Of a DNA stretch of 64,000 nt, positions 1 to 64,000 are shown piece after piece; the first letter of the stretch is position 1, and each line of letters opens with the position of its first letter. The translations under genes were made by a program, and so were the position numbers. The notes below the pieces were generated by a model. That model did no database searches, was not told where the DNA came from, and saw only the letters and a program-made list of their open reading frames with translations. The stretch is from Bryobacterales bacterium KBS 96 (lineage in GTDB: Bacteria > Acidobacteriota > Terriglobia > Bryobacterales > Bryobacteraceae): the NCBI GenBank assembly GCA_000381625.1, contig KB906767.1, forward strand, positions 3,429,304 through 3,493,303, in the 5' to 3' direction.

Positions 1-1346
1 AAAACCCTATCGGTTGCCTCGAACACCGCGTTCAACCGGTTAGAAGCAGTTTCATCGGGACCGACGATGCGGAAATTCCGCGCCGGTTCATTCAACTCCA
101 TCACATCGCGCAAGAACTGCCCCATAATGCGCGTGGCCTCAGCTATTGTCTTTCCAGGAGCGTCAACCGCCACGGCATAGTCTCTAAAATCGGGAAGAAT
201 GAGATCTTTTAGCAGTAATCCCCCGTTCGCATGAGGATTGTCGCCCATGCGGCGCCGTCCTTTCGGGGCAAACTCCTGTAATTCAGATCTAAGCCGGCCT
301 TCTTCGTTGAACAATTCTTCAGGCCTATAGCTTTTCATCCAAGCTTCGAGCTGCTTAACGTGCTCTGGCTTCGAAGCCATATCGGTTAGTGGAACCTGAT
401 GCGAACGCCAGGAACCTTCGGCAGGCAGACCATCAACCATCTTGGGCCCGGTCCACCCTTTGAGGGTTCGGAGGATAATCATGGGCCACTGTGGGCGCAC
501 TACCTTTTCTGCTTGCCGGGCCTGCTTCTGAATCGACTGAATCTCTTCAAGAATTGAATCGAGCGTGGCTGCCATGAGTTGATGCATGGCTTCCGGCTCA
601 GATCCTTCTACAAATCGAGGTTCATAGCCGTATCCTCGAAATAGATTCGTCAACTCCCGATCGCTAAGCCTTCCCAAGACAGTCGGGTTCGCGATCTTGT
701 ACCCGTTCAGATGAAGGATGGGGAGAACGGCTCCGTCTCGAGCCGGATTCAAGAACTTGTTGGAATGCCAACTGGCAGCGAGCGGTCCCGTTTCCGCTTC
801 CCCATCGCCAATAACCGTACAAGCGATCAAATCGGGATTATCGAAGACAGCGCCGTAAGCATGTAGAAGCGCATAGCCAAGCTCGCCGCCTTCGTGAATC
901 GAACCAGGCGTTTCGGGAGCGACGTGACTCGGAATGCCGCCGGGGAATGAGAATTGTTTGAACAGCTTCTGTATTCCAGCTTCCGTTTGTGGAATATTTG
1001 GATATCGCTCGCTGTAGGTCCCTTCGAGATACACATTCGCAACGACGCCAGGTCCGCCGTGACCTGGGCCCGCGATGTAGATCGCATTCAAGTCGTATTT
1101 TTTAATGACACGATTGAAGTGAGCGTAAACAAAATTCAGCCCTGGGGTTGTACCCCAATGGCCAAGCAATCGCGGCTTAATGTGCTCCAAGGTCAAGGGC
1201 TGTTTGAGAAGGGGATTGTCCAGCAAATAAATCTGCCCTACGGAGAGGTAGTTGGCCGCACGCCAATAGGCGTCGAGGACACGAACCTCATCCGGCGATA
1301 GTGGATTGTCTTGGACTGTATGTATGGGAGCTTCAGTTTGCTTCAT
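1..1346 (-). CDS. xfp: Phosphoketolase, N-terminal part (runs off left edge)
   Basis: Thiamine-diphosphate enzyme that splits xylulose-5-phosphate and/or fructose-6-phosphate with phosphate to acetyl phosphate plus an aldose phosphate, in the cytoplasm. Reading the minus strand from ATG at 1346 gives about 448 continuous residues with family hallmarks: a start with NPLSPDE and [33 protein letters not shown], the ThDP motif GDGEAETGP and WTGPK. Full-length enzymes have about 790 residues, so the C-terminal two fifths lie outside the window. A sigma-54-like box lies just upstream. With phosphoglycerate mutase and alcohol dehydrogenase nearby it suggests a bypass giving ATP through acetyl phosphate. 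The family is certain; the preferred sugar phosphate cannot be told from the sequence. Confidence 0.95.
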
Positions 1347-1365
1347 ATACCCTGCGGCGAAGAGG

Positions 1366-1382
1366 GGCACGAATCGTGCCAT
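1366..1382 (-). promoter_or_regulatory. Sigma-54-like promoter box / perfect palindrome before xfp
   Basis: On the minus strand 1382-1367 reads ATGGCACGATTCGTGC, which fits TTGGCACG-N4-TTGC with the strict GG-to-GC spacing. The predicted start point is near 1355, giving a leader of about 9 nt before the ATG at 1346. The same bases hold a perfect 7-bp inverted repeat (GGCACGA-A-TCGTGCC, 1366-1380), so an operator is an alternative reading. Confidence 0.4.
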
Positions 1383-1565
1383 CGCCGATAAAGCGGGAAT
1401 CCCGTCAACGCGTCCACGGAGAACAGGCCCATCTGGGTCAAGTCGCCTCCCCGGTGGGTGATTTGACTCAGTGGCGCCGCGGCTTACAGGCTTAAGAACT
1501 GAAGAGGTCGACCGATGATCGCCGCCAACACTGCGGTAGAGTGTCCTGTCGCCTACAGAAGAACT

Positions 1566-2981
1566 TCAATCTAAACCGAAAGACTCCCCTCGCGACGGGC
1601 ATATTACGTCCAACTGCAGTTGTTCTTTGAGAACCGAAGCAAGAACGTTTTGTGCCTCAGGCTCACCATGGACAAGGAAGACCCTCTTCAGTTTCCGCGC
1701 GATCGGGCGAACCCATTTCACTAGATCCTGTTGGTCAGCATGGCCGCTGAGCGCGTTAAGGGCCGCTACTTCTGCACGCACACGCATGGGCTCGCCAAAA
1801 ATCTTCACCTCAGAATGATGTTCGATAAGCCGCCTGCCCAACGTGTTTGCCGCCTGAAACCCGGTAATCAAAATTAGGTTGCGTGGGTCTTCGATGCCAT
1901 TCCGAAGATGGTGAAGTATCCGTCCCCCTTCACACATTCCCGATGCGGAAATCACAATAAACGGAATCCTCAGATCATTGAGCGTCTTGCTTTCAGAAGG
2001 TTTTCGCAGATAGCGGAGGCGACGGAATCCAAATGGATCCAGTCCCTTATCGATAAATTTAGCTGCTTCGGAGTTGAACTCTTCGGGGTGATGCCGGAAT
2101 ACATCAGTAACGTTGATCGCCAAAGGGCTATCGACGAAGATCGGGATGTCGGGGAGGAGGTTCTTTTCTACAAGCCGATGAAGAATCAATACGAGTTGCT
2201 GGGCGCGCCCGACAGCAAATGCCGGAACGATCACGTGGCCTCCCCGTGCGATTGTCTTGCTGACCAAGCGCCGAAGCTTCTCTTGTACGCCTTCGAGTGG
2301 TTTATGCAAGCGATCTCCATAGGTGCTTTCGAGGATCAGATAGTCTGCCTCGGGAGCCGGATCAGGGTTGCGGAGAATCGGAACGCCAGGGCGCCCGAGG
2401 TCGCCTGAGAACAGAATCTTCACCGAACGACGGTTCTGAGCGCCTTCAAGAAGAACAAACGCCGAACCGAGAATGTGTCCGGCGTTACTGAATTCAATGC
2501 TGAGTCCTCCTCCGATCCGCTTTTTCACATGACAACCGCAAGCTTCGAAGCGGCTGATCGTATTCTCTGCATCGGCGACGGTATAGAGAGGTGGAACCGG
2601 CGTGTTCCGATCCTCCAGGCTGAGTGCTTTCCGGCGAGAGTTGCGCTTCTCGATAAATGCCGCATCTCTTTCTTGAATATGGGCCGAATCGGCAAGCATG
2701 TATTGGCAGAGTTCGGCTGTGGCCGGCGTCGCGTGAATGCGGCCGCTAAACCCGTTCTTCACTAATGTCGGCATATTCCCGCTATGGTCCAAGTGGGCAT
2801 GCGAGAGAACAACAGAGCGGATCGAGCTCGCGGCAAAAGGCAGGTGATTGTTCGTCTCAAAAGCTTCGCGGCGATGCCCTTGTAGCAATCCGCACTCCAG
2901 CAAATGAGTCTCATTGCCGGCTTGGATCACATGCATGGATCCCGTTACGGCCTGCGCCGCACCCCAAAACGTGACCTTCAT
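1566..2981 (-). CDS. MBL-fold beta-CASP RNA-processing nuclease
   Basis: Predicted zinc-dependent RNase of the metallo-beta-lactamase/beta-CASP family (YSH1/CPSF-73-like), cytoplasmic, 471 residues, the usual length. Visible motifs: the metal site SHAHLDHSGN (H61, H63, D65, H66), FSGDLGRPG, the beta-CASP stretch VPAFAVGRAQ, ISASGMCEGG and the C-terminal LSGHADQQDL. It starts 36 bp after the gpm stop on the same strand, so the two are probably cotranscribed. Such genes often sit in universal-stress/low-oxygen clusters, which fits this locus. The physiological substrate is unknown. Confidence 0.9.
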   Translation of the reverse strand: MKVTFWGAAQAVTGSMHVIQAGNETHLLECGLLQGHRREAFETNNHLPFAASSIRSVVLSHAHLDHSGNMPTLVKNGFSGRIHATPATAELCQYMLADSAHIQERDAAFIEKRNSRRKALSLEDRNTPVPPLYTVADAENTISRFEACGCHVKKRIGGGLSIEFSNAGHILGSAFVLLEGAQNRRSVKILFSGDLGRPGVPILRNPDPAPEADYLILESTYGDRLHKPLEGVQEKLRRLVSKTIARGGHVIVPAFAVGRAQQLVLILHRLVEKNLLPDIPIFVDSPLAINVTDVFRHHPEEFNSEAAKFIDKGLDPFGFRRLRYLRKPSESKTLNDLRIPFIVISASGMCEGGRILHHLRNGIEDPRNLILITGFQAANTLGRRLIEHHSEVKIFGEPMRVRAEVAALNALSGHADQQDLVKWVRPIARKLKRVFLVHGEPEAQNVLASVLKEQLQLDVICPSRGESFGLD

Positions 2982-3017
2982 GGATAAATTGCTTTTTCTT
3001 GCTCCCTTTATTTGAGT

Positions 3018-3803
3018 TTATTGGCCAGCCGATAAATCATTTCCTGCCGAACTGTGCAGGCCCGTTGCTTCCTCTGCCGTCGCCGCATCGGGATCGCCGA
3101 GATAATAGCTCCCCATTCGGCTCAGGTCAGGAGCAAGCTCATATACCAAGGGGACGCCGAAAGGAATTTCGACGTCGGCAATGTCTTCATCGGAAATGCC
3201 ATCCAGGTACTTTACCAACGCTCGCAGGCTATTTCCATGCGCTACGACTAGCACCTGTTCCTGCTTCCGGAGAGCCATGGCAATCGAGTGCTGCCAGCAC
3301 GGCCAAAGCCGGGAAGCCGTATCGCTTAGGTTCTCGCCCAAAGGCAACTCATGCGGGCGAACACGTTGATAACGTGGATCATGGCCAGGGTAGCGATCGT
3401 CATTCGGTGCAACCAGAGGAGGCCGTGCATCATAACTGCGCCGCCAGCGTTTTATCTGCGCTTCCCCAAAATCAACGGATGCCTGAGATTTGTTTAGGCC
3501 CTGTAATGCCCCGTAGTGGCGCTCGTTCAACTGCCAGCAGTTGTGGGACGGAATCCACATCAGATTCATCTCGTCCAGGACCATCCAAAGGGTCCGGATC
3601 GCGCGTTTCAAAACAGAAGTATACGCAATATCGAAGCTGAATCCGTGTTTGCGTAATATGCGTCCCGCTTCTTGTGCCTGCTTGCAGCCATTTATGGTGA
3701 GATCAACGTCCATCCAGCCCGTAAACCGGTTCTCCTGATTCCAGGTGCTTTCTCCGTGGCGTAACAGTACAAGCGTTTGATACTTGACTTCTCGTTGATA
3801 CAT
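3018..3803 (-). CDS. gpmA: 2,3-bisphosphoglycerate-dependent phosphoglycerate mutase
   Basis: Interconverts 3- and 2-phosphoglycerate in glycolysis. The 261-residue protein from ATG at 3803 carries the histidine-phosphatase signature [10 protein letters not shown] (phospho-acceptor H16), [23 protein letters not shown] and [16 protein letters not shown], all typical of dPGM. An open frame continues 92 codons further upstream, but that stretch has no family similarity, so the start immediately before [16 protein letters not shown] is chosen. The upstream sigma-54-like box at 3819-3834 would leave only about 4 nt of leader, so either the transcript is nearly leaderless or the box is not the promoter. 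Divergent from the alcohol dehydrogenase gene. Confidence 0.92.
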
Positions 3804-3818
3804 GCGAAATCTCCGCGT

Positions 3819-3834
3819 GCAGGCTCCATGCCAA
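3819..3834 (-). promoter_or_regulatory. Sigma-54-like promoter box before gpm
   Basis: The minus strand reads TTGGCATGGAGCCTGC, matching the -24/-12 consensus TTGGCACG-N4-TTGC with exact GG-to-GC spacing. It would start transcription near 3807, very close to the gpm start codon at 3803. The resemblance to the box before the universal stress gene (TTGGCATGGGACTTGC) is striking. Confidence 0.45.
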
Positions 3835-3897
3835 ATAACTGCGAGCCGGGTTGGGGGTACGATGCCTAGAACCCGAAATAGCGGTGATTGCGTTAAG

Positions 3898-3926
3898 TGG
3901 CGCAGGGCAGCGCCATAGTGCGCACT
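3898..3926. promoter_or_regulatory. Two palindromes between divergent promoters (possible activator site)
   Basis: TGGCGC-agggca-GCGCCA (3898-3915) is a perfect inverted repeat and is followed by the 10-bp palindrome AGTGCGCACT (3917-3926). They lie midway between the candidate gpm and adh sigma-54 boxes, where an NtrC-type activator would be expected to bind. A related perfect palindrome, ATTGGCGCCAAT, occurs at 10095-10106 in the leader of the universal stress gene. Confidence 0.35.
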
Positions 3927-3968
3927 GTGCGCCTGTCCGTTGGCAAAAGCTTCCGGCGTCACCTCAAC

Positions 3969-3984
3969 TTGGCAATGGTCCTGC
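3969..3984 (+). promoter_or_regulatory. Sigma-54-like promoter box before adh
   Basis: TTGGCAATGGTCCTGC fits the -24/-12 consensus with exact spacing. The predicted start point near 3996 gives a 29-nt leader that contains the GAAAGGA ribosome-binding site before the ATG at 4025, a normal promoter layout. Confidence 0.5.
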
Positions 3985-4024
3985 GAATGCAGAGGTTCTG
4001 TTTTACAGAAAGGACAAATATAAA

Positions 4025-5122
4025 ATGCCACTTCTCGAATCCGAAAAAGACGATGCAGAGCAGTTGACCAGCGGCACAATGAAGGCTGTCGTCTTTCGCG
4101 GCCCGGGGCAGTTCCAACTGGAGGCGAAGCCGGTTCCGAAAGCCGGGCCGGGCGATGCCATCATTAGGGTGCGCCTCACCACAATTTGCGGAACCGACAT
4201 TCACATCATTCGGGGTGAATATCCGGTGCACTCCGGTCTCACGATTGGACACGAGGCTGTCGGCACAATTCACGAACTCGGGGCGGGCGTTACCGGATAC
4301 AAAATGGGACAGCGAGTGCTGGTGGGGGCCATTACTCCTTGCGGCCAATGCGAGCCATGCCTGGGGGGCCATACCTCGCAATGCGGCGGTCCGATTGGCG
4401 GTTGGAGATTGGGAAACACGATCGACGGGGTGCAAGCCGAGTATTTTCGTGTGCCCTTCGCACAGGCAAATCTCGCTGCGATTCCCGATCATCTTGCGGA
4501 CGAAGACGTTATCCTGCTCGCTGATATCGCTTCCACCGGTTTTAGCGCCGCCGAAAGCGGAAAGATTCGGCTAGGTGACACGGTTGCGGTCTTCGCGCAG
4601 GGTCCCATCGGATTATGTGCGACGCTGGGAGCGCGCTTGATGGGAGCATCGGAGATTTTCGCTATCGATACCGATCCGAACCGCTTGAAAATGTCTGCCC
4701 AGTTTGGCGCCACAGTGACGCTGAGCGCCGATCGCGATCCAGTGAAAGAGATTATGGATAGGACGAACGGTAGAGGTGTCGACGTCGCCATTGAAGCGCT
4801 CGGGGTGCAGACGACATTTGAAAATGCTTTACGGGTTCTGACGCCTGGCGGAATTCTATCGAGCGTGGGCGTCTATTCGGGGCATTTATCCATTCCACTA
4901 GAGGGCTTTCACGCCGGCCTCGCGGATCAAACAATTGTTACGACGCTTTGTCCCGGAGGGAAGGAGCGCATGCGCCGTCTTATGCGCCTTGTCGAGACAA
5001 AGCGAATGAATTTGCGGCCATTGTTAACTCATACCTTCGACCTTGAAAACATTTTGGAAGCCTATAAGCTTTTTGAGTCGCGACAGCAGGGTGTCTTGAA
5101 GGTCGCGATCCGCGTCAAGTAA
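4025..5122 (+). CDS. Zinc-dependent alcohol dehydrogenase (MDR family)
   Basis: NAD(P)-dependent medium-chain dehydrogenase of 365 residues, cytoplasmic. Catalytic-zinc ligands are C55 (TICGTDIH) and H76-E77 (TIGHEAVG); the structural-zinc loop has C106, C109, C112 and C120; the Rossmann segment follows at [17 protein letters not shown]. The ATG at 4025 is preferred over longer frames because of the GAAAGGA ribosome-binding site 10 bases upstream; ATG 4079 is also possible. The overall pattern resembles secondary-alcohol dehydrogenases of the Thermoanaerobacter type, but substrate and cofactor are not decided by the sequence. It probably reoxidises NADH during fermentative growth, matching phosphoketolase nearby. 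Confidence 0.9.
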
Positions 5123-5265
5123 GAGGAACTTTTGCGCATGTTTCCAGTCGGTGTCTTAGGTTAGAAGGCCGGCTCAATGATCCCGTACTCTAGTAGGGGA
5201 GGCAAATCCTGGACAAACGCAATCCTTGCCCCAACGCCGGCGATGGAGAGCAGCAGGAGCAATCT

Positions 5266-7254
5266 GTGACCGAAGGGGCCACCGAGAAAGAAGCGCGCGT
5301 TCACATTCAGTCGTACTGGCGCTTCCGGGATCTTCTCGAAGCCGCCCCGGACGGCATCATCGAGGTGGAGCGCGATGGCACCATTGTGCTGTTAAACGCC
5401 GCCGCCGAGAAGATGTTCGGCTACCGGCGCGAAGAACTCCTCGGCCAGTTAATCGAGGTTCTCGTTCCGGGTTCCGTGCGAGGCCGCCATCATGAGCATC
5501 GGGATCACTACGCCGAACACCCCGTGACGCGGCCTATGGGCATCGGTCTCGAGTTGTTCGCTCAGTGCAAAGACGGTAGTCAATTTCCCGTCGAGATCAG
5601 CCTCAGCCCTATCCGCTCATCGCAGGGCTCGCGTGTCATTGCAATTGTGCGAGACATTACGACTCGCAAGCAGGCCGAAGCTAAAATCAACGCGATCCAC
5701 CAGCAGTTTGCGGCTGAACTTGCGGCCACCAATCAACAACTCGAAATTCGAAACCGCGAAGTCGAGCGCGCGAACCGGCTCAAGAATGAATTTCTCGCCA
5801 GTATGAGCCATGAGCTTCGGACGCCGCTCCATACGGTGATCGGATTCGCGGACCTGCTTGCCGAAGAGTTGAAGGGAACGTTAAATTCCGATCAGAGGAG
5901 ATTCGTCGGACACATCCAGCGGGATTCGCGCCATTTATTGGAATTGATTAACGACGTCCTTGACATCAGCAAAATCGAATCCGGGCGTCTCGAATTATAT
6001 CCCGAACTGTTTAACGCCGCTGGCGCCATCGCCGAGACCGTCGCTAGCCTTCGTCCTCTCGCTGAGAACAAGCAGATCCGAATCAACGAAGACTTTGACC
6101 GCCGTTTAGCCATTACCGCGGATCGGCTGCGCTTTAAAGAGATTCTTTACAATTTGATTAGCAACGCTATCAAGTTCACGCCGGATAAGGGCCAAATCAC
6201 CGTTGAAGGCCATGAGCAGCTCGAAACCATCGCCTTTGCCGTTACGGATACGGGTGTTGGCATCCATCCTGCGGAGCAAGAGGCGATTTTCGATAAGTTT
6301 TATCAACTCGGATCAACCACGCGAGGTGTCCGGGAAGGCACGGGCCTCGGTCTGGCAATCACCAAGAGTCTCGTCGAGATGCACGGAGGAAGGATTGAGT
6401 TGAAGAGCACGCCGGGCGAGGGAAGCCGATTTCAATTCTTCCTTCTCCGGAATGGACCGGAAATGCCGTCGCATCAGGCGGGAAACAAGAAGAGCGCCCG
6501 GTCGATCGTCTTACTAGGAGCCGGCAAAGAGCACGACCGGATCGTCGATTATCTGACGCAGAAAGGATACGAGGTGATCGACGCTCAAACCGTAAATCAA
6601 GCCCTCCGGTCTGGCCGAAGTGCGCGGCCAGCGGCAATCGTGCTCGACTTGACTGTGCTTGGATCAGCGAATTGGCAGACATTTCAGCGGCTTCGAGCGA
6701 AAAATGATATGACGCAAGTTCCAGCTCTTATATTGACCGCGGCGCAGGATAAAGGCATAGCCGTGTCGTTGGGGGCGAACGCCGCCGTTGTGAAGCCAGT
6801 CGATCCTGCGATGCTTCTCAAAATCTTGAAGAAAGAAGTGCTGCGCACGCCAGGCGAGCCCTCGCGCATATTAGTTGTGGACGATGCACAGGATACTCGC
6901 GAGCTTCTGGATGGAACGCTTCGCTCGGCAGGCTTTCTGCCGGTTCTCGCTTCTAATGGCGAGCAGGCTCTGGAGACACTGGCCCGAAGCCCGATTTCGG
7001 CGATTGTGGCCGATCTCATCATGCCGGGGATGAGCGGCTTGGAGCTGATTCTGCATATCCGCCAAAACTCCAGGTTTGCAAAAGTTCCCATCGTGGTCCT
7101 CACGGAAAAGGGAATGGACCAGGAGAATGAGCAGATTCTGAACCGTCAAGCCAACGCGCTGTTCTTGGAGGCGTTTCCCTGGAAGGAAGAGTTTCTGTCT
7201 AAAATCGAGGAACTTCTTGAAACTGCCATCGACAGGGATGCCGCACGGGCATGA
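5266..7254 (+). CDS. PAS-domain hybrid histidine kinase with two receiver domains
   Basis: Sensor kinase, 662 residues, starting with GTG behind an AGGAG site. Order: PAS (about 15-130, EAAPDGIIEVERDG, ending VRDITTRKQAEA), a short coiled linker, HisKA with H182 in MSHELRTPLH, HATPase (N-box NLISNAIKF, GTGLGLAI near 358), then two receiver-like domains. The first receiver (about 405-505) keeps LDL but lacks the acidic pair, so it looks inactive. The second (about 528-650) has VVDDAQD and VADLIMPGMSG but no clear KP lysine. No membrane segment, so a cytoplasmic signal is sensed. First gene of a three-gene operon; its stop overlaps the next start (ATGA). Confidence 0.92.
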   Translation: MTEGATEKEARVHIQSYWRFRDLLEAAPDGIIEVERDGTIVLLNAAAEKMFGYRREELLGQLIEVLVPGSVRGRHHEHRDHYAEHPVTRPMGIGLELFAQCKDGSQFPVEISLSPIRSSQGSRVIAIVRDITTRKQAEAKINAIHQQFAAELAATNQQLEIRNREVERANRLKNEFLASMSHELRTPLHTVIGFADLLAEELKGTLNSDQRRFVGHIQRDSRHLLELINDVLDISKIESGRLELYPELFNAAGAIAETVASLRPLAENKQIRINEDFDRRLAITADRLRFKEILYNLISNAIKFTPDKGQITVEGHEQLETIAFAVTDTGVGIHPAEQEAIFDKFYQLGSTTRGVREGTGLGLAITKSLVEMHGGRIELKSTPGEGSRFQFFLLRNGPEMPSHQAGNKKSARSIVLLGAGKEHDRIVDYLTQKGYEVIDAQTVNQALRSGRSARPAAIVLDLTVLGSANWQTFQRLRAKNDMTQVPALILTAAQDKGIAVSLGANAAVVKPVDPAMLLKILKKEVLRTPGEPSRILVVDDAQDTRELLDGTLRSAGFLPVLASNGEQALETLARSPISAIVADLIMPGMSGLELILHIRQNSRFAKVPIVVLTEKGMDQENEQILNRQANALFLEAFPWKEEFLSKIEELLETAIDRDAARA

Positions 7255-7625
7255 AACGCATTCTGGTTGCCGAGGACAGGCCTGGAAGCCTTGAGCTCAT
7301 CCGCACAGTTCTCGAAAGCGCTGGTTATGAGGTCATCGAAGCAACGGACGGGCAGGAAGCCGTGGAAAAAGCTTCTGGCAGTTCAGTGGACCTGTTTCTG
7401 CTTGATCTGCAGATGCCAAAAGTCGACGGTTTCGGAGTGGTGGCGCAGTTGCGAAAAGATCCCCGATTCGCGAGCACTCCGATTGTTGCATTAACCGCGA
7501 GCGCGATGCATGGCGACCGCGAACGAGCGCTCGCAGCCGGATTCTCATCCTATATAGCCAAACCGGTCGATCTAGCTGCCCTGCGCTCGGAGCTGAAGCG
7601 CCTGATCGGCGGAGGGCACCCCTGA
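7251..7625 (+). CDS. Single-domain response regulator (CheY/DivK-like)
   Basis: A 124-residue stand-alone receiver. The acidic pocket is E8-D9 (VAEDR), the phospho-acceptor D52 (LLDLQMPKVDG), the threonine LTAS and the lysine YIAKP near 103. There is no output domain, so it probably relays phosphate or acts by protein contact. Its ATG overlaps the stop of the hybrid kinase, implying translational coupling and a shared pathway. Confidence 0.9.
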   Translation: MKRILVAEDRPGSLELIRTVLESAGYEVIEATDGQEAVEKASGSSVDLFLLDLQMPKVDGFGVVAQLRKDPRFASTPIVALTASAMHGDRERALAAGFSSYIAKPVDLAALRSELKRLIGGGHP

Positions 7626-7662
7626 TGAAACGGGAGGGCGAACTGCTGAGACAGAGAACAAG

Positions 7663-9093
7663 ATGAACCCCAAACCACCGGAAGTTTCGAAGGTTTCATT
7701 GCTCATTGTTGACGATAACCCCGGGAGCCTGGATTTGTTAGCCACCGCTCTCGAGCAGCCAGACTTGGACATTTGGACCACCAACGATCCCGAAGAAGCC
7801 TTGGAAATTGTCTTCCAGAAGCATCCTCACATCGTGCTCACCGATTTGATTATGCCGAAGATAAGTGGCCTCGATTTGCTCGAGCGCATTGTCAACTTCG
7901 ACCCGGCGGTCGAAGTGCTTCTCATGACGGCGCATTATTCGACAGAATCCGCTGTAGAGGCAATCCGAAAAGGAGCCAGCGACTACTTAAACAAGCCCAT
8001 TTCGCTATCGGCGCTTCGCGACCGCCTTCGCGGCATGATCGAGAGCGTGCGTCATAGACAGCGTGCGTTCGAGTTGCAGGAGGAGTTGCGCGGCAGTGCT
8101 CAATTCGAGCACATCATCGGAAACAGTCCCGCGATGTGGGAGCTCTTTTCACGGATCCGCCGCATTGCTCCGCACTTTAGAACGGCTCTGATCACTGGGC
8201 CTACAGGCTCCGGGAAAGAACTGGTTGCGCAGGCGCTTCACCGGCTCAGTCCGGCATCCCCGGGGAATCTCGTCGTCGTGAATTGCTCGGCTTTAGTTGA
8301 AACACTTTTTGAAAGTGAGTTATTTGGTCACGTGAAGGGCTCGTTCACCGGCGCCACGCATGATAAGGTCGGCTTGGTGGAACACGCCAGTAATGGCGTT
8401 CTCTTTTTGGATGAGATCGGGGACATGCCCCTGAGCACGCAAGCCAAACTATTACGCACGATTCAGAATCAGGAAGTACAGCGGGTGGGATCGTTGCAGG
8501 CACGAAAAGTGAGTTTCCGCGTGATTGCTGCTACACACCGCGATCTCCGCGCCATGATTCGGGACGGGCGCTTTCGCGAGGACTTATACTATCGTCTTTC
8601 GATGGTGGAACTGCGAGTCCCGTCTCTCGCGGAACGGAAAGAGGACTTGCCGCTGTTGGCCAGGCATTTTGTTGAAAAGTTTTCAAAGCAATTCGATAAG
8701 CCGATCAGGGGAATGACGCAACGCGCCAGCATTGCGATCAGCCGGTACGAGTGGCCGGGAAATGTCCGCGAACTCGAGAATGCAATCGGCCACGCCTGCA
8801 TGATGGTTCTCAACGATATGATTGACGTGGCCGATTTGCCTGAATCTGTTCGGAGTCCCGAACACGTTCGAAGCGGATGTCAGCAGTCTGCATCCAGCAC
8901 TGCGATTGCGATCGCTTCGGAGAGTGACTCGCCGGCCTCGATGCTCGAAGACACTGAGAAGCGTATGATTGCCGATGCCTTAGCCAACGCTTCCGGGAAC
9001 CAGTCAGAAGCAGCCCGTCTTCTCCGCATTGGTAGAGATGCTCTGCGCTACAAAATGAAAAAGTACGGCCTTACGACTTTCATAGGCAACTGA
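7663..9093 (+). CDS. NtrC-family sigma-54-dependent response regulator
   Basis: Activator of 476 residues. Receiver domain with D17-D18, phospho-acceptor D61 (LTDLIMPKISG) and lysine NKP; AAA+ domain with Walker A GPTGSGKE (179-186), the sigma-54 contact loop GSFTGA (226-231, serine in place of the common alanine) and Walker B FLDEIGD; Fis-type helix-turn-helix at the C-terminus (NQSEAARLLRIGRDALRYKM). Third gene of the kinase operon, 37 bp after the receiver gene. It is the natural candidate to drive the sigma-54-like boxes found upstream of neighbouring genes. Confidence 0.94.
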   Translation: MNPKPPEVSKVSLLIVDDNPGSLDLLATALEQPDLDIWTTNDPEEALEIVFQKHPHIVLTDLIMPKISGLDLLERIVNFDPAVEVLLMTAHYSTESAVEAIRKGASDYLNKPISLSALRDRLRGMIESVRHRQRAFELQEELRGSAQFEHIIGNSPAMWELFSRIRRIAPHFRTALITGPTGSGKELVAQALHRLSPASPGNLVVVNCSALVETLFESELFGHVKGSFTGATHDKVGLVEHASNGVLFLDEIGDMPLSTQAKLLRTIQNQEVQRVGSLQARKVSFRVIAATHRDLRAMIRDGRFREDLYYRLSMVELRVPSLAERKEDLPLLARHFVEKFSKQFDKPIRGMTQRASIAISRYEWPGNVRELENAIGHACMMVLNDMIDVADLPESVRSPEHVRSGCQQSASSTAIAIASESDSPASMLEDTEKRMIADALANASGNQSEAARLLRIGRDALRYKMKKYGLTTFIGN

Positions 9094-9127
9094 ACATCAG
9101 AATTCTCCGCATCGTATTTTGCATGAC

Positions 9128-10069
9128 TCAACTGAGGCTATGCTCCTCCTTTTCTTTTTGAGAGATCGCTTGCGTTTCAGGATGAAGGGATACAGCCTCT
9201 CGGTCCGGTAGACAACTGAGAACGGGACAAGGCGCGTCGCGGATGATTTGGTAGGCGTGCGTACGCAAACGCCCAAACGTTTGTTGTGCTTTTCCTTGCC
9301 CGATGACAATCAGATCGGCGTCTTGATCGAGAGCGGCCTCCGATACTGCATTGGCAATTAGAGACGCTTTAATGCTCGCCGGGAATTCGGTTCCCGCTTC
9401 TCTTTGCAGCTTGGAGATCGCCACATGCGCCGAATCCATTAAATAGGCATGCAGGTCAAAATCGAAATACTTGCTGGGCCGTGTTTCGGCTTCAGGGACA
9501 GCGTGCGCTACATGGACTTTGGCTCCAAGCTCGCGCGCCAAAGCATCCGCGAAACGTAACAGAGGAATGGCTTCGTCCGTGGCGTCGACTGCGCAGATGA
9601 TCGTTCTAAAATCGCGCGGCTCGCGGGGCTTGGATCGCATCACCGTGTTTGTCCAGACCAGGCAGGTAGCGTCGTGGATCACTTTGGCGGCAACCGACCC
9701 CAACAGAAGTCCGCGGATTTTTCCCATGCCGCGCGTGCCCATCATGATCAGGTCGACGTCGTGCTCACTTGCCCAATTCGTAATATTCCAGGCTGGGCCG
9801 CCCTCAGCGAGGACGCGCTGGATGCGATTCTCCGGTAAGTTGAGTTGGTAATCTTTCAGCAACTGTTCTTCCGATGCCACAAAAGAACGGAGGCAATCTG
9901 CATTGATCAGCGAGGCTTCGCCCGCGCCATACCAGCTTGTTGGTATTTCAAACACATGCATCAATGTGACTCGCGACCCAAAGCGTCCCGCGAGCCACTC
10001 CACCTCCGGGTTCAGCCCCCGGCAATGGTCTGAAAAATCTACTGGAAAGAGAATGTGGTCGAATTTCAT
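9128..10069 (-). CDS. Tandem-domain universal stress protein
   Basis: Cytoplasmic protein of 313 residues with two UspA folds. The first (MKFDHILFPVDFSDH...) has a complete ATP-binding signature GTRGMGKIRGLLLGS; the second (RTIICAVDATDEA...VIGQGKAQQTFGRL) has lost the glycine-rich GS end, so only one nucleotide site may be active. The start MKFDHILF at 10069 is chosen over 12 extra upstream codons because it is where the family begins. Converges with the NtrC gene (34 bp apart). A near-perfect sigma-54-like box lies about 85-100 bp upstream. Confidence 0.9.
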   Translation of the reverse strand: MKFDHILFPVDFSDHCRGLNPEVEWLAGRFGSRVTLMHVFEIPTSWYGAGEASLINADCLRSFVASEEQLLKDYQLNLPENRIQRVLAEGGPAWNITNWASEHDVDLIMMGTRGMGKIRGLLLGSVAAKVIHDATCLVWTNTVMRSKPREPRDFRTIICAVDATDEAIPLLRFADALARELGAKVHVAHAVPEAETRPSKYFDFDLHAYLMDSAHVAISKLQREAGTEFPASIKASLIANAVSEAALDQDADLIVIGQGKAQQTFGRLRTHAYQIIRDAPCPVLSCLPDREAVSLHPETQAISQKEKEEHSLS

Positions 10070-10152
10070 CTGTGGCTCCGGTTGGTGTTTCGCTATTGGC
10101 GCCAATGATTTCCCTTAGCGCTTCATGCCGAATCTGGTACGCCTTGGTTATC

Positions 10153-10168
10153 GCAAGTCCCATGCCAA
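10153..10168 (-). promoter_or_regulatory. Sigma-54-like promoter box before the universal stress gene
   Basis: The minus strand reads TTGGCATGGGACTTGC, the best match in the window to TTGGCACG-N4-TTGC. The predicted start near 10141 leaves a leader of about 70 nt that carries the palindrome ATTGGCGCCAAT (10095-10106). Confidence 0.6.
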
Positions 10169-10238
10169 ATGGATCCGCTACAAAGAACAAGGTCGAACTC
10201 CGAGCGCTGCGCCACATAACGCGGCAACTTGCAAACAT

Positions 10239-10256
10239 CTGAGCGAAACCGCTCAG
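10239..10256 (-). terminator. Hairpin after the nitrate-reductase-like operon
   Basis: CTGAGCG-4 nt-CGCTCAG forms a perfect 7-bp stem some 45 bp after the last gene of the operon. No strong T-run follows, so termination may be weak. Confidence 0.4.
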
Positions 10257-10298
10257 GTGCTTACCGATTGGATGGCTCCTCGATCGAGTGGTTTGTTG

Positions 10299-10508
10299 CT
10301 ATCGCGCGCGGTCGAGCCGCTGCACGAACCGATACAATCCGGCCACCGCCACAAAGATTAGCCCGCTGCAGATGGCTCCCGGCAATGCCGCATCGGTGTG
10401 CCCGGCCAGGTAAGCATCGAGAGTCGCGGAAAGCAGCCAGATCTGCACCATCAGCAAAAGGATGAGCAGCGCCGCCACGCCATCGAGAGCTGTAGTTCTT
10501 CTCCGCAT
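10299..10508 (-). CDS. Small two-helix membrane protein of the nitrate-reductase-like cluster
   Basis: A 69-residue protein with two hydrophobic segments (about 9-31 and 43-63), basic ends and no cofactor motif. Its ATG lies one base after the end of the Rieske gene, so it is the last gene of the operon. It may be a small membrane subunit or assembly factor for the complex; small proteins of the DUF6755 type occur in similar places, but that assignment is from memory and unverified. Confidence 0.65.
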   Translation of the reverse strand: MRRRTTALDGVAALLILLLMVQIWLLSATLDAYLAGHTDAALPGAICSGLIFVAVAGLYRFVQRLDRAR

Positions 10509-10509
10509 T

Positions 10510-11037
10510 TCAACTTTCGAGTTTCCCGCTCATGCCAATCGCGATCAATTCCTGGCCTTTGCGTTCCAGAATGACATGGGGCAAGGCTCGAGTCGGAGGG
10601 CCTTGGATGACGGCTCCATCGCGAATGGAGAACCGGCCGTTATGGCATGGACAGATCAACTGATTATCTTCCCGGGAATAATAAACAGCGCACGACAGAT
10701 GCGTGCATTTCTGCGAGTAAGCGACGTAGTTGTCTTCACTTGTACGGACGAGCAGGCACTGCTCTTTCGGATTGGGATAACGGAACAGCTTCACGCCGCC
10801 TACCGGGATCTCGCCGATTCGCGCAATCTCTTGCCGCGGGAACGTCGAATCGCGGCGCATCCAGGATCGAAAGAGGATCCACACATTGCCGACGAACATT
10901 CCGAGACTCGTAAGCGTCAGGAATTTGATCAGCTGGCGGCGGCTGACGAATCGCTCTCGTTCCTGAAATATCGAAAACTCGTCTTTCCAGAGAGACTCAC
11001 GATTTCTGGCAGCCGGTTTATCGCCCGAATTGGCCAA
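10510..11037 (-). CDS. Rieske [2Fe-2S] protein with N-terminal membrane anchor
   Basis: Electron-transfer protein of 175 residues. An N-terminal SRRQLIKFLTLTSLG stretch looks like a Tat-type anchor (about 32-57). The Rieske cluster ligands are complete: C111-T-H113, then C129-P-C131-H132, with C116/C131 placed for the stabilising disulfide. TTG start at 11037 behind GGGAGGG, overlapping the end of the Fe-S gene by 20 bp. A Tat-anchored Rieske domain would face the periplasm, which is odd beside a catalytic subunit that lacks a signal peptide. Confidence 0.88.
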   Translation of the reverse strand: MANSGDKPAARNRESLWKDEFSIFQERERFVSRRQLIKFLTLTSLGMFVGNVWILFRSWMRRDSTFPRQEIARIGEIPVGGVKLFRYPNPKEQCLLVRTSEDNYVAYSQKCTHLSCAVYYSREDNQLICPCHNGRFSIRDGAVIQGPPTRALPHVILERKGQELIAIGMSGKLES

Positions 11038-11608
11038 GGTGTCCCTCCCACATGTAATCGACTACGTCAATGGAGACGGCATCCGTGCCGGGCGGGGTCA
11101 TCATATGCACGCGCGTTTTGACGTGCTGGTTTCCGAACACAAAGAGGTTTGTGGGTTCTTCACGCCGTTTCGCGATTTGCTCCGGTTTCACATAGCTGAG
11201 CGCCTGGCTGGGGCAGACGGTGGCGCACATGGGCCGTTTGCCGACCGAAGTGCGGTCGTAGCACATATCGCACTTCATCATTTGCTCGTATTCTGGGATG
11301 ATCTTCGGTATTCCAAAGGGACACGCCAGAACGCAATTCGAACAAGCAATGCAGCGCGGCTTCAATGCCGAGCGGACGACTCCATCTTCGCCCACTTTAA
11401 TGGCGTCTGCGGGACACACCATGGCGCAGGTGGGTTCCTCGCAATGCCAGCACACGTATGCAGCGGTGTTGGCTGTTTCATACCGGTCCAGGTAATCGAA
11501 GTTGATCATCGATACGCCGCGATGCGTCTCGCATTCTTCGCAAGCTTCCACACACGATTGACAACCGATGCAGCGCGACGGATCGACGTAAAATTCGTAG
11601 CCGAACAT
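11018..11608 (-). CDS. Ferredoxin-type subunit with four [4Fe-4S] sites
   Basis: Electron-transfer subunit of the DmsB/NrfC/NarH type, 196 residues. Four cysteine groups are visible: CIGCQSCVEAC, CWHCEEPTCAMVC, CIACSNCVLAC and CDMC...CATVC. The start MFGYEFYVDPSRC at 11608 overlaps the stop of the molybdopterin gene by one base (TAATG), and its end overlaps the Rieske gene, indicating tight coupling. It should pass electrons between the Rieske/cytochrome parts and the molybdenum subunit. Confidence 0.9.
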   Translation of the reverse strand: MFGYEFYVDPSRCIGCQSCVEACEECETHRGVSMINFDYLDRYETANTAAYVCWHCEEPTCAMVCPADAIKVGEDGVVRSALKPRCIACSNCVLACPFGIPKIIPEYEQMMKCDMCYDRTSVGKRPMCATVCPSQALSYVKPEQIAKRREEPTNLFVFGNQHVKTRVHMMTPPGTDAVSIDVVDYMWEGHLGQFGR

Positions 11609-13818
11609 TAAATTGACTCCTCCGAGAGAGAAGCTTTCTTGATGCAGCAAGCCGACACTTTGAATTCCGGAATCTTACTTCGCGGGTCGAGCGTCCGATG
11701 AGTCAGCCGGTTGGCGCTCCGTTTTCCGGGCCAGTGGTATGGAATGAATACGGTGTCCGGCCGTATCGTTTTTGTCACCAGCGCGCGCACGGTGACTTCC
11801 GAGCGGCGGGTCGTGAGGGTGACGGCGTCTCCATCCGCGATTCCATACTGTTGCGCGAGGCGCGGATGGATTTCAAGCAGCGGTTCGGGATAAATATCCA
11901 CCAGCCCTCCCAGGCGGCGGGTTTGCGTGCCGGAAAGATATTGACTGACGACGCGGCCCGTCGTGAGATAGACGGGGTATTGCTCGTCGACGGGGTCGCC
12001 GCTCTCCCGCCATTCAGTTGTGACGAACCGGCACTTGCCGTCAGGATGAAAGCTTTTCGCGCCGTCAAGCAAATGCGGCGTTCCCGGATGGTCGAGTGAC
12101 GGGCACGGCCAGAAAAGACCCATGTGTTCGTCCACGCGCTCGTAAGTGATGCCGTAATAGTCGGCGTGGCCGCCTCGTGACGCCTCGCGCAGTTCATCTA
12201 AAACTTCGCGAGAAGTCTGAAAGGGAAAGAACTTGGCCCGGTCCAGGCGCTTCGCCAGTTCGCACAATATCCAGGTATCCGTCCGTGCATTGGGCGGCGG
12301 ATCCACGGCTTTCTGGATGTGAATCACTCTCCCCTCCGTATTGCAACTCAAGCCTTCCTCCTCTTCTTGCAGGCTGCCGGCTAACACCACGTCCGCATGA
12401 TGCGCGGTTTCCGATAAGAAGAAATCGATCACTCCGAAGAACTCAAGTTTGTCGAGCGCCTCCCGCGTGTAGTTTGCATCGGGCAGAGAAACGAGAGGGT
12501 TGAAGCACATGGAGAGCAAAGCTTTGATTTCGCCGCGATGAATCGCCTCCATGATTTCTTCGGCGGTGTACCCCGGCTGCGGAAGTTCATCGGGAGAGAT
12601 GCCCCATACTCTAGCCACATGCTCTCGCGCCGCTGGATCGGTGAGCATTCGCTGCCCGGGCAACTGGTCGCACTTCTGCCCGTGTTCACGTCCGCCTTGG
12701 CCGTTGCCTTGGCCGGTGATCATCGCGCAACCGGAGCCCTCGTGCCCCAGATGGCCGGTCGCAAGAACCAGATTAATCACCGCCAGACAATTTTCCACTC
12801 CCTTCGACTGGTGCTCGATTCCGCGCGCATGCAGGGCGATTGCGTGTTCTGCTTTGGCAATCCAATGCGCCGCTTTCTCGATGGCGTCTGGCGGAACGCC
12901 TGTCTTTTCCGCAGCAGCTTGCGGATTCCATGCTTGCACGGACTCCTTCAGCGCCTCAAATCCGGTCGTGTGCTCCTCGATGAACTGCCGGTTTTCCAGT
13001 CCATCCCGCAAGATCACATGAAGCATGCCCATCAGCAAGGCAAGATCCGTCCCGGGACGCACCGGCAGAAAGAGATCCGCATTTCTCGCGATCGGATTGA
13101 GGCGCGGATCCGCGATGATCAGTTTGCCGCCGCGATCGCGGCAGCGCCAGACATAGTCGGTTGTAATCGGCGAGCAGTCGCCAATGTTCGAACCGATGAT
13201 AAACAGTACATCCGCTTTGGGAATGTCGCTCCACGGAATCGGACTGCGATCTACGCCGAAAGCAAGCTTGTACGCGACCCCGGCCGATACCATGCACAAG
13301 CGCCCGTTGTAATCGACATGGCGCGTACCGACTGCAAGGCGGGCAAATTTTCCAACCAGATACGATTTTTCCGTCGTGAGGGAAGCGCCGCCGTAAACAG
13401 CTACGGCGTCTTTGCCGTATTTCTCTTGAATTTCGCGAATGCGCCTGGCTGTGAATTGGAGTGCTTCGGCCCAATTCGCCTTGCGAAAACCAGCGCTATC
13501 CGGCGCTACCTTTTCGTCGCGCAGCAACGGATCGAGAAGGCGGTCCGGGTGGCTCCCTTGCAAATAGCGTTTCACGCCTTTGGGGCAGAGCTTGCCTTCG
13601 TTAAACGGAAACTCCTCCCAGGGCTCGAAACCAATCACGCGGTTCTCACGAACCTTTAGCTGGATGCCGCACTGTTGTCCGCAAAAACAGCAATGCGTCT
13701 TCACCAGTTTTTCCGCGGGGTTTCGCGATTCGTCGGACCAGCCTCCCGGAGGCGTGTTGTGCAGATGCGGTCCGAATCGTTCCAGAAGCTGTTCCGCGGA
13801 TGCTGGAGGCCTAGCCAC
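11608..13818 (-). CDS. Molybdopterin oxidoreductase, NarB/NasA/NapA-like nitrate reductase
   Basis: Catalytic subunit of 736 residues. The N-terminal [4Fe-4S] site is C43-x2-C46-x3-C50-x27-C78; the probable molybdenum ligand is C175 in NGRLCMVSAG, the arrangement of assimilatory and periplasmic nitrate reductases; GHLGHEGSGC, TGQGNGQGGREHGQ and the C-terminal molydopterin-dinucleotide domain (LTTGRVVSQYLSGTQTRR) follow. The start is set at GTG 13818, behind AAGGAGG and overlapping the previous stop; a longer frame extends upstream but is unlike the family. No Tat signal, so cytoplasmic. Nitrate is the likely substrate, given the fused NarK-like transporter; formate dehydrogenase-like activity cannot be excluded. 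Confidence 0.88.
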   Translation of the reverse strand: MARPPASAEQLLERFGPHLHNTPPGGWSDESRNPAEKLVKTHCCFCGQQCGIQLKVRENRVIGFEPWEEFPFNEGKLCPKGVKRYLQGSHPDRLLDPLLRDEKVAPDSAGFRKANWAEALQFTARRIREIQEKYGKDAVAVYGGASLTTEKSYLVGKFARLAVGTRHVDYNGRLCMVSAGVAYKLAFGVDRSPIPWSDIPKADVLFIIGSNIGDCSPITTDYVWRCRDRGGKLIIADPRLNPIARNADLFLPVRPGTDLALLMGMLHVILRDGLENRQFIEEHTTGFEALKESVQAWNPQAAAEKTGVPPDAIEKAAHWIAKAEHAIALHARGIEHQSKGVENCLAVINLVLATGHLGHEGSGCAMITGQGNGQGGREHGQKCDQLPGQRMLTDPAAREHVARVWGISPDELPQPGYTAEEIMEAIHRGEIKALLSMCFNPLVSLPDANYTREALDKLEFFGVIDFFLSETAHHADVVLAGSLQEEEEGLSCNTEGRVIHIQKAVDPPPNARTDTWILCELAKRLDRAKFFPFQTSREVLDELREASRGGHADYYGITYERVDEHMGLFWPCPSLDHPGTPHLLDGAKSFHPDGKCRFVTTEWRESGDPVDEQYPVYLTTGRVVSQYLSGTQTRRLGGLVDIYPEPLLEIHPRLAQQYGIADGDAVTLTTRRSEVTVRALVTKTIRPDTVFIPYHWPGKRSANRLTHRTLDPRSKIPEFKVSACCIKKASLSEESI

Positions 13819-16045
13819 GGCGCAATTCCTCCTTGATCCGAAGTTGTGCGCGCGAAAGAGTTTTCCGCTTGCAGGGCGGGCATAGCTCCTGCCAGTACCC
13901 GGCGGGTTCCGGCATGCTGTAATCAAACCCCAGTTGCGGCAAGGTGCGTTTCAAATCGTCAATCTGCATTCTCGAAGCAAACCGCCTGCCGCAGCGGGCG
14001 CAAGACGCGCCGTCATCGCGCTCTCCAGCTTGTTGATAGAGCTTTGCACCTAATTGAGCCGGACGCTGGAAGATATGGAAGAATTTCCCGAACGGGAGGT
14101 ACAGGAGAGCTGCAATCACGGTGATGGCATGCAGTATTGCGAGAAAACTATACAGGCTGCCACGCAGCCAAAACTGCGAAACCGTCAGTGCGAGGCCAGT
14201 CACTGAAATCGCGAAGAGCAGAATGATGGGGAAGAAATCGACGGAAAACGACTGCAATGTCTGCGCCCCAGTATCCCGCAGACGTCGCCACAAGGAAAGC
14301 ACGATCCCCGTGAGCACGAGCACTGCCGCAATATCGAGGCTGTGAAAGGAAAGCTCCGCCATGATGGAGTGCACGGGAAAGGAAGCAATTGCGAAACCGA
14401 ACACATGGGCCACATAGGTCATCTGGTTGTTCGCCGCCGAAGTGAAGGAAATCCATCCGAACACGAGTGGGAACGTAACGGCTGCAGCGAGAAGGCACCC
14501 CCAAAACAAAAACTGGTGCATCCACCAGCGCGGCGCCGACCGGCGGTGAATGAAGGTCTGCATCAGGATATTCGCGCCGAACAGAGAGGAAATGCTGGTG
14601 AAGCTGCGCCATAAGCCCTGCTCTCTTGCGATCTGCCAGCCCCGCTGCCAGAAGACGCGCGTCGGCGGCTTGTCGAGCCAAACCGTGTAGTGATACGCCA
14701 CGCCCCAAGTCGCGAAAATGACCGCGAATGTATAGATGACTAAGGCCGGATCGAAGTTCTCGAGGTTTCGCGATCCAGCCACAATCGCAGCGATTAAAAG
14801 TCCTGTCCAGACCGTTGCCCATACGGTGGCGCGCACCTGCGTCATCCGGCGGCTCTGCCTGACCGGCGCGGCCTCGACAACTGCACGATCCGCGGAGAGC
14901 AGCATACGCACATTCAGCCGCCATAGCAGAAACGCCGCGAAGGAGAGAAGAATGAAACCGGGCCAGACCACGCCGGCAGCATCGGAAAAGGCGCCGAGAA
15001 GCAGCGGAGGGAAGAATCCGCCCAGACCGCCAATCGCACCGACCAATCCAGTTACCGTGCCGGTATCTCTTGGGAAATACTGCGGGACTAGTTTGAATAT
15101 CGCGCCGTTTCCAACGCCCAACAACGCCGCGCAACCGAGAGCACCCGCCGTAAACGGAATAATCGATTGCCAGGCGAGTAGCAGAGAAAACGGGACAATG
15201 CCGAAGAAGACGACAGAGAGAACCTGTGCGCCGCCAATCCGGTCGGCCAGCCATCCGCCTACTGGCCGCAAAAGCGTCGCGAGCACAACAAATCCGGCGG
15301 TTCGCAATCCGGCGCTTGCCGCGTTCAAATGAAATTGATCCCGGAGGAGCGTCGGAAGATAAATCGAGAAGGCCACAAATCCGCCGAAGGTGAGTCCGTA
15401 AAAAGCGGACAGAACCCACGCAAGCCGTTCGCTGCGGACGACGCGCAACATTTCGTTAAGCCCCTGCGGACGCGGCACATTAGGAGAGTTTCTGGCAAAC
15501 AAAAAGAACACGACGGCCCATATCACCAGCAATGCGGATATGCCGCGAAAAATCGCCTGCCAGCCAAACGTGACGGCGAGAACCGGTCCCCCAAACACCA
15601 CTACCGATTGCCCGATGTTCCCGAGTCCGTAGACGCCTAACGCGGTCCCCTGCTTCTGTGGCGGATACCATCGCGAGACGAATCCGACGCCGACCGCGAA
15701 GGAAGAACCGGCCAGTCCCAGAAAAAAAGCCGCCGCAACCAGCATGTTGTAGCTGGATACGGAAGCGGCCCAAACCGGAGGAATGGCGGCGACGAGCATC
15801 AGCACTGTGAATACCACTCGCCCCCCGTACAGATCCGTGAGCATTCCAACCGGAATGCGCGCAAGAGCGCCGAGAATGACCGGCACGGATACGAGGAACG
15901 CCGTTTGCGTTGCGGTGAGATGCAGACTTCGGCGAAATTGTGGCGCGAACGAGCTGATCAGACCCCAAGCCGCAAAGCAGGCGACAAAGGACAAAGTTCC
16001 GAGCGAGAGTTGAACGGACGCGTTTCGAGTTTTCCCACCAGGCAT
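13811..16045 (-). CDS. NarK-like nitrate/nitrite transporter fused to NarI-like cytochrome b and zinc-ribbon tail
   Basis: Fusion protein of 744 residues, first gene of the operon. Residues 1 to about 395 form a 12-helix major-facilitator transporter of the NarK type (GLGNIGQSVVVFGGP, RPVGGWLADRIGG). Residues about 410-670 form a second membrane domain with five to six helices resembling the nitrate reductase gamma subunit: candidate haem ligands lie in WWMHQFLFWGC, AHVFGF, FHSLDIA and LHAITV, and it ends with LPFGKFFHIFQRP. The last 70 residues are soluble and hold CARC and CPPC pairs, a likely metal-binding tail. The protein links substrate uptake to electron supply. No internal stop or frameshift, so the fusion is real in this sequence. 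Confidence 0.87.
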   Translation of the reverse strand: MPGGKTRNASVQLSLGTLSFVACFAAWGLISSFAPQFRRSLHLTATQTAFLVSVPVILGALARIPVGMLTDLYGGRVVFTVLMLVAAIPPVWAASVSSYNMLVAAAFFLGLAGSSFAVGVGFVSRWYPPQKQGTALGVYGLGNIGQSVVVFGGPVLAVTFGWQAIFRGISALLVIWAVVFFLFARNSPNVPRPQGLNEMLRVVRSERLAWVLSAFYGLTFGGFVAFSIYLPTLLRDQFHLNAASAGLRTAGFVVLATLLRPVGGWLADRIGGAQVLSVVFFGIVPFSLLLAWQSIIPFTAGALGCAALLGVGNGAIFKLVPQYFPRDTGTVTGLVGAIGGLGGFFPPLLLGAFSDAAGVVWPGFILLSFAAFLLWRLNVRMLLSADRAVVEAAPVRQSRRMTQVRATVWATVWTGLLIAAIVAGSRNLENFDPALVIYTFAVIFATWGVAYHYTVWLDKPPTRVFWQRGWQIAREQGLWRSFTSISSLFGANILMQTFIHRRSAPRWWMHQFLFWGCLLAAAVTFPLVFGWISFTSAANNQMTYVAHVFGFAIASFPVHSIMAELSFHSLDIAAVLVLTGIVLSLWRRLRDTGAQTLQSFSVDFFPIILLFAISVTGLALTVSQFWLRGSLYSFLAILHAITVIAALLYLPFGKFFHIFQRPAQLGAKLYQQAGERDDGASCARCGRRFASRMQIDDLKRTLPQLGFDYSMPEPAGYWQELCPPCKRKTLSRAQLRIKEELRRG

Positions 16046-16242
16046 GTTTGGGCTCTTGAACTTTTCGTCGATTCCCTTATTGCTTCTCTATTTCACCCTC
16101 AATACATATAACATTGAGGCGAAAACGCGCGATTTTTCAAGCGCACTGCCAACGTGAATCCAAGACCTTTTCCGGCGTATCGCGCGATCAAAACTGCGCT
16201 TTGTGCCAATTGAAGCCTGGAGTCATGCCGGAATGCGCCATT
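16046..16242. promoter_or_regulatory. Leader/promoter region of the nitrate-reductase-like operon
   Basis: Non-coding stretch between two same-strand genes. It contains a perfect palindrome ATCGCGCGAT (16179-16188) and, on the minus strand, TTGGCACA (16209-16202) with no matching -12 element at the right spacing, so a sigma-54 promoter is not supported here. No clear FNR-type site was found. Confidence 0.35.
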
Positions 16243-18003
16243 CTAGCTGCCACACTTTGGATATGGCTCAGTAAATTCGTAACGTGAGCGGACCGCCGCG
16301 CTCACTCTCGCGATGACGTCGGTGAGCTTGCCAGCGCGGTAGTCACTCTCGATACTCTGCATCATGTTCGCTAGCGGATAATCGCCAAAGACTCCCGAAA
16401 TCCAGTGAGAAAAATCGTGCCGGCGCAGATGGCCGTCCAGCGTTGACGCCTTTTCCTGTTCAGTGATCGCCACGAACTCGCGTAAGGTCCGTGCCCGGCG
16501 CCCGGTCGGCAAGCCGTTATTCCAGAACACAAAAGCTTGTCCTGCCGTCACCGGAATATCAATGTACTTCGCGAAATGGCGCACATGGGGCGTGAGACGG
16601 GGCGCTAGCCGGATCCGCCGCATTTGCCCTTCGGCTTCTTCAGTCATGGGAAGGGCAATCGCCTCGCCAATGACAAGCTTTCCGAAAAGCTGCTCCCACT
16701 GGGGTTCATTTGCACCTCGCTCACAGGAGTGGCACAGGGCAAGAAGCGCGCGAACTTCCTTAGGATCCGACTCCCGGGTCACTACGATGGCTTCGCTGGC
16801 CAATAGCACGTCATGGCGGAGTTCTGACGGTCGGTAGCTCACAAGAGTGTACCCGTTCAATTGCAGATCCAGCAGCTCAGGAACATTCGCATCGTGCAAA
16901 AAATAATGGGCTTCATCAACAATGATCCGGTGCGGCAGGCCCGTGGCGCGCCTGAGCTTCGCCAGAGACGGAAGGAGCGTGCGCAAATAATCCAGCTTTT
17001 CTTCGTGTGGAGTATGCGATAGATCGATGACTACACTCCCGTCCGGGTGGCGCAGCGCTCGCATAAGATCACGTGGCCGCGGCAGCGGATCTGCACCGCC
17101 AAACACAGTTACGCCAGGCAAAGCGTCTAAAGATGTGTAGTCGCCCTCGGGATCGATGATGCAAAGACAGTAACCGTAAAGGATCAGTTGCTCGCACAGC
17201 AACCCTGCTATCCACGACTTGCCTGATTTCGGATCGCCCGCAATGAGGACGTTCCGTCCGCGTACCGCGAGCGCAAGGGGCTGCCCGTCATCGGTATGAC
17301 CCAACAGAAGACGTCGGCGTGTCTTCTGCCTCATTGGGACCAAGCGTTGGTTGCCGAGATCTCGCATGTAGCCGGCGACGGCTATTGGGCCTTCTCCAGG
17401 CAGCACATAATCGGCAGAAGCTTTCAAGGCTTCACTGCCCCAAGCGACGGCGACACCTACTTCACAGGCCTGCAATAGCTCATGGTCGTTCTCCGCGTCT
17501 CCTACAGCTACCGCATTGTGAGGCGACAGACGCAGAATCTTGAGCGTCTCGCGCACGCCCGTCGACTTGCTAATAGTCTGCGGCAAAACCATGAGACGGC
17601 CACGATTGAACGCTAGCACCAGCGGCAACTCGAGACGGCGAAGTATTTCCAGCACTCGTGGGGCGTTAGCGGCGTCGGTATCGACAATGGTTTGCCCGGC
17701 CTTAAAAGAAATGCCTTCTCGTCGCAGCTCCTCGAGAAAACTCTGCGGGGCCGGCTTCGCAACAACCGTCGAATATCCACTTGCCGGAAAATCGATTACC
17801 GCTCCGTTTTCGGCGACGATACCATCTACGAAATGCAAGTCACCGGCCACGCGGCGCAACTCATCGAGAATGCGGCCCGTGACAATGAGTACGACGATGC
17901 CCTTCGCGCGAAGTTCGCTGATGGCCCCGCGCACGACGGGATCAAGAACGCCATCCCTGGCAATTGTGCCATCGTAATCGAGAGCGAGTACTGAGAATTT
18001 CAC
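16243..18003 (-). CDS. HAD-family phosphatase fused to a HerA/DUF87-like P-loop ATPase
   Basis: 586 residues. Residues 1-205 are a Cof-type HAD phosphatase: nucleophile motif LDYDGT (D9, D11), VTGR (motif II) and the acidic motif GDAENDHE (D169, D173). After a linker, residues about 230-420 form a P-loop ATPase with Walker A GDPKSGKS (256-263), CIIDPEGDYTSL and Walker B IIVDEAHYF, the pattern of HerA/FtsK-like ATPases. The remaining 150 residues are unassigned. GTG start behind AGGAGG. The combination is uncommon; a regulatory phosphatase controlled by an ATPase, or the reverse, is only a guess. A sigma-54-like box lies directly upstream. Confidence 0.82.
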   Translation of the reverse strand: MKFSVLALDYDGTIARDGVLDPVVRGAISELRAKGIVVLIVTGRILDELRRVAGDLHFVDGIVAENGAVIDFPASGYSTVVAKPAPQSFLEELRREGISFKAGQTIVDTDAANAPRVLEILRRLELPLVLAFNRGRLMVLPQTISKSTGVRETLKILRLSPHNAVAVGDAENDHELLQACEVGVAVAWGSEALKASADYVLPGEGPIAVAGYMRDLGNQRLVPMRQKTRRRLLLGHTDDGQPLALAVRGRNVLIAGDPKSGKSWIAGLLCEQLILYGYCLCIIDPEGDYTSLDALPGVTVFGGADPLPRPRDLMRALRHPDGSVVIDLSHTPHEEKLDYLRTLLPSLAKLRRATGLPHRIIVDEAHYFLHDANVPELLDLQLNGYTLVSYRPSELRHDVLLASEAIVVTRESDPKEVRALLALCHSCERGANEPQWEQLFGKLVIGEAIALPMTEEAEGQMRRIRLAPRLTPHVRHFAKYIDIPVTAGQAFVFWNNGLPTGRRARTLREFVAITEQEKASTLDGHLRRHDFSHWISGVFGDYPLANMMQSIESDYRAGKLTDVIARVSAAVRSRYEFTEPYPKCGS

Positions 18004-18024
18004 GCTGCCACCTGCCTCCTATGA

Positions 18025-18040
18025 GCAATTGCTATGCCTC
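18025..18040 (-). promoter_or_regulatory. Possible sigma-54-like box before the HAD-ATPase gene
   Basis: The minus strand reads GAGGCATAGCAATTGC, keeping GGCA, TTGC and the exact spacing. The predicted start near 18013 would cut off the AGGAGG ribosome-binding site at 18015-18020, which argues against it or means the start point lies a few bases upstream. Confidence 0.3.
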
Positions 18041-18429
18041 TTTATCAAGTCGTGTCGCTGCTGCTCTCATCTTTTCATAGAGAACGATGTCCGCTAGGGG
18101 AAAAGGCATCGGTGTCCACATAGGCTCGCTTTGCACAAACGTGGACTGGTCTAGTCACGCCATTGACTTGCCTGAGAGTCGGTCCAAAACAGAAGCTACC
18201 GGCAACTCCCGACGGGCGAGCGAGCGTTGTGGGAAAGGCCCAATTCAAGCGTCTCCGGTAATCTCTTCTGTGCGTTTGCGACCGCAAAGGCGCGCCACAC
18301 CTGGACTCTCCTGCAATTTAGACTGAATTCCGAAGTTGCGGGAAGCGAGGAGCGTAGGAACTCTGCGGCAATAAGAAGATGGACGAAGCTACTCAGAATT
18401 ATTTGTGTACGGTGGGAAATATACGCCCT

Positions 18430-18800
18430 GCTCTCCAATGAACGGCCCATTCCAATGACCTATCGTCCTGCCGAGATGAATCGGTTGGGTGTTATCCCGC
18501 CACGCGATTTAGTCTGTTTCGAGAATGGCACGCCAATGGAAATCCGGCAACGTCATCGTGCGGCAACGGCCCGGAACGGCAAAAGGGATCGTGTTTCTAT
18601 CGCTCGCAGACGAGACCGGCATTGCCAATATCATTTGTTATGCCGGAGAATTTGACGCGTTCCGCGTTATCCTAACGACCCCACCCTACTTGCTACTGGA
18701 GGGTACATTGCAAAACGTCGACGGTATCATTCTCGTCCAGGCCGGCCGTATTCGTGGACTGGTGGCATTTGCAGTTATTCCGTCGCACGATTTTCGTTAG
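18430..18800 (+). pseudogene. dnaE2: Remnant of the C-terminal end of error-prone DNA polymerase DnaE2
   Basis: Two adjoining frames together reproduce the DnaE2 tail. The first (about 18430-18540) reads PIPMTYRPAEMNRLGV then PPRDL; after a frameshift near 18535 the second reads GNVIVRQRPGTAKGIVFLSL, then DETGIANII and PYLLLEGTLQNVDG, the OB-fold region of DnaE2. The polymerase core (more than 900 residues) is absent upstream, where the sequence to 18004 shows no gene. It is a decayed fragment left by deletion, not a functional gene. Confidence 0.8.
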
Positions 18801-19198
18801 ATGTATTGGGGGCTTGTTTTCTTGCCGTCGTTCACCATGAACGCGGCCGATTTCTTAAGAAGCGCCTTTAGAGAGACAAGTCGAGCATCAAAATATGTCG
18901 ACAGATCGTCTCTTTCATCCTTCTCGGCGTCCTGAGCTTGCTGTTTGGTATTCCAGATACGTTGAGGCGCGTTTCCCGGAGGACAAAATCCACCTTGAAG
19001 AAAGCTCGACGTTAGAATGCTGCGAATAACCCTTGACCTGCATTTGAAGCGAGGGATGTATCCAAAAACTGCGTGCTGCTGCTAGTCTTCCCATCCTAGC
19101 TGCCGGGTCAAGGCTGAATTGCACTCCGCTCCGCTTCGGCCTTGACCTCGCCAGCTCTTCTTCTTCGTAGGTGCAGCCAGCACCGAAGGAGATCGCTC
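18801..19198. other. Intergenic stretch, no convincing gene
   Basis: Lies between the dnaE2 remnant and the antirestriction gene. A 44-codon open frame begins at ATG 18894 but has no recognisable motif. The last 20 bases carry the GAAGGAG ribosome-binding site of the next gene. Confidence 0.5.
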
Positions 19199-20083
19199 AT
19201 GCAGTCCAATCAGTCAAAAGCTGACGTTTACGAACAAATCACTAACACCATCGTTTCCGCCGTTGAAGAAGGCGTCGGCAAATACGAGATGCCGTGGCAC
19301 GCACAGTCCGCTCCGCTGAATGCGGCGAATCGTAAGCCGTACCGGGGCGTAAACATTCTGATGCTGTGGGCTACCGCTCAGAAGCATGCATATACGTCCA
19401 ACGAGTGGGCTACGTACCGGCAGTGGCAAGAGGCGGGCGCGCAAGTCCGCAAAGGCGAACGCAGCACAACCGTCGTCTTCTGGAAGTTTTACCACCGCGC
19501 GGAAGAACAGCAAGAAGATTCCGACGCTCCAGAAGATCGGCCACATTGTTTTGCACGCTGCTATCACGTGTTCAATGCCAGCCAAGTGGACGGCTACATT
19601 CCGCAGGTCGCGGAACAATTGCCAGAATCCGAGCGGATTCAAAATGCGGACCGCTTCTTTGCCAGCCTTCCTGCCGTGATTAAGCACGGCGGCGATCGCG
19701 CGTTCTATTCCCCAGCAGGCGACTTCATTCAAATACCGGCCTTTGCGCAGTTCAAGTCACCGAAAGGATACGTATGTACGCTTGCCCATGAATGCGCTCA
19801 CTGGTCCGGAGCGCCGTTTCGATTGAATCGCGATCTTTCGGGCCGCTTCGGCGATGAGCGCTATAGTATGGAAGAATTAATCGCTGAGATTACTTCGTGC
19901 TATATATGCGCGGAGCTGCAAATTCAATCTGAACCGCGTGTCGATCATGCCCCGTATTTGAGCTCCTGGCTGAAAGTCCTAAAGGGCGATAAGAAAGCCA
20001 TTTTCGCCGCAGCCAGCAAAGCGCAGGAAGCCGCGAGTTACTTACAGCAGCTCTCCACGCTCAGCCGGGAATGCGCCTCGTAG
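19199..20083 (+). CDS. ArdC-like antirestriction / zincin metallopeptidase protein
   Basis: 294 residues, start at ATG 19199 behind GAAGGAG. N-terminal ArdC-type single-strand-DNA-binding region (YEQITNTIVSAVEEG, PWHAQSAPLNAANRKPYRG), then a zincin-like domain with H197-E198-x2-H201 in LAHECAHWSG and the downstream glutamate of YSMEELIAEI. Proteins of this kind are carried by plasmids and integrative elements and protect entering DNA from restriction. Here no conjugation genes accompany it; it sits between a decayed polymerase gene and the dab operon, so it is probably a leftover of an old mobile element. Confidence 0.88.
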   Translation: MQSNQSKADVYEQITNTIVSAVEEGVGKYEMPWHAQSAPLNAANRKPYRGVNILMLWATAQKHAYTSNEWATYRQWQEAGAQVRKGERSTTVVFWKFYHRAEEQQEDSDAPEDRPHCFARCYHVFNASQVDGYIPQVAEQLPESERIQNADRFFASLPAVIKHGGDRAFYSPAGDFIQIPAFAQFKSPKGYVCTLAHECAHWSGAPFRLNRDLSGRFGDERYSMEELIAEITSCYICAELQIQSEPRVDHAPYLSSWLKVLKGDKKAIFAAASKAQEAASYLQQLSTLSRECAS

Positions 20084-20371
20084 AAGGCGCTTTCCTTTGG
20101 GATGTTGCTGTGACTCAATTCTGAACAATGCTCGTTCAGCGAACAAATTGCATTTCCAACAACCTTGTTTGCCGGTCTCAACTTCTGTAGTGCCGAACAC
20201 TGCCGGCCGGAATGTGTCGGGTCCACATATACGACTCGCGCGTTGCACGACCAAGTGGCATTCCAGTCACAATCAGAATTTTCGGTACTGATCCGCGTGC
20301 GAGAAGCGTTTTCCCGGGGAGAACTCGACTATCGCGGTTAAACCAGGCACCATCGGCCTGAGTATCCATGG

Positions 20372-20402
20372 TATATTCCAAATATCGAATATTTGCAATA
20401 TA
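20372..20402. promoter_or_regulatory. 31-bp palindromic operator of the arsR-dab operon
   Basis: TATATT-c-CAAATAT centred on G20387 is mirrored by ATATTTG-c-AATATA; 13 of 15 base pairs match. A TATAAT -10 hexamer overlaps its right edge (20401-20406), and the arsR ATG follows at 20412, so a repressor bound here would cover the promoter. The predicted transcript would be leaderless or nearly so. Confidence 0.75.
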
Positions 20403-20411
20403 TAATTTTGA

Positions 20412-20753
20412 ATGCAGGATGCACTCCGTCAATTTAAGGCTGATTTTTTTCAGGCTCTGGCCCACCCCACCCGTATTGCCATTGTGGAGCAGCTAAGAGA
20501 AGGGGAGCTTTCGGCCGGCACTATTATTGAGCGGCTCGGTATTGAGCAGGCGAACGCCTCGCAGCACTTGGCGATTTTGCGTGCGAAGAATATTCTCGTG
20601 AACCGCAAAGCCGGCAATCAGGTCTTCTACTCGGTTCGCGATCGTCGCATTCTTGAAATTCTCGACATCATGCGTCAATACTTCCACGCTCATATGAGCG
20701 AGGTGCTCGCAACCCTGAGGGCGATCGACAAAGCCGATAAGGTCCGAAGATGA
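20412..20753 (+). CDS. ArsR-family repressor of the dab operon
   Basis: 113-residue winged-helix protein: ALAHPTRIAIVEQLREGELS, then the recognition helix in ANASQHLAILRAKN and the wing VNRKAGNQVFYSV. No ArsR-type cysteine metal site (no ELCVCDL), so it probably senses something other than metals, for example a carbon or redox signal. It precedes dabA by 34 bp and has a palindromic operator in its own promoter, so it is most likely autoregulated and controls the carbon-uptake genes. Confidence 0.9.
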   Translation: MQDALRQFKADFFQALAHPTRIAIVEQLREGELSAGTIIERLGIEQANASQHLAILRAKNILVNRKAGNQVFYSVRDRRILEILDIMRQYFHAHMSEVLATLRAIDKADKVRR

Positions 20754-20787
20754 TGGCCGTGGAAATTTGGGCAGAGATGGCGGTTTG

Positions 20788-23577
20788 ATGGACCCACGGC
20801 ATTCCCGGCTGCACGAGGTGGTTAACCACGCGGCACACTTGCTTCCGATGCAGGGTCCCATCGGGGTCTTCATCCATCACAACACCCTGCACGCATTCCA
20901 GCATTTACGTTTCGAAGAAGCCGTGATCGAGGCCGCTCAGATCTTCGGCGCCGAACCCTATATGGCCGAAGTCGCGTACCGCGCCGAGCTCGCACGTGGC
21001 CGCATCCATCTGGAAGATATCGACGCGGTACTCAACAGCGAACCCGACGCGATCGTTTTTCCGCGCCTCAGCCGGCGCTCGCTGCGCCGAGCTATGATCA
21101 CGCCGGGCGTGCGAGAGTTCGACGCGGCTACCATTATGTGGCGCGCCGAACAGGGTGACTTGGCCGGAGATTTCCGCCAGCCGGCGCTGCATGCGCTGTT
21201 TAGCGCCTGTTTTACCCGTACTGTGGCGCATGAGCCGGAACCCGAGCCGGCGCGCCCCGTGGACGAAGTCATCCACCCATGGCTGATCCGGTTGTGCGCT
21301 GTGTTCCTGGATCAGGGCATCGCCTATTGGTCCATGCCTAACCGCGAGTTGGGATTCTATGAAGGCGTCCGGCTGCTGCTCTCGCAGCGTCTTGGCGTCT
21401 TCCCGCGATATCTGACCGGCTTGGATGAAGAGTTCCGGCGTCAGGCATGCCTCTCTTTTTCCGCATGCGACGCCGTGCTCGATTACCTCGATTCCCGGCA
21501 TTTCCGTGAAGGCGATTGGCATAAGATCCTGCAGACCGAGCTGCTCGCCTTGCCGGGTTGGGCGGGATTGATGCGGAGGCTAGAAGTGGACCCGAGACTC
21601 GCTCCTCACAAATCCCTGCCCTGTTCGCTGATGGACTTTCTGGCGGTTCGTTTGACCATGACCCGCGTCGCCTCGCAGAGGGGTGCGGCGGAACCCCATC
21701 CGCCGGAGAACCCGCTCAAGACGGAAGAAAGGCGCCGACTAAGCCGTACCGCCCGCGTGTACGATGCCGCTCGTGTTGTCTCGCTCTCCGCCGGCGAAGT
21801 AGAAATACTTTCGGATGACGAGTGGGCTGCATTCGTGAGCGAAGTGAAAGCCTGTAACGGCTGGGAGCGCCGCCGCATCCTCCACCTTGCCTATGAGCGT
21901 TGGCACGAACGCCAGGTCCTGGGCGGGTTGGCGAGCAATCGGAAGTATCGGGGCTTATCCGAAGTTCCATCAAGGCCTCCCGCGCAACTCTTCTTCTGCA
22001 TTGATGAGCGCGAGGAATCGATGCGTCGTGCGCTCGAAGAAGTAGATCCGGGCTTAGAGACGTTCAGTGCGGCTGGGTTCTATGGCGTAGCGGTGAACTA
22101 CAAGGGGATCGATGACCCACATGGGGCCGCGTTTTGCCCGGTGGCCGTGAAGCCTCGGCACACCGTTCTCGAGCGGCCGAAAGCGGAAGACAACGCATTG
22201 CACGAAAGGCGCCGCCTGCGCAGACGGCTGGTCGGATGGCTGATGCAGAATTGGTTTGTGTCATCGAGGACGCTCATGCGCGGCTGGCTCTCGACGGCCA
22301 CGCTTGGATTGTTGTCCTTGGTTCCGCTGATTGGTCAATTACTCGCGCCCAGGCGTTACGCCCAACTTCGTGAACGGCTGAATAAGGCGTTCCTGCCCGA
22401 GCCGCGGACAGAGTTGGCATTCATGCGGAACACCGTTCAATCGCAAGAGGCGGTTGCGGGGCTACTTCTCGGCTTCGCCGCTGAAGAAAAAGCTGCGATC
22501 GTGGCAGGCATTTTGGGGCCGGCTGGCTTAAAGCGCGGCTTCGCGCGCATTGTGGTTGTCCTCGGCCACGGATCAACAAGTCTGAACAACCCGCACGAAT
22601 CGGCGCACGATTGCGGAGCGTGCGGGGGACGCCGAGGCGGACCCAATGCGCGGCTCTTCGCAGCTATGGCGAACCGGCCCGAAGTGCGTCAGGCGCTGCG
22701 GCAGCAAAGCATCGAGATCCCGAACGATGTCTGGTTCATCGGCGGCTATCACGATAGTTGCAGCGATGACGTGGAACTATACGACGTCGATGCACTTCCC
22801 GCCACGCATCGAATCGATCTGGAGCGCGTTCGCGACTCGCTTGATAAGGCAAGAGCACGCAACGCGCAGGAACGGGCGCGCCGGTTTGAGCGGTGTCCTC
22901 CAAATGCTTCGCCCGCTACCGCCCTCGCTCACGTAGAAGAGCGCAGCGAACATCTTGCCGAGCCGCGGCCCGAGTATGGGCATTGCACGAACGCTTTTTG
23001 CGTGATCGGCAGGCGCAGCCTTACACGCGGGCTCTTTCTGGACAGGCGGTCATTTCTGGCTTCTTATGACGCGAATCAGGATACTGATGACCAGAGCCTG
23101 GCGCAGGTGCTGGCCGCCGTTGTGCCCGTCTGTGCAGGTATCAGTCTGGAATACTACTTCTCTTTTGTCGATAACTACCGCTACGGCTGCGGCACAAAAT
23201 TACCGCATAATATCACGGGCTTGGTGGGTGTGATGGACGGGCACGCGAGCGATTTGCGAACAGGATTGCCTTGGCAGATGGTTGAGATTCACGAGCCGGT
23301 GCGCGGGCTTTTTGCCGTTGAGACAACGCCGGAACGGCTTACAAAAGTCATCGATGCAAGCGCTGGGCTGCAAGAGTTGGTAAAAAACCGCTGGGTCCGT
23401 TTCGCAACCATCGATCCGGCATCGGGCCGCGTCCATGTCTGCAGAGACGCCGGCTTTGAGGAATTCAACGGGCCCGTGGAACGTCTGCCGGTGGCCTTCT
23501 CCTCTGCCGAGTGGTATCAAGGCAAGCTCGAACATCTCGCCATGTGTTGGATTGAAACGCAAGCGAAAGGCCTATAA
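20788..23577 (+). CDS. dabA: Inorganic-carbon transporter subunit DabA (DUF2309)
   Basis: 929 residues from ATG 20788; a TTG at 20767 could add seven. DabA is a membrane-associated, beta-carbonic-anhydrase-like subunit that hydrates CO2 in one direction, driven by an antiporter-like partner. The zinc/active-site residues known from Halothiobacillus are all present with matching spacing: C404 and D406 in FFCIDERE, H594 in GHGSTSLNN, and C609 in AHDCGACGG. A hydrophobic stretch (STATLGLLSLVPLIGQLLA) is also typical. Followed after 3 bp by the antiporter-like gene. Confidence 0.93.
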   Translation: MDPRHSRLHEVVNHAAHLLPMQGPIGVFIHHNTLHAFQHLRFEEAVIEAAQIFGAEPYMAEVAYRAELARGRIHLEDIDAVLNSEPDAIVFPRLSRRSLRRAMITPGVREFDAATIMWRAEQGDLAGDFRQPALHALFSACFTRTVAHEPEPEPARPVDEVIHPWLIRLCAVFLDQGIAYWSMPNRELGFYEGVRLLLSQRLGVFPRYLTGLDEEFRRQACLSFSACDAVLDYLDSRHFREGDWHKILQTELLALPGWAGLMRRLEVDPRLAPHKSLPCSLMDFLAVRLTMTRVASQRGAAEPHPPENPLKTEERRRLSRTARVYDAARVVSLSAGEVEILSDDEWAAFVSEVKACNGWERRRILHLAYERWHERQVLGGLASNRKYRGLSEVPSRPPAQLFFCIDEREESMRRALEEVDPGLETFSAAGFYGVAVNYKGIDDPHGAAFCPVAVKPRHTVLERPKAEDNALHERRRLRRRLVGWLMQNWFVSSRTLMRGWLSTATLGLLSLVPLIGQLLAPRRYAQLRERLNKAFLPEPRTELAFMRNTVQSQEAVAGLLLGFAAEEKAAIVAGILGPAGLKRGFARIVVVLGHGSTSLNNPHESAHDCGACGGRRGGPNARLFAAMANRPEVRQALRQQSIEIPNDVWFIGGYHDSCSDDVELYDVDALPATHRIDLERVRDSLDKARARNAQERARRFERCPPNASPATALAHVEERSEHLAEPRPEYGHCTNAFCVIGRRSLTRGLFLDRRSFLASYDANQDTDDQSLAQVLAAVVPVCAGISLEYYFSFVDNYRYGCGTKLPHNITGLVGVMDGHASDLRTGLPWQMVEIHEPVRGLFAVETTPERLTKVIDASAGLQELVKNRWVRFATIDPASGRVHVCRDAGFEEFNGPVERLPVAFSSAEWYQGKLEHLAMCWIETQAKGL

Positions 23578-23580
23578 ACA

Positions 23581-24915
23581 TTGGACCTGTCGCAAGCTCT
23601 CCTGCTCTTCGTTGTCCTGGCGCCCGGCGTGGTGTTCACCGTTATATCCTTGCTCTGGCTGCTGGGCTGGGTTCCCAAAGAACGTGTCGTATCCAGCATA
23701 ACCGGAATCGTGTTTGCGGCGTCCATTTTCGCGCTTGCGGCGATCATCTGGAACGTTGGCGCCGGTCCCGTCGTGATCAAATTCCGCGATTGGTTTGCCG
23801 TCGGCGAATACCACTTCCCGCTTGTTCTGATGGCGGACCGGCTTTCTCTGCCGTTCCTCGGCATGACGGTTGTCCTTTCGGGACTCATCGGACAATTCTC
23901 GGCCACCTACCTGCATCGCGACGGTGGATTTCTGCGCTTCTATCTGCTGCTGCTCCTTTTCGCGTTCGGATCCTTGCTCGCATTTGCCGCTGGTTCTTTT
24001 GATTTGCTGATAGCCGGATGGGAAGTGGTCGGCATCACTTCAGTCCTGCTGGTCGCTTTCTTCGAGCAGCGGCCGGCGCCGGTCGAAAACGCTCTTCGCG
24101 TTTTCACCATTTATCGGGCCTCCGATATCGGTTTGCTCCTCGGCGTGGTCGTTATGCATCAATGGGCCGGCACCGCTTCGTTCGCTGGGGGATTCCCTCA
24201 GCTAACGGCAGCGCGGGCAGCGGTCGTCGGTTTGCTTCTGCTGTTTGCGGCTGCCGGTAAGGCGGCGCAAGTTCCGTTCTCGGGCTGGCTTCCACGCGCG
24301 ATGGAGGGTCCCACCCCATCCAGCGCGATCTTTTACGGCGCTATCTCGATTCATGCCGGCGCCTATCTGTTGGTCCGCGCTCACCCGCTTCTGGCCCATT
24401 CCGGACTGGCCTCCGCGCTGGTGATTCTTATCGGCGTATTGACGGCCATCCACGGCACTATCGTCGGCCGGGCAACCGCGGATGCGAAAACATCCCTCGC
24501 TTACGCTTCATTGACCCAGGTGGGTGTGATCTTCGTCGAAATTGGAATCGGCTGGACGTGGGTTGCCGTGCTCCACACTCTCGGGCACGCCACGGTTCGG
24601 ACACTGCAGTTCCTGCGCGCTCCTTCGATGCTTCACGACTATCATCAAATGCACTCCGCGGCCGGAGGCGAGCTCGCACAGACCGGAAAGCATCTGGGAG
24701 AGTTCTTCCCGGAGCGTTTTCAATTGTGGCTCTACCGGTGGGCGCTCGATCGCGGTCATCTCGACACGATTCTCGATAGGCTTGTGATCGACCCACTCCT
24801 GTGGCTGTCGCGCGTTTTTGCAAAGCTCGACGGCATTGCCTTCAGCGAGATTACGAAGAGGCGTGAAGAACCGGCGATTTCTCTTCCGGTCGACGCCGGG
24901 GTGCGAGGCGACTGA
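23581..24915 (+). CDS. dabB: DabB-type proton-conducting membrane subunit (NuoL/MrpA-like)
   Basis: 444 residues with about a dozen membrane helices. The antiporter core is recognisable in LLFAAAGKAAQVPFSGWLPR and AMEGPTPSSAIFYGA, matching NuoL/NuoM channel helices with the key lysine (AGK), and in the glutamate of PAPVENALRVF. TTG start three bases after the dabA stop, with GAAAGG upstream. It should supply the cation gradient that drives DabA. The C-terminal part is soluble and charged. Confidence 0.88.
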   Translation: MDLSQALLLFVVLAPGVVFTVISLLWLLGWVPKERVVSSITGIVFAASIFALAAIIWNVGAGPVVIKFRDWFAVGEYHFPLVLMADRLSLPFLGMTVVLSGLIGQFSATYLHRDGGFLRFYLLLLLFAFGSLLAFAAGSFDLLIAGWEVVGITSVLLVAFFEQRPAPVENALRVFTIYRASDIGLLLGVVVMHQWAGTASFAGGFPQLTAARAAVVGLLLLFAAAGKAAQVPFSGWLPRAMEGPTPSSAIFYGAISIHAGAYLLVRAHPLLAHSGLASALVILIGVLTAIHGTIVGRATADAKTSLAYASLTQVGVIFVEIGIGWTWVAVLHTLGHATVRTLQFLRAPSMLHDYHQMHSAAGGELAQTGKHLGEFFPERFQLWLYRWALDRGHLDTILDRLVIDPLLWLSRVFAKLDGIAFSEITKRREEPAISLPVDAGVRGD

Positions 24916-26288
24916 TGTCTGATTCCTCGTTGGTTCTCATCGTTCTTGCGATCTCGGCGCCTTGGTTCGCGGCGATCATGGCTGCAATTACGCAGTGTCA
25001 GGCGCGCGCGCTTGGCTTCAGCGCGTCGTTCATTTCCCTTGTCGCAAGCACGCTGCTGCTGAATACAACATCGGCGGCTGAATCGTTGAATGCGGCGTTG
25101 ATGGTCCTGTTCTCTTCCGTTACGCTTGGCGCGATACTTGTCCTACCGCGTCGCGATTGCAACTCCTCCACCATCGGCGGAATCCTCTTTTTGCTTGGAT
25201 CGACGCTGCTAGGCTACGCAACCGAGAACTTGCTTGTTCTGCTCGCCGCCTGGATCTTGACTACCGTGCCCTTCTATCTGCCGCGGTTGTTCCGTGCTCT
25301 GTGGCGGCCGCGCGTAAGCCTATTCGTTTCTAGTCTCGCCCTCGCGCTGGCTATTGGCATCGTTGCGGCGAGCAGCCATTCCTTAACGATCCACGAGTTG
25401 CGCGGAAAAGGTCCCGGTGGGATTGCCGCTTTTGCTCTCCTGGTGGTTGCTGTAGTTTTTCGTAAAGGAATCTGCCCCGCGCACGCCTGGGTGACGGATG
25501 CCATCGAGGGCGGCCCTGTGCTTCCCGTCGCTCTTCTGCTGAATGGCCATTTCGGCGCGCTGCTCGTGGCAAAATTCATTGTGCCGGTGTTTCCTCATAC
25601 GATCGAAAATCTTTTTCCCCTGCTTTCCGATCTCGCCCTGGCCACTGCGCTCTACGTCGCCATCCGGTCTCTGTCTGAGAATGAGCCGCGCCGGCTGATC
25701 GCATTCCTCGCGCTCAGCCAGTCCGCCTGTATTTTGGCTGGACTTGAAAGCCGGACGACGGAAGGAATCACCGGAGCGCTGGTTCACTGGATTGTGGTGT
25801 CGGTCTCCACCATGGGCCTGTTCGGTGTCTTGCGATTGTTGGAGGTTCGTTTCGGCGAGAACCTGACCGCCGGCACCCATCTCGGTTTAGCCGGGCACGC
25901 TCCGCGGCTGGCGGTGTTCTTTCTGATATTCGGTCTTGCGCTGGTCGGCCTGCCGGGCACGCTTAGCTTCTGTTCGCAGGATCTTTTGATTCACGGAACG
26001 CTACAGTCTCACCCACAAACGGGACTACTGCTGCCCATAGCCATTGCCTTGAACGCCGTGAGCTTTTTCCGCTTGTTTACGCGGCTATTCCTGGGCAAGC
26101 GCCGTACGGGTTTTACGGTGATCGCCGATGCGCTTCCGCGTGAGCAGTGGATTTTAGCGGCAGGCGTTTTGTTTGTGGTTTTTGGCGGATTGTTCCCGAA
26201 CGCGATCGTCGCGCCGCGGTTGGCACAAGTGGAAGCGACCAGACCGACAGCTCACGCGCGACTGCGGCCTGCTGCGATGCAACGCTGA
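24915..26288 (+). CDS. Second antiporter-like subunit of the dab operon (NuoM/DabB-like)
   Basis: 457 residues, strongly hydrophobic, about 12-13 helices. Its core segment VVFRKGICPAHAWVTDAIEG is a divergent counterpart of the NuoL/DabB motif, and LLLNGHFGALLVAKF follows. The ATG overlaps the TGA of the preceding gene (TGATG), so translation is coupled. Known DAB systems are described with one DabA and one DabB; here two different antiporter-like subunits are encoded, perhaps a heterodimeric channel. Confidence 0.82.
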   Translation: MSDSSLVLIVLAISAPWFAAIMAAITQCQARALGFSASFISLVASTLLLNTTSAAESLNAALMVLFSSVTLGAILVLPRRDCNSSTIGGILFLLGSTLLGYATENLLVLLAAWILTTVPFYLPRLFRALWRPRVSLFVSSLALALAIGIVAASSHSLTIHELRGKGPGGIAAFALLVVAVVFRKGICPAHAWVTDAIEGGPVLPVALLLNGHFGALLVAKFIVPVFPHTIENLFPLLSDLALATALYVAIRSLSENEPRRLIAFLALSQSACILAGLESRTTEGITGALVHWIVVSVSTMGLFGVLRLLEVRFGENLTAGTHLGLAGHAPRLAVFFLIFGLALVGLPGTLSFCSQDLLIHGTLQSHPQTGLLLPIAIALNAVSFFRLFTRLFLGKRRTGFTVIADALPREQWILAAGVLFVVFGGLFPNAIVAPRLAQVEATRPTAHARLRPAAMQR

Positions 26289-26804
26289 TCGACATTGGGT
26301 TCGGAAGGTCTTGGATGATTCGACTGAATGGCCTGCCGGAAATGCTCTTAGGAGCATGTACGCAAGAGCACAAAGAGACTGCTACCGTTCGCTATCCTGT
26401 CGTACGTCTCTGAATTTACGTGCAGTTGCCAGGTTGTCCCAGATCAGTAACGAAAGCGCCGCACTGTTCCGTAATCCACTTTGACGAGAATTCGGCATCC
26501 CGTGCATTGAGCCAATGTCGCCGGCACACCCCAAAGGGAGCGTCGCGCGTTTCCCGTCCAAGTGAAATTCCAAGGATAGATCTACACTGCCGGACCAGGG
26601 CGGATCTATTTCTGGAATTCCGTCCGGGACGGATAACTCGCCCCTTGCGGACCTGAAACAGCTTAGCTGGCTTAAGCTCGAACAGATCCGCCCGATCAGC
26701 CCGCGGAGCCGCAAAATACGTCATTCACTCGATTGGCCGGGGGAGCTAGGCGCTTTAGAATTCTCATCAGCGGCCCAGACGCGGTCGCGCACATAAGGAG
26801 GGTC
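26289..26804. other. Intergenic stretch, no convincing gene
   Basis: About 500 bp between the dab operon and the cupin gene. Open frames exist on both strands but none resembles a known protein. It contains short inverted segments around 26573-26620 (GATAGATCT ... GGATCTAT). The string GGGCGGATCTAT recurs at 33245-33256. The TAAGGAGGG ribosome-binding site of the cupin gene is at the right end. Confidence 0.45.
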
Positions 26805-27296
26805 ATGAATCGTTCAAACGTAGCCGCCACCGCCGGAGCCATGGTGGTGCGACCCGGCGAGGGAAAAACATTCCGCTGGGGGCCAAAGGGCACCGTCCGT
26901 ATCATCGCGGGGGCCAGCACGACTGACGGGTCGTTCAGCATCGTCGAGTCAACCGAACCGCCCGGGAGCGGCGCACCCTTGCATGTGCACCATAACGAAG
27001 CTGAAGCATTCTACATTCTAGATGGCACCGTTCAGTTGACGTGCGGGGACGAAACGGTTACGGCCCATGCAGGAGACTTCGTCTACACGCCGAAGAATGT
27101 TCCGCACAAGTTCGTAGTTGGCGGTGACACGCCGGCCCGTATGCTGATGCTGTTTTCGTGCCCAGGGTTCGAAAGGTTCTTTGCCGAGGGAGGCTCGCCG
27201 CTCGATCGGCCGCCGGCAGGTCCGCCGAATCCAGATGCTTTCCGGCAACTGGTGGAAAGATACGACATGGAATTGCTTGAGATGCCAGCACACTGA
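26805..27296 (+). CDS. Cupin-domain protein
   Basis: 163 residues from ATG 26805 behind TAAGGAGGG. Single cupin barrel: motif 1 PLHVHHNEAEAFYILDG with the metal ligands H-x-H and E, motif 2 around HAGDFVYTPKNVPHKF. No signal peptide. Small cupins of this form include quercetin-dioxygenase-like and sugar-binding proteins; the substrate is unknown. Converges with a LuxR-type regulator gene 33 bp away. Confidence 0.85.
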   Translation: MNRSNVAATAGAMVVRPGEGKTFRWGPKGTVRIIAGASTTDGSFSIVESTEPPGSGAPLHVHHNEAEAFYILDGTVQLTCGDETVTAHAGDFVYTPKNVPHKFVVGGDTPARMLMLFSCPGFERFFAEGGSPLDRPPAGPPNPDAFRQLVERYDMELLEMPAH

Positions 27297-27329
27297 ACAG
27301 CGCTGAGCCTAGCCGCCGAACGCCGGTGT

Positions 27330-27944
27330 CTACCGCGACTTCGGGCCGTTCGCGTGCACGAATGGCCCATACTCCTGGTTGCTGTTGCCTCGGACGGCCG
27401 CTTCGATGATCCGGTCCGCCGCGCGAACGATCGCAGCCAACTCGGCGCGGGAGTGGACGTTCAGCTTGTCATAGATGTTCACGAGATGGGTGGATACGGT
27501 CCGTTCGCTGATGCAGAGCCGGTCTGCAATCTCCCGGTTCGCAAAGCCGTGGACGACGTAACTGACGATCTCGCGCTCGCGTTGGCACAGTTTCTCATCG
27601 AGGACCGTTTTCACTTGTCCGTCCGGAATGAGATGGGCAATCCGGGACCAATACGTGTCATTCTCGTGCCGAACCAGCGCCCGCAACTCATTAGGCTTGT
27701 ACTGCGCGAGGAGATTTATGTCGTGAAACTTCCGCGCATGCTCGACGGCCATGGCCACCAGCGTCTCTTCATCGTCCGCGGTGAACACTTCGCCACAGGG
27801 GGGACAGGTAACTCTCAGCGGGTGTCTCTGAACCTGCTGCGGCATACAGGAACTATCTTCCCGACTTTTCTCGTTGTCGCCATTCACGCAAACTTCTCCG
27901 ATGCACACGGTGCGCCCGCTGGTGACGGGGTGAGTGTGCGTCAT
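27330..27944 (-). CDS. DUF1059-LuxR fusion regulator
   Basis: 204 residues from ATG 27944; longer and shorter starts (28067, 27845) are possible. The middle contains a DUF1059-type small domain (RVTCPPCGEVFTADDEETL, VAMAVEHARKFH) with a CPPC pair that could bind metal or react to redox state. The C-terminal half is a LuxR/GerE helix-turn-helix (LCQREREIVSYVVHGFANRE, IADRLCISERTVSTHL). No receiver domain. A one-component regulator with an unusual sensor is the simplest reading. Confidence 0.8.
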   Translation of the reverse strand: MTHTHPVTSGRTVCIGEVCVNGDNEKSREDSSCMPQQVQRHPLRVTCPPCGEVFTADDEETLVAMAVEHARKFHDINLLAQYKPNELRALVRHENDTYWSRIAHLIPDGQVKTVLDEKLCQREREIVSYVVHGFANREIADRLCISERTVSTHLVNIYDKLNVHSRAELAAIVRAADRIIEAAVRGNSNQEYGPFVHANGPKSR

Positions 27945-28267
27945 CTCAGCAGAACCGTTTTTGGCCGGAGCCCCCGCCCCAGCCTTGAACCGAAGTATAT
28001 CCAAACGCGATCTTGCCGCGAATGGTAGGCATCGGCCTACGAGAAACGACACAAAAAAGCGCGGCACGGGTTCGCGTGATGATGCGGATGAGAGATTGGC
28101 ATGCCAGATCTACACTTCCGGACTACTCGCGGGTAATGAGGAATTTCACTGTCCGGACAACCGGCTTCAAAACCGCTGAGCGGCAATTTCGTTCTGTACA
28201 CGGAGGCTCTCGACCAAATTTTCTTCCGAGCTTCTGTTGCCAACCGTTCGGGAGCCGGCTATTCGGG
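27945..28267. other. Intergenic stretch, no convincing gene
   Basis: Lies upstream of the LuxR-type gene and downstream of the TetR gene, both on the minus strand. It should hold the LuxR-gene promoter, but no consensus hexamers stand out. Sequence near 28108 (AGATCTACACTTCCGGA) resembles 26576-26592 (AGATCTACACTGCCGGA), a possible short dispersed repeat. Confidence 0.4.
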
Positions 28268-28855
28268 TTATTGCATTGGCCGGCAGCCGGCGATGAGGAT
28301 GTCGACCAGGCGCCTGGCGCTTTTTTGCCAGTCGGGGCTGGAGGGTACATTAGCGACGCCGATCAGAGCGTGAAGCAGATCGCTGGAATCGAGATCTTTG
28401 CGTATTTCGCCGCTCTTGATGCCGCGTTTGACCAGATTGCGAAGTGCTTGCTGCACCAGAGCGTGGGAATCTTCAAACACTTTCTTGTAATCTCCGAACA
28501 GCGAGTTCAAGGCCGGCGCGATGATTTGTTTTGCAGCGATGGCGTCAACGAACAACAACAGCCACGCCCGCAGCGCTTCGACAGGAGAGAGCGTGGTGGC
28601 GAATTTCTGCGCGGCGGCGGCGAGCTTTTCCAATTCCTTCCGGTAAACCGCTTTGAGAAGTTCTTCGCGTCCAGGAAAGTGACGATACAGAGTGCCCGGT
28701 CCGACGCCCGCCTGTTTGGCGATTTCGTCCAGGCTGGCATCCGCGCCCGAACGAGTAAACGCCTCCCTGGCAACTTCGAGGATGCGCTCGCGATTGCGCT
28801 GCGCATCGGCGCGTAATTGGGGCGGCTTGGATGGCGAGGATCGCTTTTGCGTCAT
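28268..28855 (-). CDS. TetR-family transcriptional regulator
   Basis: 195 residues from ATG 28855. N-terminal TetR helix-turn-helix: ADAQRNRERILEVAREAFTR, SLDEIAKQAGVGPGTLYRHF. The C-terminal ligand domain matches the SBD-type seen in regulators of dehydrogenase genes. It is divergent from the SDR genes starting at 28961, with about 105 bp between, so it probably represses them. Confidence 0.88.
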   Translation of the reverse strand: MTQKRSSPSKPPQLRADAQRNRERILEVAREAFTRSGADASLDEIAKQAGVGPGTLYRHFPGREELLKAVYRKELEKLAAAAQKFATTLSPVEALRAWLLLFVDAIAAKQIIAPALNSLFGDYKKVFEDSHALVQQALRNLVKRGIKSGEIRKDLDSSDLLHALIGVANVPSSPDWQKSARRLVDILIAGCRPMQ

Positions 28856-28960
28856 ACGCGAATCTGGCCCGTTCGAAAAAAATATGCAACCGGAGGGACT
28901 CTCCGGTAATCGAAGCAAACGGAGACCTTCTCCATTTTAGCGAAACGCGAGGAGAAAAAG

Positions 28961-29866
28961 ATGCGTATGTTTGTCACGGGTGCGACCGGTTTCATCGGTT
29001 CTGCGGTGGTGCGCGAGTTGATGGATGCGGGGCACCAGGTACTGGGGCTTGCTCGCTCGGAAGCGGGCGCGGAGTCTCTCAGCAAGGCTGGCGCGGAGGT
29101 ACAGCGGGGTAGTCTTGAGGATCTGGAAAGCCTTCGCCGTGGGGCAGAGGCTGCAGACGCGGTCATTCACACGGCTTTTAACCACGACTTTTCGAAATTT
29201 GTAGAGAACTCGGAGCTGGACAAGCGTGCCATCGAGACGATCGGCTCGGTGTTGGAGGGCTCGCAGCGACCGTTGCTTGTCACGTCTGGGCTGGCTACGT
29301 TGAGTCAAGGCCGGCCTGCCACAGAAGAGGATGATCCCCGGCCGCCTTCCCCCGCCTATCCGCGCGCTTCGGAAGCAACGGCTGAGGCGCTCGTGAAACG
29401 AGGCGTCCGCGCCGCAACCGTACGGCTCCCGCAAGTTCACAATACGCTCAAGCAGGGCTTTGTCAGCTACCTCATTGCGATAGCTCGCGAGAAGGGTGTG
29501 TCTGCTTATGTCGGCGAAGGGCAGAATCGCTGGGCGGCGGTGCATGTGGTTGATGCCGCGCGTCTGTACAGGCTGGCTCTCGAGCAACTCGAGCCAGGAG
29601 CCCGGTACCACGCGGTAGCCGAAGAAGGTGTGCCGATGCGCGACATCGCTGAATCGATCGGCCGCGGGCTGGAAGTGCGGGTGGTATCGCTATCGGCGGA
29701 AGCGGCAGAAAGGCATTTCGGCTGGTTTGCGAGGTTCACCGGTATGGACCTGACTGGTTCCAGCGTGCAAACGCAGCAGCGGCTGGGGTGGCGTCCGACG
29801 GGTCCAGGATTGATTGCCGATCTTGAACGGGCTGAATATCTCAGCGCAGTACCGGCGGCGCAGTAA
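28961..29866 (+). CDS. Extended SDR / NAD-dependent epimerase-like reductase
   Basis: 301 residues, Rossmann fold with the extended-SDR signature MRMFVTGATGFIGSAVVREL at the N-terminus, GSLEDLESL after the second strand, and a substrate loop of the NmrA/dihydroflavonol-reductase type. The YxxxK pair is not obvious (AYPRASEATAEAL), so the catalytic tyrosine would be that of PAYPRASE without the usual lysine spacing. GAGGAGAAAAAG ribosome-binding site. Likely cytoplasmic NAD(P)H oxidoreductase under TetR control; substrate unknown. Confidence 0.82.
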   Translation: MRMFVTGATGFIGSAVVRELMDAGHQVLGLARSEAGAESLSKAGAEVQRGSLEDLESLRRGAEAADAVIHTAFNHDFSKFVENSELDKRAIETIGSVLEGSQRPLLVTSGLATLSQGRPATEEDDPRPPSPAYPRASEATAEALVKRGVRAATVRLPQVHNTLKQGFVSYLIAIAREKGVSAYVGEGQNRWAAVHVVDAARLYRLALEQLEPGARYHAVAEEGVPMRDIAESIGRGLEVRVVSLSAEAAERHFGWFARFTGMDLTGSSVQTQQRLGWRPTGPGLIADLERAEYLSAVPAAQ

Positions 29867-29905
29867 TTCACGAAGCACTTTCGAAAAGGATAAAGGGAGA
29901 CTGAC

Positions 29906-30862
29906 ATGAAGACCTGGTTTATTACAGGAGCATCGCGCGGTTTCGGGCGGATCTGGGCCGAGGCCGCCCTCTCGCGCGGGGACAAAGTTGCGGCAACGGC
30001 CCGCAAGGTGGAGGACATTGGCGATCTCAAGCAACGCTTTGGCGAGGCTGTCCTCGCGCTGCCGCTCGATGTAAACGACACAGAGCAGGTGAAGCAGGCG
30101 GTGGCGCAAGCCCATGTGCACTTCGGCAGGCTGGACATTGTTTTGAATAATGCCGGTTACTCGCTGGTGGGCATGATCGAAGAAGGAACCGAGGCCGATG
30201 TTCGTGCCTTGTTTGAGACGAACTACTTTGGAATGCTGCGGGTCATTCAGGCAGCGTTGCCTTTACTGCGAAAGCAGGGCAGCGGCCACATCGTGGGAGT
30301 CTCGAGTGGACTAGGCATTACGGCGATTCCGCTTATGGGCTTCTACTGCGCAACGAAATGGGCCGTTGAAGCGCTTCATGAGAGCCTCGCGCAAGAGGTG
30401 AAGGCGTTCGGTATCAAAGTGACGCTGGTCGAGCCCGGCGCGTATGCAACCGAGTTTGCGAAGGCGGCAAAGATCTCGGATGGCATGAAAACGTATGAGG
30501 GGCTCCGGAAGCAGGTCCTCGCGTACATCGCCGATGTGGAACGCGGCGATCCGGAAGCGACCCGTGAAGCAATTCTCAAGCTCGTCGACGCGGAAAATCC
30601 GCCGCTGCGGCTCGGGCTGGGCACCTCGATTCTGCCGAGGGCGCGCGCGGCGTATGCGGAGCGCCTGAAGACGTGGGAAGCATGGGAGAACGTATCGAAT
30701 GCGGCAATGGGCGAGCCAACGAAACCCGGGATGGCGTGGCTCGAGGAGCTGGTGCAGGCGGACACGAAGACGCTGAGGGTGGCAAAGTCGCCGGGAAAGA
30801 AGAGATCCGCGCTTATTGGACGCGACAATGGGGCGAGTTCGATCCGCACGTCGAACCGATAG
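29906..30862 (+). CDS. Classical SDR oxidoreductase with a foreign C-terminal extension
   Basis: 318 residues. Classical SDR: TGASRGFG cofactor motif, NNAG, catalytic serine in VSSGLG and YCATK (Y-x3-K). The enzyme family normally ends around AWENVSNAAMG (residue about 273); the last 45 residues are unlike any SDR and arise because the frame runs into the remains of a SnoaL-like gene. So the core enzyme is intact but its original stop seems lost in a deletion. AAGGATAAAGGGAG precedes the ATG. Confidence 0.85.
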   Translation: MKTWFITGASRGFGRIWAEAALSRGDKVAATARKVEDIGDLKQRFGEAVLALPLDVNDTEQVKQAVAQAHVHFGRLDIVLNNAGYSLVGMIEEGTEADVRALFETNYFGMLRVIQAALPLLRKQGSGHIVGVSSGLGITAIPLMGFYCATKWAVEALHESLAQEVKAFGIKVTLVEPGAYATEFAKAAKISDGMKTYEGLRKQVLAYIADVERGDPEATREAILKLVDAENPPLRLGLGTSILPRARAAYAERLKTWEAWENVSNAAMGEPTKPGMAWLEELVQADTKTLRVAKSPGKKRSALIGRDNGASSIRTSNR

Positions 30863-31059
30863 CAATCAGCGAGGAAGAGGGAGACAAGGTTCGCGTCAGG
30901 GTGCACCAACTCGTCAAAAGCCTGCAAGGAGACGTTCTGTCGGATAGCGAAGTGCTCCACGTGTTCACGGTGAAGAACGATCTCATCGCAGCGATGGAGC
31001 TTGGCGATGAGGCTGATGCGACTGGTGGTCCGTCTGCCGCATTCCCACCTCGATCCTGA
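30790..31059 (+). pseudogene. 5'-truncated SnoaL / NTF2-like gene
   Basis: In the frame different from the SDR, the sequence GKEEIRAYWTRQWGEFDPH and VRVRVHQLVKSLQGDVL, SEVLHVFTVKNDLIAAMELG reproduces the second half of SnoaL-like proteins. The first 60 or so residues and a proper start are missing; an open frame from 30673 exists but its N-terminal part is unlike the family. The breakpoint with the SDR gene is at about 30720-30790. Confidence 0.7.
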
Positions 31060-31070
31060 TTCACGTTTTT

Positions 31071-31865
31071 ATGAAGCTCAAAGCGGGAGAGTTGTCGTTT
31101 AACGTGCTGGAGAGCGGTTCGGCCGAACCAGCGCTATTGTTTCTTCACTATTGGGGTGGATCGGCACGCACCTGGCAGGCTGTCGCCTTGCAGCTTTCGA
31201 CAGATTTCCGGTGCATCGCCTACGACCAGCGCGGATGGGGTGAATCTGATGCACCAGAGCAGGGATACTCGATTGGAGATCTGGCCCTGGATGCGAGGCA
31301 CATCATTGAAGCGCTGCATGTGCGTCGATACGTTCTGGTGGGCCATTCTATGGGAGGAAAGATTGCTCAGTTCCTGACGGCGCAGCGGCCGCCGGGGCTG
31401 GCAGGACTTGTGCTTGTTGCGCCCGCGACTCCGACGCCGCAAAACATTTCGCAACCCGCCAGGCAGGCTCAGCTTCACGCCTACGATAGCCGCGAGAATG
31501 CGCTAGAGGCGATGGCGTTTCTTACCGCTCATCCTCCGAGTGACACGCTAAAGGAACAGATCCTGGCAGACAATTTCGCCGCGCGCTCCCTCGAAGCAAA
31601 GCTTGCCTGGCCAACATCGCTGGCATACGAAGACATTTCGGGAGAAGTGGGAAACATTGCCGTGCCGACGTTGATTTTAGCGGGAGACCAGGACAGACAA
31701 GATCCTTTGGAGCAGCACCGGCGTGAAGTACTTCCAACAATTCCGGGAGCGAAGATCGAGGTCATACGCAATAGCGGGCACCTGATACCGATCGATCAAC
31801 CGCATCAACTTGCGGAGGCGATTCGGGCCTTTGTGCTTGCGCTGGCCAATGTCGGCGAACGCTAG
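31071..31865 (+). CDS. Alpha/beta-hydrolase
   Basis: 264 residues. Oxyanion-hole motif LFLHYWGGS (about 23-31), nucleophile elbow VGHSMGG with S93, probable acid in LILAGDQDRQD and catalytic histidine in NSGHLIPIDQP. No signal peptide. The lid region is that of haloperoxidase/esterase-like hydrolases; substrate unknown. It follows the SDR and SnoaL remnants closely and may belong to the same detoxification or secondary-metabolism group. Confidence 0.87.
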   Translation: MKLKAGELSFNVLESGSAEPALLFLHYWGGSARTWQAVALQLSTDFRCIAYDQRGWGESDAPEQGYSIGDLALDARHIIEALHVRRYVLVGHSMGGKIAQFLTAQRPPGLAGLVLVAPATPTPQNISQPARQAQLHAYDSRENALEAMAFLTAHPPSDTLKEQILADNFAARSLEAKLAWPTSLAYEDISGEVGNIAVPTLILAGDQDRQDPLEQHRREVLPTIPGAKIEVIRNSGHLIPIDQPHQLAEAIRAFVLALANVGER

Positions 31866-32144
31866 CGCCGTATTCCTGCATCGCTCTTGTCCTCAAAGAC
31901 ACTGAAGTCGTATTCCGTCTGTATTGCCTGCGATCCGGACGCAATAACGGCGCATTTCGACAGTTGCTGAAATACCCGGACATCGGAAAAGTGGAGAGTC
32001 GTGGTGGATATCAGCGCCGGCCTTGGATTGTGGTCACGTGACGAGCCCCCGAAGCTGAACGGCGGGACGATAGATCGTGAAATACGGCGAAGTATGGAGT
32101 TTGAGGGCAATTCTGACTGAAGGCGGCGCAGGAGGCCGCCCAGA

Positions 32145-33065
32145 ATGCCCAAGCACCGGAGAAAGAGGAAACCGCCGAAGCGATCTCTTGCCCTACCCGA
32201 TCTCGAACAGACGAAGTCTGCCGTACTGAACAGCCTGACTTCGAAAAGCGGCCAGCGAACGTATGATCATGCGATAAATGAATTCGTCGACTGGTACTGC
32301 TCGGAACCACGACTCGCTTTCAATCGCACGGTTGTTCTTCGATATCGAAACCTCGCTCCAACAACGATCAACCTCCGGTTGGCCGCGGTCAGGCGTGTGG
32401 CATACGAGGCCGCCGATTCCGGCTTGCTCAGTCCCGAACTTGCCGCCGGCATCCGCCGCGTCAAAGGCGTGCGCCGGATCGGTGTGCGATTGGGCAACTG
32501 GCTCACTGCCGATCAGGGCCGGTCGCTGCTGTTGAACTCTCAAGGGGATAGTCTTAGGAGCAGACGCAACTACGCGATCCTCGCTCTTCTGATTGGTTGT
32601 GGATTGAGGCGCGGTGAACTCCTCGGTCTTACGGCCGGATCCATTCAACTCCGAGAAGAGCACTGGGTGATTGCCGACCTCCATGGAAAGGCCGGGCATA
32701 TTCGAACCGTGCCCATTCCACTCTGGGTTAAAGAGTCGCTTGATCGCTGGACTGAAACGAGTGGAATTAAGGACGGCTGCCTCTTTAGGGCGATCAACAA
32801 GTCAGGAAAGACCTGGGGCGACGGTATGACGCCAAAGGTGCTTTGGGAGATCGTCAAGAGAGCGGCCCAGGCTGCCGGAATTGATAAGCTGGCGCCCCAC
32901 GATCTGCGACGAACATGTGCGAGGCTTTGTCATTTAGCCGGCGGAGAGCTCGATCAGATCCAATTTCTGCTCGGCCATGTGTCGATCCAAACTACGGAAC
33001 ACTACCTCGGCTGCAAGCAAAAGCTTCGATTTGCCGTGAACGATAAGCTCGGCATCGAACCTTGA
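32145..33065 (+). CDS. Tyrosine recombinase (XerC/D-like integrase)
   Basis: 306 residues. N-terminal SAM-like core-binding domain (YDHAINEFVDWYC) and a catalytic domain with R in GCGLRRGELLGL, H-x2-R in APHDLRRTCARL, H in FLLGHVSIQTTEHY and the nucleophile tyrosine in TEHYLG. All catalytic residues are present, so it may be active. No flanking tRNA, partner genes or excisionase are visible; it marks an accessory boundary or a solitary integrase. Confidence 0.88.
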   Translation: MPKHRRKRKPPKRSLALPDLEQTKSAVLNSLTSKSGQRTYDHAINEFVDWYCSEPRLAFNRTVVLRYRNLAPTTINLRLAAVRRVAYEAADSGLLSPELAAGIRRVKGVRRIGVRLGNWLTADQGRSLLLNSQGDSLRSRRNYAILALLIGCGLRRGELLGLTAGSIQLREEHWVIADLHGKAGHIRTVPIPLWVKESLDRWTETSGIKDGCLFRAINKSGKTWGDGMTPKVLWEIVKRAAQAAGIDKLAPHDLRRTCARLCHLAGGELDQIQFLLGHVSIQTTEHYLGCKQKLRFAVNDKLGIEP

Positions 33066-33066
33066 T

Positions 33067-33095
33067 GGCGAGGGACGGATTACCCGTCCCTTGCC
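33067..33095. terminator. Strong hairpin after the recombinase gene
   Basis: GGCGAGGGACGG and CCGTCCCTTGCC pair over 12 bp with one mismatch around a 5-nt loop, starting 2 bp after the stop codon. No T-run follows, so it may act in either direction or be a recombinase-related structure. Confidence 0.5.
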
Positions 33096-33530
33096 GACTA
33101 CACGCGGTTAATAGAAGCCGAAGCCGGTCTGTGCGGATTGCGATGCGGAGGAACAACGGGCATACAATGCTGGACGGCTACTCAGTTTCCGGCAACCCGA
33201 CTTGCCGAGGACTGAGCCGAGATTCGTAAATACTGCGCCCTCAGGGCGGATCTATCCCGACCTGAGGCCAGCTCAACTTCCAGGTTGCCCGTTATCCGCC
33301 CGAAATTGCTGTAAGTATCATCTCCGTGCCGGCTTGACGGTCGCTGCGGCCCGAAGACGAGATGAGTTTTAATTCTGAAAGCTCTCGGTGAATAGGAGCA
33401 AGTCCATGCGCCTTGGCAAAAAGGCAAAACGGTCACACTCGAAGTTTGCGCTTGGTGGGATTCAGAAGATCAAGCAATCCATCTTGCGAGCGACGAGTCG
33501 GAAACCTTTACCCCTGCAGTCAGCGATCTC
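33096..33530. other. Intergenic stretch with a possible short remnant gene
   Basis: A small open frame begins at ATG 33406 behind AATAGGAG (MRLGKKAKRSHSKFALGG) and runs into the antisense end of the acylase gene; it has no known relative here and is probably not a functional gene. The string GGGCGGATCTAT occurs at 33245-33256 and again near 26609. Nothing else recognised. Confidence 0.4.
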
Positions 33531-35858
33531 TCACCTCGGTTTGGCCATCGGCGGCGATGCTCCGGTGACGACGATATCGATTCGCGACTCTGTATTCTTC
33601 TCGAGGTCGCGCAAGTAGAAATAGTCGGGTCGCAGTTCCTTTTGACTTGCGAGCCGCATCTGATCGCCAAAGTGCGGCGAGGCCGGATCGTCGCTCACGC
33701 CCGGCAGCATCTCGGAGTAGGAGGTCAGCGACCCGTCCGGGTGGAAGGTGACCACGAATGGCACCCGCTGACAGCAATACGCGTCGAGCAGTGCAGGGTT
33801 CTTGGCGTCCGGTCGAAACGCCATGGTTCGCATGGCTTCAGCCGCGCTGGGCTCCGTGACCCAAGCACCGACCGTGTTGAGCTCTCTTTTGTCCTGCGAC
33901 GAATCGATCGCGGCGCCCCCGACGGGAAAGGACTCGGAGCCTCGTCCGATACGGTGAACGTCGCCGAAAACGAGATTGATCGTGCCAAACCCCCGGCGAA
34001 GAGACGTGTATGCCGCCAGGACGGCGTCCTCCACGCTCCGCTGTTGCGCCGGCGAGAGTGGCCGCCCGGCTTCGATAGCGCCTTCGATCTCCCCGGCGGC
34101 CTTGTGCGAGGCCGAGCGCAGCGCCTTACGAAAGGCCATGTGGTAGAGGGCGCCACGCGACTCTTTCGAGAACACGCCGTCGAAACTCTCGAGGGCCGCA
34201 ACGAACGTTGCGAGGTCCGGATCGGTGTTCGTGGCCCAGGCGTCCGAAAGCTTGAGCGTTTTGAACATGGCCCCCCATTTGTCGACGCCAAAAACCTTCT
34301 CGTCCATGGTGATCTGGATCGCGACCTTATCACTGATCCCATGTGCATTTTCGAGTAGTTCGATCATCCTCAGCTGACGCGTGTTGGTCTGGCCGGGGTC
34401 GAACGCATAATAGGCCGGGTATTTTGCAGGATCGAAAATCGGTGTGGTGTACATGCGGTCAGGGCTCACATTGTCGTTGCCGACATAGTCCTGGCGTGGG
34501 TTCTCGACTTGCACCGCTTCGCTCAGTGAAACGAATCCAGTCCACGCTGTTCGAGACGTCGACCCGTCGAGGGGAAGGGTCACGTCCACCCCGTCCGGAC
34601 GCTTCGGAAGACGGCCAGGCCGGATGTAGAGCAAGGTCCCATCTCGCCCGGCCAGGATCAAGTTGGCGGGATAGAGATCCATCGGCGCTAGGGCGGCTTT
34701 GATGTCGGCGTACGTGCGGGCATGAGCCATTTCGTAGAGTTCGGCGTTTCCAAGGCCGACCTGGTCGAAATACGCCGAGCTGGCCACGAAGGCGTCGTCT
34801 CCACGCCGCTCCACCACCGGTGAAAGGACGCCGTTGTGACGCGTGTACTCGAACTCACCCGTAACCGGAGCCGCGCCGCGGACGTTGATCCTGTACGGCG
34901 TCACAACCATCCGCTGAAGCTTTCCATCGAACAGGTAAGCGCGCGGGTCTCCTTTTACAGTTTTGATACAGTAACAGTCCCCCGTGTAACGGGGTGCTTC
35001 GGTCCATCCCCAGGCGAAGTCATTGCTGTGGCCGAAGAAAAACATCGCGGCGCCGGCCACGTCGAACGCCTGCACATTCAGCGAACCCGCCTTCATGCGC
35101 CAGGGATAGAAGAGGGTTCCCACGACCTCCCACGGATGGTGGGAATCCGAAGAGAAGGTGATCCCCCCATCCGCGGTCTTGCTTCGGCCGATCGCAAAGG
35201 CGTCCGAGGCTTCGCTGGTGGCCAGCGGACTCGGGTCGTACGCGAGCTTCTGCGCCGCCGCTGCGAGGCGGGCAGGGCAAATCGCGTCCGCCTCGAGGGT
35301 GTACTGCCAGAACAACGCGAGCGGAAGAGCGGGTTCAAGCGCGGGCGCCCAGGCGGGTTTGCGCTCGGGGTGGTCAACCATGAATTGGTTGATTCCGGCT
35401 ATGTAGGCTTCCAGATCTCGATGATATTGCGCCGGGATCTTCGACATGTTCAAGCGTGCTTCCTTCAGGATCTGGAACTTCTTCACTCGAAGGTCGGAGG
35501 CGACCGTGTCGGTTATCTCCCCGCCCAGTACCGGTCTCACCTTGTCGGCGCCGACCGCTCCAGGGCCGAACGCGGCGGCCAGTTCGCCCCTGACGCCGAG
35601 ATACAGCAGCAGAACCTGCTCGAGACGATCCTCGGCCGTCGCATAGCCCAGGCCGAAAAAGCCATCCTCCTCGCGGGCGGCGTAGAGGTGGGCCATCCCC
35701 CATCGATCCCGGAAAGTGGTGACCTGACCACGCTTCAGCTTGAGCGGTGCGTTCGCTTGAGCAGTCTGCGCCGGCGCGCGGAGGCAACCAAGGGCGAGCA
35801 TGATCATGCCGAGAAGGACGATTCCTCCGCAATGGCTCGGGCGATCATTGAGATTCAT
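33531..35858 (-). CDS. Penicillin/acyl-homoserine-lactone acylase family hydrolase
   Basis: 775 residues from ATG 35858 (a TTG ten codons upstream is possible). Signal peptide, then the Ntn-hydrolase fold of the PvdQ/QuiP/penicillin-G-acylase family: RDRWGMAHLYA, YATAEDRLEQ in the alpha chain, the spacer, and the beta-chain start at S-D-A-F-A-I-G (EASDAFAIGRSK), where the family usually has SNAW/SNNW. GHSNDFAWGWTEA and FGDVHRIGRGSESFPVGG are further landmarks. Expected to be processed into two chains in the periplasm and to hydrolyse amide bonds of N-acyl compounds. Substrate not fixed. Confidence 0.85.
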   Translation of the reverse strand: MNLNDRPSHCGGIVLLGMIMLALGCLRAPAQTAQANAPLKLKRGQVTTFRDRWGMAHLYAAREEDGFFGLGYATAEDRLEQVLLLYLGVRGELAAAFGPGAVGADKVRPVLGGEITDTVASDLRVKKFQILKEARLNMSKIPAQYHRDLEAYIAGINQFMVDHPERKPAWAPALEPALPLALFWQYTLEADAICPARLAAAAQKLAYDPSPLATSEASDAFAIGRSKTADGGITFSSDSHHPWEVVGTLFYPWRMKAGSLNVQAFDVAGAAMFFFGHSNDFAWGWTEAPRYTGDCYCIKTVKGDPRAYLFDGKLQRMVVTPYRINVRGAAPVTGEFEYTRHNGVLSPVVERRGDDAFVASSAYFDQVGLGNAELYEMAHARTYADIKAALAPMDLYPANLILAGRDGTLLYIRPGRLPKRPDGVDVTLPLDGSTSRTAWTGFVSLSEAVQVENPRQDYVGNDNVSPDRMYTTPIFDPAKYPAYYAFDPGQTNTRQLRMIELLENAHGISDKVAIQITMDEKVFGVDKWGAMFKTLKLSDAWATNTDPDLATFVAALESFDGVFSKESRGALYHMAFRKALRSASHKAAGEIEGAIEAGRPLSPAQQRSVEDAVLAAYTSLRRGFGTINLVFGDVHRIGRGSESFPVGGAAIDSSQDKRELNTVGAWVTEPSAAEAMRTMAFRPDAKNPALLDAYCCQRVPFVVTFHPDGSLTSYSEMLPGVSDDPASPHFGDQMRLASQKELRPDYFYLRDLEKNTESRIDIVVTGASPPMAKPR

Positions 35859-35910
35859 AAAGCACGTTTTGTTTGAGATTCTGTTCAAGGCGCTTCTTTA
35901 CGAAGCGACA

Positions 35911-37488
35911 TTACGGTGCGGCAAATGGCTTGCCGCGCACGCTCGTGTAGACGGCATCAAAGACCTTCAGGGTATCGATATTCGCCACCCCACCAACGGT
36001 GAGCGGATCGCCGAGATACAAAACCCTGCTGTCCGCGTTGGTGAACGCTGGCCATTGGGGAAGGCCCGGGCCGTTCGGATTGCCCGACCTCGCGAAGTTG
36101 ACCCAGTAGCTGGATATTTCCTCAGACACTTTTCGATCTGCCTCGCTCCAGTGCCAGGGCTCTTGATCCAGATGATCGAAGACATACCAGAGCTCGGCGA
36201 AGTGGCTCGCGCCCCAACCCTCATACACAGAGCCGGCCGGGAACGGTGGCTTCTGTCGAAATGAGTAGTAGTAGACGGGGTTCTTTCCGGTTCCGGCTTG
36301 CAACCTCGCCCATGCCCACATGTCCCAGCCGAAGCGGAGATCGCGCTCGAGGCCGAGCCGCGCCTGCCGCGCATCTTCGTCGGTAGCGTGGGGATACGCT
36401 GCAACAAGCGGAGGCGGCAGCGCGCCGTAGCTGTGCTCAAGGTCGCTCTCGAACGTGGCTGCCGTGACGTGGGTGACATCCACCAACGCACGCGCCTCCT
36501 CGGCGTTCGAACCGATGAGCAGAGGGACATCGTTCTGTTTCCCTGAAGCGAACGCTTCATAGGGCGAAACGGGAAGCACGTAGGGTTCGATCACTGGGTG
36601 GACAATGCCGCCAGCATTGCCGCTGAGCTGGCTCGCGGGCAGTCGGCGCAGTTGTTGGAGCGAGGTCGCGCCTAGCGAGACGGCGTACTTCTCTCCGTCG
36701 CGTTCTGCGTTCGCCAGCAGGTACTTTGGTGCGAGCTGGAGCGGTTCAAACAGGCCGCCACTCTCTCCGATGGCGCGCTCAAACAGGCCTTTCGCGAGCG
36801 GCGAGGCCATCAGAATGCTGACCGATATCGCTCCTGAAGATTGACCGGCGATGGTTACGTTTTTCGGATCGCCGCCGAAGGCTGCAATGTTCCTCTGAAT
36901 CCATTCGAGTGCGCCAATCTGATCCATCAGGCCGTAATTCCCGGACGAGTGGTGCGGGGACTCGCGTGTGAGCTCAGGAAGCGCAAGAAAGCCAAGCGGA
37001 CCAAGTCGATAGGCGATCGTGACAACGATTACGCCCTTATGTGCGAGCCGGTCGCCCCAATACAAGGGCATCGAAGCCGACCCGTTGATGTAACCACCGC
37101 CGTATATCCAGACGATAACTGGCAAGTGCTCATGCACGCTTTTGGCCGGCGTCCAGATGTTGAGGTAGAGACAATCCTCACTCACTGCCGGCGGCGTCTC
37201 GCCTGGCATGGACACACCAGTTTGCATGCACGCCGGGGCGAACGCATCCGCCTTACGCGTGCCAGCCCAGGGTGCAACATGTGCCGGCGGCCGCCAGCGC
37301 AAGTCGCCGACCGGCGGAGCGGCGAATGGAACGCCTTTGTAGACATTCAATCCGCTTTCGCGCACCCCGGATATCGCGCCGGATTCCGTCAGAGCTCGGG
37401 GGCTTTGTGCCAGCGTGATGGCGGATGTTGCTGGAACGACGACAAAAAGTAGGGCTCTGATTAAGACCCTACTAGCAGAGATCGGCAT
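35911..37488 (-). CDS. Secreted type-B carboxylesterase
   Basis: 525 residues with an N-terminal signal peptide (ALLFVVVPATSAITLAQ). Carboxylesterase family: YKGVPFAAPPVGDLRWRPP, SEDCLYLNIWTPA, oxyanion hole VIVWIYGGGYINGS, nucleophile S217 in AGQSSGAIS, acid in IGSNAEEA, catalytic histidine in GASHFAELWYVF. The family's usual length. Lies 50 bp upstream of the acylase gene on the same strand; the two secreted hydrolases may be cotranscribed. Confidence 0.92.
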   Translation of the reverse strand: MPISASRVLIRALLFVVVPATSAITLAQSPRALTESGAISGVRESGLNVYKGVPFAAPPVGDLRWRPPAHVAPWAGTRKADAFAPACMQTGVSMPGETPPAVSEDCLYLNIWTPAKSVHEHLPVIVWIYGGGYINGSASMPLYWGDRLAHKGVIVVTIAYRLGPLGFLALPELTRESPHHSSGNYGLMDQIGALEWIQRNIAAFGGDPKNVTIAGQSSGAISVSILMASPLAKGLFERAIGESGGLFEPLQLAPKYLLANAERDGEKYAVSLGATSLQQLRRLPASQLSGNAGGIVHPVIEPYVLPVSPYEAFASGKQNDVPLLIGSNAEEARALVDVTHVTAATFESDLEHSYGALPPPLVAAYPHATDEDARQARLGLERDLRFGWDMWAWARLQAGTGKNPVYYYSFRQKPPFPAGSVYEGWGASHFAELWYVFDHLDQEPWHWSEADRKVSEEISSYWVNFARSGNPNGPGLPQWPAFTNADSRVLYLGDPLTVGGVANIDTLKVFDAVYTSVRGKPFAAP

Positions 37489-37798
37489 ATTGAGGTCCGC
37501 TCATCAGGTTACTCCTGACAATGTTGTTACTGGCGGGGTTATCTTCGCTCGTTGAGCCGAGTCCGCTGCAAACCACCTCCGGGCGGACCGTCGGCCACTC
37601 AGAAAGAACTCGTCTTACGGTCGAATAGATCCGCGCTGGTTGCCAAGTATTTATCAATTTTCCACGTTATGGCCAAAAACTCGGCTTAGGTCTAAGTGAG
37701 ATCTGCAGCACCTGAGGGCCGTACGTGACATTCTCAATCGAATGAAGCCCCACTTAAAAGCGGGTGAGCCGCGCGATCTTAATCGACGCTGCGTCTCT
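37489..37798. other. Intergenic stretch, no gene seen
   Basis: Separates the FAD oxidoreductase gene from the carboxylesterase gene, both on the minus strand. Probably holds the esterase promoter. No clear consensus hexamers or repeats except AGATCCGCGCTGG near 37630, distantly like the dispersed GATCCGCCC strings elsewhere. Confidence 0.4.
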
Positions 37799-39190
37799 CT
37801 ACGCGGGCACGGGGCTCGCCGGTCTGATGTTCTGATTGACACGGAAGAAATTGTCGGGATCGTATTTCGCCTTAATCTGCGCCAGTCGCGCATAATTCTG
37901 TCGATAGGTGGCGCGTATGCGTTCCTCGCCCTCATCCATCATGAAATTAACGTACGCCCCCCCAGCACCGTACGGATGCAGTGCGTCGTAGTATTCCCGT
38001 GCCCAGGAAGTGATTGTGTCACGGCTCAGTGGATCTGGATCCACGCCAACAATCACCTGGCTCCACGCGGCATCGCGGTAGCTAAATGCCGTTCCTGCGT
38101 TACCCGTTTTGTGCGCCGCTCCGTTCACGGGGTAGAGATGCATGGTGGAATGCATGCTTGGCAACCGCGTTCCGTGTTCGACGTGAAGCGCTATCGCTTC
38201 GTCGCTCAGCTCATTGACGAAGTCGGCCTTCCAGTACCATTGCAGGCCGGGCGGATACAAGCCGTCGAACATTCTCTGCAGCACCGGGAACGGCATGGGA
38301 CCGAATAGCTCGCACGCCGGACGCCGAAAGCTGCGCACCGGCTCCAGGATGGCATTGGCCGCCTCTGGTGATCCGGTGTAGCACCACACGATTCCACACA
38401 TCTTCTTCAGGTGCAGCGCCTCCGGGAATGGCGGCCCTGGCGGAATCGTGAGAAAGGCGAAGAAACCATTGATCTCCGGCGGCGCTTGCACAATGAATTG
38501 ACGGTAGAACTTCATCACGTCGGCTGCTTCTTCCAAGGTCCAGAGCATCGGCCCTGCGCACACCGTATGTACCGGATGGGCTTGAAAGAGAAACGATGTA
38601 ACCACGCCGAAATTGCCGCCACCACCGCGCAACGCCCAGAACAGATCGGCATTCTCGTCCGCGCTCGCAACCACAAAACTGCCGTCCGCGAGCACCACGT
38701 CCGCCGCGAGCAGGCTGTCAATGGTCAGGCCATACTTCCGGGTGAGGTGCCCCAGACCCCCGCCAAGCGTCAGTCCTCCGACACCCGTCGTCGATATGAT
38801 GCCCGAAGGAACGGCCAAGCCAAATGCGTGCGTCGCATGATCCACCTCGCCCCAGGTGCATCCGCCGCCAACGCGCACGGCCCGAGATGCCGGATCGACG
38901 TGGACGTTCCGGATCGGTGATAGATCCACAACCAGGCCGTTATCGCAGACCCCGAGGCCACCGGCATTATGCCCACCGCCACGCACCGCCACTGGCAGAC
39001 CGTGCTCCCGCGCGAACCGGAGTGCGGCCATCACGTCGGCAGCATCAACACAGACCGCGATCAGTTGCGGTCGGCGGCTGATCATCGCGTTGTACACCTG
39101 CCGCGCGCTTTCATACCGAGAATCAGTGGGTTCGATGAGCTCGCCTCGAAGCGTCTCACGAAAGTTCGCAACTTCCCCTGGATTCAACAT
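37799..39190 (-). CDS. FAD-binding oxidoreductase, BBE type
   Basis: 463 residues. PCMH FAD domain with the covalent-flavin histidine in VAVRGGGHNAGG, VDLSPIRNVHVDP, GGLTLGGGLGHLTRKYGL and WALRGGGGNFGVVT; C-terminal BBE motif YDPDNFFRVNQNI. The second flavin attachment cysteine of berberine-bridge enzymes is replaced (SGIISTTGVGG), so only one covalent link is expected. No signal peptide. Oxidises an alcohol or sugar-like substrate, unknown here. Confidence 0.9.
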   Translation of the reverse strand: MLNPGEVANFRETLRGELIEPTDSRYESARQVYNAMISRRPQLIAVCVDAADVMAALRFAREHGLPVAVRGGGHNAGGLGVCDNGLVVDLSPIRNVHVDPASRAVRVGGGCTWGEVDHATHAFGLAVPSGIISTTGVGGLTLGGGLGHLTRKYGLTIDSLLAADVVLADGSFVVASADENADLFWALRGGGGNFGVVTSFLFQAHPVHTVCAGPMLWTLEEAADVMKFYRQFIVQAPPEINGFFAFLTIPPGPPFPEALHLKKMCGIVWCYTGSPEAANAILEPVRSFRRPACELFGPMPFPVLQRMFDGLYPPGLQWYWKADFVNELSDEAIALHVEHGTRLPSMHSTMHLYPVNGAAHKTGNAGTAFSYRDAAWSQVIVGVDPDPLSRDTITSWAREYYDALHPYGAGGAYVNFMMDEGEERIRATYRQNYARLAQIKAKYDPDNFFRVNQNIRPASPVPA

Positions 39191-39333
39191 CTTTTCCCCC
39201 TCCTTCCGCTGTCACCTCTCTGGTGACAATCCAATGTTGCTTGCCAGAGTGTTCCAAGACCGTTCCGTAGAGAGGCCGCTGGGCGTTCCGTCGAAGCGTG
39301 AGGCGAGCTCTTGTGTGCGCCGCGGAACGCCAC

Positions 39334-42300
39334 TCATACGCGTTCCGCTGGGGCATCCCGCAGACGCTGCAACCGGAATTCGGCGCGGCGCGCCAACGGT
39401 GGGGATCCAATCTGCCGCGCCGCATCGGCTGCTCTCCTGTAGCTCTCGGCCGCTTCCAGGCGCTGTTCTGCCTCCTCCAGAATGTGTCCATGCACTCGGT
39501 GCAGCTCCGGCTCGGCCCACCGCTCCCCGTTTGTGCTCACGAACGCGAGCCCCGTAGCTACGCTCGCCAGTGCTTCGGGAGTCAACCGGGCCGCGTGGTA
39601 GGCCTCCGCCAGCAAGCCGAAATAAAACGGAAGCCGAAGCTGCGCGTCCGTGGACTTCATGATTTCGATTCCACGCAGCACTCGCCTGCATCCCTCGTCT
39701 GCGGCGCCCCGTTGCGCCATCGCCCACCCGAGCACGGCCTCGCTCCAACCGAGGTAATACGAGAACGCATACTTTTGGCAAATGCCTTGTGCCTCGAGGG
39801 CGCATTCCCGCGCCGCATCCGCATCCCAGTCGAACACATGCAGCGTAGCTGCGTAGTTCAACGCCAGCGCCAGGCTGAAAGGATGCGCTTCGCGGCGAGC
39901 CAGCGCAAGCGAGTCCTCGCTTTGCAGAGTTGCCTCCTCCGCCTCCCCGCAGATCCACAGAATGTGCGAGCGGTAGGACCGGCAGAAAATGCGCATATCC
40001 AGGCCCGCAAACAGGCTCAGAGGCGACTCCGCCTCGCGATATGCGTTCCAGGCGAGATTCATCGCTTCCCGTGCTTCGGCGATGCGCCCAAGATGGTTCA
40101 ACCCGATTGCCAGCAGGAACTGGCCCGTTGCAAGGCCAGCGGCGCCGATCGCCGCTTCCTTTGCGCCCTCCGCGAAGGCGATCAGTTCCCTGCTGAGTTC
40201 AAGCGTACGTTCGAACTGACCCCGCACGATGTGGAAAAACGTCAGTCCCGCCAGCGCCGTAATCCTTTGGTCGCGTAGCCCCAGAGACTGCGAGAGTTCA
40301 AGTGCCCGGCCGTACGTCTGCCCCAATTCCGCCGACGCGTAGCCATGTGCAATCATCAGCACATTCCCGAGCGTTTCCAGCAGCCCTAGTTCCTGTGTAT
40401 CGCGGCTGCGGCCCGGCGGTAGTTCGTGGCACACTGCGAGTGCCCCGCGTACTAGCGCGGCCGCCTCGCTATCTGCATGCCGGCGTTGGGCCACAGCAGC
40501 CGCCTGCGCATAGAAGCTGATCGCTTGTGCCACCATACCCGCGGCTTCGCAGTGAGAGGCCACTTGCGCACTGATGTTTTCGGTGCGCCCTGCATGCACC
40601 TCCTCCAGCGCCCGCACGATCTGCCGATGCCAGAACCGCCGCCGCACCGGGCCGAGGCAGCCATAGGCCACCTCACGCAGGCGGTCGTGGCTGAAATCAT
40701 AGACACCGCCCGCGTGGCTTTCAATCATCCGGCGGCGCCACAACTCGTCCAGCGCCTGCATGACGCTCTCCTCGTTCCAGTCCGTCACCTTCATCAACAG
40801 ATCGAATGAGAACGCCGTGCCGACCGCAGCAGCCACGCTAGCCAACTCTTGCGCCGCCGCGGGCAGTTGGCTCAACCGTCCAGCGATAACCGCCTGCACC
40901 CGCGGCAGGGCGGCCAGGGGTACATCGGCATCATCCGGAGTCTGGCTCGTATCCTCCAGCTTGGCGCGCACACTTTCCGTGATGAACAGAGGATTTCCTC
41001 CGGTAGCCTGGTGCAAGCGGTTCACGTAGACCGAATCCAGCTCCCGGCTCGCGACTTCAGCCGCCAATGCCGCCGTGCCTTCCGCGCTCAAAGGGCCCAA
41101 GGCGATTTCCTGCAGCACTCCAGACTGCCTCAAATCCGCGGTCACGCTGGAGATTGCCGGATTGGCCGCTGCCTCCTCGGTTCGCACGGTCCCCAGCACA
41201 AGGATTCCGCGTGCCCCCGATGTGAGCAGGAAATGCACCCACGCCAACGAATCTTCATCGCACCATTGGAGATCGTCCACCAACAACAACAACGGACGCC
41301 CTGCTTCCGGATCCGCCGCTGCCGTGATGGCGGCTCTCAATGCCTCAAAGAAATGGCGGCGCTCCCAGCTATCCGTCACCGCGCCCGGCGGCCGCAGCCC
41401 TGGATACTCGACAAGCAGTTCCGGTAGCAGCCGCGCCAACTGCTGGAGCTGCTCCCGCGTGAGACGCTTCCGAACCGCCCGCAGCGGTTCCGATCTTAGC
41501 CACTCTTCCACCACTGCGTAAGCCAGTTGCCCTCGCGCCGCGTAACACCGTGCGCGCGCCGCCGGTGCGTTCCGGGTTGTCCACCACTCATAAAACTCCG
41601 CCGCCAGTCGTGATTTCCCAATTCCTGGTTCGCCGGCTTCAAGAACCAGCAGCGAACCACCTTCTTCGGCCCGGCCCCAACATCCCCGCAGGCGCGCCCA
41701 TTCGGGTGTCCTCCCAATAAATGGGGTTCGGGAGATCCCGGGCGTCTGACGGCTCGGCCGCTCCTCGAGCGTCTGCGATTGCAGGATGCGCTCGAACAGG
41801 CGTCGGGTTGCCTCTCCGGGGGTGACTCCGAGTTCCCGCCGCAGGACTCGCATGCACTGGTGATAAATGCGCAGCGCCGCGGCGCGATCGCCGCTGCGAG
41901 CATGCAATTCCATCACCAGACGGTAATGGTTCTCGTGCAGTGGGTCGATCGCAACCAGACGTTCGGCATACGAGACGGCGGCACTCGCCTCGCCTGCCTC
42001 CGACAACAGCTCCACCAAACGGCGTAAAATCTGCACCATTCGCTGCCGCAGCTGCTCCCGTTTAGGCTTGATCCAGTCATCGTAGAACGCTGGCAAGAGA
42101 TCGTCTGCATAAAGCGCTGCGGCGATTTCAAGCGCCTTCCGTTCCTCTGGCTTGGCTTGGCGCTCGCAAGCAGCGTCCGCGAGAGCCGCAGCCGACTCAA
42201 AATCGAGCACATCGACAACACACCTTGGATCGCAGCGCCAGCTTAGCGTCTGCGCGTCCGCGGCCAGAAAGTCGCAATGCTCCGGCAGAGCTCTTTTGAG

Positions 42301-43386
42301 AAGGTGGATAAGCTGCCGCAGATTGGTGCGCGCCTGCGACTCGGCCGAATCGGGCCAAAGGGTGAAGGCCAGATACTCACGCGAGATCGGCTCGCCGCCA
42401 TAAATCACCAAGTATGCGAGCAAGCCTTGCAGGCGCCCCTGGTTCAATGCCTGGAGGGGCTGTTCGCCCCATGTAACGCGCAGGTTGCCAAAGAGTTCGA
42501 TGCGGAGTACCGGCATCGGTGAAGAATCCAAATCCCGCCGCAGATTTTTCAGATCAGCGAGTAAGGTTCTTGCATCCTGGTAGCGCAGATCACGATCTTT
42601 AGCGAGCAATCGATCGATAATTTCGGAAAGCCTCACCGGAAGTGCCGGATTCAAGTTCACTGCCGGCGTGTGCCGTTTATGTAGCAGTGCGTCAAACATT
42701 GAGGCTAGGGCCGCTTCTGCGAAAGGTCGTTGTCCCGTCGCCATCTCGTACAGGACAACGCCGAACGAGAACAAGTCGCTGCTCTGCTCAATGTGGTGTC
42801 CAAGCGCCTGCTCCGGTGACATATAGGCAAATGTGCCCACGGCCGAGCCAGTCTGTGTGATGACTGCCTGCGTCAAAGACGCCCCTGCTACGACCATTTC
42901 TGTGTTTGCGTTTGTTGATCCCAGCATCGCCAGGCCGAAATCAAGAAGTTTGACTTGTCCGCGCTTGGTGATAAAAATGTTTGCCGGCTTGATATCGCGA
43001 TGCACGATACCCTTTGCATGTGCGGCTTCCAGCGAATCCGCTACTTGAATCGAGATATCGAGCAAATCGCGAACGTTCAGCGCTTTACCGGAGAGGTGCT
43101 GATACAGCGTTTGTCCTTCGAGCAGTTCCATTACGATGAATGGCCGTGCGTCCTGCTCTCCGATGTCGAACACCATACATATGTTCGGGTGGTTCAATGC
43201 GGATGCAGCCCTTGCCTCTCGTTTAAACCGTTCGAGTGCGGCGCCGTCCTCCTGCAACTGGTCTGACAAAAACTTGAGCGCGACAGTACGGCCCAAGCGT
43301 TTGTCCTCGGCCTTGTAGACGACTCCTACACCGCCACTGCCGAGTTGTTCGAGGATGCGGTAATGGGAGACAGTCTTCCCGAGCAT
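39334..43386 (-). CDS. Ser/Thr protein kinase-SARP-like activator-STAND ATPase-TPR regulator
   Basis: 1350 residues. Kinase domain 8-275: glycine loop [13 protein letters not shown], lysine K38 (VALKFL), [25 protein letters not shown]. Residues about 295-560: AfsR/SARP-type region, winged helix ([18 protein letters not shown]) then the TPR-like BTAD ([14 protein letters not shown] ... [14 protein letters not shown]). About 570-950: AAA/STAND ATPase with Walker [18 protein letters not shown] and [15 protein letters not shown]. The rest is TPR-like helical repeats. No membrane helix. The single protein may sense, phosphorylate and bind DNA. Stands alone in its own transcription unit; the target genes are unknown. 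Confidence 0.88.
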
Positions 43387-43682
43387 GCTTTCCCTGACAG
43401 AGGGTCACCCTATGTTACTCGCATTATTTGACACTGTGCAGACCATTACTTGCTGCACATAGCGCGGCGCTCGTTTCGAGCTTTCCGTTCCTCCGCCGGC
43501 TTGCCGTTCGCGTCCGGCGCGCCCGAACGTGTAGCCGACATTTCGAAATGGAGGATATCGACCCCGGTGTCATATCGATGGGCTGTTCGCGCGCAGGTTC
43601 CTGAACGATTCACGCGCAGTAGTGGCATAACCTCGGCCGTAGATTGTACTGCGATTTTGGCTACATCACGGCATAACAGGGC
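43387..43682. other. Upstream region of the kinase-SARP gene
   Basis: About 300 bp between the stop of the MBL-like gene and the kinase start, both on the minus strand. A 60-codon frame (43446-43628, minus) has no known relative. No clear promoter hexamers were found. Confidence 0.4.
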
Positions 43683-44153
43683 CTAGCCGACAGGTGCGGA
43701 AGCGGTGTGCGGTAAGTCCTTGCGGGCCAACTCGGCGTAAATTCGGCCATGGTGCCGTCCAATGACTTTGGAGAAGTCATACGTCACCTGATGGGCTACA
43801 ATTTGAGCGCCGATCCGTTTCCAATAGGCATTGCCCCCGGACCATTCGGGATCAGGAGATGTGTCGATGACCTCTCGAATTGGCTGGCTAGTTAACTTCC
43901 GGATTTGATCGGCTAAAAGCTTTGCGGTATCAGGTATCCAAGTTGCGCCGACGACCGTCACGAATTCAGGTCCGATGTATACGAGTGAATTCGTCGTCAC
44001 GTAATGCTCATCTTCGACGAGATATATTGGACCCGTTAATTTGCTCAACCGCATCACCGGCTTGCTTTTCTCCGCCCTAACGGCAGAGACGCCAATCAAC
44101 AAGAACAGGAGTGCGCCAAGAGCTCTGTGCCTGGTCTTCCTCTCTCTCCACAT
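43683..44153 (-). CDS. Truncated, metal-site-less MBL-fold protein
   Basis: 156 residues with a signal peptide (RALGALLFLLIGVSAVRA). The sequence GPIYLVEDEHYVTTNSLVYI, GATWIPDTAKLLADQIRKLT, WSGGNAYWKRIGAQIVAHQ follows the first half of secreted metallo-beta-lactamase-fold hydrolases, but where the family has HxHxDH the sequence is DTSPDPEW, so no zinc site can form. It also stops at half of the usual length. A decayed gene is most likely, although the frame is intact. Divergent from the amidohydrolase gene (186 bp). Confidence 0.65.
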   Translation of the reverse strand: MWRERKTRHRALGALLFLLIGVSAVRAEKSKPVMRLSKLTGPIYLVEDEHYVTTNSLVYIGPEFVTVVGATWIPDTAKLLADQIRKLTSQPIREVIDTSPDPEWSGGNAYWKRIGAQIVAHQVTYDFSKVIGRHHGRIYAELARKDLPHTASAPVG

Positions 44154-44339
44154 CGTAACGGTAGCTTATGTCCTGATATTACTTTCTGGATTACCCACAC
44201 AAGGAGACCGCAGCGAAGCGAGCGTTCGCTTGCTCCTGAATCCGCCCCGGAATTCCGGAGCGCGGACAGCGCAACGGCCGTTACCGAGTACTATGATCGC
44301 TGTACGTCAAATCTCCGTGCTTCATCTGAGGAAGCGATC

Positions 44340-45683
44340 ATGCGTAAGACCTGCCTTATCCAATCAAGCCTGGCAACCGCGGTTTGGGTCGTTCTAGCCA
44401 GTATAGGTTTTGCTCAAGCCAATCCGGCCCCGATCGTGTTCGCGCACGTAAGCGTCGTTCCAATGGATGGCGACCGTGTCTTGTCCGATCAAGACGTGGC
44501 CATTCGCGGCAACACGATTTCATCAATCGAGCCCGCGGTGAGTGCAAAGATTCCGACAAATGCGAAGATCATCGATGGAACCGGCAAGTTCTTGATGCCC
44601 GGACTGGGCGAGATGCATGCGCATCTTCCCAGCCCTACCGATCCGCCGGGATACATGGAGACTGCACTTGCTCTTTATGTCGCTAATGGCGTGACCACCG
44701 TGCGCGGCATGCTTGGCTATCCAAATCATCTGGTGGTCAGAAAACAAATAGAGTCGGGAAGATTGTGGGGACCATCGCTTTTTCTCGCCGGACCGGGGCT
44801 ATCCGGCGACACCGTGAAGTCGCCCGAAGACGGTGTGCGACAGGTTAGAGAGCAGAAGGCGCAGGGCTGGGATATGGTCAAGATCCTGCCCGGTCTCACG
44901 CGCGCCGAGTACGACGCTATCATGACAGAAGCGCGGCGGTTGGGAATCCGCACCGGAGGCCATGTGCCGAAGGACGTAGGAATTGATCACGTTCTCGAAT
45001 CCGGACAAGAAACCATCGAGCATCTTGATGGCTACAAGGATGCGTTTGGATTTGGCAAATACATGCCCGATGATTTCCTCAAGGCCATGGCCTTAAAGAC
45101 GCGGGAGGCGGGAGCCTGGACGTGTCCGACGCTCGCAATTATGCGTTTCGTGCTGGCCCTCGACCATCTCAATGATCTATTGGCCCGACCAGAAATGGAA
45201 TACATCCCGCAAGTCCAGGTCGACGAGTGGATGAAACTTTACGATCGAGGAGTGGGTAAAGGAGTCGCCGCCCCGGAAGTAGAGCGCGTCATCCAGCATA
45301 ATCGGGAACGGTTGCTGAAGACCCTGAATGACGTGGGGGCACCGATTCTCCTGGGCGACGATACGCCGAACCTCTTCCAGGTTCCGGGCTTTTCCATCCA
45401 TAATGAGTTGGGTGCCATGCAGGCGGCTGGGCTCTCGCCGTACGACGTGTTGGCGTCCGGCACGAAGCGAGTTGGCGAATATCTGCATAAGCCAGTCGGC
45501 ACTGTAACGGCGGGGTATGTAGCCGATCTGCTTCTGCTGGATGCCGATCCGCTGAAAGATGTGGCAAACGTCAAGAAACTGTCAGGCGTAATGATGCGTG
45601 GCCAATGGTACCCCGGCCCAGAACTTCAGCGCAGACTTAAGGTCATTCACGATCGCCCTGGCAACTACCGATTGCGCAACTGA
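44340..45683 (+). CDS. Secreted amidohydrolase-family protein
   Basis: 447 residues from ATG 44340 behind GAGGAAG, with a signal peptide (LATAVWVVLASIGFAQA). Amidohydrolase fold: N-terminal H93-x-H95 (GLGEMHAHLP), probable metal-bridging lysine in DMVKILPGL, histidines in RTGGHVPKD and TIEHLDGY, aspartate in LLGDDTPN, and the closing ADLLLLDADPLKDV. Resembles imidazolonepropionase/prolidase-like periplasmic members common in soil bacteria. Substrate unknown. Confidence 0.88.
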   Translation: MRKTCLIQSSLATAVWVVLASIGFAQANPAPIVFAHVSVVPMDGDRVLSDQDVAIRGNTISSIEPAVSAKIPTNAKIIDGTGKFLMPGLGEMHAHLPSPTDPPGYMETALALYVANGVTTVRGMLGYPNHLVVRKQIESGRLWGPSLFLAGPGLSGDTVKSPEDGVRQVREQKAQGWDMVKILPGLTRAEYDAIMTEARRLGIRTGGHVPKDVGIDHVLESGQETIEHLDGYKDAFGFGKYMPDDFLKAMALKTREAGAWTCPTLAIMRFVLALDHLNDLLARPEMEYIPQVQVDEWMKLYDRGVGKGVAAPEVERVIQHNRERLLKTLNDVGAPILLGDDTPNLFQVPGFSIHNELGAMQAAGLSPYDVLASGTKRVGEYLHKPVGTVTAGYVADLLLLDADPLKDVANVKKLSGVMMRGQWYPGPELQRRLKVIHDRPGNYRLRN

Positions 45684-45976
45684 CCCTCTATTGCTGCAGT
45701 AACGCAGGGCGTGATTCTACATGCCGTCAGCGCGCAATGGCGACGCAGCCGACGCAGCCGTCGAGCGCCGGGATTAAACCGGCATGTTGTTGGGGATGAA
45801 AGAGTCCTACAAGAAAGGAGAACGAATCCATCTTGGCCCCTAGTCTTGCGGCGAGCATCGCGAGGTGCTGGTCGAAGCGTAGACAGGGGTATCGGTGGGC
45901 AGGGCGATCGAGCTTCGAAAAACGCGTCAATCAGGTATCGGATCAGCTATTTCGCAGAGAGTTTATCGACCCTAAG

Positions 45977-46401
45977 ATGCCAGGCCACAAATCTAATTCT
46001 GGGGAAATGCAGCTCGGAAAAGCTTTGGTGGCGCGTATGAAGTTGCTGCTTGATCCGGACTCTGCAAAGCATCATGTGCAGTTCAGTCTCATAGGATTCC
46101 GTCAAGACACGGGATTCCGCGTGTTTACATTTGAAGGTACTGCGGCGGATCACACTCGGACCGCGTACACGGTCCGGGCCGATCTTGCTCTTACGCGGAA
46201 ACACGGCATCCGTGTCCAGGACTCCCCTTGTTGTGTCGGGGACTCCTCGAGCGCGCGGGCGAAGGCGAACAGAAGTACACGGCGACGTTTACCGAGGAAG
46301 AGATGATTCTGCACGGGGCGGCGCGAAACCTGGCGGTTTTGAAAAGGAAGTCGGCGCACAAACCGCTCACCGGCCAAAGCCGGAAGCGACACATAGTCGG
46401 T
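45977..46401 (+). pseudogene. Conserved-looking hypothetical gene split by a frameshift
   Basis: One frame from ATG 45977 reads VARMKLLLDPDSAKHHVQF, RVFTFEGTAADHTRTAYTV and ADLALTRKHGIRVQD; its continuation LPLLCRGLLERAGEGE, TATFTEEEMILHGAARN is in the next frame, the switch falling at about 46222. Read together they make one plausible cytoplasmic protein. A single-base change, real or from assembly, explains it. Function unknown; no motif recognised. Confidence 0.5.
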
Positions 46402-46572
46402 ATGTTCTCTGTACGCTGCCCTCATTGTCGGTCGATTGAGTTTAGAAATGTTGGCAGCAGAAATGCTGTCGAAAGAGCTTTCCGGTGGATCATTCTGCCG
46501 TACCGCTGCGCTCTCTGCGGCCGCCACTTTTTCCTATTTCGATGGCAAACTACGCTCTTCCGGATTGCTTAG
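46402..46572 (+). CDS. Small zinc-ribbon protein
   Basis: 56 residues from ATG 46402: MFSVRCPHCRSIEFRN, then a basic stretch and YRCALCGRHFFLFRW. Two CxxC pairs 26 residues apart form a zinc ribbon; small proteins like this are frequent in Acidobacteriota. It is in frame with the second half of the frameshifted gene, so it could instead be the C-terminus of that protein. No good ribosome-binding site precedes the ATG. Confidence 0.5.
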   Translation: MFSVRCPHCRSIEFRNVGSRNAVERAFRWIILPYRCALCGRHFFLFRWQTTLFRIA

Positions 46573-47011
46573 GGGTGGTCATCGAAGGCGCGTTTGACGT
46601 GTTCTGCGGCCGAAGCCGTTTTGCCGTTTTGAATTCCGGGCGTCGGAAACGGTCCAAACTCTGGTAGCCGACGCCTTGTCGCAACCTATGGCGAAATCGT
46701 GCACGATGTGTGGTGTTGTCGCAAGCTTAGTTGCTCCTGCAGGATTACTCCACTGTGACGGCCTACTGATTAGCTTTCCAGTTGTTCCAGTATGATCCGC
46801 CAGCCAGATATTAGCCGGACGGAATCGACGTTTCCCGGTATTATTCGCCTGGTTTCCGCGTAATCCTGCCGCAACCCGGAAACTGTGCCCAGGCGCCCGG
46901 TTGTCGTTCGAAAGCCTCTCCGAGCAGGCGACATAAACTGCCCGTTTGGGTAGCTCACTTACGAAATAGATCTGTCTGTAGAGTGTCCTGCCGCTTGAAC
47001 CCGGTATCTGG
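46573..47011. other. Intergenic stretch, no gene seen
   Basis: About 440 bp without a recognisable gene on either strand, between the zinc-ribbon gene and the converging secreted-protein gene. Confidence 0.45.
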
Positions 47012-48106
47012 CTAGCGTCGGAGGATCTTGTCTCTAATCAAATGTCGAAGATCGGGCTTGAATTCGTTCCAGAGATTCCCTGCGGCGATACTCGAGACAC
47101 CCCACCCGGCCAACTGTAGTGCTCCAGGATGTGCAACATCCTCTCGCCCCGGGTGGAAAACATCGATGACAATGCTGCTGCTTACGATGGCCGCGATGTT
47201 CGCGATCGCGATGTCATTGCCGTGAGGTGTCTCTAGGATAAAAGTGCTCATCAGTGCGTGCTGTGACCGTCTCCACACGTTGCGGCTGTGAGACGGCTTA
47301 TAGCGCAGGTCTTCGTGAAGAAGTGCCGCCGCGCCGCTTTGAGTGCCGTATGTCACCAGCCTCTGCGTAAAGGAGGCAACGAAGTGATTGGTAAACCGGT
47401 CCGCCCCTCGGCCCCAAACCGGACTAGAACTAAACAGCAGCACTGCGGCCGACGAAAACGCGGAAGCTGCATAGGGTGGTACTCGAGTAAGTGTTTTATC
47501 AGTGAAAAGTGTAAGCCGCTCGTTGTTCGTGAGCGGGGCAGCTGAATCTACAATTGGCGGGGTTGAACTCGAAAACGACCGCTGGAGATTTTCGAACATC
47601 CGGTCCTGATCATTGTTCTGAAATGTCATCTTGTGATACGCAAACTCTCCCAGATGTGCTAATCGGCTTTCGGAGTCCTGAGAGCCATGTCCATCGAAGT
47701 GCAGCCAGAGTTTCAGTGGTTCGCCGGGAACTCGACGGAAAATAGCGTGCATCGAAGGGGAATTCTTTTCACGGAAGCTCTGGATGGTCGTCGGGTGAGT
47801 GTGTGCCAATCGAAATATGAGAGGATCTTTCGCCCAGGTCTCCCGATCGTTCAGGCAACTTTGCAATAGCTCTTCGGCACCTTTGATGACTTCAACATTC
47901 TTTGGCCTCTCGACGCCGAAAGATAGGTACGGCAGGTCGCCTTTTGTCAGCCTATATTGCAGATTCGACCTGATAGAGTGTTGATTCGAGTCCTGCGCTA
48001 TACCAGGTAGGCTGGCCAGCAAACCCAACGACAATATTGCAGAGAATCGCACACGCTTTGTTGAGCAACTTGAGTGTGAAGCCAAGGGCGATTGACGTCT
48101 GTGCAA
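47012..48106 (-). CDS. Secreted protein of unknown function, acidobacterial type
   Basis: 364 residues from TTG 48106; GTG 48052 would place the signal peptide (RFSAILSLGLLASLPGIAQ) at the very N-terminus and may be the true start. The C-terminal third (GAAALLHEDLRYKPSHSRNV, WRRSQHALMSTF, GVSSIAAGNLWNEFKPDL) resembles secreted or outer-membrane proteins found repeatedly in Acidobacteriota. The middle part (VERPKNVEVIKGAEELLQS) is not recognised. Function unknown. Lies 49 bp downstream of the Crp-type regulator gene on the same strand and may be cotranscribed with it. Confidence 0.7.
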   Translation of the reverse strand: MHRRQSPLASHSSCSTKRVRFSAILSLGLLASLPGIAQDSNQHSIRSNLQYRLTKGDLPYLSFGVERPKNVEVIKGAEELLQSCLNDRETWAKDPLIFRLAHTHPTTIQSFREKNSPSMHAIFRRVPGEPLKLWLHFDGHGSQDSESRLAHLGEFAYHKMTFQNNDQDRMFENLQRSFSSSTPPIVDSAAPLTNNERLTLFTDKTLTRVPPYAASAFSSAAVLLFSSSPVWGRGADRFTNHFVASFTQRLVTYGTQSGAAALLHEDLRYKPSHSRNVWRRSQHALMSTFILETPHGNDIAIANIAAIVSSSIVIDVFHPGREDVAHPGALQLAGWGVSSIAAGNLWNEFKPDLRHLIRDKILRR

Positions 48107-48155
48107 AATTGCTCACAACGTGGCTTAGGAATGTGCGGAGCGAATAGTAAGGGCG

Positions 48156-48809
48156 TTAATCGTGAAGGACGATGTTGAGCAAAGAACTGTGAACTTCCAG
48201 TCCACCGTTATAGGTGATAAAACCAAGTTTGCGAAACTTGTTTAAAAAAAAGCTCACGCGGGCGCGGGTGGTTCCGATCATTTCCGCTAGTGTCTCTTGG
48301 CTCATCTTTGGAATTATTTGTTGGGGCTCACCCTCCTTTCCGAAGCTGGCCAGAAGCAGCAGGATGCGGGCGAGTCGTTTCTCGCTGGAGTTGAAAAGCT
48401 GGTCCACGAGGTCCTCCTCGACACGAATGTTGCGAGAGAGGACATAAGCCAGAAAGAGTTCGGCAAATTCTGGCTCTTCACGAATCACCCGAGTGGCAGC
48501 AGGTTTGGCGAGTCGCACGACCTTACATGCGGACAGTCCGGAAGCGGTTGCCATGCGTAGTTGTTGTCCTGCCAGACATCCCTCACCGAAAAATGCTCCA
48601 GGTGCGAATATGCCAACTACCGCCTCTTTGCCCTGTTTGGAGACAACACTGAGTTTAACCTTGCCTTTTTGGATGTAGAAGATCGCGTCCGCCGGGTCTC
48701 CCTGCGAAAAAATTATTCCATTCTTCTGGTAATCGATGATCGTCCTTCCTTCACCGACCTTGGCCAGAAAAGCCTTGGGATCGAAACTCAACCGTCCTTT
48801 GGGTTTCAC
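48156..48809 (-). CDS. Crp/Fnr-family transcriptional regulator
   Basis: 217 residues from GTG 48809 (an upstream frame to 48932 exists but is unlike the family). Cyclic-nucleotide-type sensor domain: IIFSQGDPADAIFYIQKGKV, GIFAPGAFFGEGCLAG; C-terminal winged helix MSQETLAEMIGTTRARVSFF with the recognition helix TRARVSFFLNKFRKLG. No N-terminal cysteine cluster, so it is not an oxygen-sensing FNR. The effector is unknown. Confidence 0.88.
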   Translation of the reverse strand: MKPKGRLSFDPKAFLAKVGEGRTIIDYQKNGIIFSQGDPADAIFYIQKGKVKLSVVSKQGKEAVVGIFAPGAFFGEGCLAGQQLRMATASGLSACKVVRLAKPAATRVIREEPEFAELFLAYVLSRNIRVEEDLVDQLFNSSEKRLARILLLLASFGKEGEPQQIIPKMSQETLAEMIGTTRARVSFFLNKFRKLGFITYNGGLEVHSSLLNIVLHD

Positions 48810-48962
48810 GCCTCTGTGCCAATTGTAAGTCAAAATTTCGAATCTGGCCTTAGCCTCTGGGATGTGGGCGAGCTTTGGGTGAGTCCTACGACGAGATACG
48901 AACCCCGCTCGTGCGGATGACCAACGCACCAAATTTCGCAGGCTCTTTATGGATGCAAAAGC

Positions 48963-50024
48963 TCACCCGAAAAGCGCCGATTGCGCGGGTGAACTATCTG
49001 CGTCTCGAAAATTACTCAAACCGACTCCGACGAGACGAAAACGCTGGCTGGGATCGAGTGCAACGCGCTCACAAAGGGAAAGCGCAATCTTTGTTACTTC
49101 GTTGCATGAGGCAGGTGGAGAAGACGGTGTGCAGCTACGGCTAATAATGTTGAAATCGCTGGTCTTCAGCTTCAGAACAACGGTTCGAGCGATCCGTGAT
49201 TCCTTTCGCGAAGCAGCCCAAACCTTTTCTGCGACGCGGCGAATTACTGGTTCTAACTCTATTAAGAGGAGGTCATGCTCAAAAGTGTCCTCGGCAGAGA
49301 TGGATTTTGTGGGTCTGTTGGGAACGACCTCGCTCGGATCGATGCCGCGGGCCAGCTCGTAAAGGCGTAGGCCATATCGGCCAAATTGCGCTTCGAGAGC
49401 CGTTCTGTCCAGACTTTGCAGACTCCCCACAGTGTGAATACCAATATCTTGCAGCTTCCTTTCAGTCACCTTGCCTACACCAGGCAAACGTTCGACAGGC
49501 AGGGGCGATAGGAATGCATTCACATCTTCGGGCCGGATGACGAAGAGTCCGTCTGGTTTGTGCCAATCAGAAGCAATTTTTGCGAGAAATTTGTTCGGCG
49601 CCACGCCGGCGGAGGCCGTTAATTGCAGTTCCTCACGGATCTGCTTACGGATAGTACGGGCGACGCGCGTAGCAGTCGGCAAGCCGGTTTTGTTTTCCGT
49701 CACGTCGAGATAAGCTTCATCGAGCGACAGCGGCTCGACCAAATCCGTGTGGCGGCGGAAGATCTCCTGCGCCATACGTGAGACGGCGCGATAGCGTGGG
49801 AAATCCGGTGGAACAAATATTGCTTTCGGGCACAAGCGTTCCGCGCGTACCGCCGGCATGGCCGAGCGCACACCGAACCGCCTGGCTTCATAGGAAGCCG
49901 CACAAACGACCGAGCGCTTTCCCTTCCAGGCGACAATGACCGGTTTTCCGCGTAACGCGGGATCATCGCGCTGCTCGACTGAAGCGTAAAACGCATCCAT
50001 GTCGATATGAACGATTTTCCGCAT
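48963..50024 (-). CDS. dinB: DNA polymerase IV
   Basis: Y-family translesion polymerase, 353 residues. Metal-binding motifs HIDMDAFYASVE (D8, D10) and SLDEAYLDVT, then the helix-hairpin-helix region VERLPGVGKVTERKLQDIG and the little-finger domain (SISAEDTFEHDLL). C-terminus without a clear beta-clamp motif. Downstream, on the same strand, of the broken ligase gene, hinting at a former repair operon. Confidence 0.94.
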   Translation of the reverse strand: MRKIVHIDMDAFYASVEQRDDPALRGKPVIVAWKGKRSVVCAASYEARRFGVRSAMPAVRAERLCPKAIFVPPDFPRYRAVSRMAQEIFRRHTDLVEPLSLDEAYLDVTENKTGLPTATRVARTIRKQIREELQLTASAGVAPNKFLAKIASDWHKPDGLFVIRPEDVNAFLSPLPVERLPGVGKVTERKLQDIGIHTVGSLQSLDRTALEAQFGRYGLRLYELARGIDPSEVVPNRPTKSISAEDTFEHDLLLIELEPVIRRVAEKVWAASRKESRIARTVVLKLKTSDFNIISRSCTPSSPPASCNEVTKIALSLCERVALDPSQRFRLVGVGLSNFRDADSSPAQSALFG

Positions 50025-50064
50025 TCGGGCTTCTTGTGTTCATTATTGGCGCCACGTACAACAA

Positions 50065-50680
50065 TCAGCTTTCTTTGTGTACTTTACTGGCGTCCTTATC
50101 ATCTCGCAGCCCTACAAAGCGGGAATGGCGAAGATGGTCGGTGGCGGTCCAATCTGTGAATTCCACTTCTGCAACGACCTTCGGCTTCACCCAACGATAT
50201 TTCTTCATTGCTTCAGAGGTTAGCGCTTCACCATGCCTTGCAGTCTTCGCCTCTGGCAGATTTGTCGAACGGGCATACTTTTGTTTCGAGAGGGCGCAAA
50301 CGCGCAAACACCTGCTTCTTCACGTCCGGTGTGAAGCCGTTCTTAATCTTTGCGATGAAAATGAGCTTGCCTGCGTCATCGTAATATCCGACTGCCAAAT
50401 TATCGAAGTGGTTCTTCCCGGCGCGGTAGCCGCCAATCACCAATTCCTGGCCTTTGTTCACGCGAAACTTGACCCAGGCTCCGCTTCGCTCTCCCGATTC
50501 GTACCGGCTATCGACGCGTTTCGCGACGATACCTTCAAGTCCTTGCGCTTTTACAGCGGCGATGAGGTCCTGTGGCGCAGCTTCAAGTGCCGCAGATAAT
50601 CGCAGCGGCTCGTCCGCATTTTGAAACGCTTCTTCGAGCAATCCGCGGCGCTGCTGCAACTCCAGCGATTCCTCAAACGC
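50065..50680 (-). pseudogene. ligD: Broken ATP-dependent DNA ligase (LigD-type ligase domain), C-terminal part
   Basis: Frame 1 (50659-50228) reads GLLEEAFQNADEPLRL, LEGIVAKRVDSRYESGERSG and WVKFRVNKGQELVIGGYRAG, ligase motifs IV-VI. After CPF an extra G near 50266 shifts the frame; the true continuation NLPEAKTARHGEALTSEAMK, RWVKPKVVAEVEFTDWT ends at 50065. At the 5' side the gene stops at about 50680, where transposase sequence begins. The adenylation lysine motif is absent. Two lesions make it inactive. Confidence 0.85.
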
Positions 50681-51282
50681 ATCGAGTCAAAAACGGATCC
50701 AGCGGAACAGCCGCTGCCGCCGGCAAAGGATTCGGTTCGCAAATGCAAAGTGATGTCTCCTACCAAAGCGTTGTCTCTTCGAGAGGAAGCATACCGAGTA
50801 CTCGGCGTGGACCTCACCACAATCCCGGGTCTAAGCGTTCTGACTGTCCAAACCATAGTCGCAGAGATTGGCCCAGACTTTTCGAGATTTAGAAGCGCGG
50901 CCGCGTTCAGTTCCTGGATGGGCCTTTGCCCGGACAATCGTATTAGTGGCGGCAAGGTGCTACGCACCGGCACGCGGAGGGTCAAGAATCGCCTTGCCGC
51001 TGCACTACGGTGGCCGCACAATCGCTGCAGGCCAGCCAGTCAGCGCTTGGCGAATTCTACCGAAGGATGCGCTCAAAACTCGGAGCGCCAAAGGCGATTA
51101 CGGCAACAGCTCACAAACTTGCCCGCATAATTTACCATCTGATCACCACCCGCAAACCATACGATGAAAGCGTGTTCGCAACCCTCGAAGTCAGCTATCG
51201 TCAGCGAACCGCAAACCGGCTAAAGACTCAAGCTCAGGCTGTTGGATTCACACTCGTGCCGACGAATGCGGCGAACCTGTGA
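50621..51282 (+). pseudogene. IS110-family transposase remnant, C-terminal half
   Basis: Frame 1 contains LTTIPGLSVLTVQTIVAEIG, PDFSRFRSAAAFSSWMGLCP and GGKVLRTGTRRVKNRLA, the Transposase_20 domain of IS110-type recombinases. Near 51005 the frame changes and the rest (YRRMRSKLGAPKAITATAHK, LARIIYHLITTRKPY) continues to 51282. The N-terminal DEDD nuclease half is missing. Its left end abuts or overlaps the broken ligase gene, so insertion followed by deletion is likely. Confidence 0.82.
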
Positions 51283-52013
51283 TATTGAGTTCCTTAGGAG
51301 CATTGCCCGCCTCCGCTCCACCTGCCGCTCTCATTCTCAACCGGAAACAACTCGTTCGCCAGCAGTTTTCAGCGGACGGTAACTGTTCCCTACCTCCACT
51401 GTCTCAATTCACCGCGCAGTCCAGGATCATCATTCGGATGGTTTCCGTCTTAGACATCGTGGAACTGCTGCTGTTTTGCTCGACATTGCCCGGATCGGCG
51501 GAGAAATAGACAGAGCGATCGTACATTTCGCGGGGCTCGCCCTGTGGGGACTGTGGAGCTTGATCCAGTGCCGCCATGACCCGAAGCCTACAACAAGTGC
51601 GCCGATGCTTTCTTTCCACAGGTAACCCCGTCGTCGCTAAATCGCCGCGCCGGATGTAAACCGTGCCATAGCCTCTCCTTTGGTTTGGCAACCTTCCTTT
51701 CCTCATCGCAATGAATCAAGCTGTCCGGTTCGTCCCGTATTCCTTTTCCTTCCTGATGTGCTTGGCACCGCTTCAGCCGACACCCGTTGCGCCCGGCACT
51801 AGCGTCCGTTCTGCTTTGCGCTTCTTTCCCTTTCTTGGTTGAGGAAGCGCACCGCGCAGCGGTTCCGGTCCCACCACAAAGTTCTCAGGGCTACGCCTTT
51901 CGCAAACCCGGCGAAAAACTTTGCGATCCCCCGAAAAAGCACGTTCCCCAGCTTGGGAGCAACCAGCCTCGCGGTTTTGTGCCCAAGCACAGCAGGGCAG
52001 AAAGGAAAAAGGT
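51283..52013. other. Region between IS110 remnant and ssb
   Basis: An open minus-strand frame (51404-51706) begins MRKGRLPNQRRGYGTVYIRR and has no recognisable domain; it may be a small accessory gene or chance. Upstream of ssb the stretch 51850-52010 should hold the ssb promoter, and GCAGAAAGGAAAAAGG before 52014 is its ribosome-binding site. Nothing else recognised. Confidence 0.4.
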
Positions 52014-52433
52014 ATGAACCTCAATCAGCTTTCGATCATTGGATTTCTTGGCAAGAACGCCGAAACCAAATATCTGCCGAATGGCACTCCCGTGACTAAG
52101 TTCTCCGTCGCGACCCAAAAGTCCTGGAAGGATGAGAACGACGAATGGAAAGAAAAGACCCAATGGCATAACGTCGTCGCCTTCGGCAGAGGCTTCGCGC
52201 AAGTGGCGGACCGGCTCGTGAAAGGCGCTCATGTCTTCGTGCAGGGCGAGCTGACCACGCGCGAGTATGACCGCACCATCAAGATTTCCGCCGGCAAGGG
52301 CAAAAATGTCGAGCACGTGATCCAGCAGTTCGTTGTCGAACTCAAAGTCGATACGATCCGGAGCCTCGATCGCTCCAGCTCCAACGGCGAGCAAAGCGAC
52401 GCCGCCGAACCTCCGGCGGAGGGTTACGAATAG
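52014..52433 (+). CDS. ssb: Single-stranded DNA-binding protein
   Basis: 139 residues from ATG 52014 behind AAAGGAAAAAGG. OB-fold: MNLNQLSIIGFLGKNAETKY, TKFSVATQKSWKD, TQWHNVVAFGRGFAQVADRL, KGAHVFVQGELTTREY. The C-terminus is acidic and short (AEPPAEGYE) and does not end in the DDDIPF peptide of the chromosomal SSB, so this is probably an accessory copy carried by a mobile element. Confidence 0.92.
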   Translation: MNLNQLSIIGFLGKNAETKYLPNGTPVTKFSVATQKSWKDENDEWKEKTQWHNVVAFGRGFAQVADRLVKGAHVFVQGELTTREYDRTIKISAGKGKNVEHVIQQFVVELKVDTIRSLDRSSSNGEQSDAAEPPAEGYE

Positions 52434-52451
52434 GGGCACGCGCCCCTTCTT
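52433..52451 (+). terminator. Rho-independent-like terminator of ssb
   Basis: GGGGC-acgc-GCCCC hairpin beginning at the last base of the stop codon, followed by TTCTT. Confidence 0.6.
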
Positions 52452-52950
52452 CCATAAGGTGTCGCTCCCGCTAACTTCCGCGAGATCGCCTGGAGCAGCA
52501 CGGTCCGAAGAATTATTCGATTGGAACTCCCGGACGCGGCCGTATTGTCTGCGTCCAGGGCATCGCCTTCTCGGGTTTTCGGTCCCCCAATTTTCTCAAG
52601 GCTGTCGGAAGCGACTCTTTCTGAAAATTGGCTCCCCCGCAAAGGTCGCAAGCGACCCGATCCCGTGGACTCTCGTGGAGCCCCGCTGTGCGCATACACC
52701 CATGCGCGAAAGGCAGTCGCCCCGCCTGTACCCTTCTAAATAGGACTGAGCCCAGTGCCCAGTTCGATCGACAACCGTCAAGAGTGCCTTCGCCGCGCAG
52801 CACAGACAGCGCCAGGAAAGGACATGCACCTTGCCGGTAGGGTCGTGATGCACTTCCAGTGGGGAGTAGCGCCACCAGCACAGGGGTGAGCGCCAGTACA
52901 GGCGTGATAGCAGCATCGCGAGAACCAAAAGATAAGGATTATTTGACTAC
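52452..52950. other. Non-coding stretch upstream of an IS110-type element
   Basis: No convincing gene on either strand. In IS110-type elements the non-coding left end upstream of the transposase can encode the bridge RNA that guides insertion, so the last 200-250 bp before 52951 are a candidate. The element boundaries were not determined. Confidence 0.4.
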
Positions 52951-54215
52951 TTGACCGAACAATTACAGTATTTTGTTGGCATCGATTGGGGAAGTGAGAA
53001 TCATCGCATCGTCTCGCTCAATCATGAGGACGAGTGATTGAGCAATACGATGCAGCGCACAGCGGCCGGGGGCTGGAGGCTCTGGTTGATCGGCTCCGCA
53101 AAACTTGCCGCTGCCTCCCGGAGGAGGTCGGAATCGCCATCGAAGTATCGTGGGGAGCCGTTGTGGAAACACTTGCTGAAGCCGGCTTCTCGGTGTTCTC
53201 CATGAATCCGAAGCAGGTGGACCGCTTCCGCGATCGTTACACCGTTGCCGGCGCAAAAGATGACTCCCGGGATGCGCTCGTGCTCGCAAGCGCTTTGAGA
53301 ACCGACCGAAAGAGTTTCAAGACCGTCCAGGCAGACGATCCGGAAATCATCCGTTTGCGGGAGCTTTCCCGACTCGAGGAAGAGCTTAAGAACGAGCTAC
53401 GCCCGGCGACCAATCAGCTCTGGGAACAGTTGCACCGTTATTTCCCGCAGATCTTGAAGCTGAGCTCTGGAGCCGACGACCTCTTTGTATGGGATTTACT
53501 GAGTAAGGCTCCGACGCCAGCTAAAGCGGCAAAGCTTACATCCACGCGGATTGGCCAGATCTTGGCTCGTCACCGAATCAGTCGGTTCACCACGGAGCAA
53601 GTCGTAGCTATTCTGATGGAGCCATCTTTACAATTGGCACCCGGGGCGGCAGAAGCGGCCAGCGAACATATTCTCTTCCTACTGCCCCGAATTATTCTGC
53701 TTGATCAGCAGGTGAGAGATGTAGAACGCCGAATCGCGGGCCTTTTGAAGGCGCTGCCCGAAAATGTCGATGGCAGCTCCGGTAAATCTCGCGATGTTGA
53801 TCTTCTCCTTTCGTTGCCAGGTCTCGGAACGATCATTGCTGCCACGATTCTTTCCGAAGCATCAGGCCCTGTTCGCGAGCGAGATTGTCACGCCCTCCGC
53901 TGTTATGCCGGAACTGCTCCCGTTACCAAGCAAAGTGCGAAACGCCGAATGGTCAGCATGCGACATGCGTGCAGCGCGCGAATTCGACAAGCTGTCTTCC
54001 ATTGGTCCAGTCGCAGCATTATGTTTGATTCCCAGAGCCGGCAACACTATGACAGGTTGCGGGCCGCGGGACACACGCACTCCAGGGCATTGCGCGGCGT
54101 AACAGACCGCTTGCTGCCAGTCCTGATTGCCATTCTCAAATCTGGAATACCCTATGATGCTGGTCGGCGTAGAATGTCCAATCGCCAGACGAACCGTGCC
54201 CTTGCGATGACCTAA
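52951..54215 (+). mobile_element. IS110-family transposase, interrupted by a frameshift
   Basis: A first frame starts at TTG 52951 and contains QYFVGIDWGSENHRIVSLNH (first catalytic Asp) but stops at 53037. The main frame starts at GTG 53034 (393 residues) and holds the rest: IAIEVSWGAVVETL (Glu), VAGAKDDSRDALVLAS (Asp pair), and the C-terminal Transposase_20 domain with LLSLPGLGTIIAATILSEA and YAGTAPVTKQSAKRR (serine). The two frames overlap by 4 bases with no slippery heptamer, so a base loss is more likely than programmed frameshifting. Ends not defined. Confidence 0.85.
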
Positions 54216-54437
54216 ATCAGACTATCGGCCGCGCTGTTCTCTCGCTCTCGCCGCGCCACGCCTCCGAGCAAAACTCAGACGCATCCGAGCGAGCATACTT
54301 TCCAGATTGCTGACCATCCTCCTGCAATCCTCTCGATGAGCGCATTGGCCTGTTGTCGTCAGTATAGAACTCCTTGCTCTGAGCAGCCCTTCTTCTCAGC
54401 GTACATTTTCAATGAGCCCTCCCAATTCCTGTTGACA

Positions 54438-54470
54438 TCCGACCCAAGATAATGCCAAGCTTAGGTCGGA
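54438..54470. promoter_or_regulatory. Inverted repeat before padR (probable PadR operator)
   Basis: TCCGACCCAAG and CTTAGGTCGGA are reverse complements in 10 of 11 positions, separated by 11 bp. TTGACA lies just upstream (54432-54437). The repeat covers an upstream ATG (54452), so the ATG at 54470 is the better padR start. Confidence 0.65.
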
Positions 54471-54835
54471 TGCCTCCCCAAGACAATCCCGACGATCGCA
54501 TCGCCCTCTTGCAGGGAACGCTCGACTTGCTCATTCTCAAAACCCTCGTGCTCGGCTCGTGTCACGGGCAAGGCATAGCGCGCTCCATACAACGTCAGTC
54601 GGAAGAGGTCTTTTTCGTTGATCATGGTTCGCTCTATCTTGCTCTCCAGCGCCTTGAAGACAAGAAGTGGATCAGCGCCAAGTGGGGCGTTAGCGAGAAT
54701 AACCGTAAGGCGCGCTTCTATTCGCTGACTGCCAAAGGACGCCAGCAGCTCGTAGAAAAGACCAGCGAATGGCAGCGGTTGACGAGAGCGATGGGATTGA
54801 TTCTGGATGGTCGACCGAGCAGCGAGGAGGTCTAG
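54470..54835 (+). CDS. PadR-family transcriptional regulator
   Basis: 121 residues from ATG 54470. PadR winged helix: [25 protein letters not shown]-like segment [52 protein letters not shown]. Paired with the large permease gene that starts 2 bp after its stop, the classic arrangement of ADOP permeases in Acidobacteriota. It probably binds the inverted repeat at its own start. Confidence 0.9.
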
Positions 54836-54837
54836 TC

Positions 54838-57468
54838 ATGTTCAGACGCAGAAGAAGCGCAGATGATTTTGCGGAGGAGATCAAATCGCATTTCGAGCTC
54901 GAAGCCGATGAGTTACAGAGCGAAGGCTTGAGCGAAGAAGAGGCGCGTCGCAGGGCAAGAGTCGAGTTCGGCAACGCGCAGACAGCACAGGAACGCTTCT
55001 ATCTCAGAAGCCGTATCGTATGGTTCGACAATCTGCTACACGATATTAAATTCGCGAGTCGTCAGCTGATAAGAAATCCGAGCTTTGCCTCCATCGCAAT
55101 CGTCACCCTTGCGTTGGGCATCGCCGCCAACAGCACGATTTTCAGTTGGATCAACTCGACTCTACTCGACCCCATTCCCGGGATCGCGCACACGAGCGAC
55201 ATGATCACGATCATGCGGGGCGAAAGAAGCGAGCATCCAACGCCTCCATTTTCGTACCTGGACTTCGCGGACCTTCGCGATAGCACGCGGAGCTTCACCG
55301 GGTTGCTCGCTTATCACGACGACTACATGGCGATCACGGAATCGGGCAAGCCCGAGCGCATTTATGGGACACTGGCGTCGTCGAATTACTTTGAGGTACT
55401 CGGTGTGCGCCCGATCCTAGGCCGGTCGCTTGAATCGACTGCGCCGAATGAGCGGCGGGGTACAGCGGAAGCGGTGCTCGGTTACGGCTTATGGCAGAAC
55501 CATTTTGGCGCGGATCCTTCGATCATCGGAAAGATCGTTCATATCAATCTGCGTCCGTACACAATTGTTGGTGTCGCCCCCGAGGGCTTCCAAGGCTGCA
55601 AGAGCGGATTGCGGTCCGATCTATGGATACCGCTTGGCATGGATTCGCAGGTTTGGGGCTCTGATCGAATCAAGTATCGCGACGTCCTATGGCTCAACGT
55701 GCTCGGCAAGCTCAAGCCGGGAGTCGATCATCACCAGGCTGAAAATGAGCTGAATATCCTGATGCAGCGCCTCGCGGAGCGGTTTCCGGATGCGCACAAG
55801 GGACCGAACACGATCTCCTCCGATCCGCTGTGGCGGTCGCCCTTTGGAGCGAACGTCTATCTTTATGGAACGCTGCCCATTCTTTTCGCGCTGGCTTTGG
55901 TGCTCTTGCTGCTGGCCTGCGCGAACCTGGCGAATCTTCTGTTGGTGGGCTCGGTGGCGCGCCGGCGCGAATTTGCCATTCGCCTGTCGATAGGGGCAAC
56001 TCGCTGGAGGCTGGTGCTTCAGCTGATGGTGGAGAATGCGTTGATCGCACTGGCAGGAGGCGGGCTCGCGCTGTTGTTGACTAAATGGACGGCGCACGGA
56101 TTGTCTGCGTTTCTGCCGCCCACGACGCTTCCTCTTACTCTGAATGGACGCGTTGACCGAACGGTGCTAGTGGCGACCATTATGATTTCGCTTCTCACTG
56201 CCGCGGTGTCCGGCGTTTTGCCGGCGCTTCGAGCTTCCCGCCTCGCCCTCGCTCCGGTGTCTGCCCTGAAGGATGAAGCACTCAATACCTCCGGAGGAAT
56301 CCACAAATCGCGCCTGGCAGGAGGACTGGTCGTCGGACAGATTGCGCTGTCGATGCTGCTACTGGTCTGTGCCGGACTATTAGTCAGCAGCCAGCAGAAA
56401 GCACAGGATTCCTATCCGGGGTTCGACCCCAGCCACATGTTTCTTGCGAGCTTTGATCTGAAACCAATGGGCTATTCCAGAGCGCAAGGCATCGAGTTTG
56501 ACAAACAGATGCTCGTGCGTCTGAAGTCGCTGCCTGGCGTCCAATCGGTCACGCTGGGAGATTTCTCGCCGCTGAGTTACACCATTCATACGGATTTTAT
56601 CCAGCCTGAAGGCTATGTGCCCGGGAAGAACGAGTCCATGGAGGTCGACAGGGGTGTGGCGGGGCCGGAGTACTTGCGGACCGTACGAACAGCCTTGCTG
56701 GCTGGACGGGACTTTACCGACAGGGACAATGCCAGCGCCCTACCAGTCTCGATTGTCAACAAGGCATTGGCCGACCGCTATTGGCAGGGACAGGACCCGA
56801 TCGGCAAGCGGCTGCAGGTTGCCGGACACTGGACGACAGTGGTTGGTGTGGCCGCCAATGGGAAGTACCGGCGCCTGGTTTACGATACTGCGCCGCTGGT
56901 GCTGATTCCGATGTTGCAGAGTTACAGGACCGACCAGATTGTATATGTGCGTGTAGCCGGTGATCCTATGGCCTATGCTTCTGCTGTGGAACGAACAGTT
57001 CACGGACTCAATTCTGATTTGCCGCTCTTCAACGAGACCACGCTCGCCGCGAACATGCGGATGGGGAATGCCTTTGAGCGCATCGCAGCAGCCTTCGCAG
57101 GTTCATTCGGGCTGTTGGCTCTTATTCTCGCTGCCATCGGAGTTTATGGTGTGGTTGCCTATGCCACGAAGCAACGCACTCATGAAATCGGCATTCGCAT
57201 GGCGCTCGGTGCAGGCAAGCGGGACATTTTTCGCCAAGTCTTGGGACGAGGTTTGCACTTTGCGGGCTTGGGGCTGGTCCTCGGTCTGATCATCTCATTT
57301 GCGCTTACCCGCTATCTACGTGGCATGCTCTATGGCGTGGGGACTGCGGATTGGCTGACATTCGTTATGGTTGCCATTCTTCTCTGCGTTGCTACACTGA
57401 TTGCCTGTTTTGTTCCTGCCCGCCGCGCAGCATCTATAGATCCCATGCAGGCCTTGCGGACAGAATGA
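54838..57468 (+). CDS. ADOP-type ABC permease (MacB/FtsX-like, no ATPase)
   Basis: 876 residues from ATG 54838 behind GAGGAGG. N-terminal helical domain (HFELEADELQSEGLSEEEAR), then two MacB periplasmic-core/FtsX units: first membrane helix SIAIVTLALGIAANSTIFSW, FtsX helices around 370-480, the second half beginning at about 520, final FtsX helices GLLALILAAIGVYGVVAYAT and ending with RRAASIDPMQALRTE. No nucleotide-binding domain is encoded nearby. Function unproven; antimicrobial or lipoprotein export is the usual suggestion for the family. Confidence 0.92.
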   Translation: MFRRRRSADDFAEEIKSHFELEADELQSEGLSEEEARRRARVEFGNAQTAQERFYLRSRIVWFDNLLHDIKFASRQLIRNPSFASIAIVTLALGIAANSTIFSWINSTLLDPIPGIAHTSDMITIMRGERSEHPTPPFSYLDFADLRDSTRSFTGLLAYHDDYMAITESGKPERIYGTLASSNYFEVLGVRPILGRSLESTAPNERRGTAEAVLGYGLWQNHFGADPSIIGKIVHINLRPYTIVGVAPEGFQGCKSGLRSDLWIPLGMDSQVWGSDRIKYRDVLWLNVLGKLKPGVDHHQAENELNILMQRLAERFPDAHKGPNTISSDPLWRSPFGANVYLYGTLPILFALALVLLLLACANLANLLLVGSVARRREFAIRLSIGATRWRLVLQLMVENALIALAGGGLALLLTKWTAHGLSAFLPPTTLPLTLNGRVDRTVLVATIMISLLTAAVSGVLPALRASRLALAPVSALKDEALNTSGGIHKSRLAGGLVVGQIALSMLLLVCAGLLVSSQQKAQDSYPGFDPSHMFLASFDLKPMGYSRAQGIEFDKQMLVRLKSLPGVQSVTLGDFSPLSYTIHTDFIQPEGYVPGKNESMEVDRGVAGPEYLRTVRTALLAGRDFTDRDNASALPVSIVNKALADRYWQGQDPIGKRLQVAGHWTTVVGVAANGKYRRLVYDTAPLVLIPMLQSYRTDQIVYVRVAGDPMAYASAVERTVHGLNSDLPLFNETTLAANMRMGNAFERIAAAFAGSFGLLALILAAIGVYGVVAYATKQRTHEIGIRMALGAGKRDIFRQVLGRGLHFAGLGLVLGLIISFALTRYLRGMLYGVGTADWLTFVMVAILLCVATLIACFVPARRAASIDPMQALRTE

Positions 57469-57557
57469 CCAAGGTAAACCGACATCGGACTTACGGCATG
57501 ACACCGGAATGGCGCATCATCGGCGAGTCACTCATCGACAGGGTTCTGGGCAGATGA
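57465..57557 (+). CDS. Possible 30-residue ORF overlapping the permease stop
   Basis: ATG at 57465 overlaps the permease TGA, and the frame gives 30 residues (MTKVNRHRTYGMTPEWRIIG and a basic end). No ribosome-binding site of its own and no known relative; may be chance. Confidence 0.2.
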   Translation: MTKVNRHRTYGMTPEWRIIGESLIDRVLGR

Positions 57558-57588
57558 CGGGCTATCCGGAAGGAACAACGCCCGTCAT
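57554..57588 (+). terminator. Hairpin after the ADOP permease gene
   Basis: ATGACGGGC and GCCCGTCAT pair perfectly (9 bp) around a 17-nt loop, about 90 bp after the permease stop. No T-run follows. Confidence 0.4.
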
Positions 57589-58740
57589 GCATAATACAGC
57601 GTCGCCGGACAATAAGGGCACACTAAAAACCTCTTAAACTCCTACTGACACCGGAATCCTAACTAAGGAGGCGCCGCCTCCTCGCGCAGGCAAGTCATCC
57701 CCCAGCCTTCGCTTCGCTGCAGACCTCCGCTTCGCTCCGCAGTGTCCGCTCCGCTTCAAGTGTGGGCGGTCCGCCCTGATTTGCCTTTGCTACCCTCCAT
57801 CCCTCGCCGGGAAGGCAGGAGTGCATGCGATGCACCCCAATTTCGACAAGAAAAAATCTGTGGATTTCGCTTGCGCGACGGTTGGGAGTCCTTTCCGCAC
57901 GACCGCGCCGGGGTGTGTTTGAGGCTGAGCCGCGTGAAACACGGTGCTGGATGCGGCTGCTGGCTGACGCACGCAGCCGTAAGGAAACAACCTCACGGCG
58001 AAAGGCGACTCTCTGTGAATTCTAGACCAGTGAACGCAACTTGCGACTTGCTCCTCACTGCGATCGATCTAAACTCGTAGCTTTCTGGCTTTCTCGTCAA
58101 GCTGTGAAAGCAGGAACAGGAGTATTGCGAGGGTAACACTCATTTGCTTGGCCGATGTTTCAGATTTCGCACCGAGAAACTTGCAGGGCAGCCATATCGT
58201 CGGTAGTGACTACGTCACTTAACGGCCCGATCGATAGCAGTTCCGAGGATGCGGTGCGCGCGCTACCTCCATTGAATTGGGAGCTGCTAGATCGGTCAAT
58301 TCTCTTCGAGCGGCAGTCTCACAAAATTCGCAATCACACAGCAATTTTCTTCTTGGCAGAATAACTTTCCGAGCTTGCTTCGTGCTTTGTAGGCGTGATT
58401 CTCCATATTCATTCTGAACCGCGCCGATCATGCCCCTATCGTCGTGGCTCAAACTTATGAAGAACGACGTAAGAGCCATTTTGAGCGAGCAAAGCGCAAC
58501 AAGTGAACCGCCTAGGTCCTCGCGGCGCACGTGTCAGCCGAGTTCTATCTTGATTGCGTACGATCTTGGTCAAAAGATTCTCGCTTTGACCAATGCTTCG
58601 ATTCGGGTCAGCATCAATCTTCTGGTCCAATCCATCAGTATCAGCGCGTTCGCCTTAGGATTGTTAGCGCAAAGACGAAGTGATCCCAAATGATGGCTCG
58701 TATGCGAACATGATTACCGGATGATATCTTGACCGGCACG
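57589..58740. other. Long intergenic stretch, no convincing gene
   Basis: About 1.1 kb without a recognisable protein on either strand; short open frames are below 112 residues and have no family features. Repeated CTTCGCT/CCGCT strings occur at 57706-57755. The region borders a truncated gene and looks like rearranged DNA. Confidence 0.45.
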
Positions 58741-60951
58741 TCATTCTGAAGTAGTAGCCGCCGTGGCCGAAGCCGAATGCAGTACGGCAAGATGTGTCGT
58801 CAACGTGGCAAGCGTCGAACTTGCCATACCGCTGCAATCCTGCAGATAGAAGGGCATCCCATCGGTACCCCAGGCGCCAGTCATTGCTGTTCCACGTGCG
58901 CCACCTTGGACGAATACTGGCCCGGTAGGCGATCCGATACGTATTTGTATACAACTCGCAGTTGGAGCGTTCCAGCCGAGTACCGCAGTCCCCAGTGCCC
59001 CAGCCGCTTCGATGCCTATGGTTGTCGGCTGGGTAGAGTCGGGAAGCGTACTCGGAAGCAAATAGAAGCTGGCCTGTCCAATTCTTTGCGAGATAGTCTC
59101 AACAACCACCCGTACCGTCAATTTAGCGAGCGTATTCGAATCCGTAAGTGGCCTATCGCCACTCCGATCTTGCAGGAAAAACGTTATCCCATCGCGAACC
59201 CACAGACCGGTGGTTGCGATTCCTTCTGATCCGCCGGTGGCGAAAAGTGCGCCTGAGGGAGCGCCGACGTGGATTTCAACCGTCTCGGTTCCGGGAGCGG
59301 ACCATATCAGGCGCGTCGTGCCGAAAGTTGATCCAAACTGCGCCGGTATGGTTGCAGGCTGGTTTGCTTCAATGGCCTCCGGATCCAAATAGAAAGCCAC
59401 GCTCCGACTTGCCAGCCTGGCAAATGGCGCCTTCTGAACAACGTGAATCGTTAACACAGCCAGAGTGCCAGCGGAGTCTGTCGAACCACCATTTTGCAGG
59501 AAGAACGTCGTTCCGTCAGCTACCCACAAACCGGTAGTTGCGGTTCCGCTCGATGATCCAATTGCAAATAGCGGCCCCCACGGTGACCCAACGCGGATCT
59601 CTACTTCTTCGGCAGACGGGACGCACCATATCAGATGCGCAATCGATAATGTCGAGCCAGGCACGGCGGCAATCGTCGTTGGGTCTCCGGAATCGATGAT
59701 TGTCGCGGGATCCAAATAGAACGCGCCCAAACCCCAATTAGCGCGCTGCGGGAGCGGTTCGGACTTTACGTATACGGTCAAGACTGCAAGTGTGCTTGAG
59801 AAATCGCGGCACTCTGAACTGCTACAGTCTTGAAGATAGAACTTCATGCCATCAGTTGCCCACGGACCCGTAATCGCAGATCCAGTAGGCCCTCCTGATG
59901 CAAATAAGGGCCCAGATGGCGAACCGATGTGGATTTCTATAATTTCAGCGACGGGCACATTCCACACTAGGTTAACCACGCCGACATTAGACCCCGGCTC
60001 TGCAGCGACTGTGGTTGGGCAATTCGGATCTGGCAGATCTGCAGGATCGACCCAAAAGATTCGTAAATCCTGCAGCGACGATATATTCGAGGTTGGCGCC
60101 CCAACCTGACCGATTCTGATTTCATCGGCCTGTGCTACCAGATTCCCAACATCAGCGCCAATATCGGCGCCATCTGTGGCTTTTCCGTGCGCCATGCTAT
60201 CGCTCGTGAGCGTTAGATCCCCCTTACTCCAGTCAGTGAACCCAACATCTGCAGGATCCACAACCTCGTAGTTTTGGTTCGCCACACTCGAAGCCATATC
60301 GGTGTAAGGAGAATAATTGCCGATGCGGGACAAGATATTCGACTGTAGATCCCATTCAGGGAAAATGCCCTTCCAATCTGGAGGATCTGGGCTCGATAGA
60401 TGCCAACCTGAGCAACATGTACTCAACACTATATTGTTTGTATAGACGTGGTCTTGTCTCACTACGCCATCTTCAACGTCTTCGGCATACGTTCCGATCG
60501 TTGCCGTGTTGTGATCGACCGTTAGCTGATCTATCGTGTTTACTTGAAGCGCATCATGAATGTTGCGCCACAACTTGTTGCGGATCAGAATACGGCGAGT
60601 TAGCCCGATTGGAGCTGCATAGTCAGTCGCCAACAACTGCATGCCAAACGTGGCATCTTCGATGATGTTCCCTTCAAAGGTAATATCCTCTACCGCGCAA
60701 AAATAGCATTGATTATATTGATTCTTGACCGTGAATAAGACAGCATATCCGCCCTGGCCATCAGGCCAGGAGTGTTCAAGGACATTCTTGTGAAACCAAA
60801 TTCGCCGGCCACTTTTTAACTCAAATATATTTTTAACCGATGGATGATAACCGTTATACGGGGGATCGGAGGGATTCCACTCAAGGCGTTTAGCCACCAT
60901 GACCCGATCTCTTCGGCGGGTGGGCATTCGTTTACCCAAGAACCACCGCAC
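58741..60951 (-). pseudogene. 5'-truncated beta-helix protein with four C-terminal Ig-like repeats
   Basis: Continuous frame of about 736 residues on the minus strand; GTG 60951 is its upper limit. Residues about 25-270 follow a right-handed parallel beta-helix protein (VKNIFELKSGRRIWFHKNVL, VEDITFEGNIIEDATFG, LTVDHNTATIG). The family normally has a signal peptide and several hundred residues before this, which are absent. From about 320 four repeats of about 105 residues follow, each with VEIHVGAPSG-like and GIATTGLWVRDGITFFLQD-like cores. Probably a secreted surface protein that has lost its 5' end by rearrangement near 60.9 kb. Confidence 0.7.
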
Positions 60952-61294
60952 GATTGCAATTGCATTTTCTCTTCAGATAGGGGCAGAAGCTCTGTGCAAC
61001 ACGATTGCGGCGAGTTTTCAACTGTACAAATCCCCTTGGTTGGATTTTCTAAACTTGCTCGACGTCAGTATTCAAGTGGTGACTGTTACGACGTGCATTC
61101 TGACGCTCACGTCGCATCGGAAACTGATGATTGAACGCGGACACATTCCGGATTGGTTTCCGCGCTTGTTGGCGTTCGCTCCCGTTTTGCAGCGCCTCGG
61201 CGATGAGGCGCATGCACAATCAACTCCATGGGTCGTAGCGTTCTTGCTAGGCGGCCATCGGAACGCCGAAAGGAAGAAAAACTATGCAGACTGA
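60899..61294 (+). CDS. Possible small membrane protein
   Basis: 131-residue frame with two or three hydrophobic segments (TIAIAFSLQIGAEALC, FLNLLDVSIQVVTVTTCILT, RLLAFAPVLQRLG). It overlaps the next gene by 11 bp and, at its left end, the antisense beta-helix frame. No family recognised; could be a remnant. Low support. Confidence 0.3.
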   Translation: MTRSLRRVGIRLPKNHRTIAIAFSLQIGAEALCNTIAASFQLYKSPWLDFLNLLDVSIQVVTVTTCILTLTSHRKLMIERGHIPDWFPRLLAFAPVLQRLGDEAHAQSTPWVVAFLLGGHRNAERKKNYAD

Positions 61295-62153
61295 CGATCA
61301 GATTCAGCAATTGTCCACAGCTGCCATCGGCGAGACGCTCACGGTTTATCGATTGAGCGATAGATCGAGCTATCCAGCGATTATTCCAGCCAAGGCAGAC
61401 CGCTATTGGATGGACATCAAGTTCGGCGGTTGGCCGAACCGATGTCTTCCGCTTCTGATAGCCAACCAAAACGGCTGGATGATCCTCAACGATCATGATG
61501 TGGAAATCACCTGGACGGGAAATGCCGGCCTGGATGCCTTGAAGTTTGAATTCCCCAAAGGCCGGCGGTCGAGTACCCCGCAATCGATGTTTGGCGGTGG
61601 TATTGTCACATGGACCTTTCCGTACTTATTCCGCACTCCGCCGGGGATCAATCTTTGGGTGCGCGGTCCAGCAAACATTCCCAAACCCGCTGTTGCGCCT
61701 CTGGAAGGGATTGTGGAAACGGACTGGCTTCCGTACACATTCACGATGAATTGGCAGATCACAAGGCCGGGCAAAACGGTCACCTTCGAAAAAGACGAGC
61801 CAATCTGCTTTATTACTCCCGTGAGGAGGTACGAAGCAGAGCACCTGCATCCGGTGATCAAGAACCTGGATTCCGAGCCGGCGCTTAAGGCGGAATACGA
61901 AGCCTGGCACGCCAGACGTCTTCAAGGAATTGCCAAATCAGGACCTGAAGGCACGCAGGGCGAGAAGGCTGTTGCCGACCAAGGGCAGTACATTCGCGGA
62001 GAAGGGCTGGACGGGAAGCGGGTTAACGAGCATCAGACAAAGCTGCGAATCCCCGCGTTCGAAGAACTGGAGCCGGCTCCACCCACGACAGACTTGCCGA
62101 AGGACGAAAAGCCGCGAAACACCGGCGTACTCGGGAAGCTCTTTGGACGTTAA
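61284..62153 (+). CDS. DUF6065-like protein
   Basis: 289 residues from ATG 61284 behind AAAGGAAGAAAAAC. Core sequence: DRYWMDIKFGGWPNRCLPLL, ANQNGWMILNDHDVEITW, GGGIVTWTFPYLFRTPPGIN, VRGPANIPKPAVAPLEGIVE, FTMNWQITRPGKTVTFEKDE, a set of motifs recalled for DUF6065, proteins of unknown function often near biosynthetic or peptide-modifying genes. No signal peptide or membrane helix. The stop overlaps the stop of a converging small gene. Confidence 0.75.
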   Translation: MQTDDQIQQLSTAAIGETLTVYRLSDRSSYPAIIPAKADRYWMDIKFGGWPNRCLPLLIANQNGWMILNDHDVEITWTGNAGLDALKFEFPKGRRSSTPQSMFGGGIVTWTFPYLFRTPPGINLWVRGPANIPKPAVAPLEGIVETDWLPYTFTMNWQITRPGKTVTFEKDEPICFITPVRRYEAEHLHPVIKNLDSEPALKAEYEAWHARRLQGIAKSGPEGTQGEKAVADQGQYIRGEGLDGKRVNEHQTKLRIPAFEELEPAPPTTDLPKDEKPRNTGVLGKLFGR

Positions 62154-62466
62154 GCCGGCTTTTTCTTTCTCCCCCAGCGGGCCAGCGCCATATTTCGAGC
62201 GCATGCGGATCGTTCTTCCGGCGTAAGGCCTTGCCAACGGCGCGCCGCGACTTTAACCATTGCTTCGCTCAACATTTCCGGCCGCGCGCCGGTTGGAATT
62301 AGGTCCTGAGTATCGTTTCTTTTTCATCTCTTGGGCGAACAGCTCGGTTCCTTGAGTTAAAACTTCCGCCCGAGTGACATTGTGCGCTTTCGCGACTCGA
62401 TTGAGTCTGGAATAAAAGCGCGCCGGTAGGCCGAACCAAACCGGTTGGAGGAAGTCATCGGAGGCT
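62150..62466 (-). pseudogene. Decayed ribbon-helix-helix gene with basic C-terminus
   Basis: A good ribosome-binding site (AGGAGG) precedes ATG at 62456-62458 on the minus strand, but its frame ends after 33 codons. The protein-like sequence VWFGLPARFYSRLNRVAKAH, NVTRAEVLTQGTELFAQEMK lies in the next frame, and the tail MLSEAMVKVAARRWQGLTPE, ERSACARNMALARWGRKKK, ending at 62150, in another. Together they resemble a small Arc/CopG-type DNA-binding protein broken by two frameshifts. The last piece alone (62150-62275) is a 41-codon ORF. Confidence 0.5.
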
Positions 62467-62546
62467 TCCTCCTATTTCTTTATGACACGCTTTTCGCTCA
62501 AGCAATTACTTTACCGCTATTCAGCTATCAGAGTTTTCGCTTTAAC

Positions 62547-62600
62547 TATACATGCTGCATGTATAAAATGATTGACAATGTACCGCATGCATGATATATC
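62547..62600 (+). promoter_or_regulatory. Sigma-70 promoter with palindromic operator before the integrase operon
   Basis: TTGACA (62572-62577), 17 bp, TATATC (62595-62600). Directly upstream is a perfect 19-bp palindrome TATACATGCTGCATGTATA (62547-62565), and GCATGCATG occurs again in the spacer, so a repressor of the integrase genes may bind here. Confidence 0.7.
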
Positions 62601-62703
62601 GTTCAGTTGCTGAAACGAATTTATTCGGCCTTAGCATTTTGACTGCATTCATGCATCTCTTGTTGAGAGAGCACAAATTCTTAGAAAGGAAACGAAAAAC
62701 TTC

Positions 62704-62823
62704 ATGCAGCACGAACAAGCTATCACCGCTCAGACGCAGACACACCTAAGATTGGAATCAATCTATTGCCTGCTCCGGCTGGCAACGCCCAGGTCTCAGC
62801 CTAATGTGATCGGACACCCATAA
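62704..62823 (+). CDS. Possible 39-residue leader protein of the integrase operon
   Basis: ATG 62704 follows AGAAAGGAAACG by about 14 bp. The frame (MQHEQAITAQTQTHLRLESI and a 19-residue tail) has no known relative. Its place between a strong promoter and an HTH gene makes it plausible, but it is weakly supported. Confidence 0.35.
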   Translation: MQHEQAITAQTQTHLRLESIYCLLRLATPRSQPNVIGHP

Positions 62824-62849
62824 ATCGAAGGAACTTCGAGGACGAAACT

Positions 62850-63155
62850 TTGAATAGCTCATATCTCGAACCTTGGCCGCAGCCGGGGACCCGCGTGGAA
62901 TCCGAAACACCTATAAATTCACCGGCATCCTCTCTGGAGCCACACTACTCCGTGCAGGTACTAGCGGAGCTTTGGAGGCTGGACGAATCGACTATCCGCC
63001 GGATCTTCGAAGCCGCTCCCGGCGTTCTACGCCTTGGCAACGACAAGCGGCGGAGCGGAAAGCGTGAATATTTCACGTTGAGAATTCCTGCCTCCGTCGC
63101 TGAACGGGAATATCAGCGGAGAGTTGTGGCCCTAGCTCAGAAGAAGGGCGCTTAG
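62850..63155 (+). CDS. HTH/excisionase-like protein next to integrase
   Basis: 101 residues from TTG 62850. A helix-turn-helix near 32-70 (YSVQVLAELWRLDESTIRRI, FEAAPGVLRLGND, KREYFTLRIPASVAEREY) resembles MerR/excisionase-type domains that decide integrase direction. It is 3 bp ahead of the integrase frame, so the two are translated together. No ATG alternative inside the first 20 codons. Confidence 0.65.
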   Translation: MNSSYLEPWPQPGTRVESETPINSPASSLEPHYSVQVLAELWRLDESTIRRIFEAAPGVLRLGNDKRRSGKREYFTLRIPASVAEREYQRRVVALAQKKGA

Positions 63156-63158
63156 GCT

Positions 63159-64000
63159 GTGGCAGATCTGTTTCTCGTTCGGAACCATTCCGAAAAGTGT
63201 CCACATCGACACAGCGGGCCACGCTTCCTGAACTGCAAATGCAATCTCGGTGTAGATGGAGAGATTAAAGGCAAGCGGTATCGCAGATCTCTCTTTACTC
63301 GAAGCCTAGACAAGGCCTATAGAAAACTTGCCGCACTGGAGCGGCCCGACTACCGCCAACCCAAACCGCTGAAAGAGGCAATTGACGCTTTCAAGGCAGC
63401 CAAGAAAGATGTCGGCCACGGCACCAAGCGCAATCATCGGCGAGTTCTGGATAATTTTTTAGCAATCGCCAAAACTGCTAACATCGCGAGGCTCGACGAT
63501 GTCGAAATCGAGACGATTGATTTGTTTCGCGCAAAGCGACCGATTTCCGCGATGACCTGGACAAAAGAGCTCGCCATCTTGAGGAACTTTTTCAGTTTCT
63601 GTGTCAGCCGCAAATGGACCTATTCGAATCCGGCGAAAGAAGTGAAACCGCGCCGAAGGTCAAGCCAAGGCCAAAGGAGCCCTATACCGAGGAAGAAGTC
63701 ACTCAAATTCTTTTGGCGTGTGATCAACTCGGCAGAGCATCTTACGAACGGAGCAGAGCACAAGGCATGGTCCTGTTGCTTCGTTACACTGGCCTTCGGA
63801 TCAGTGATGTCATCACGCTCGCCCGCGACCGGCTGAAAGCGGATCGCATTTATCTACACACCATGAAGAATGGCAAGAACATCTTCTTACCTATTCCACC
63901 GCTGCTTCGAGAAACCCTCGACGCACTTCCTATACCCAAAGGAACGAAAGGGCAATCCAAGTACTTCTTTTGGAGCGGGAACGGAACGACTCGGGCTGTT
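63159..64000 (+). pseudogene. Tyrosine recombinase, frameshifted and running off the right edge
   Basis: Starts at GTG 63159. The N-terminus has a cysteine/histidine cluster (HSEKCPHRHSGPRFLNCKCN) and a core-binding domain (KRNHRRVLDNFLAIAKTANI, MTWTKELAILRNFFSFCVSR). Near 63652 the frame changes; the continuation KVKPRPKEPYTEEEVTQILL, MVLLLRYTGLRISDVITLAR (catalytic Arg), YLHTMKNGKNIFLPIP is open to the window end. The sequence fits if GCGCC at 63650 were shorter by two bases. H-R-H-Y residues lie beyond the window. Confidence 0.8.

Follow-up and report, generated by a model that had tools for sequence, protein, structure and literature searches.

A conserved gene module of Acidobacteriota that looks like a membrane-bound nitrate-reducing enzyme with a built-in nitrate importer

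Introduction

Granulicella mallensis and strain KBS 96 have been reported to reduce nitrate, with no dissimilatory nitrate reductase identified (PMC5900883). A gene cluster of the soil acidobacterium Bryobacterales bacterium KBS 96, located in a 64-kb stretch of contig KB906767.1 (hereafter “the window”), bears on this gap. An earlier note made from the sequence had read this cluster as a membrane-anchored cytoplasmic nitrate reductase fed by quinol through a Rieske center, with nitrate uptake built into the same polypeptide. Overall, this reading turned out to be largely right: computation supports its type of molybdenum (Mo) subunit, cytoplasmic side, membrane anchoring and NarK-type uptake, while feeding by quinol through the Rieske center, association of the subunits and activity on nitrate stand as predictions.

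Results and Discussion

The cluster lies on the minus strand, from 16045 to 10299, and does consist of the five genes first described, in the same order and each overlapping or abutting the next:

13811..16045, minus strand: fusion of a NarK-type MFS transporter with a NarI-like cytochrome b carrying a CxxC/CPxC tail, 744 aa (AlphaFold2 pLDDT 88.2, pTM 0.84)
14891..16045, minus strand: transporter domain, residues 1-385 (PF07690; TIGR00886, 240.9 bits; best Foldseek match NarK)
13811..14863, minus strand: cytochrome b domain, residues 395-744 (candidate haem ligands His510, His568, His639 and His657; model pLDDT 90.1)
13871..14002, minus strand: predicted cytoplasmic tail C682xxC685 ... C722PxC725 (all four Cys in 58/58 rows)
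11608..13818, minus strand: NasC-like molybdopterin subunit, ~736 aa, GTG start with AAGGAGG (profile scores, tree)
13291..13308, minus strand: active-site motif NGRLCM of the Mo subunit, Cys ligand then Met (40/40 module rows)
11018..11608, minus strand: ferredoxin subunit, DmsB/NarH type, with cysteines for four [4Fe-4S] clusters (17 Cys kept)
10510..11037, minus strand: Rieske protein with N-terminal anchor (PF00355; ligands C111/H113 and C129/H132)
10924..10944, minus strand: Tat-like motif of the Rieske protein, SRRQLIK (both Arg in 100/101 rows, one gap)
10299..10508, minus strand: DUF6755 small membrane protein, two hydrophobic stretches by hydropathy (PF20540, 49.8 bits, cut-off 27)

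The Mo gene probably starts at the GTG at 13818, behind AAGGAGG, the mechanical open reading frame start at 13926 being less likely, and the ferredoxin gene probably at the ATG at 11608 (mechanical frame to 11650). The small membrane protein, left without a family name in the earlier note, could be identified as Pfam DUF6755. NarJ is absent from these five contiguous genes, all of which match other families. A scan of the window for FNR-type boxes gave 25 matches vs. 22.8 expected, with none just upstream of the operon.

Conservation and distribution of the module

Searching genomes for the same gene set, as had been proposed, recovered the cytochrome b, Mo, ferredoxin and Rieske genes clustered in 68 of 80 named-genome loci, the remaining 12 being truncated by contig ends (11 within 2.3 kb downstream, and L138 at the upstream end). 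A DUF6755 match (tblastn) was found in 62 of these 80 loci and the transporter fusion was called in 61. Within a sample of the phylum, all four genes occurred in 28 of 30 cytochrome loci (the exceptions are L042, truncated at a contig end, and L034, from which they are missing). The five-gene set is thus a conserved module, beyond what chance would give. The gene order of L138 looks permuted.

The cytochrome b of the module was detected in 44 of 297 genomes of the phylum, and in 37 of these 44 it occurs without a fused transporter, so that the fusion, seen in one large branch, is inessential to the system. Outside this phylum, MAGs assigned to four other phyla and plasmids of Deinococcus carry the module, which makes six phyla going by the record titles; the Deinococcus records label its cytochrome “MFS transporter”; module loci also occur in Granulicella MAGs, and the viral contigs searched yielded no relative. 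One genome (G167) carries a transporter-cytochrome fusion with a damaged tail and the other genes not nearby, which is probably a remnant, yet is counted among the 44.

A molybdenum subunit of the NasC lineage

The Mo subunit had been described as NarB/Nap-like. Profile scores favor the nitrate-reductase type but not the Nap part of this description: all scores are below the cut-off of the respective model, the highest among the NCBIfam models being to NasC (NF047855, 756 bits, cut-off 1100), followed by formate dehydrogenase alpha (TIGR01591, 582 bits, cut-off 666), and only distantly by NapA (247 bits, cut-off 904) and NarG (TIGR01580, 44.8 bits, cut-off 1084). Among the 44 module genomes, 42 have a best NasC-model score of 751-906 (G181 has a partial match, and G167 none that high). 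The NasC model exceeded the formate dehydrogenase model by 174 to 239 bits in 5/5 module proteins scored and fell below it by 252 and 290 bits in two true formate dehydrogenases; since the formate dehydrogenase model also outscored NasC (by 35 to 115 bits) in four other Nas/Nap-type proteins, this contrast reflects nearness to NasC and not activity.

The earlier note had named a grouping of this subunit with formate dehydrogenases as grounds for abandoning its reading. The best sequence matches in the PDB are indeed formate dehydrogenases, and a sparse first tree placed the module beside them. In a better tree, with two NirB-linked NasC and further formate dehydrogenases added and without Bacillus NasC or cyanobacterial NarB, the module subunits formed one clade, sister to NirB-linked NasC (100/100), with formate dehydrogenases outside as the next group out (100/98, midpoint root; the tree tool warns of long branches among the reference rows). 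The active site likewise has the nitrate-reductase motif, Cys-Met in 40/40 module rows (40 of the 108 available were taken), whereas His follows the Cys/Sec position in 9/9 formate dehydrogenase rows. The sister position in the fuller tree and the Cys-Met active site led us to reject the formate dehydrogenase reading, and, with the NarK-type fusion also speaking against it, we consider a formate dehydrogenase or other Mo oxidoreductase highly improbable.

No plausible Tat motif was detected in the 108 Mo subunit rows (the two pattern hits precede the likely starts). With no export signal seen, computation supports a cytoplasmic location for this subunit, and the NarI-like cytochrome described below would provide the membrane anchoring that had been suggested for it.

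Transporter and cytochrome b in one chain

The proposed fusion is borne out as a single chain. Its transporter domain scores below the TIGR00886 cut-off (311.7 bits), and its best structural matches (Foldseek) are NarK structures. In an alignment to E. coli NarK, Arg63 and Arg260 fall on two arginines that we take to be its substrate arginines, and both are kept in 38/38 rows holding the transporter domain. Both the arginines and the fold thus identify this domain as NarK-type, and nitrate uptake, which had been assigned to the same polypeptide as the cytochrome b, is predicted accordingly from sequence and modeled fold.

The cytochrome b half narrowly misses the NarI family cut-off (PF02665, 22.5 vs. 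22.9 bits), a model without any match at E ≤ 0.001 across the organism's own genome. Its nearest predicted-fold matches are mycobacterial EtfD (Z 11.6), which serves ETF-to-menaquinone transfer, and NarI (Z 10.5), the first unrelated row having Z 8.9 (VIA-align); these are middling values, and a Z under about 13 can reflect an arrangement common in helical bundles. Only VIA-align set EtfD and NarI off from the other rows, the search of the cytochrome alone with Foldseek returning no PDB match below E 0.001 (best EtfD, 0.061). Across 58 cytochrome rows (chosen from 107 listed plus the window sequence), His510, His639 and His657 are invariant and His568 is kept in 54; this proposed haem ligand is Asn or Asp in the other four, which counts against the enzyme model proposed below. 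The four tail cysteines may form a zinc-ribbon or rubredoxin-like metal site. In L113, one 1483-residue frame joins transporter, cytochrome and Mo subunit; we did not accept this triple fusion as proof of association, because the frame crosses undetermined bases (X) at the junction.

Ferredoxin and Rieske protein

The four-cluster ferredoxin and the Rieske protein are both as first described. Each of the 17 ferredoxin cysteines is kept in 100 or 101 of 101 rows, and the Rieske ligands are found in 101/101, as are two extra cysteines, C116 and C131. The Tat-like Arg pair and these two extra cysteines suggest that the Rieske protein probably faces the periplasm, on the opposite side from the Mo subunit, and in cluster ligands, extra Cys pair and Tat-type anchor it resembles exported, bc-type Rieske proteins. 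A Ser and a Tyr next to the cluster are typical of high-potential Rieske forms; this pair is not found here, the sequence near the cluster being CPCHNGRF (Gly134 in 101/101 rows, Phe136 in 100/101).

Comparison with known systems

The earlier note had stated that the cluster matches none of Nar, Nap and classic Nas, and computation agrees that no such match is complete: the cut-offs of the NarG, NapA and NasC models are all missed, and the module includes neither NarJ nor NirB. As in Nar (NarGHI and NarK), there is a predicted cytoplasmic Mo subunit, a four-cluster ferredoxin, a NarI-like cytochrome and a NarK-type transporter, but the Mo subunit is of the NasC clade, a Rieske protein and DUF6755 are added, and within one large branch transporter and cytochrome form a single chain. 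Nap differs in both the Tat motif and the NapA score of its Mo subunit.

The closest Mo relatives of the module are found in Nas (Bacillus-type NasC; Paracoccus NasBGC). According to PMC3475470, NasC of Paracoccus receives its electrons from the Rieske protein NasG, and the genes linked to nasC in Bacillus bataviensis include those for another Rieske-type protein and for a hybrid cluster protein. Unlike Nas, the module combines its Mo subunit with a cytochrome b and a four-cluster ferredoxin; the anchor, Tat-like motif and extra Cys pair of its Rieske protein may be a further difference. Arsenite oxidase AioAB also joins a Mo subunit to a Rieske protein, and the PDB entries matched by the module's Rieske protein include AioB, but the Mo subunit of the module is predicted to stay in the cytoplasm. 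AioAB is not known to have a ferredoxin or cytochrome b subunit. Haloarchaeal Nar, which has a Rieske partner, shares the idea of a nitrate reductase coupled to a quinol-oxidizing cytochrome b. Its Mo subunit is NarG-type and its cytochrome b, NarC, bc1-like (PMC8301774), whereas the module has a NasC-type Mo subunit and a NarI-like cytochrome.

Genomic context

Genes for the NO-repair protein RIC were detected in 41 of 44 module genomes vs. 10 of 36 others, and NrfA (E ≤ 1e-40) in 28 of 44 vs. 5 of 36 (14 of 28 vs. 5 of 36 without genus g37), the comparison set being unmatched for kinship or genome size. NrfA adjoins the module in four genomes, and 18 of the 28 NrfA-positive module genomes have neither NarG nor NapA. 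Within g37, NrfA is found in 14 of 16 genomes, 11 of these 14 without any NIR_SIR match. Among 50 named genomes, 38 of them fusion-bearing, only eight had a full-length NrfA match (genome completeness unstated).

RIC genes are frequent neighbors of the module, and an NnrS-like neighbor protein scores just under its Pfam cut-off (26.2 vs. 28 bits); as neighbors were selected for recurring in these same loci, such counts are descriptive. CRP-type regulators (28/113 rows) are weak evidence, because distant CRP proteins also match. In the window organism, NrfA is absent from the genome, and no RIC or NnrS match lies within the window; its RIC gene is located at 4.71 Mb, and a separate NirB-linked Nas-type locus is present, with NirB about 2.8 Mb from the module.

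A proposed mechanism and its alternatives

Taken together, it is fairly probable that the module encodes a membrane-bound, cytoplasm-facing, respiratory-type nitrate reductase with a NasC-clade Mo subunit instead of NarG. Against this count the absence of NrfA from the window organism and of RIC and NnrS matches from the window, the small number of full-length NrfA matches among the named genomes, the middling fold matches of the cytochrome and an FNR-box scan at chance level. Sequence shows the gene set with its conservation, motifs, predicted folds and tree position; the substrate, complex, sidedness, donor, haem number and energy conservation we infer to be as follows. Electrons from menaquinol or a periplasmic carrier would enter on the periplasmic side, via the Rieske center and/or the outer b haem, and cross the membrane by way of a pair of b haems in the NarI-like cytochrome. 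The ferredoxin's four [4Fe-4S] clusters and then FS0 would relay them to the Cys-ligated Mo, at which nitrate would be reduced to nitrite in the cytoplasm. Moving electrons inward in this way would conserve energy. Nitrate would be imported by the NarK part, which may swap it for nitrite; the nitrite could go to NrfA outside (yielding ammonium) or to NirB inside.

The same enzyme might not oxidize quinol directly, its periplasmic Rieske protein drawing electrons from a bc/alternative complex III chain or cytochrome c and passing them inward. The probable location of this protein on the P side would suit such a donor, and Streptomyces Nar1 offers a parallel: it requires a bcc-aa3 supercomplex that has QcrA among its members, and the two co-purify (PMC7931247). 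We regard this as possible though not the expected arrangement, the likeness of the cytochrome to NarI and EtfD suggesting direct quinol contact and the five-gene module having no c-type cytochrome gene.

Alternatively, the enzyme could be assimilatory, taking electrons from the membrane and not from NADH or soluble ferredoxin and handing cytoplasmic nitrite to NirB for biosynthesis. Its Mo subunit is closest to NirB-linked NasC, transporters of NarK type serve in assimilation loci as well, and the host's own complement of NirB without NrfA would fit; but none of the five module genes is a nitrite reductase, the host keeps its separate NirB-Nas locus, most g37 genomes have NrfA in place of any NIR_SIR match, and the frequent neighbors are NO-stress genes, which makes this reading unlikely. 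That the enzyme runs in reverse as a nitrite oxidase, or serves mainly as a nitrosative-stress or redox sink, appears very improbable: the RIC and NnrS-like neighbors, and a P-side acceptor center suited to outward electron flow, would agree with it, whereas NrfA, in most carriers and at times beside the module, argues that nitrite is consumed.

Significance

The cluster resembles a membrane-bound type of nitrate-reducing enzyme, not named so far, that has a nitrate importer built in, and our search of the open-access literature found no description of such a module that we recognized. According to a rooted survey of the DMSO-reductase family (PMC7331816), no member of the clade of NasA/NasC, AioA, NapA and cytoplasmic formate dehydrogenases has a canonical four-cluster ferredoxin or membrane anchor, a rule to which the module would be a counter-example. 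We lean slightly toward seeing in it another class of respiratory nitrate reductase next to Nar and Nap. An enzyme of NasC lineage would have gained, independently, a CISM-type ferredoxin and a NarI-like anchor, together with a periplasmic Rieske entry point; it would have spread through several phyla, become joined to its own transporter within one large branch, and would be the nitrate reductase so far missing from many Acidobacteriota that have NrfA. Among Acidobacteriota of Danish sludge, nrfAH was reported in 23 MAGs and narGHI in 15 (PMC8100337). Marker surveys counting only narG and napA would miss the module, which could account for the use of nitrate by bacteria in which none of the known nitrate-reducing enzymes has been found.

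Gene content and surroundings of the module

As the earlier note had described from the sequence, a five-gene cluster with a transporter-cytochrome fusion and a Rieske protein is present in the window, its genes overlapping or abutting on the minus strand from 16045 to 10299:

First gene, minus strand: 744-aa protein, an MFS transporter (PF07690; NarK model 240.9 bits) fused to a cytochrome-b domain
Second gene, minus strand: molybdopterin (Mo) subunit, start most likely GTG 13818, with AAGGAGG before it
Third gene, minus strand: ferredoxin with 17 cysteines
Fourth gene, minus strand: Rieske protein
Fifth gene, minus strand: 69-aa membrane protein, DUF6755

No signal peptide was seen in the Mo subunit read from GTG 13818. 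The genome measures 6.69 Mb, and its nearest named relatives by module gene, among the matches listed, are Bryobacteraceae MAGs (Acidobacteriota). Near the module, a PAS sensor kinase, a single-domain receiver (both named from reading) and a sigma-54 response regulator (5266-9093), among which a two-domain universal stress protein is also encoded, are possible candidates for its regulation. Elsewhere in the window, one protein (16243-18003) joins a HAD-type phosphatase to a HerA/DUF87-like ATPase stretch, and three further genes (20767-26288), for a 936-aa protein and then two membrane proteins, resemble, from reading alone, those of the DabA/DabB bicarbonate-uptake pair.

Distribution of the module

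The same gene set recurs in further genomes. Of 297 genomes sampled within the phylum, 44 encode the cytochrome-b part, and seven of these (the window's own among them) carry it fused to the transporter. Genes for Mo, ferredoxin and Rieske proteins accompany it in 28 of the 30 cytochrome loci fetched with flanks; of the two exceptions, L042 is truncated by a contig end and L034 (11211-13835) has a transporter-cytochrome fusion with no other module genes nearby, its tail out of frame past CPK, which looks like a remnant. Among named genomes, at least 592 stretches matched, 515 of them encoding relatives; of the best 80, 68 cluster cytochrome b with Mo, ferredoxin and Rieske genes, the remaining 12 are cut by contig ends, and the fusion was called in 61 (one locus, L041 = L137, is common to both sets). 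Record titles include Acidobacteria, Candidatus Obscuribacterales, the pair Deltaproteobacteria and Myxococcota, Planctomycetota and Armatimonadetes; because nearly all are MAGs, single non-acidobacterial rows could be misbinned. An Armatimonadota locus (L131) has the same genes in permuted order, and L138, cut by a contig end, looks similarly permuted. The cytochrome matched in 4 of 72,556 plasmid records, all Deinococcus, and the three opened read cytochrome b, Mo, ferredoxin, Rieske, DUF6755, transporter, with no fusion. In Deinococcus modules L165, L166 and L167 the unfused cytochrome b is annotated "MFS transporter", a name probably carried over from the fusion.

Affiliation of the Mo subunit

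With NCBIfam models, the window's Mo subunit scores higher as NasC than as formate dehydrogenase by 174 bits, and four further module proteins by 199 to 239 bits, against -252 and -290 for two true formate dehydrogenases. Since four other Nas/Nap-type proteins also score negative (-35 to -115), the difference indicates how close a protein is to the NasC model, not its activity. The active-site motif NGRLCM occurs in 40/40 module rows (40 of 108 available), the Cys/Sec of all nine formate dehydrogenase rows is followed by His, and the other Nas/Nap-type rows (n = 13) have Met after the Cys in 12 and Thr in one (L169). In a first tree (53 rows) the module adjoined three formate dehydrogenases. 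A second (46 rows, leaving out 16 module rows, midpoint-rooted only and with several long reference branches) included two NasC from other acidobacterial genomes (L163 and L192, motif NGRFCM), each beside NirB and NarK and nearest to the module of all outside relatives. Here the 24 module rows form one clade (100/99), and the two NirB-linked NasC are its sister (100/100); nine formate dehydrogenases branch next outside (100/98). The placement agrees with the nitrate-reductase-type assignment of the earlier note.

The transporter-cytochrome protein

The idea that uptake is built into the same polypeptide also gains support from prediction. The predicted structure of the fusion (pLDDT 88.2, pTM 0.84) finds its best transporter-half matches in NarK structures, and arginines aligned to the two that bind nitrate in NarK are kept in 38/38 rows holding this domain. 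For the cytochrome-b domain modelled alone (pLDDT 90.1), the nearest folds are mycobacterial EtfD at Z 11.6 (230 residues, rmsd 4.5) and NarI at Z 10.5 (174 residues, rmsd 4.7), against Z 8.9 for the first unrelated row; a Z below ~13 may reflect no more than an arrangement common among helical bundles. His510, His639 and His657 are invariant in 58 cytochrome rows (a selection from 107 listed plus the window) and His568 is kept in 54; the His639-His657 spacing of 18 equals that of NarI His187 and His205. By reading of the helix pattern, His510/657 would lie on the inner side, His568/639 on the outer, and the four-Cys tail inside. In 12 of 113 rows (L047, L049, L050, L055-L059, L062, L109, L132, L135) a gene for a SLAC1-family anion channel is found close to the module; 11 of the 12 have no fused transporter, and the channel may provide a nitrate or nitrite path in place of NarK.

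Probable sidedness and proposed electron path

Across the Rieske alignment (101 rows, the window and all 100 above threshold), a Tat-type twin arginine precedes the anchor in 100 rows, and all carry two cysteines beyond the cluster ligands, whose counterparts in bc-type Rieske proteins are joined as a disulphide. No such motif was found in the Mo subunit among 108 rows scanned, the two pattern hits both lying upstream of the likely start. Together, these features suggest that the Rieske centre and Mo site are probably on opposite membrane sides. In bc1, a Ser and a Tyr raise the Rieske potential; both are replaced here (CPCHNGRF), which makes a lower potential likely.

We propose a membrane complex that would carry electrons inward: from a donor on the P side they would pass the Rieske centre and/or the outer haem, then the inner haem, the four clusters and FS0 to reach Mo, where nitrate, supplied by the NarK-type transporter, would be reduced in the cytoplasm. 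The resemblance of the cytochrome to NarI and EtfD makes menaquinol the likely donor; under the main rival, electrons would enter through a bc-type chain, for which one report gives a precedent, co-purification of Nar1 with QcrA in Streptomyces (PMC7931247).

Association with nitrite and nitric oxide genes

A RIC/ScdA gene lies within the stretch in 32 of 113 cytochrome-bearing rows (1.87 Mb in all), and an NnrS-like gene, just below the family cut-off, in 20. As RIC is carried by 51/80 genomes, mostly in single copy, we estimate fewer than one such neighbour by chance. Compared with 36 module-free genomes (those listed as unmatched and the lowest-numbered of the remaining unmatched ones, chosen with no regard to relatedness, which the Fisher tests likewise leave out of account), the 44 module genomes more often carry RIC (41 vs. 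10), NrfA (E <= 1e-40; 28 vs. 5, and 14/28 once genus g37 is excluded) and NarG over cut-off (10 vs. 1), with NapA in two of each; 18 of the 28 NrfA-positive module genomes have neither NarG nor NapA. In four genomes (G051, G063, G038, G181) NrfA is encoded close to the module and in the same orientation; none of the other module loci searched for it has it. Against this link, only 8 of the 50 named genomes tested (38 of them fusion-bearing) have full-length NrfA. It is absent from the window's own genome, where nitrite could be passed on to NirB at another locus. That locus (L157, G000:C1:598000-617900, 8434-14632) encodes NirB together with a second Nas-type Mo protein and a fused DmsB-DmsC, an arrangement shared by L194, and thus reads as another putative nitrate reductase that would draw on a membrane-type electron donor and has a nitrite reductase beside it.

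Relation to known systems

The module fits the full definition of none of the families compared, Nar, Nap and classic Nas included, as the earlier note had argued. The proposed enzyme would work like Nar and has a catalytic subunit of the NasC lineage. According to PMC7331816, the four-cluster ferredoxin and anchor are lacking in members of the Mo subunit's clade. The nearest precedent we met is in Bacillus bataviensis, where nasC is linked to a gene of Rieske type (PMC3475470). We recognised no description of such a module in the open-access literature, where no paper searched contains the term "DUF6755"; subscription journals and preprints fell mostly outside this scope, and a prior description elsewhere is possible. 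With its nitrate substrate, complex and donor still putative, the module is real, widespread and functionally coherent.
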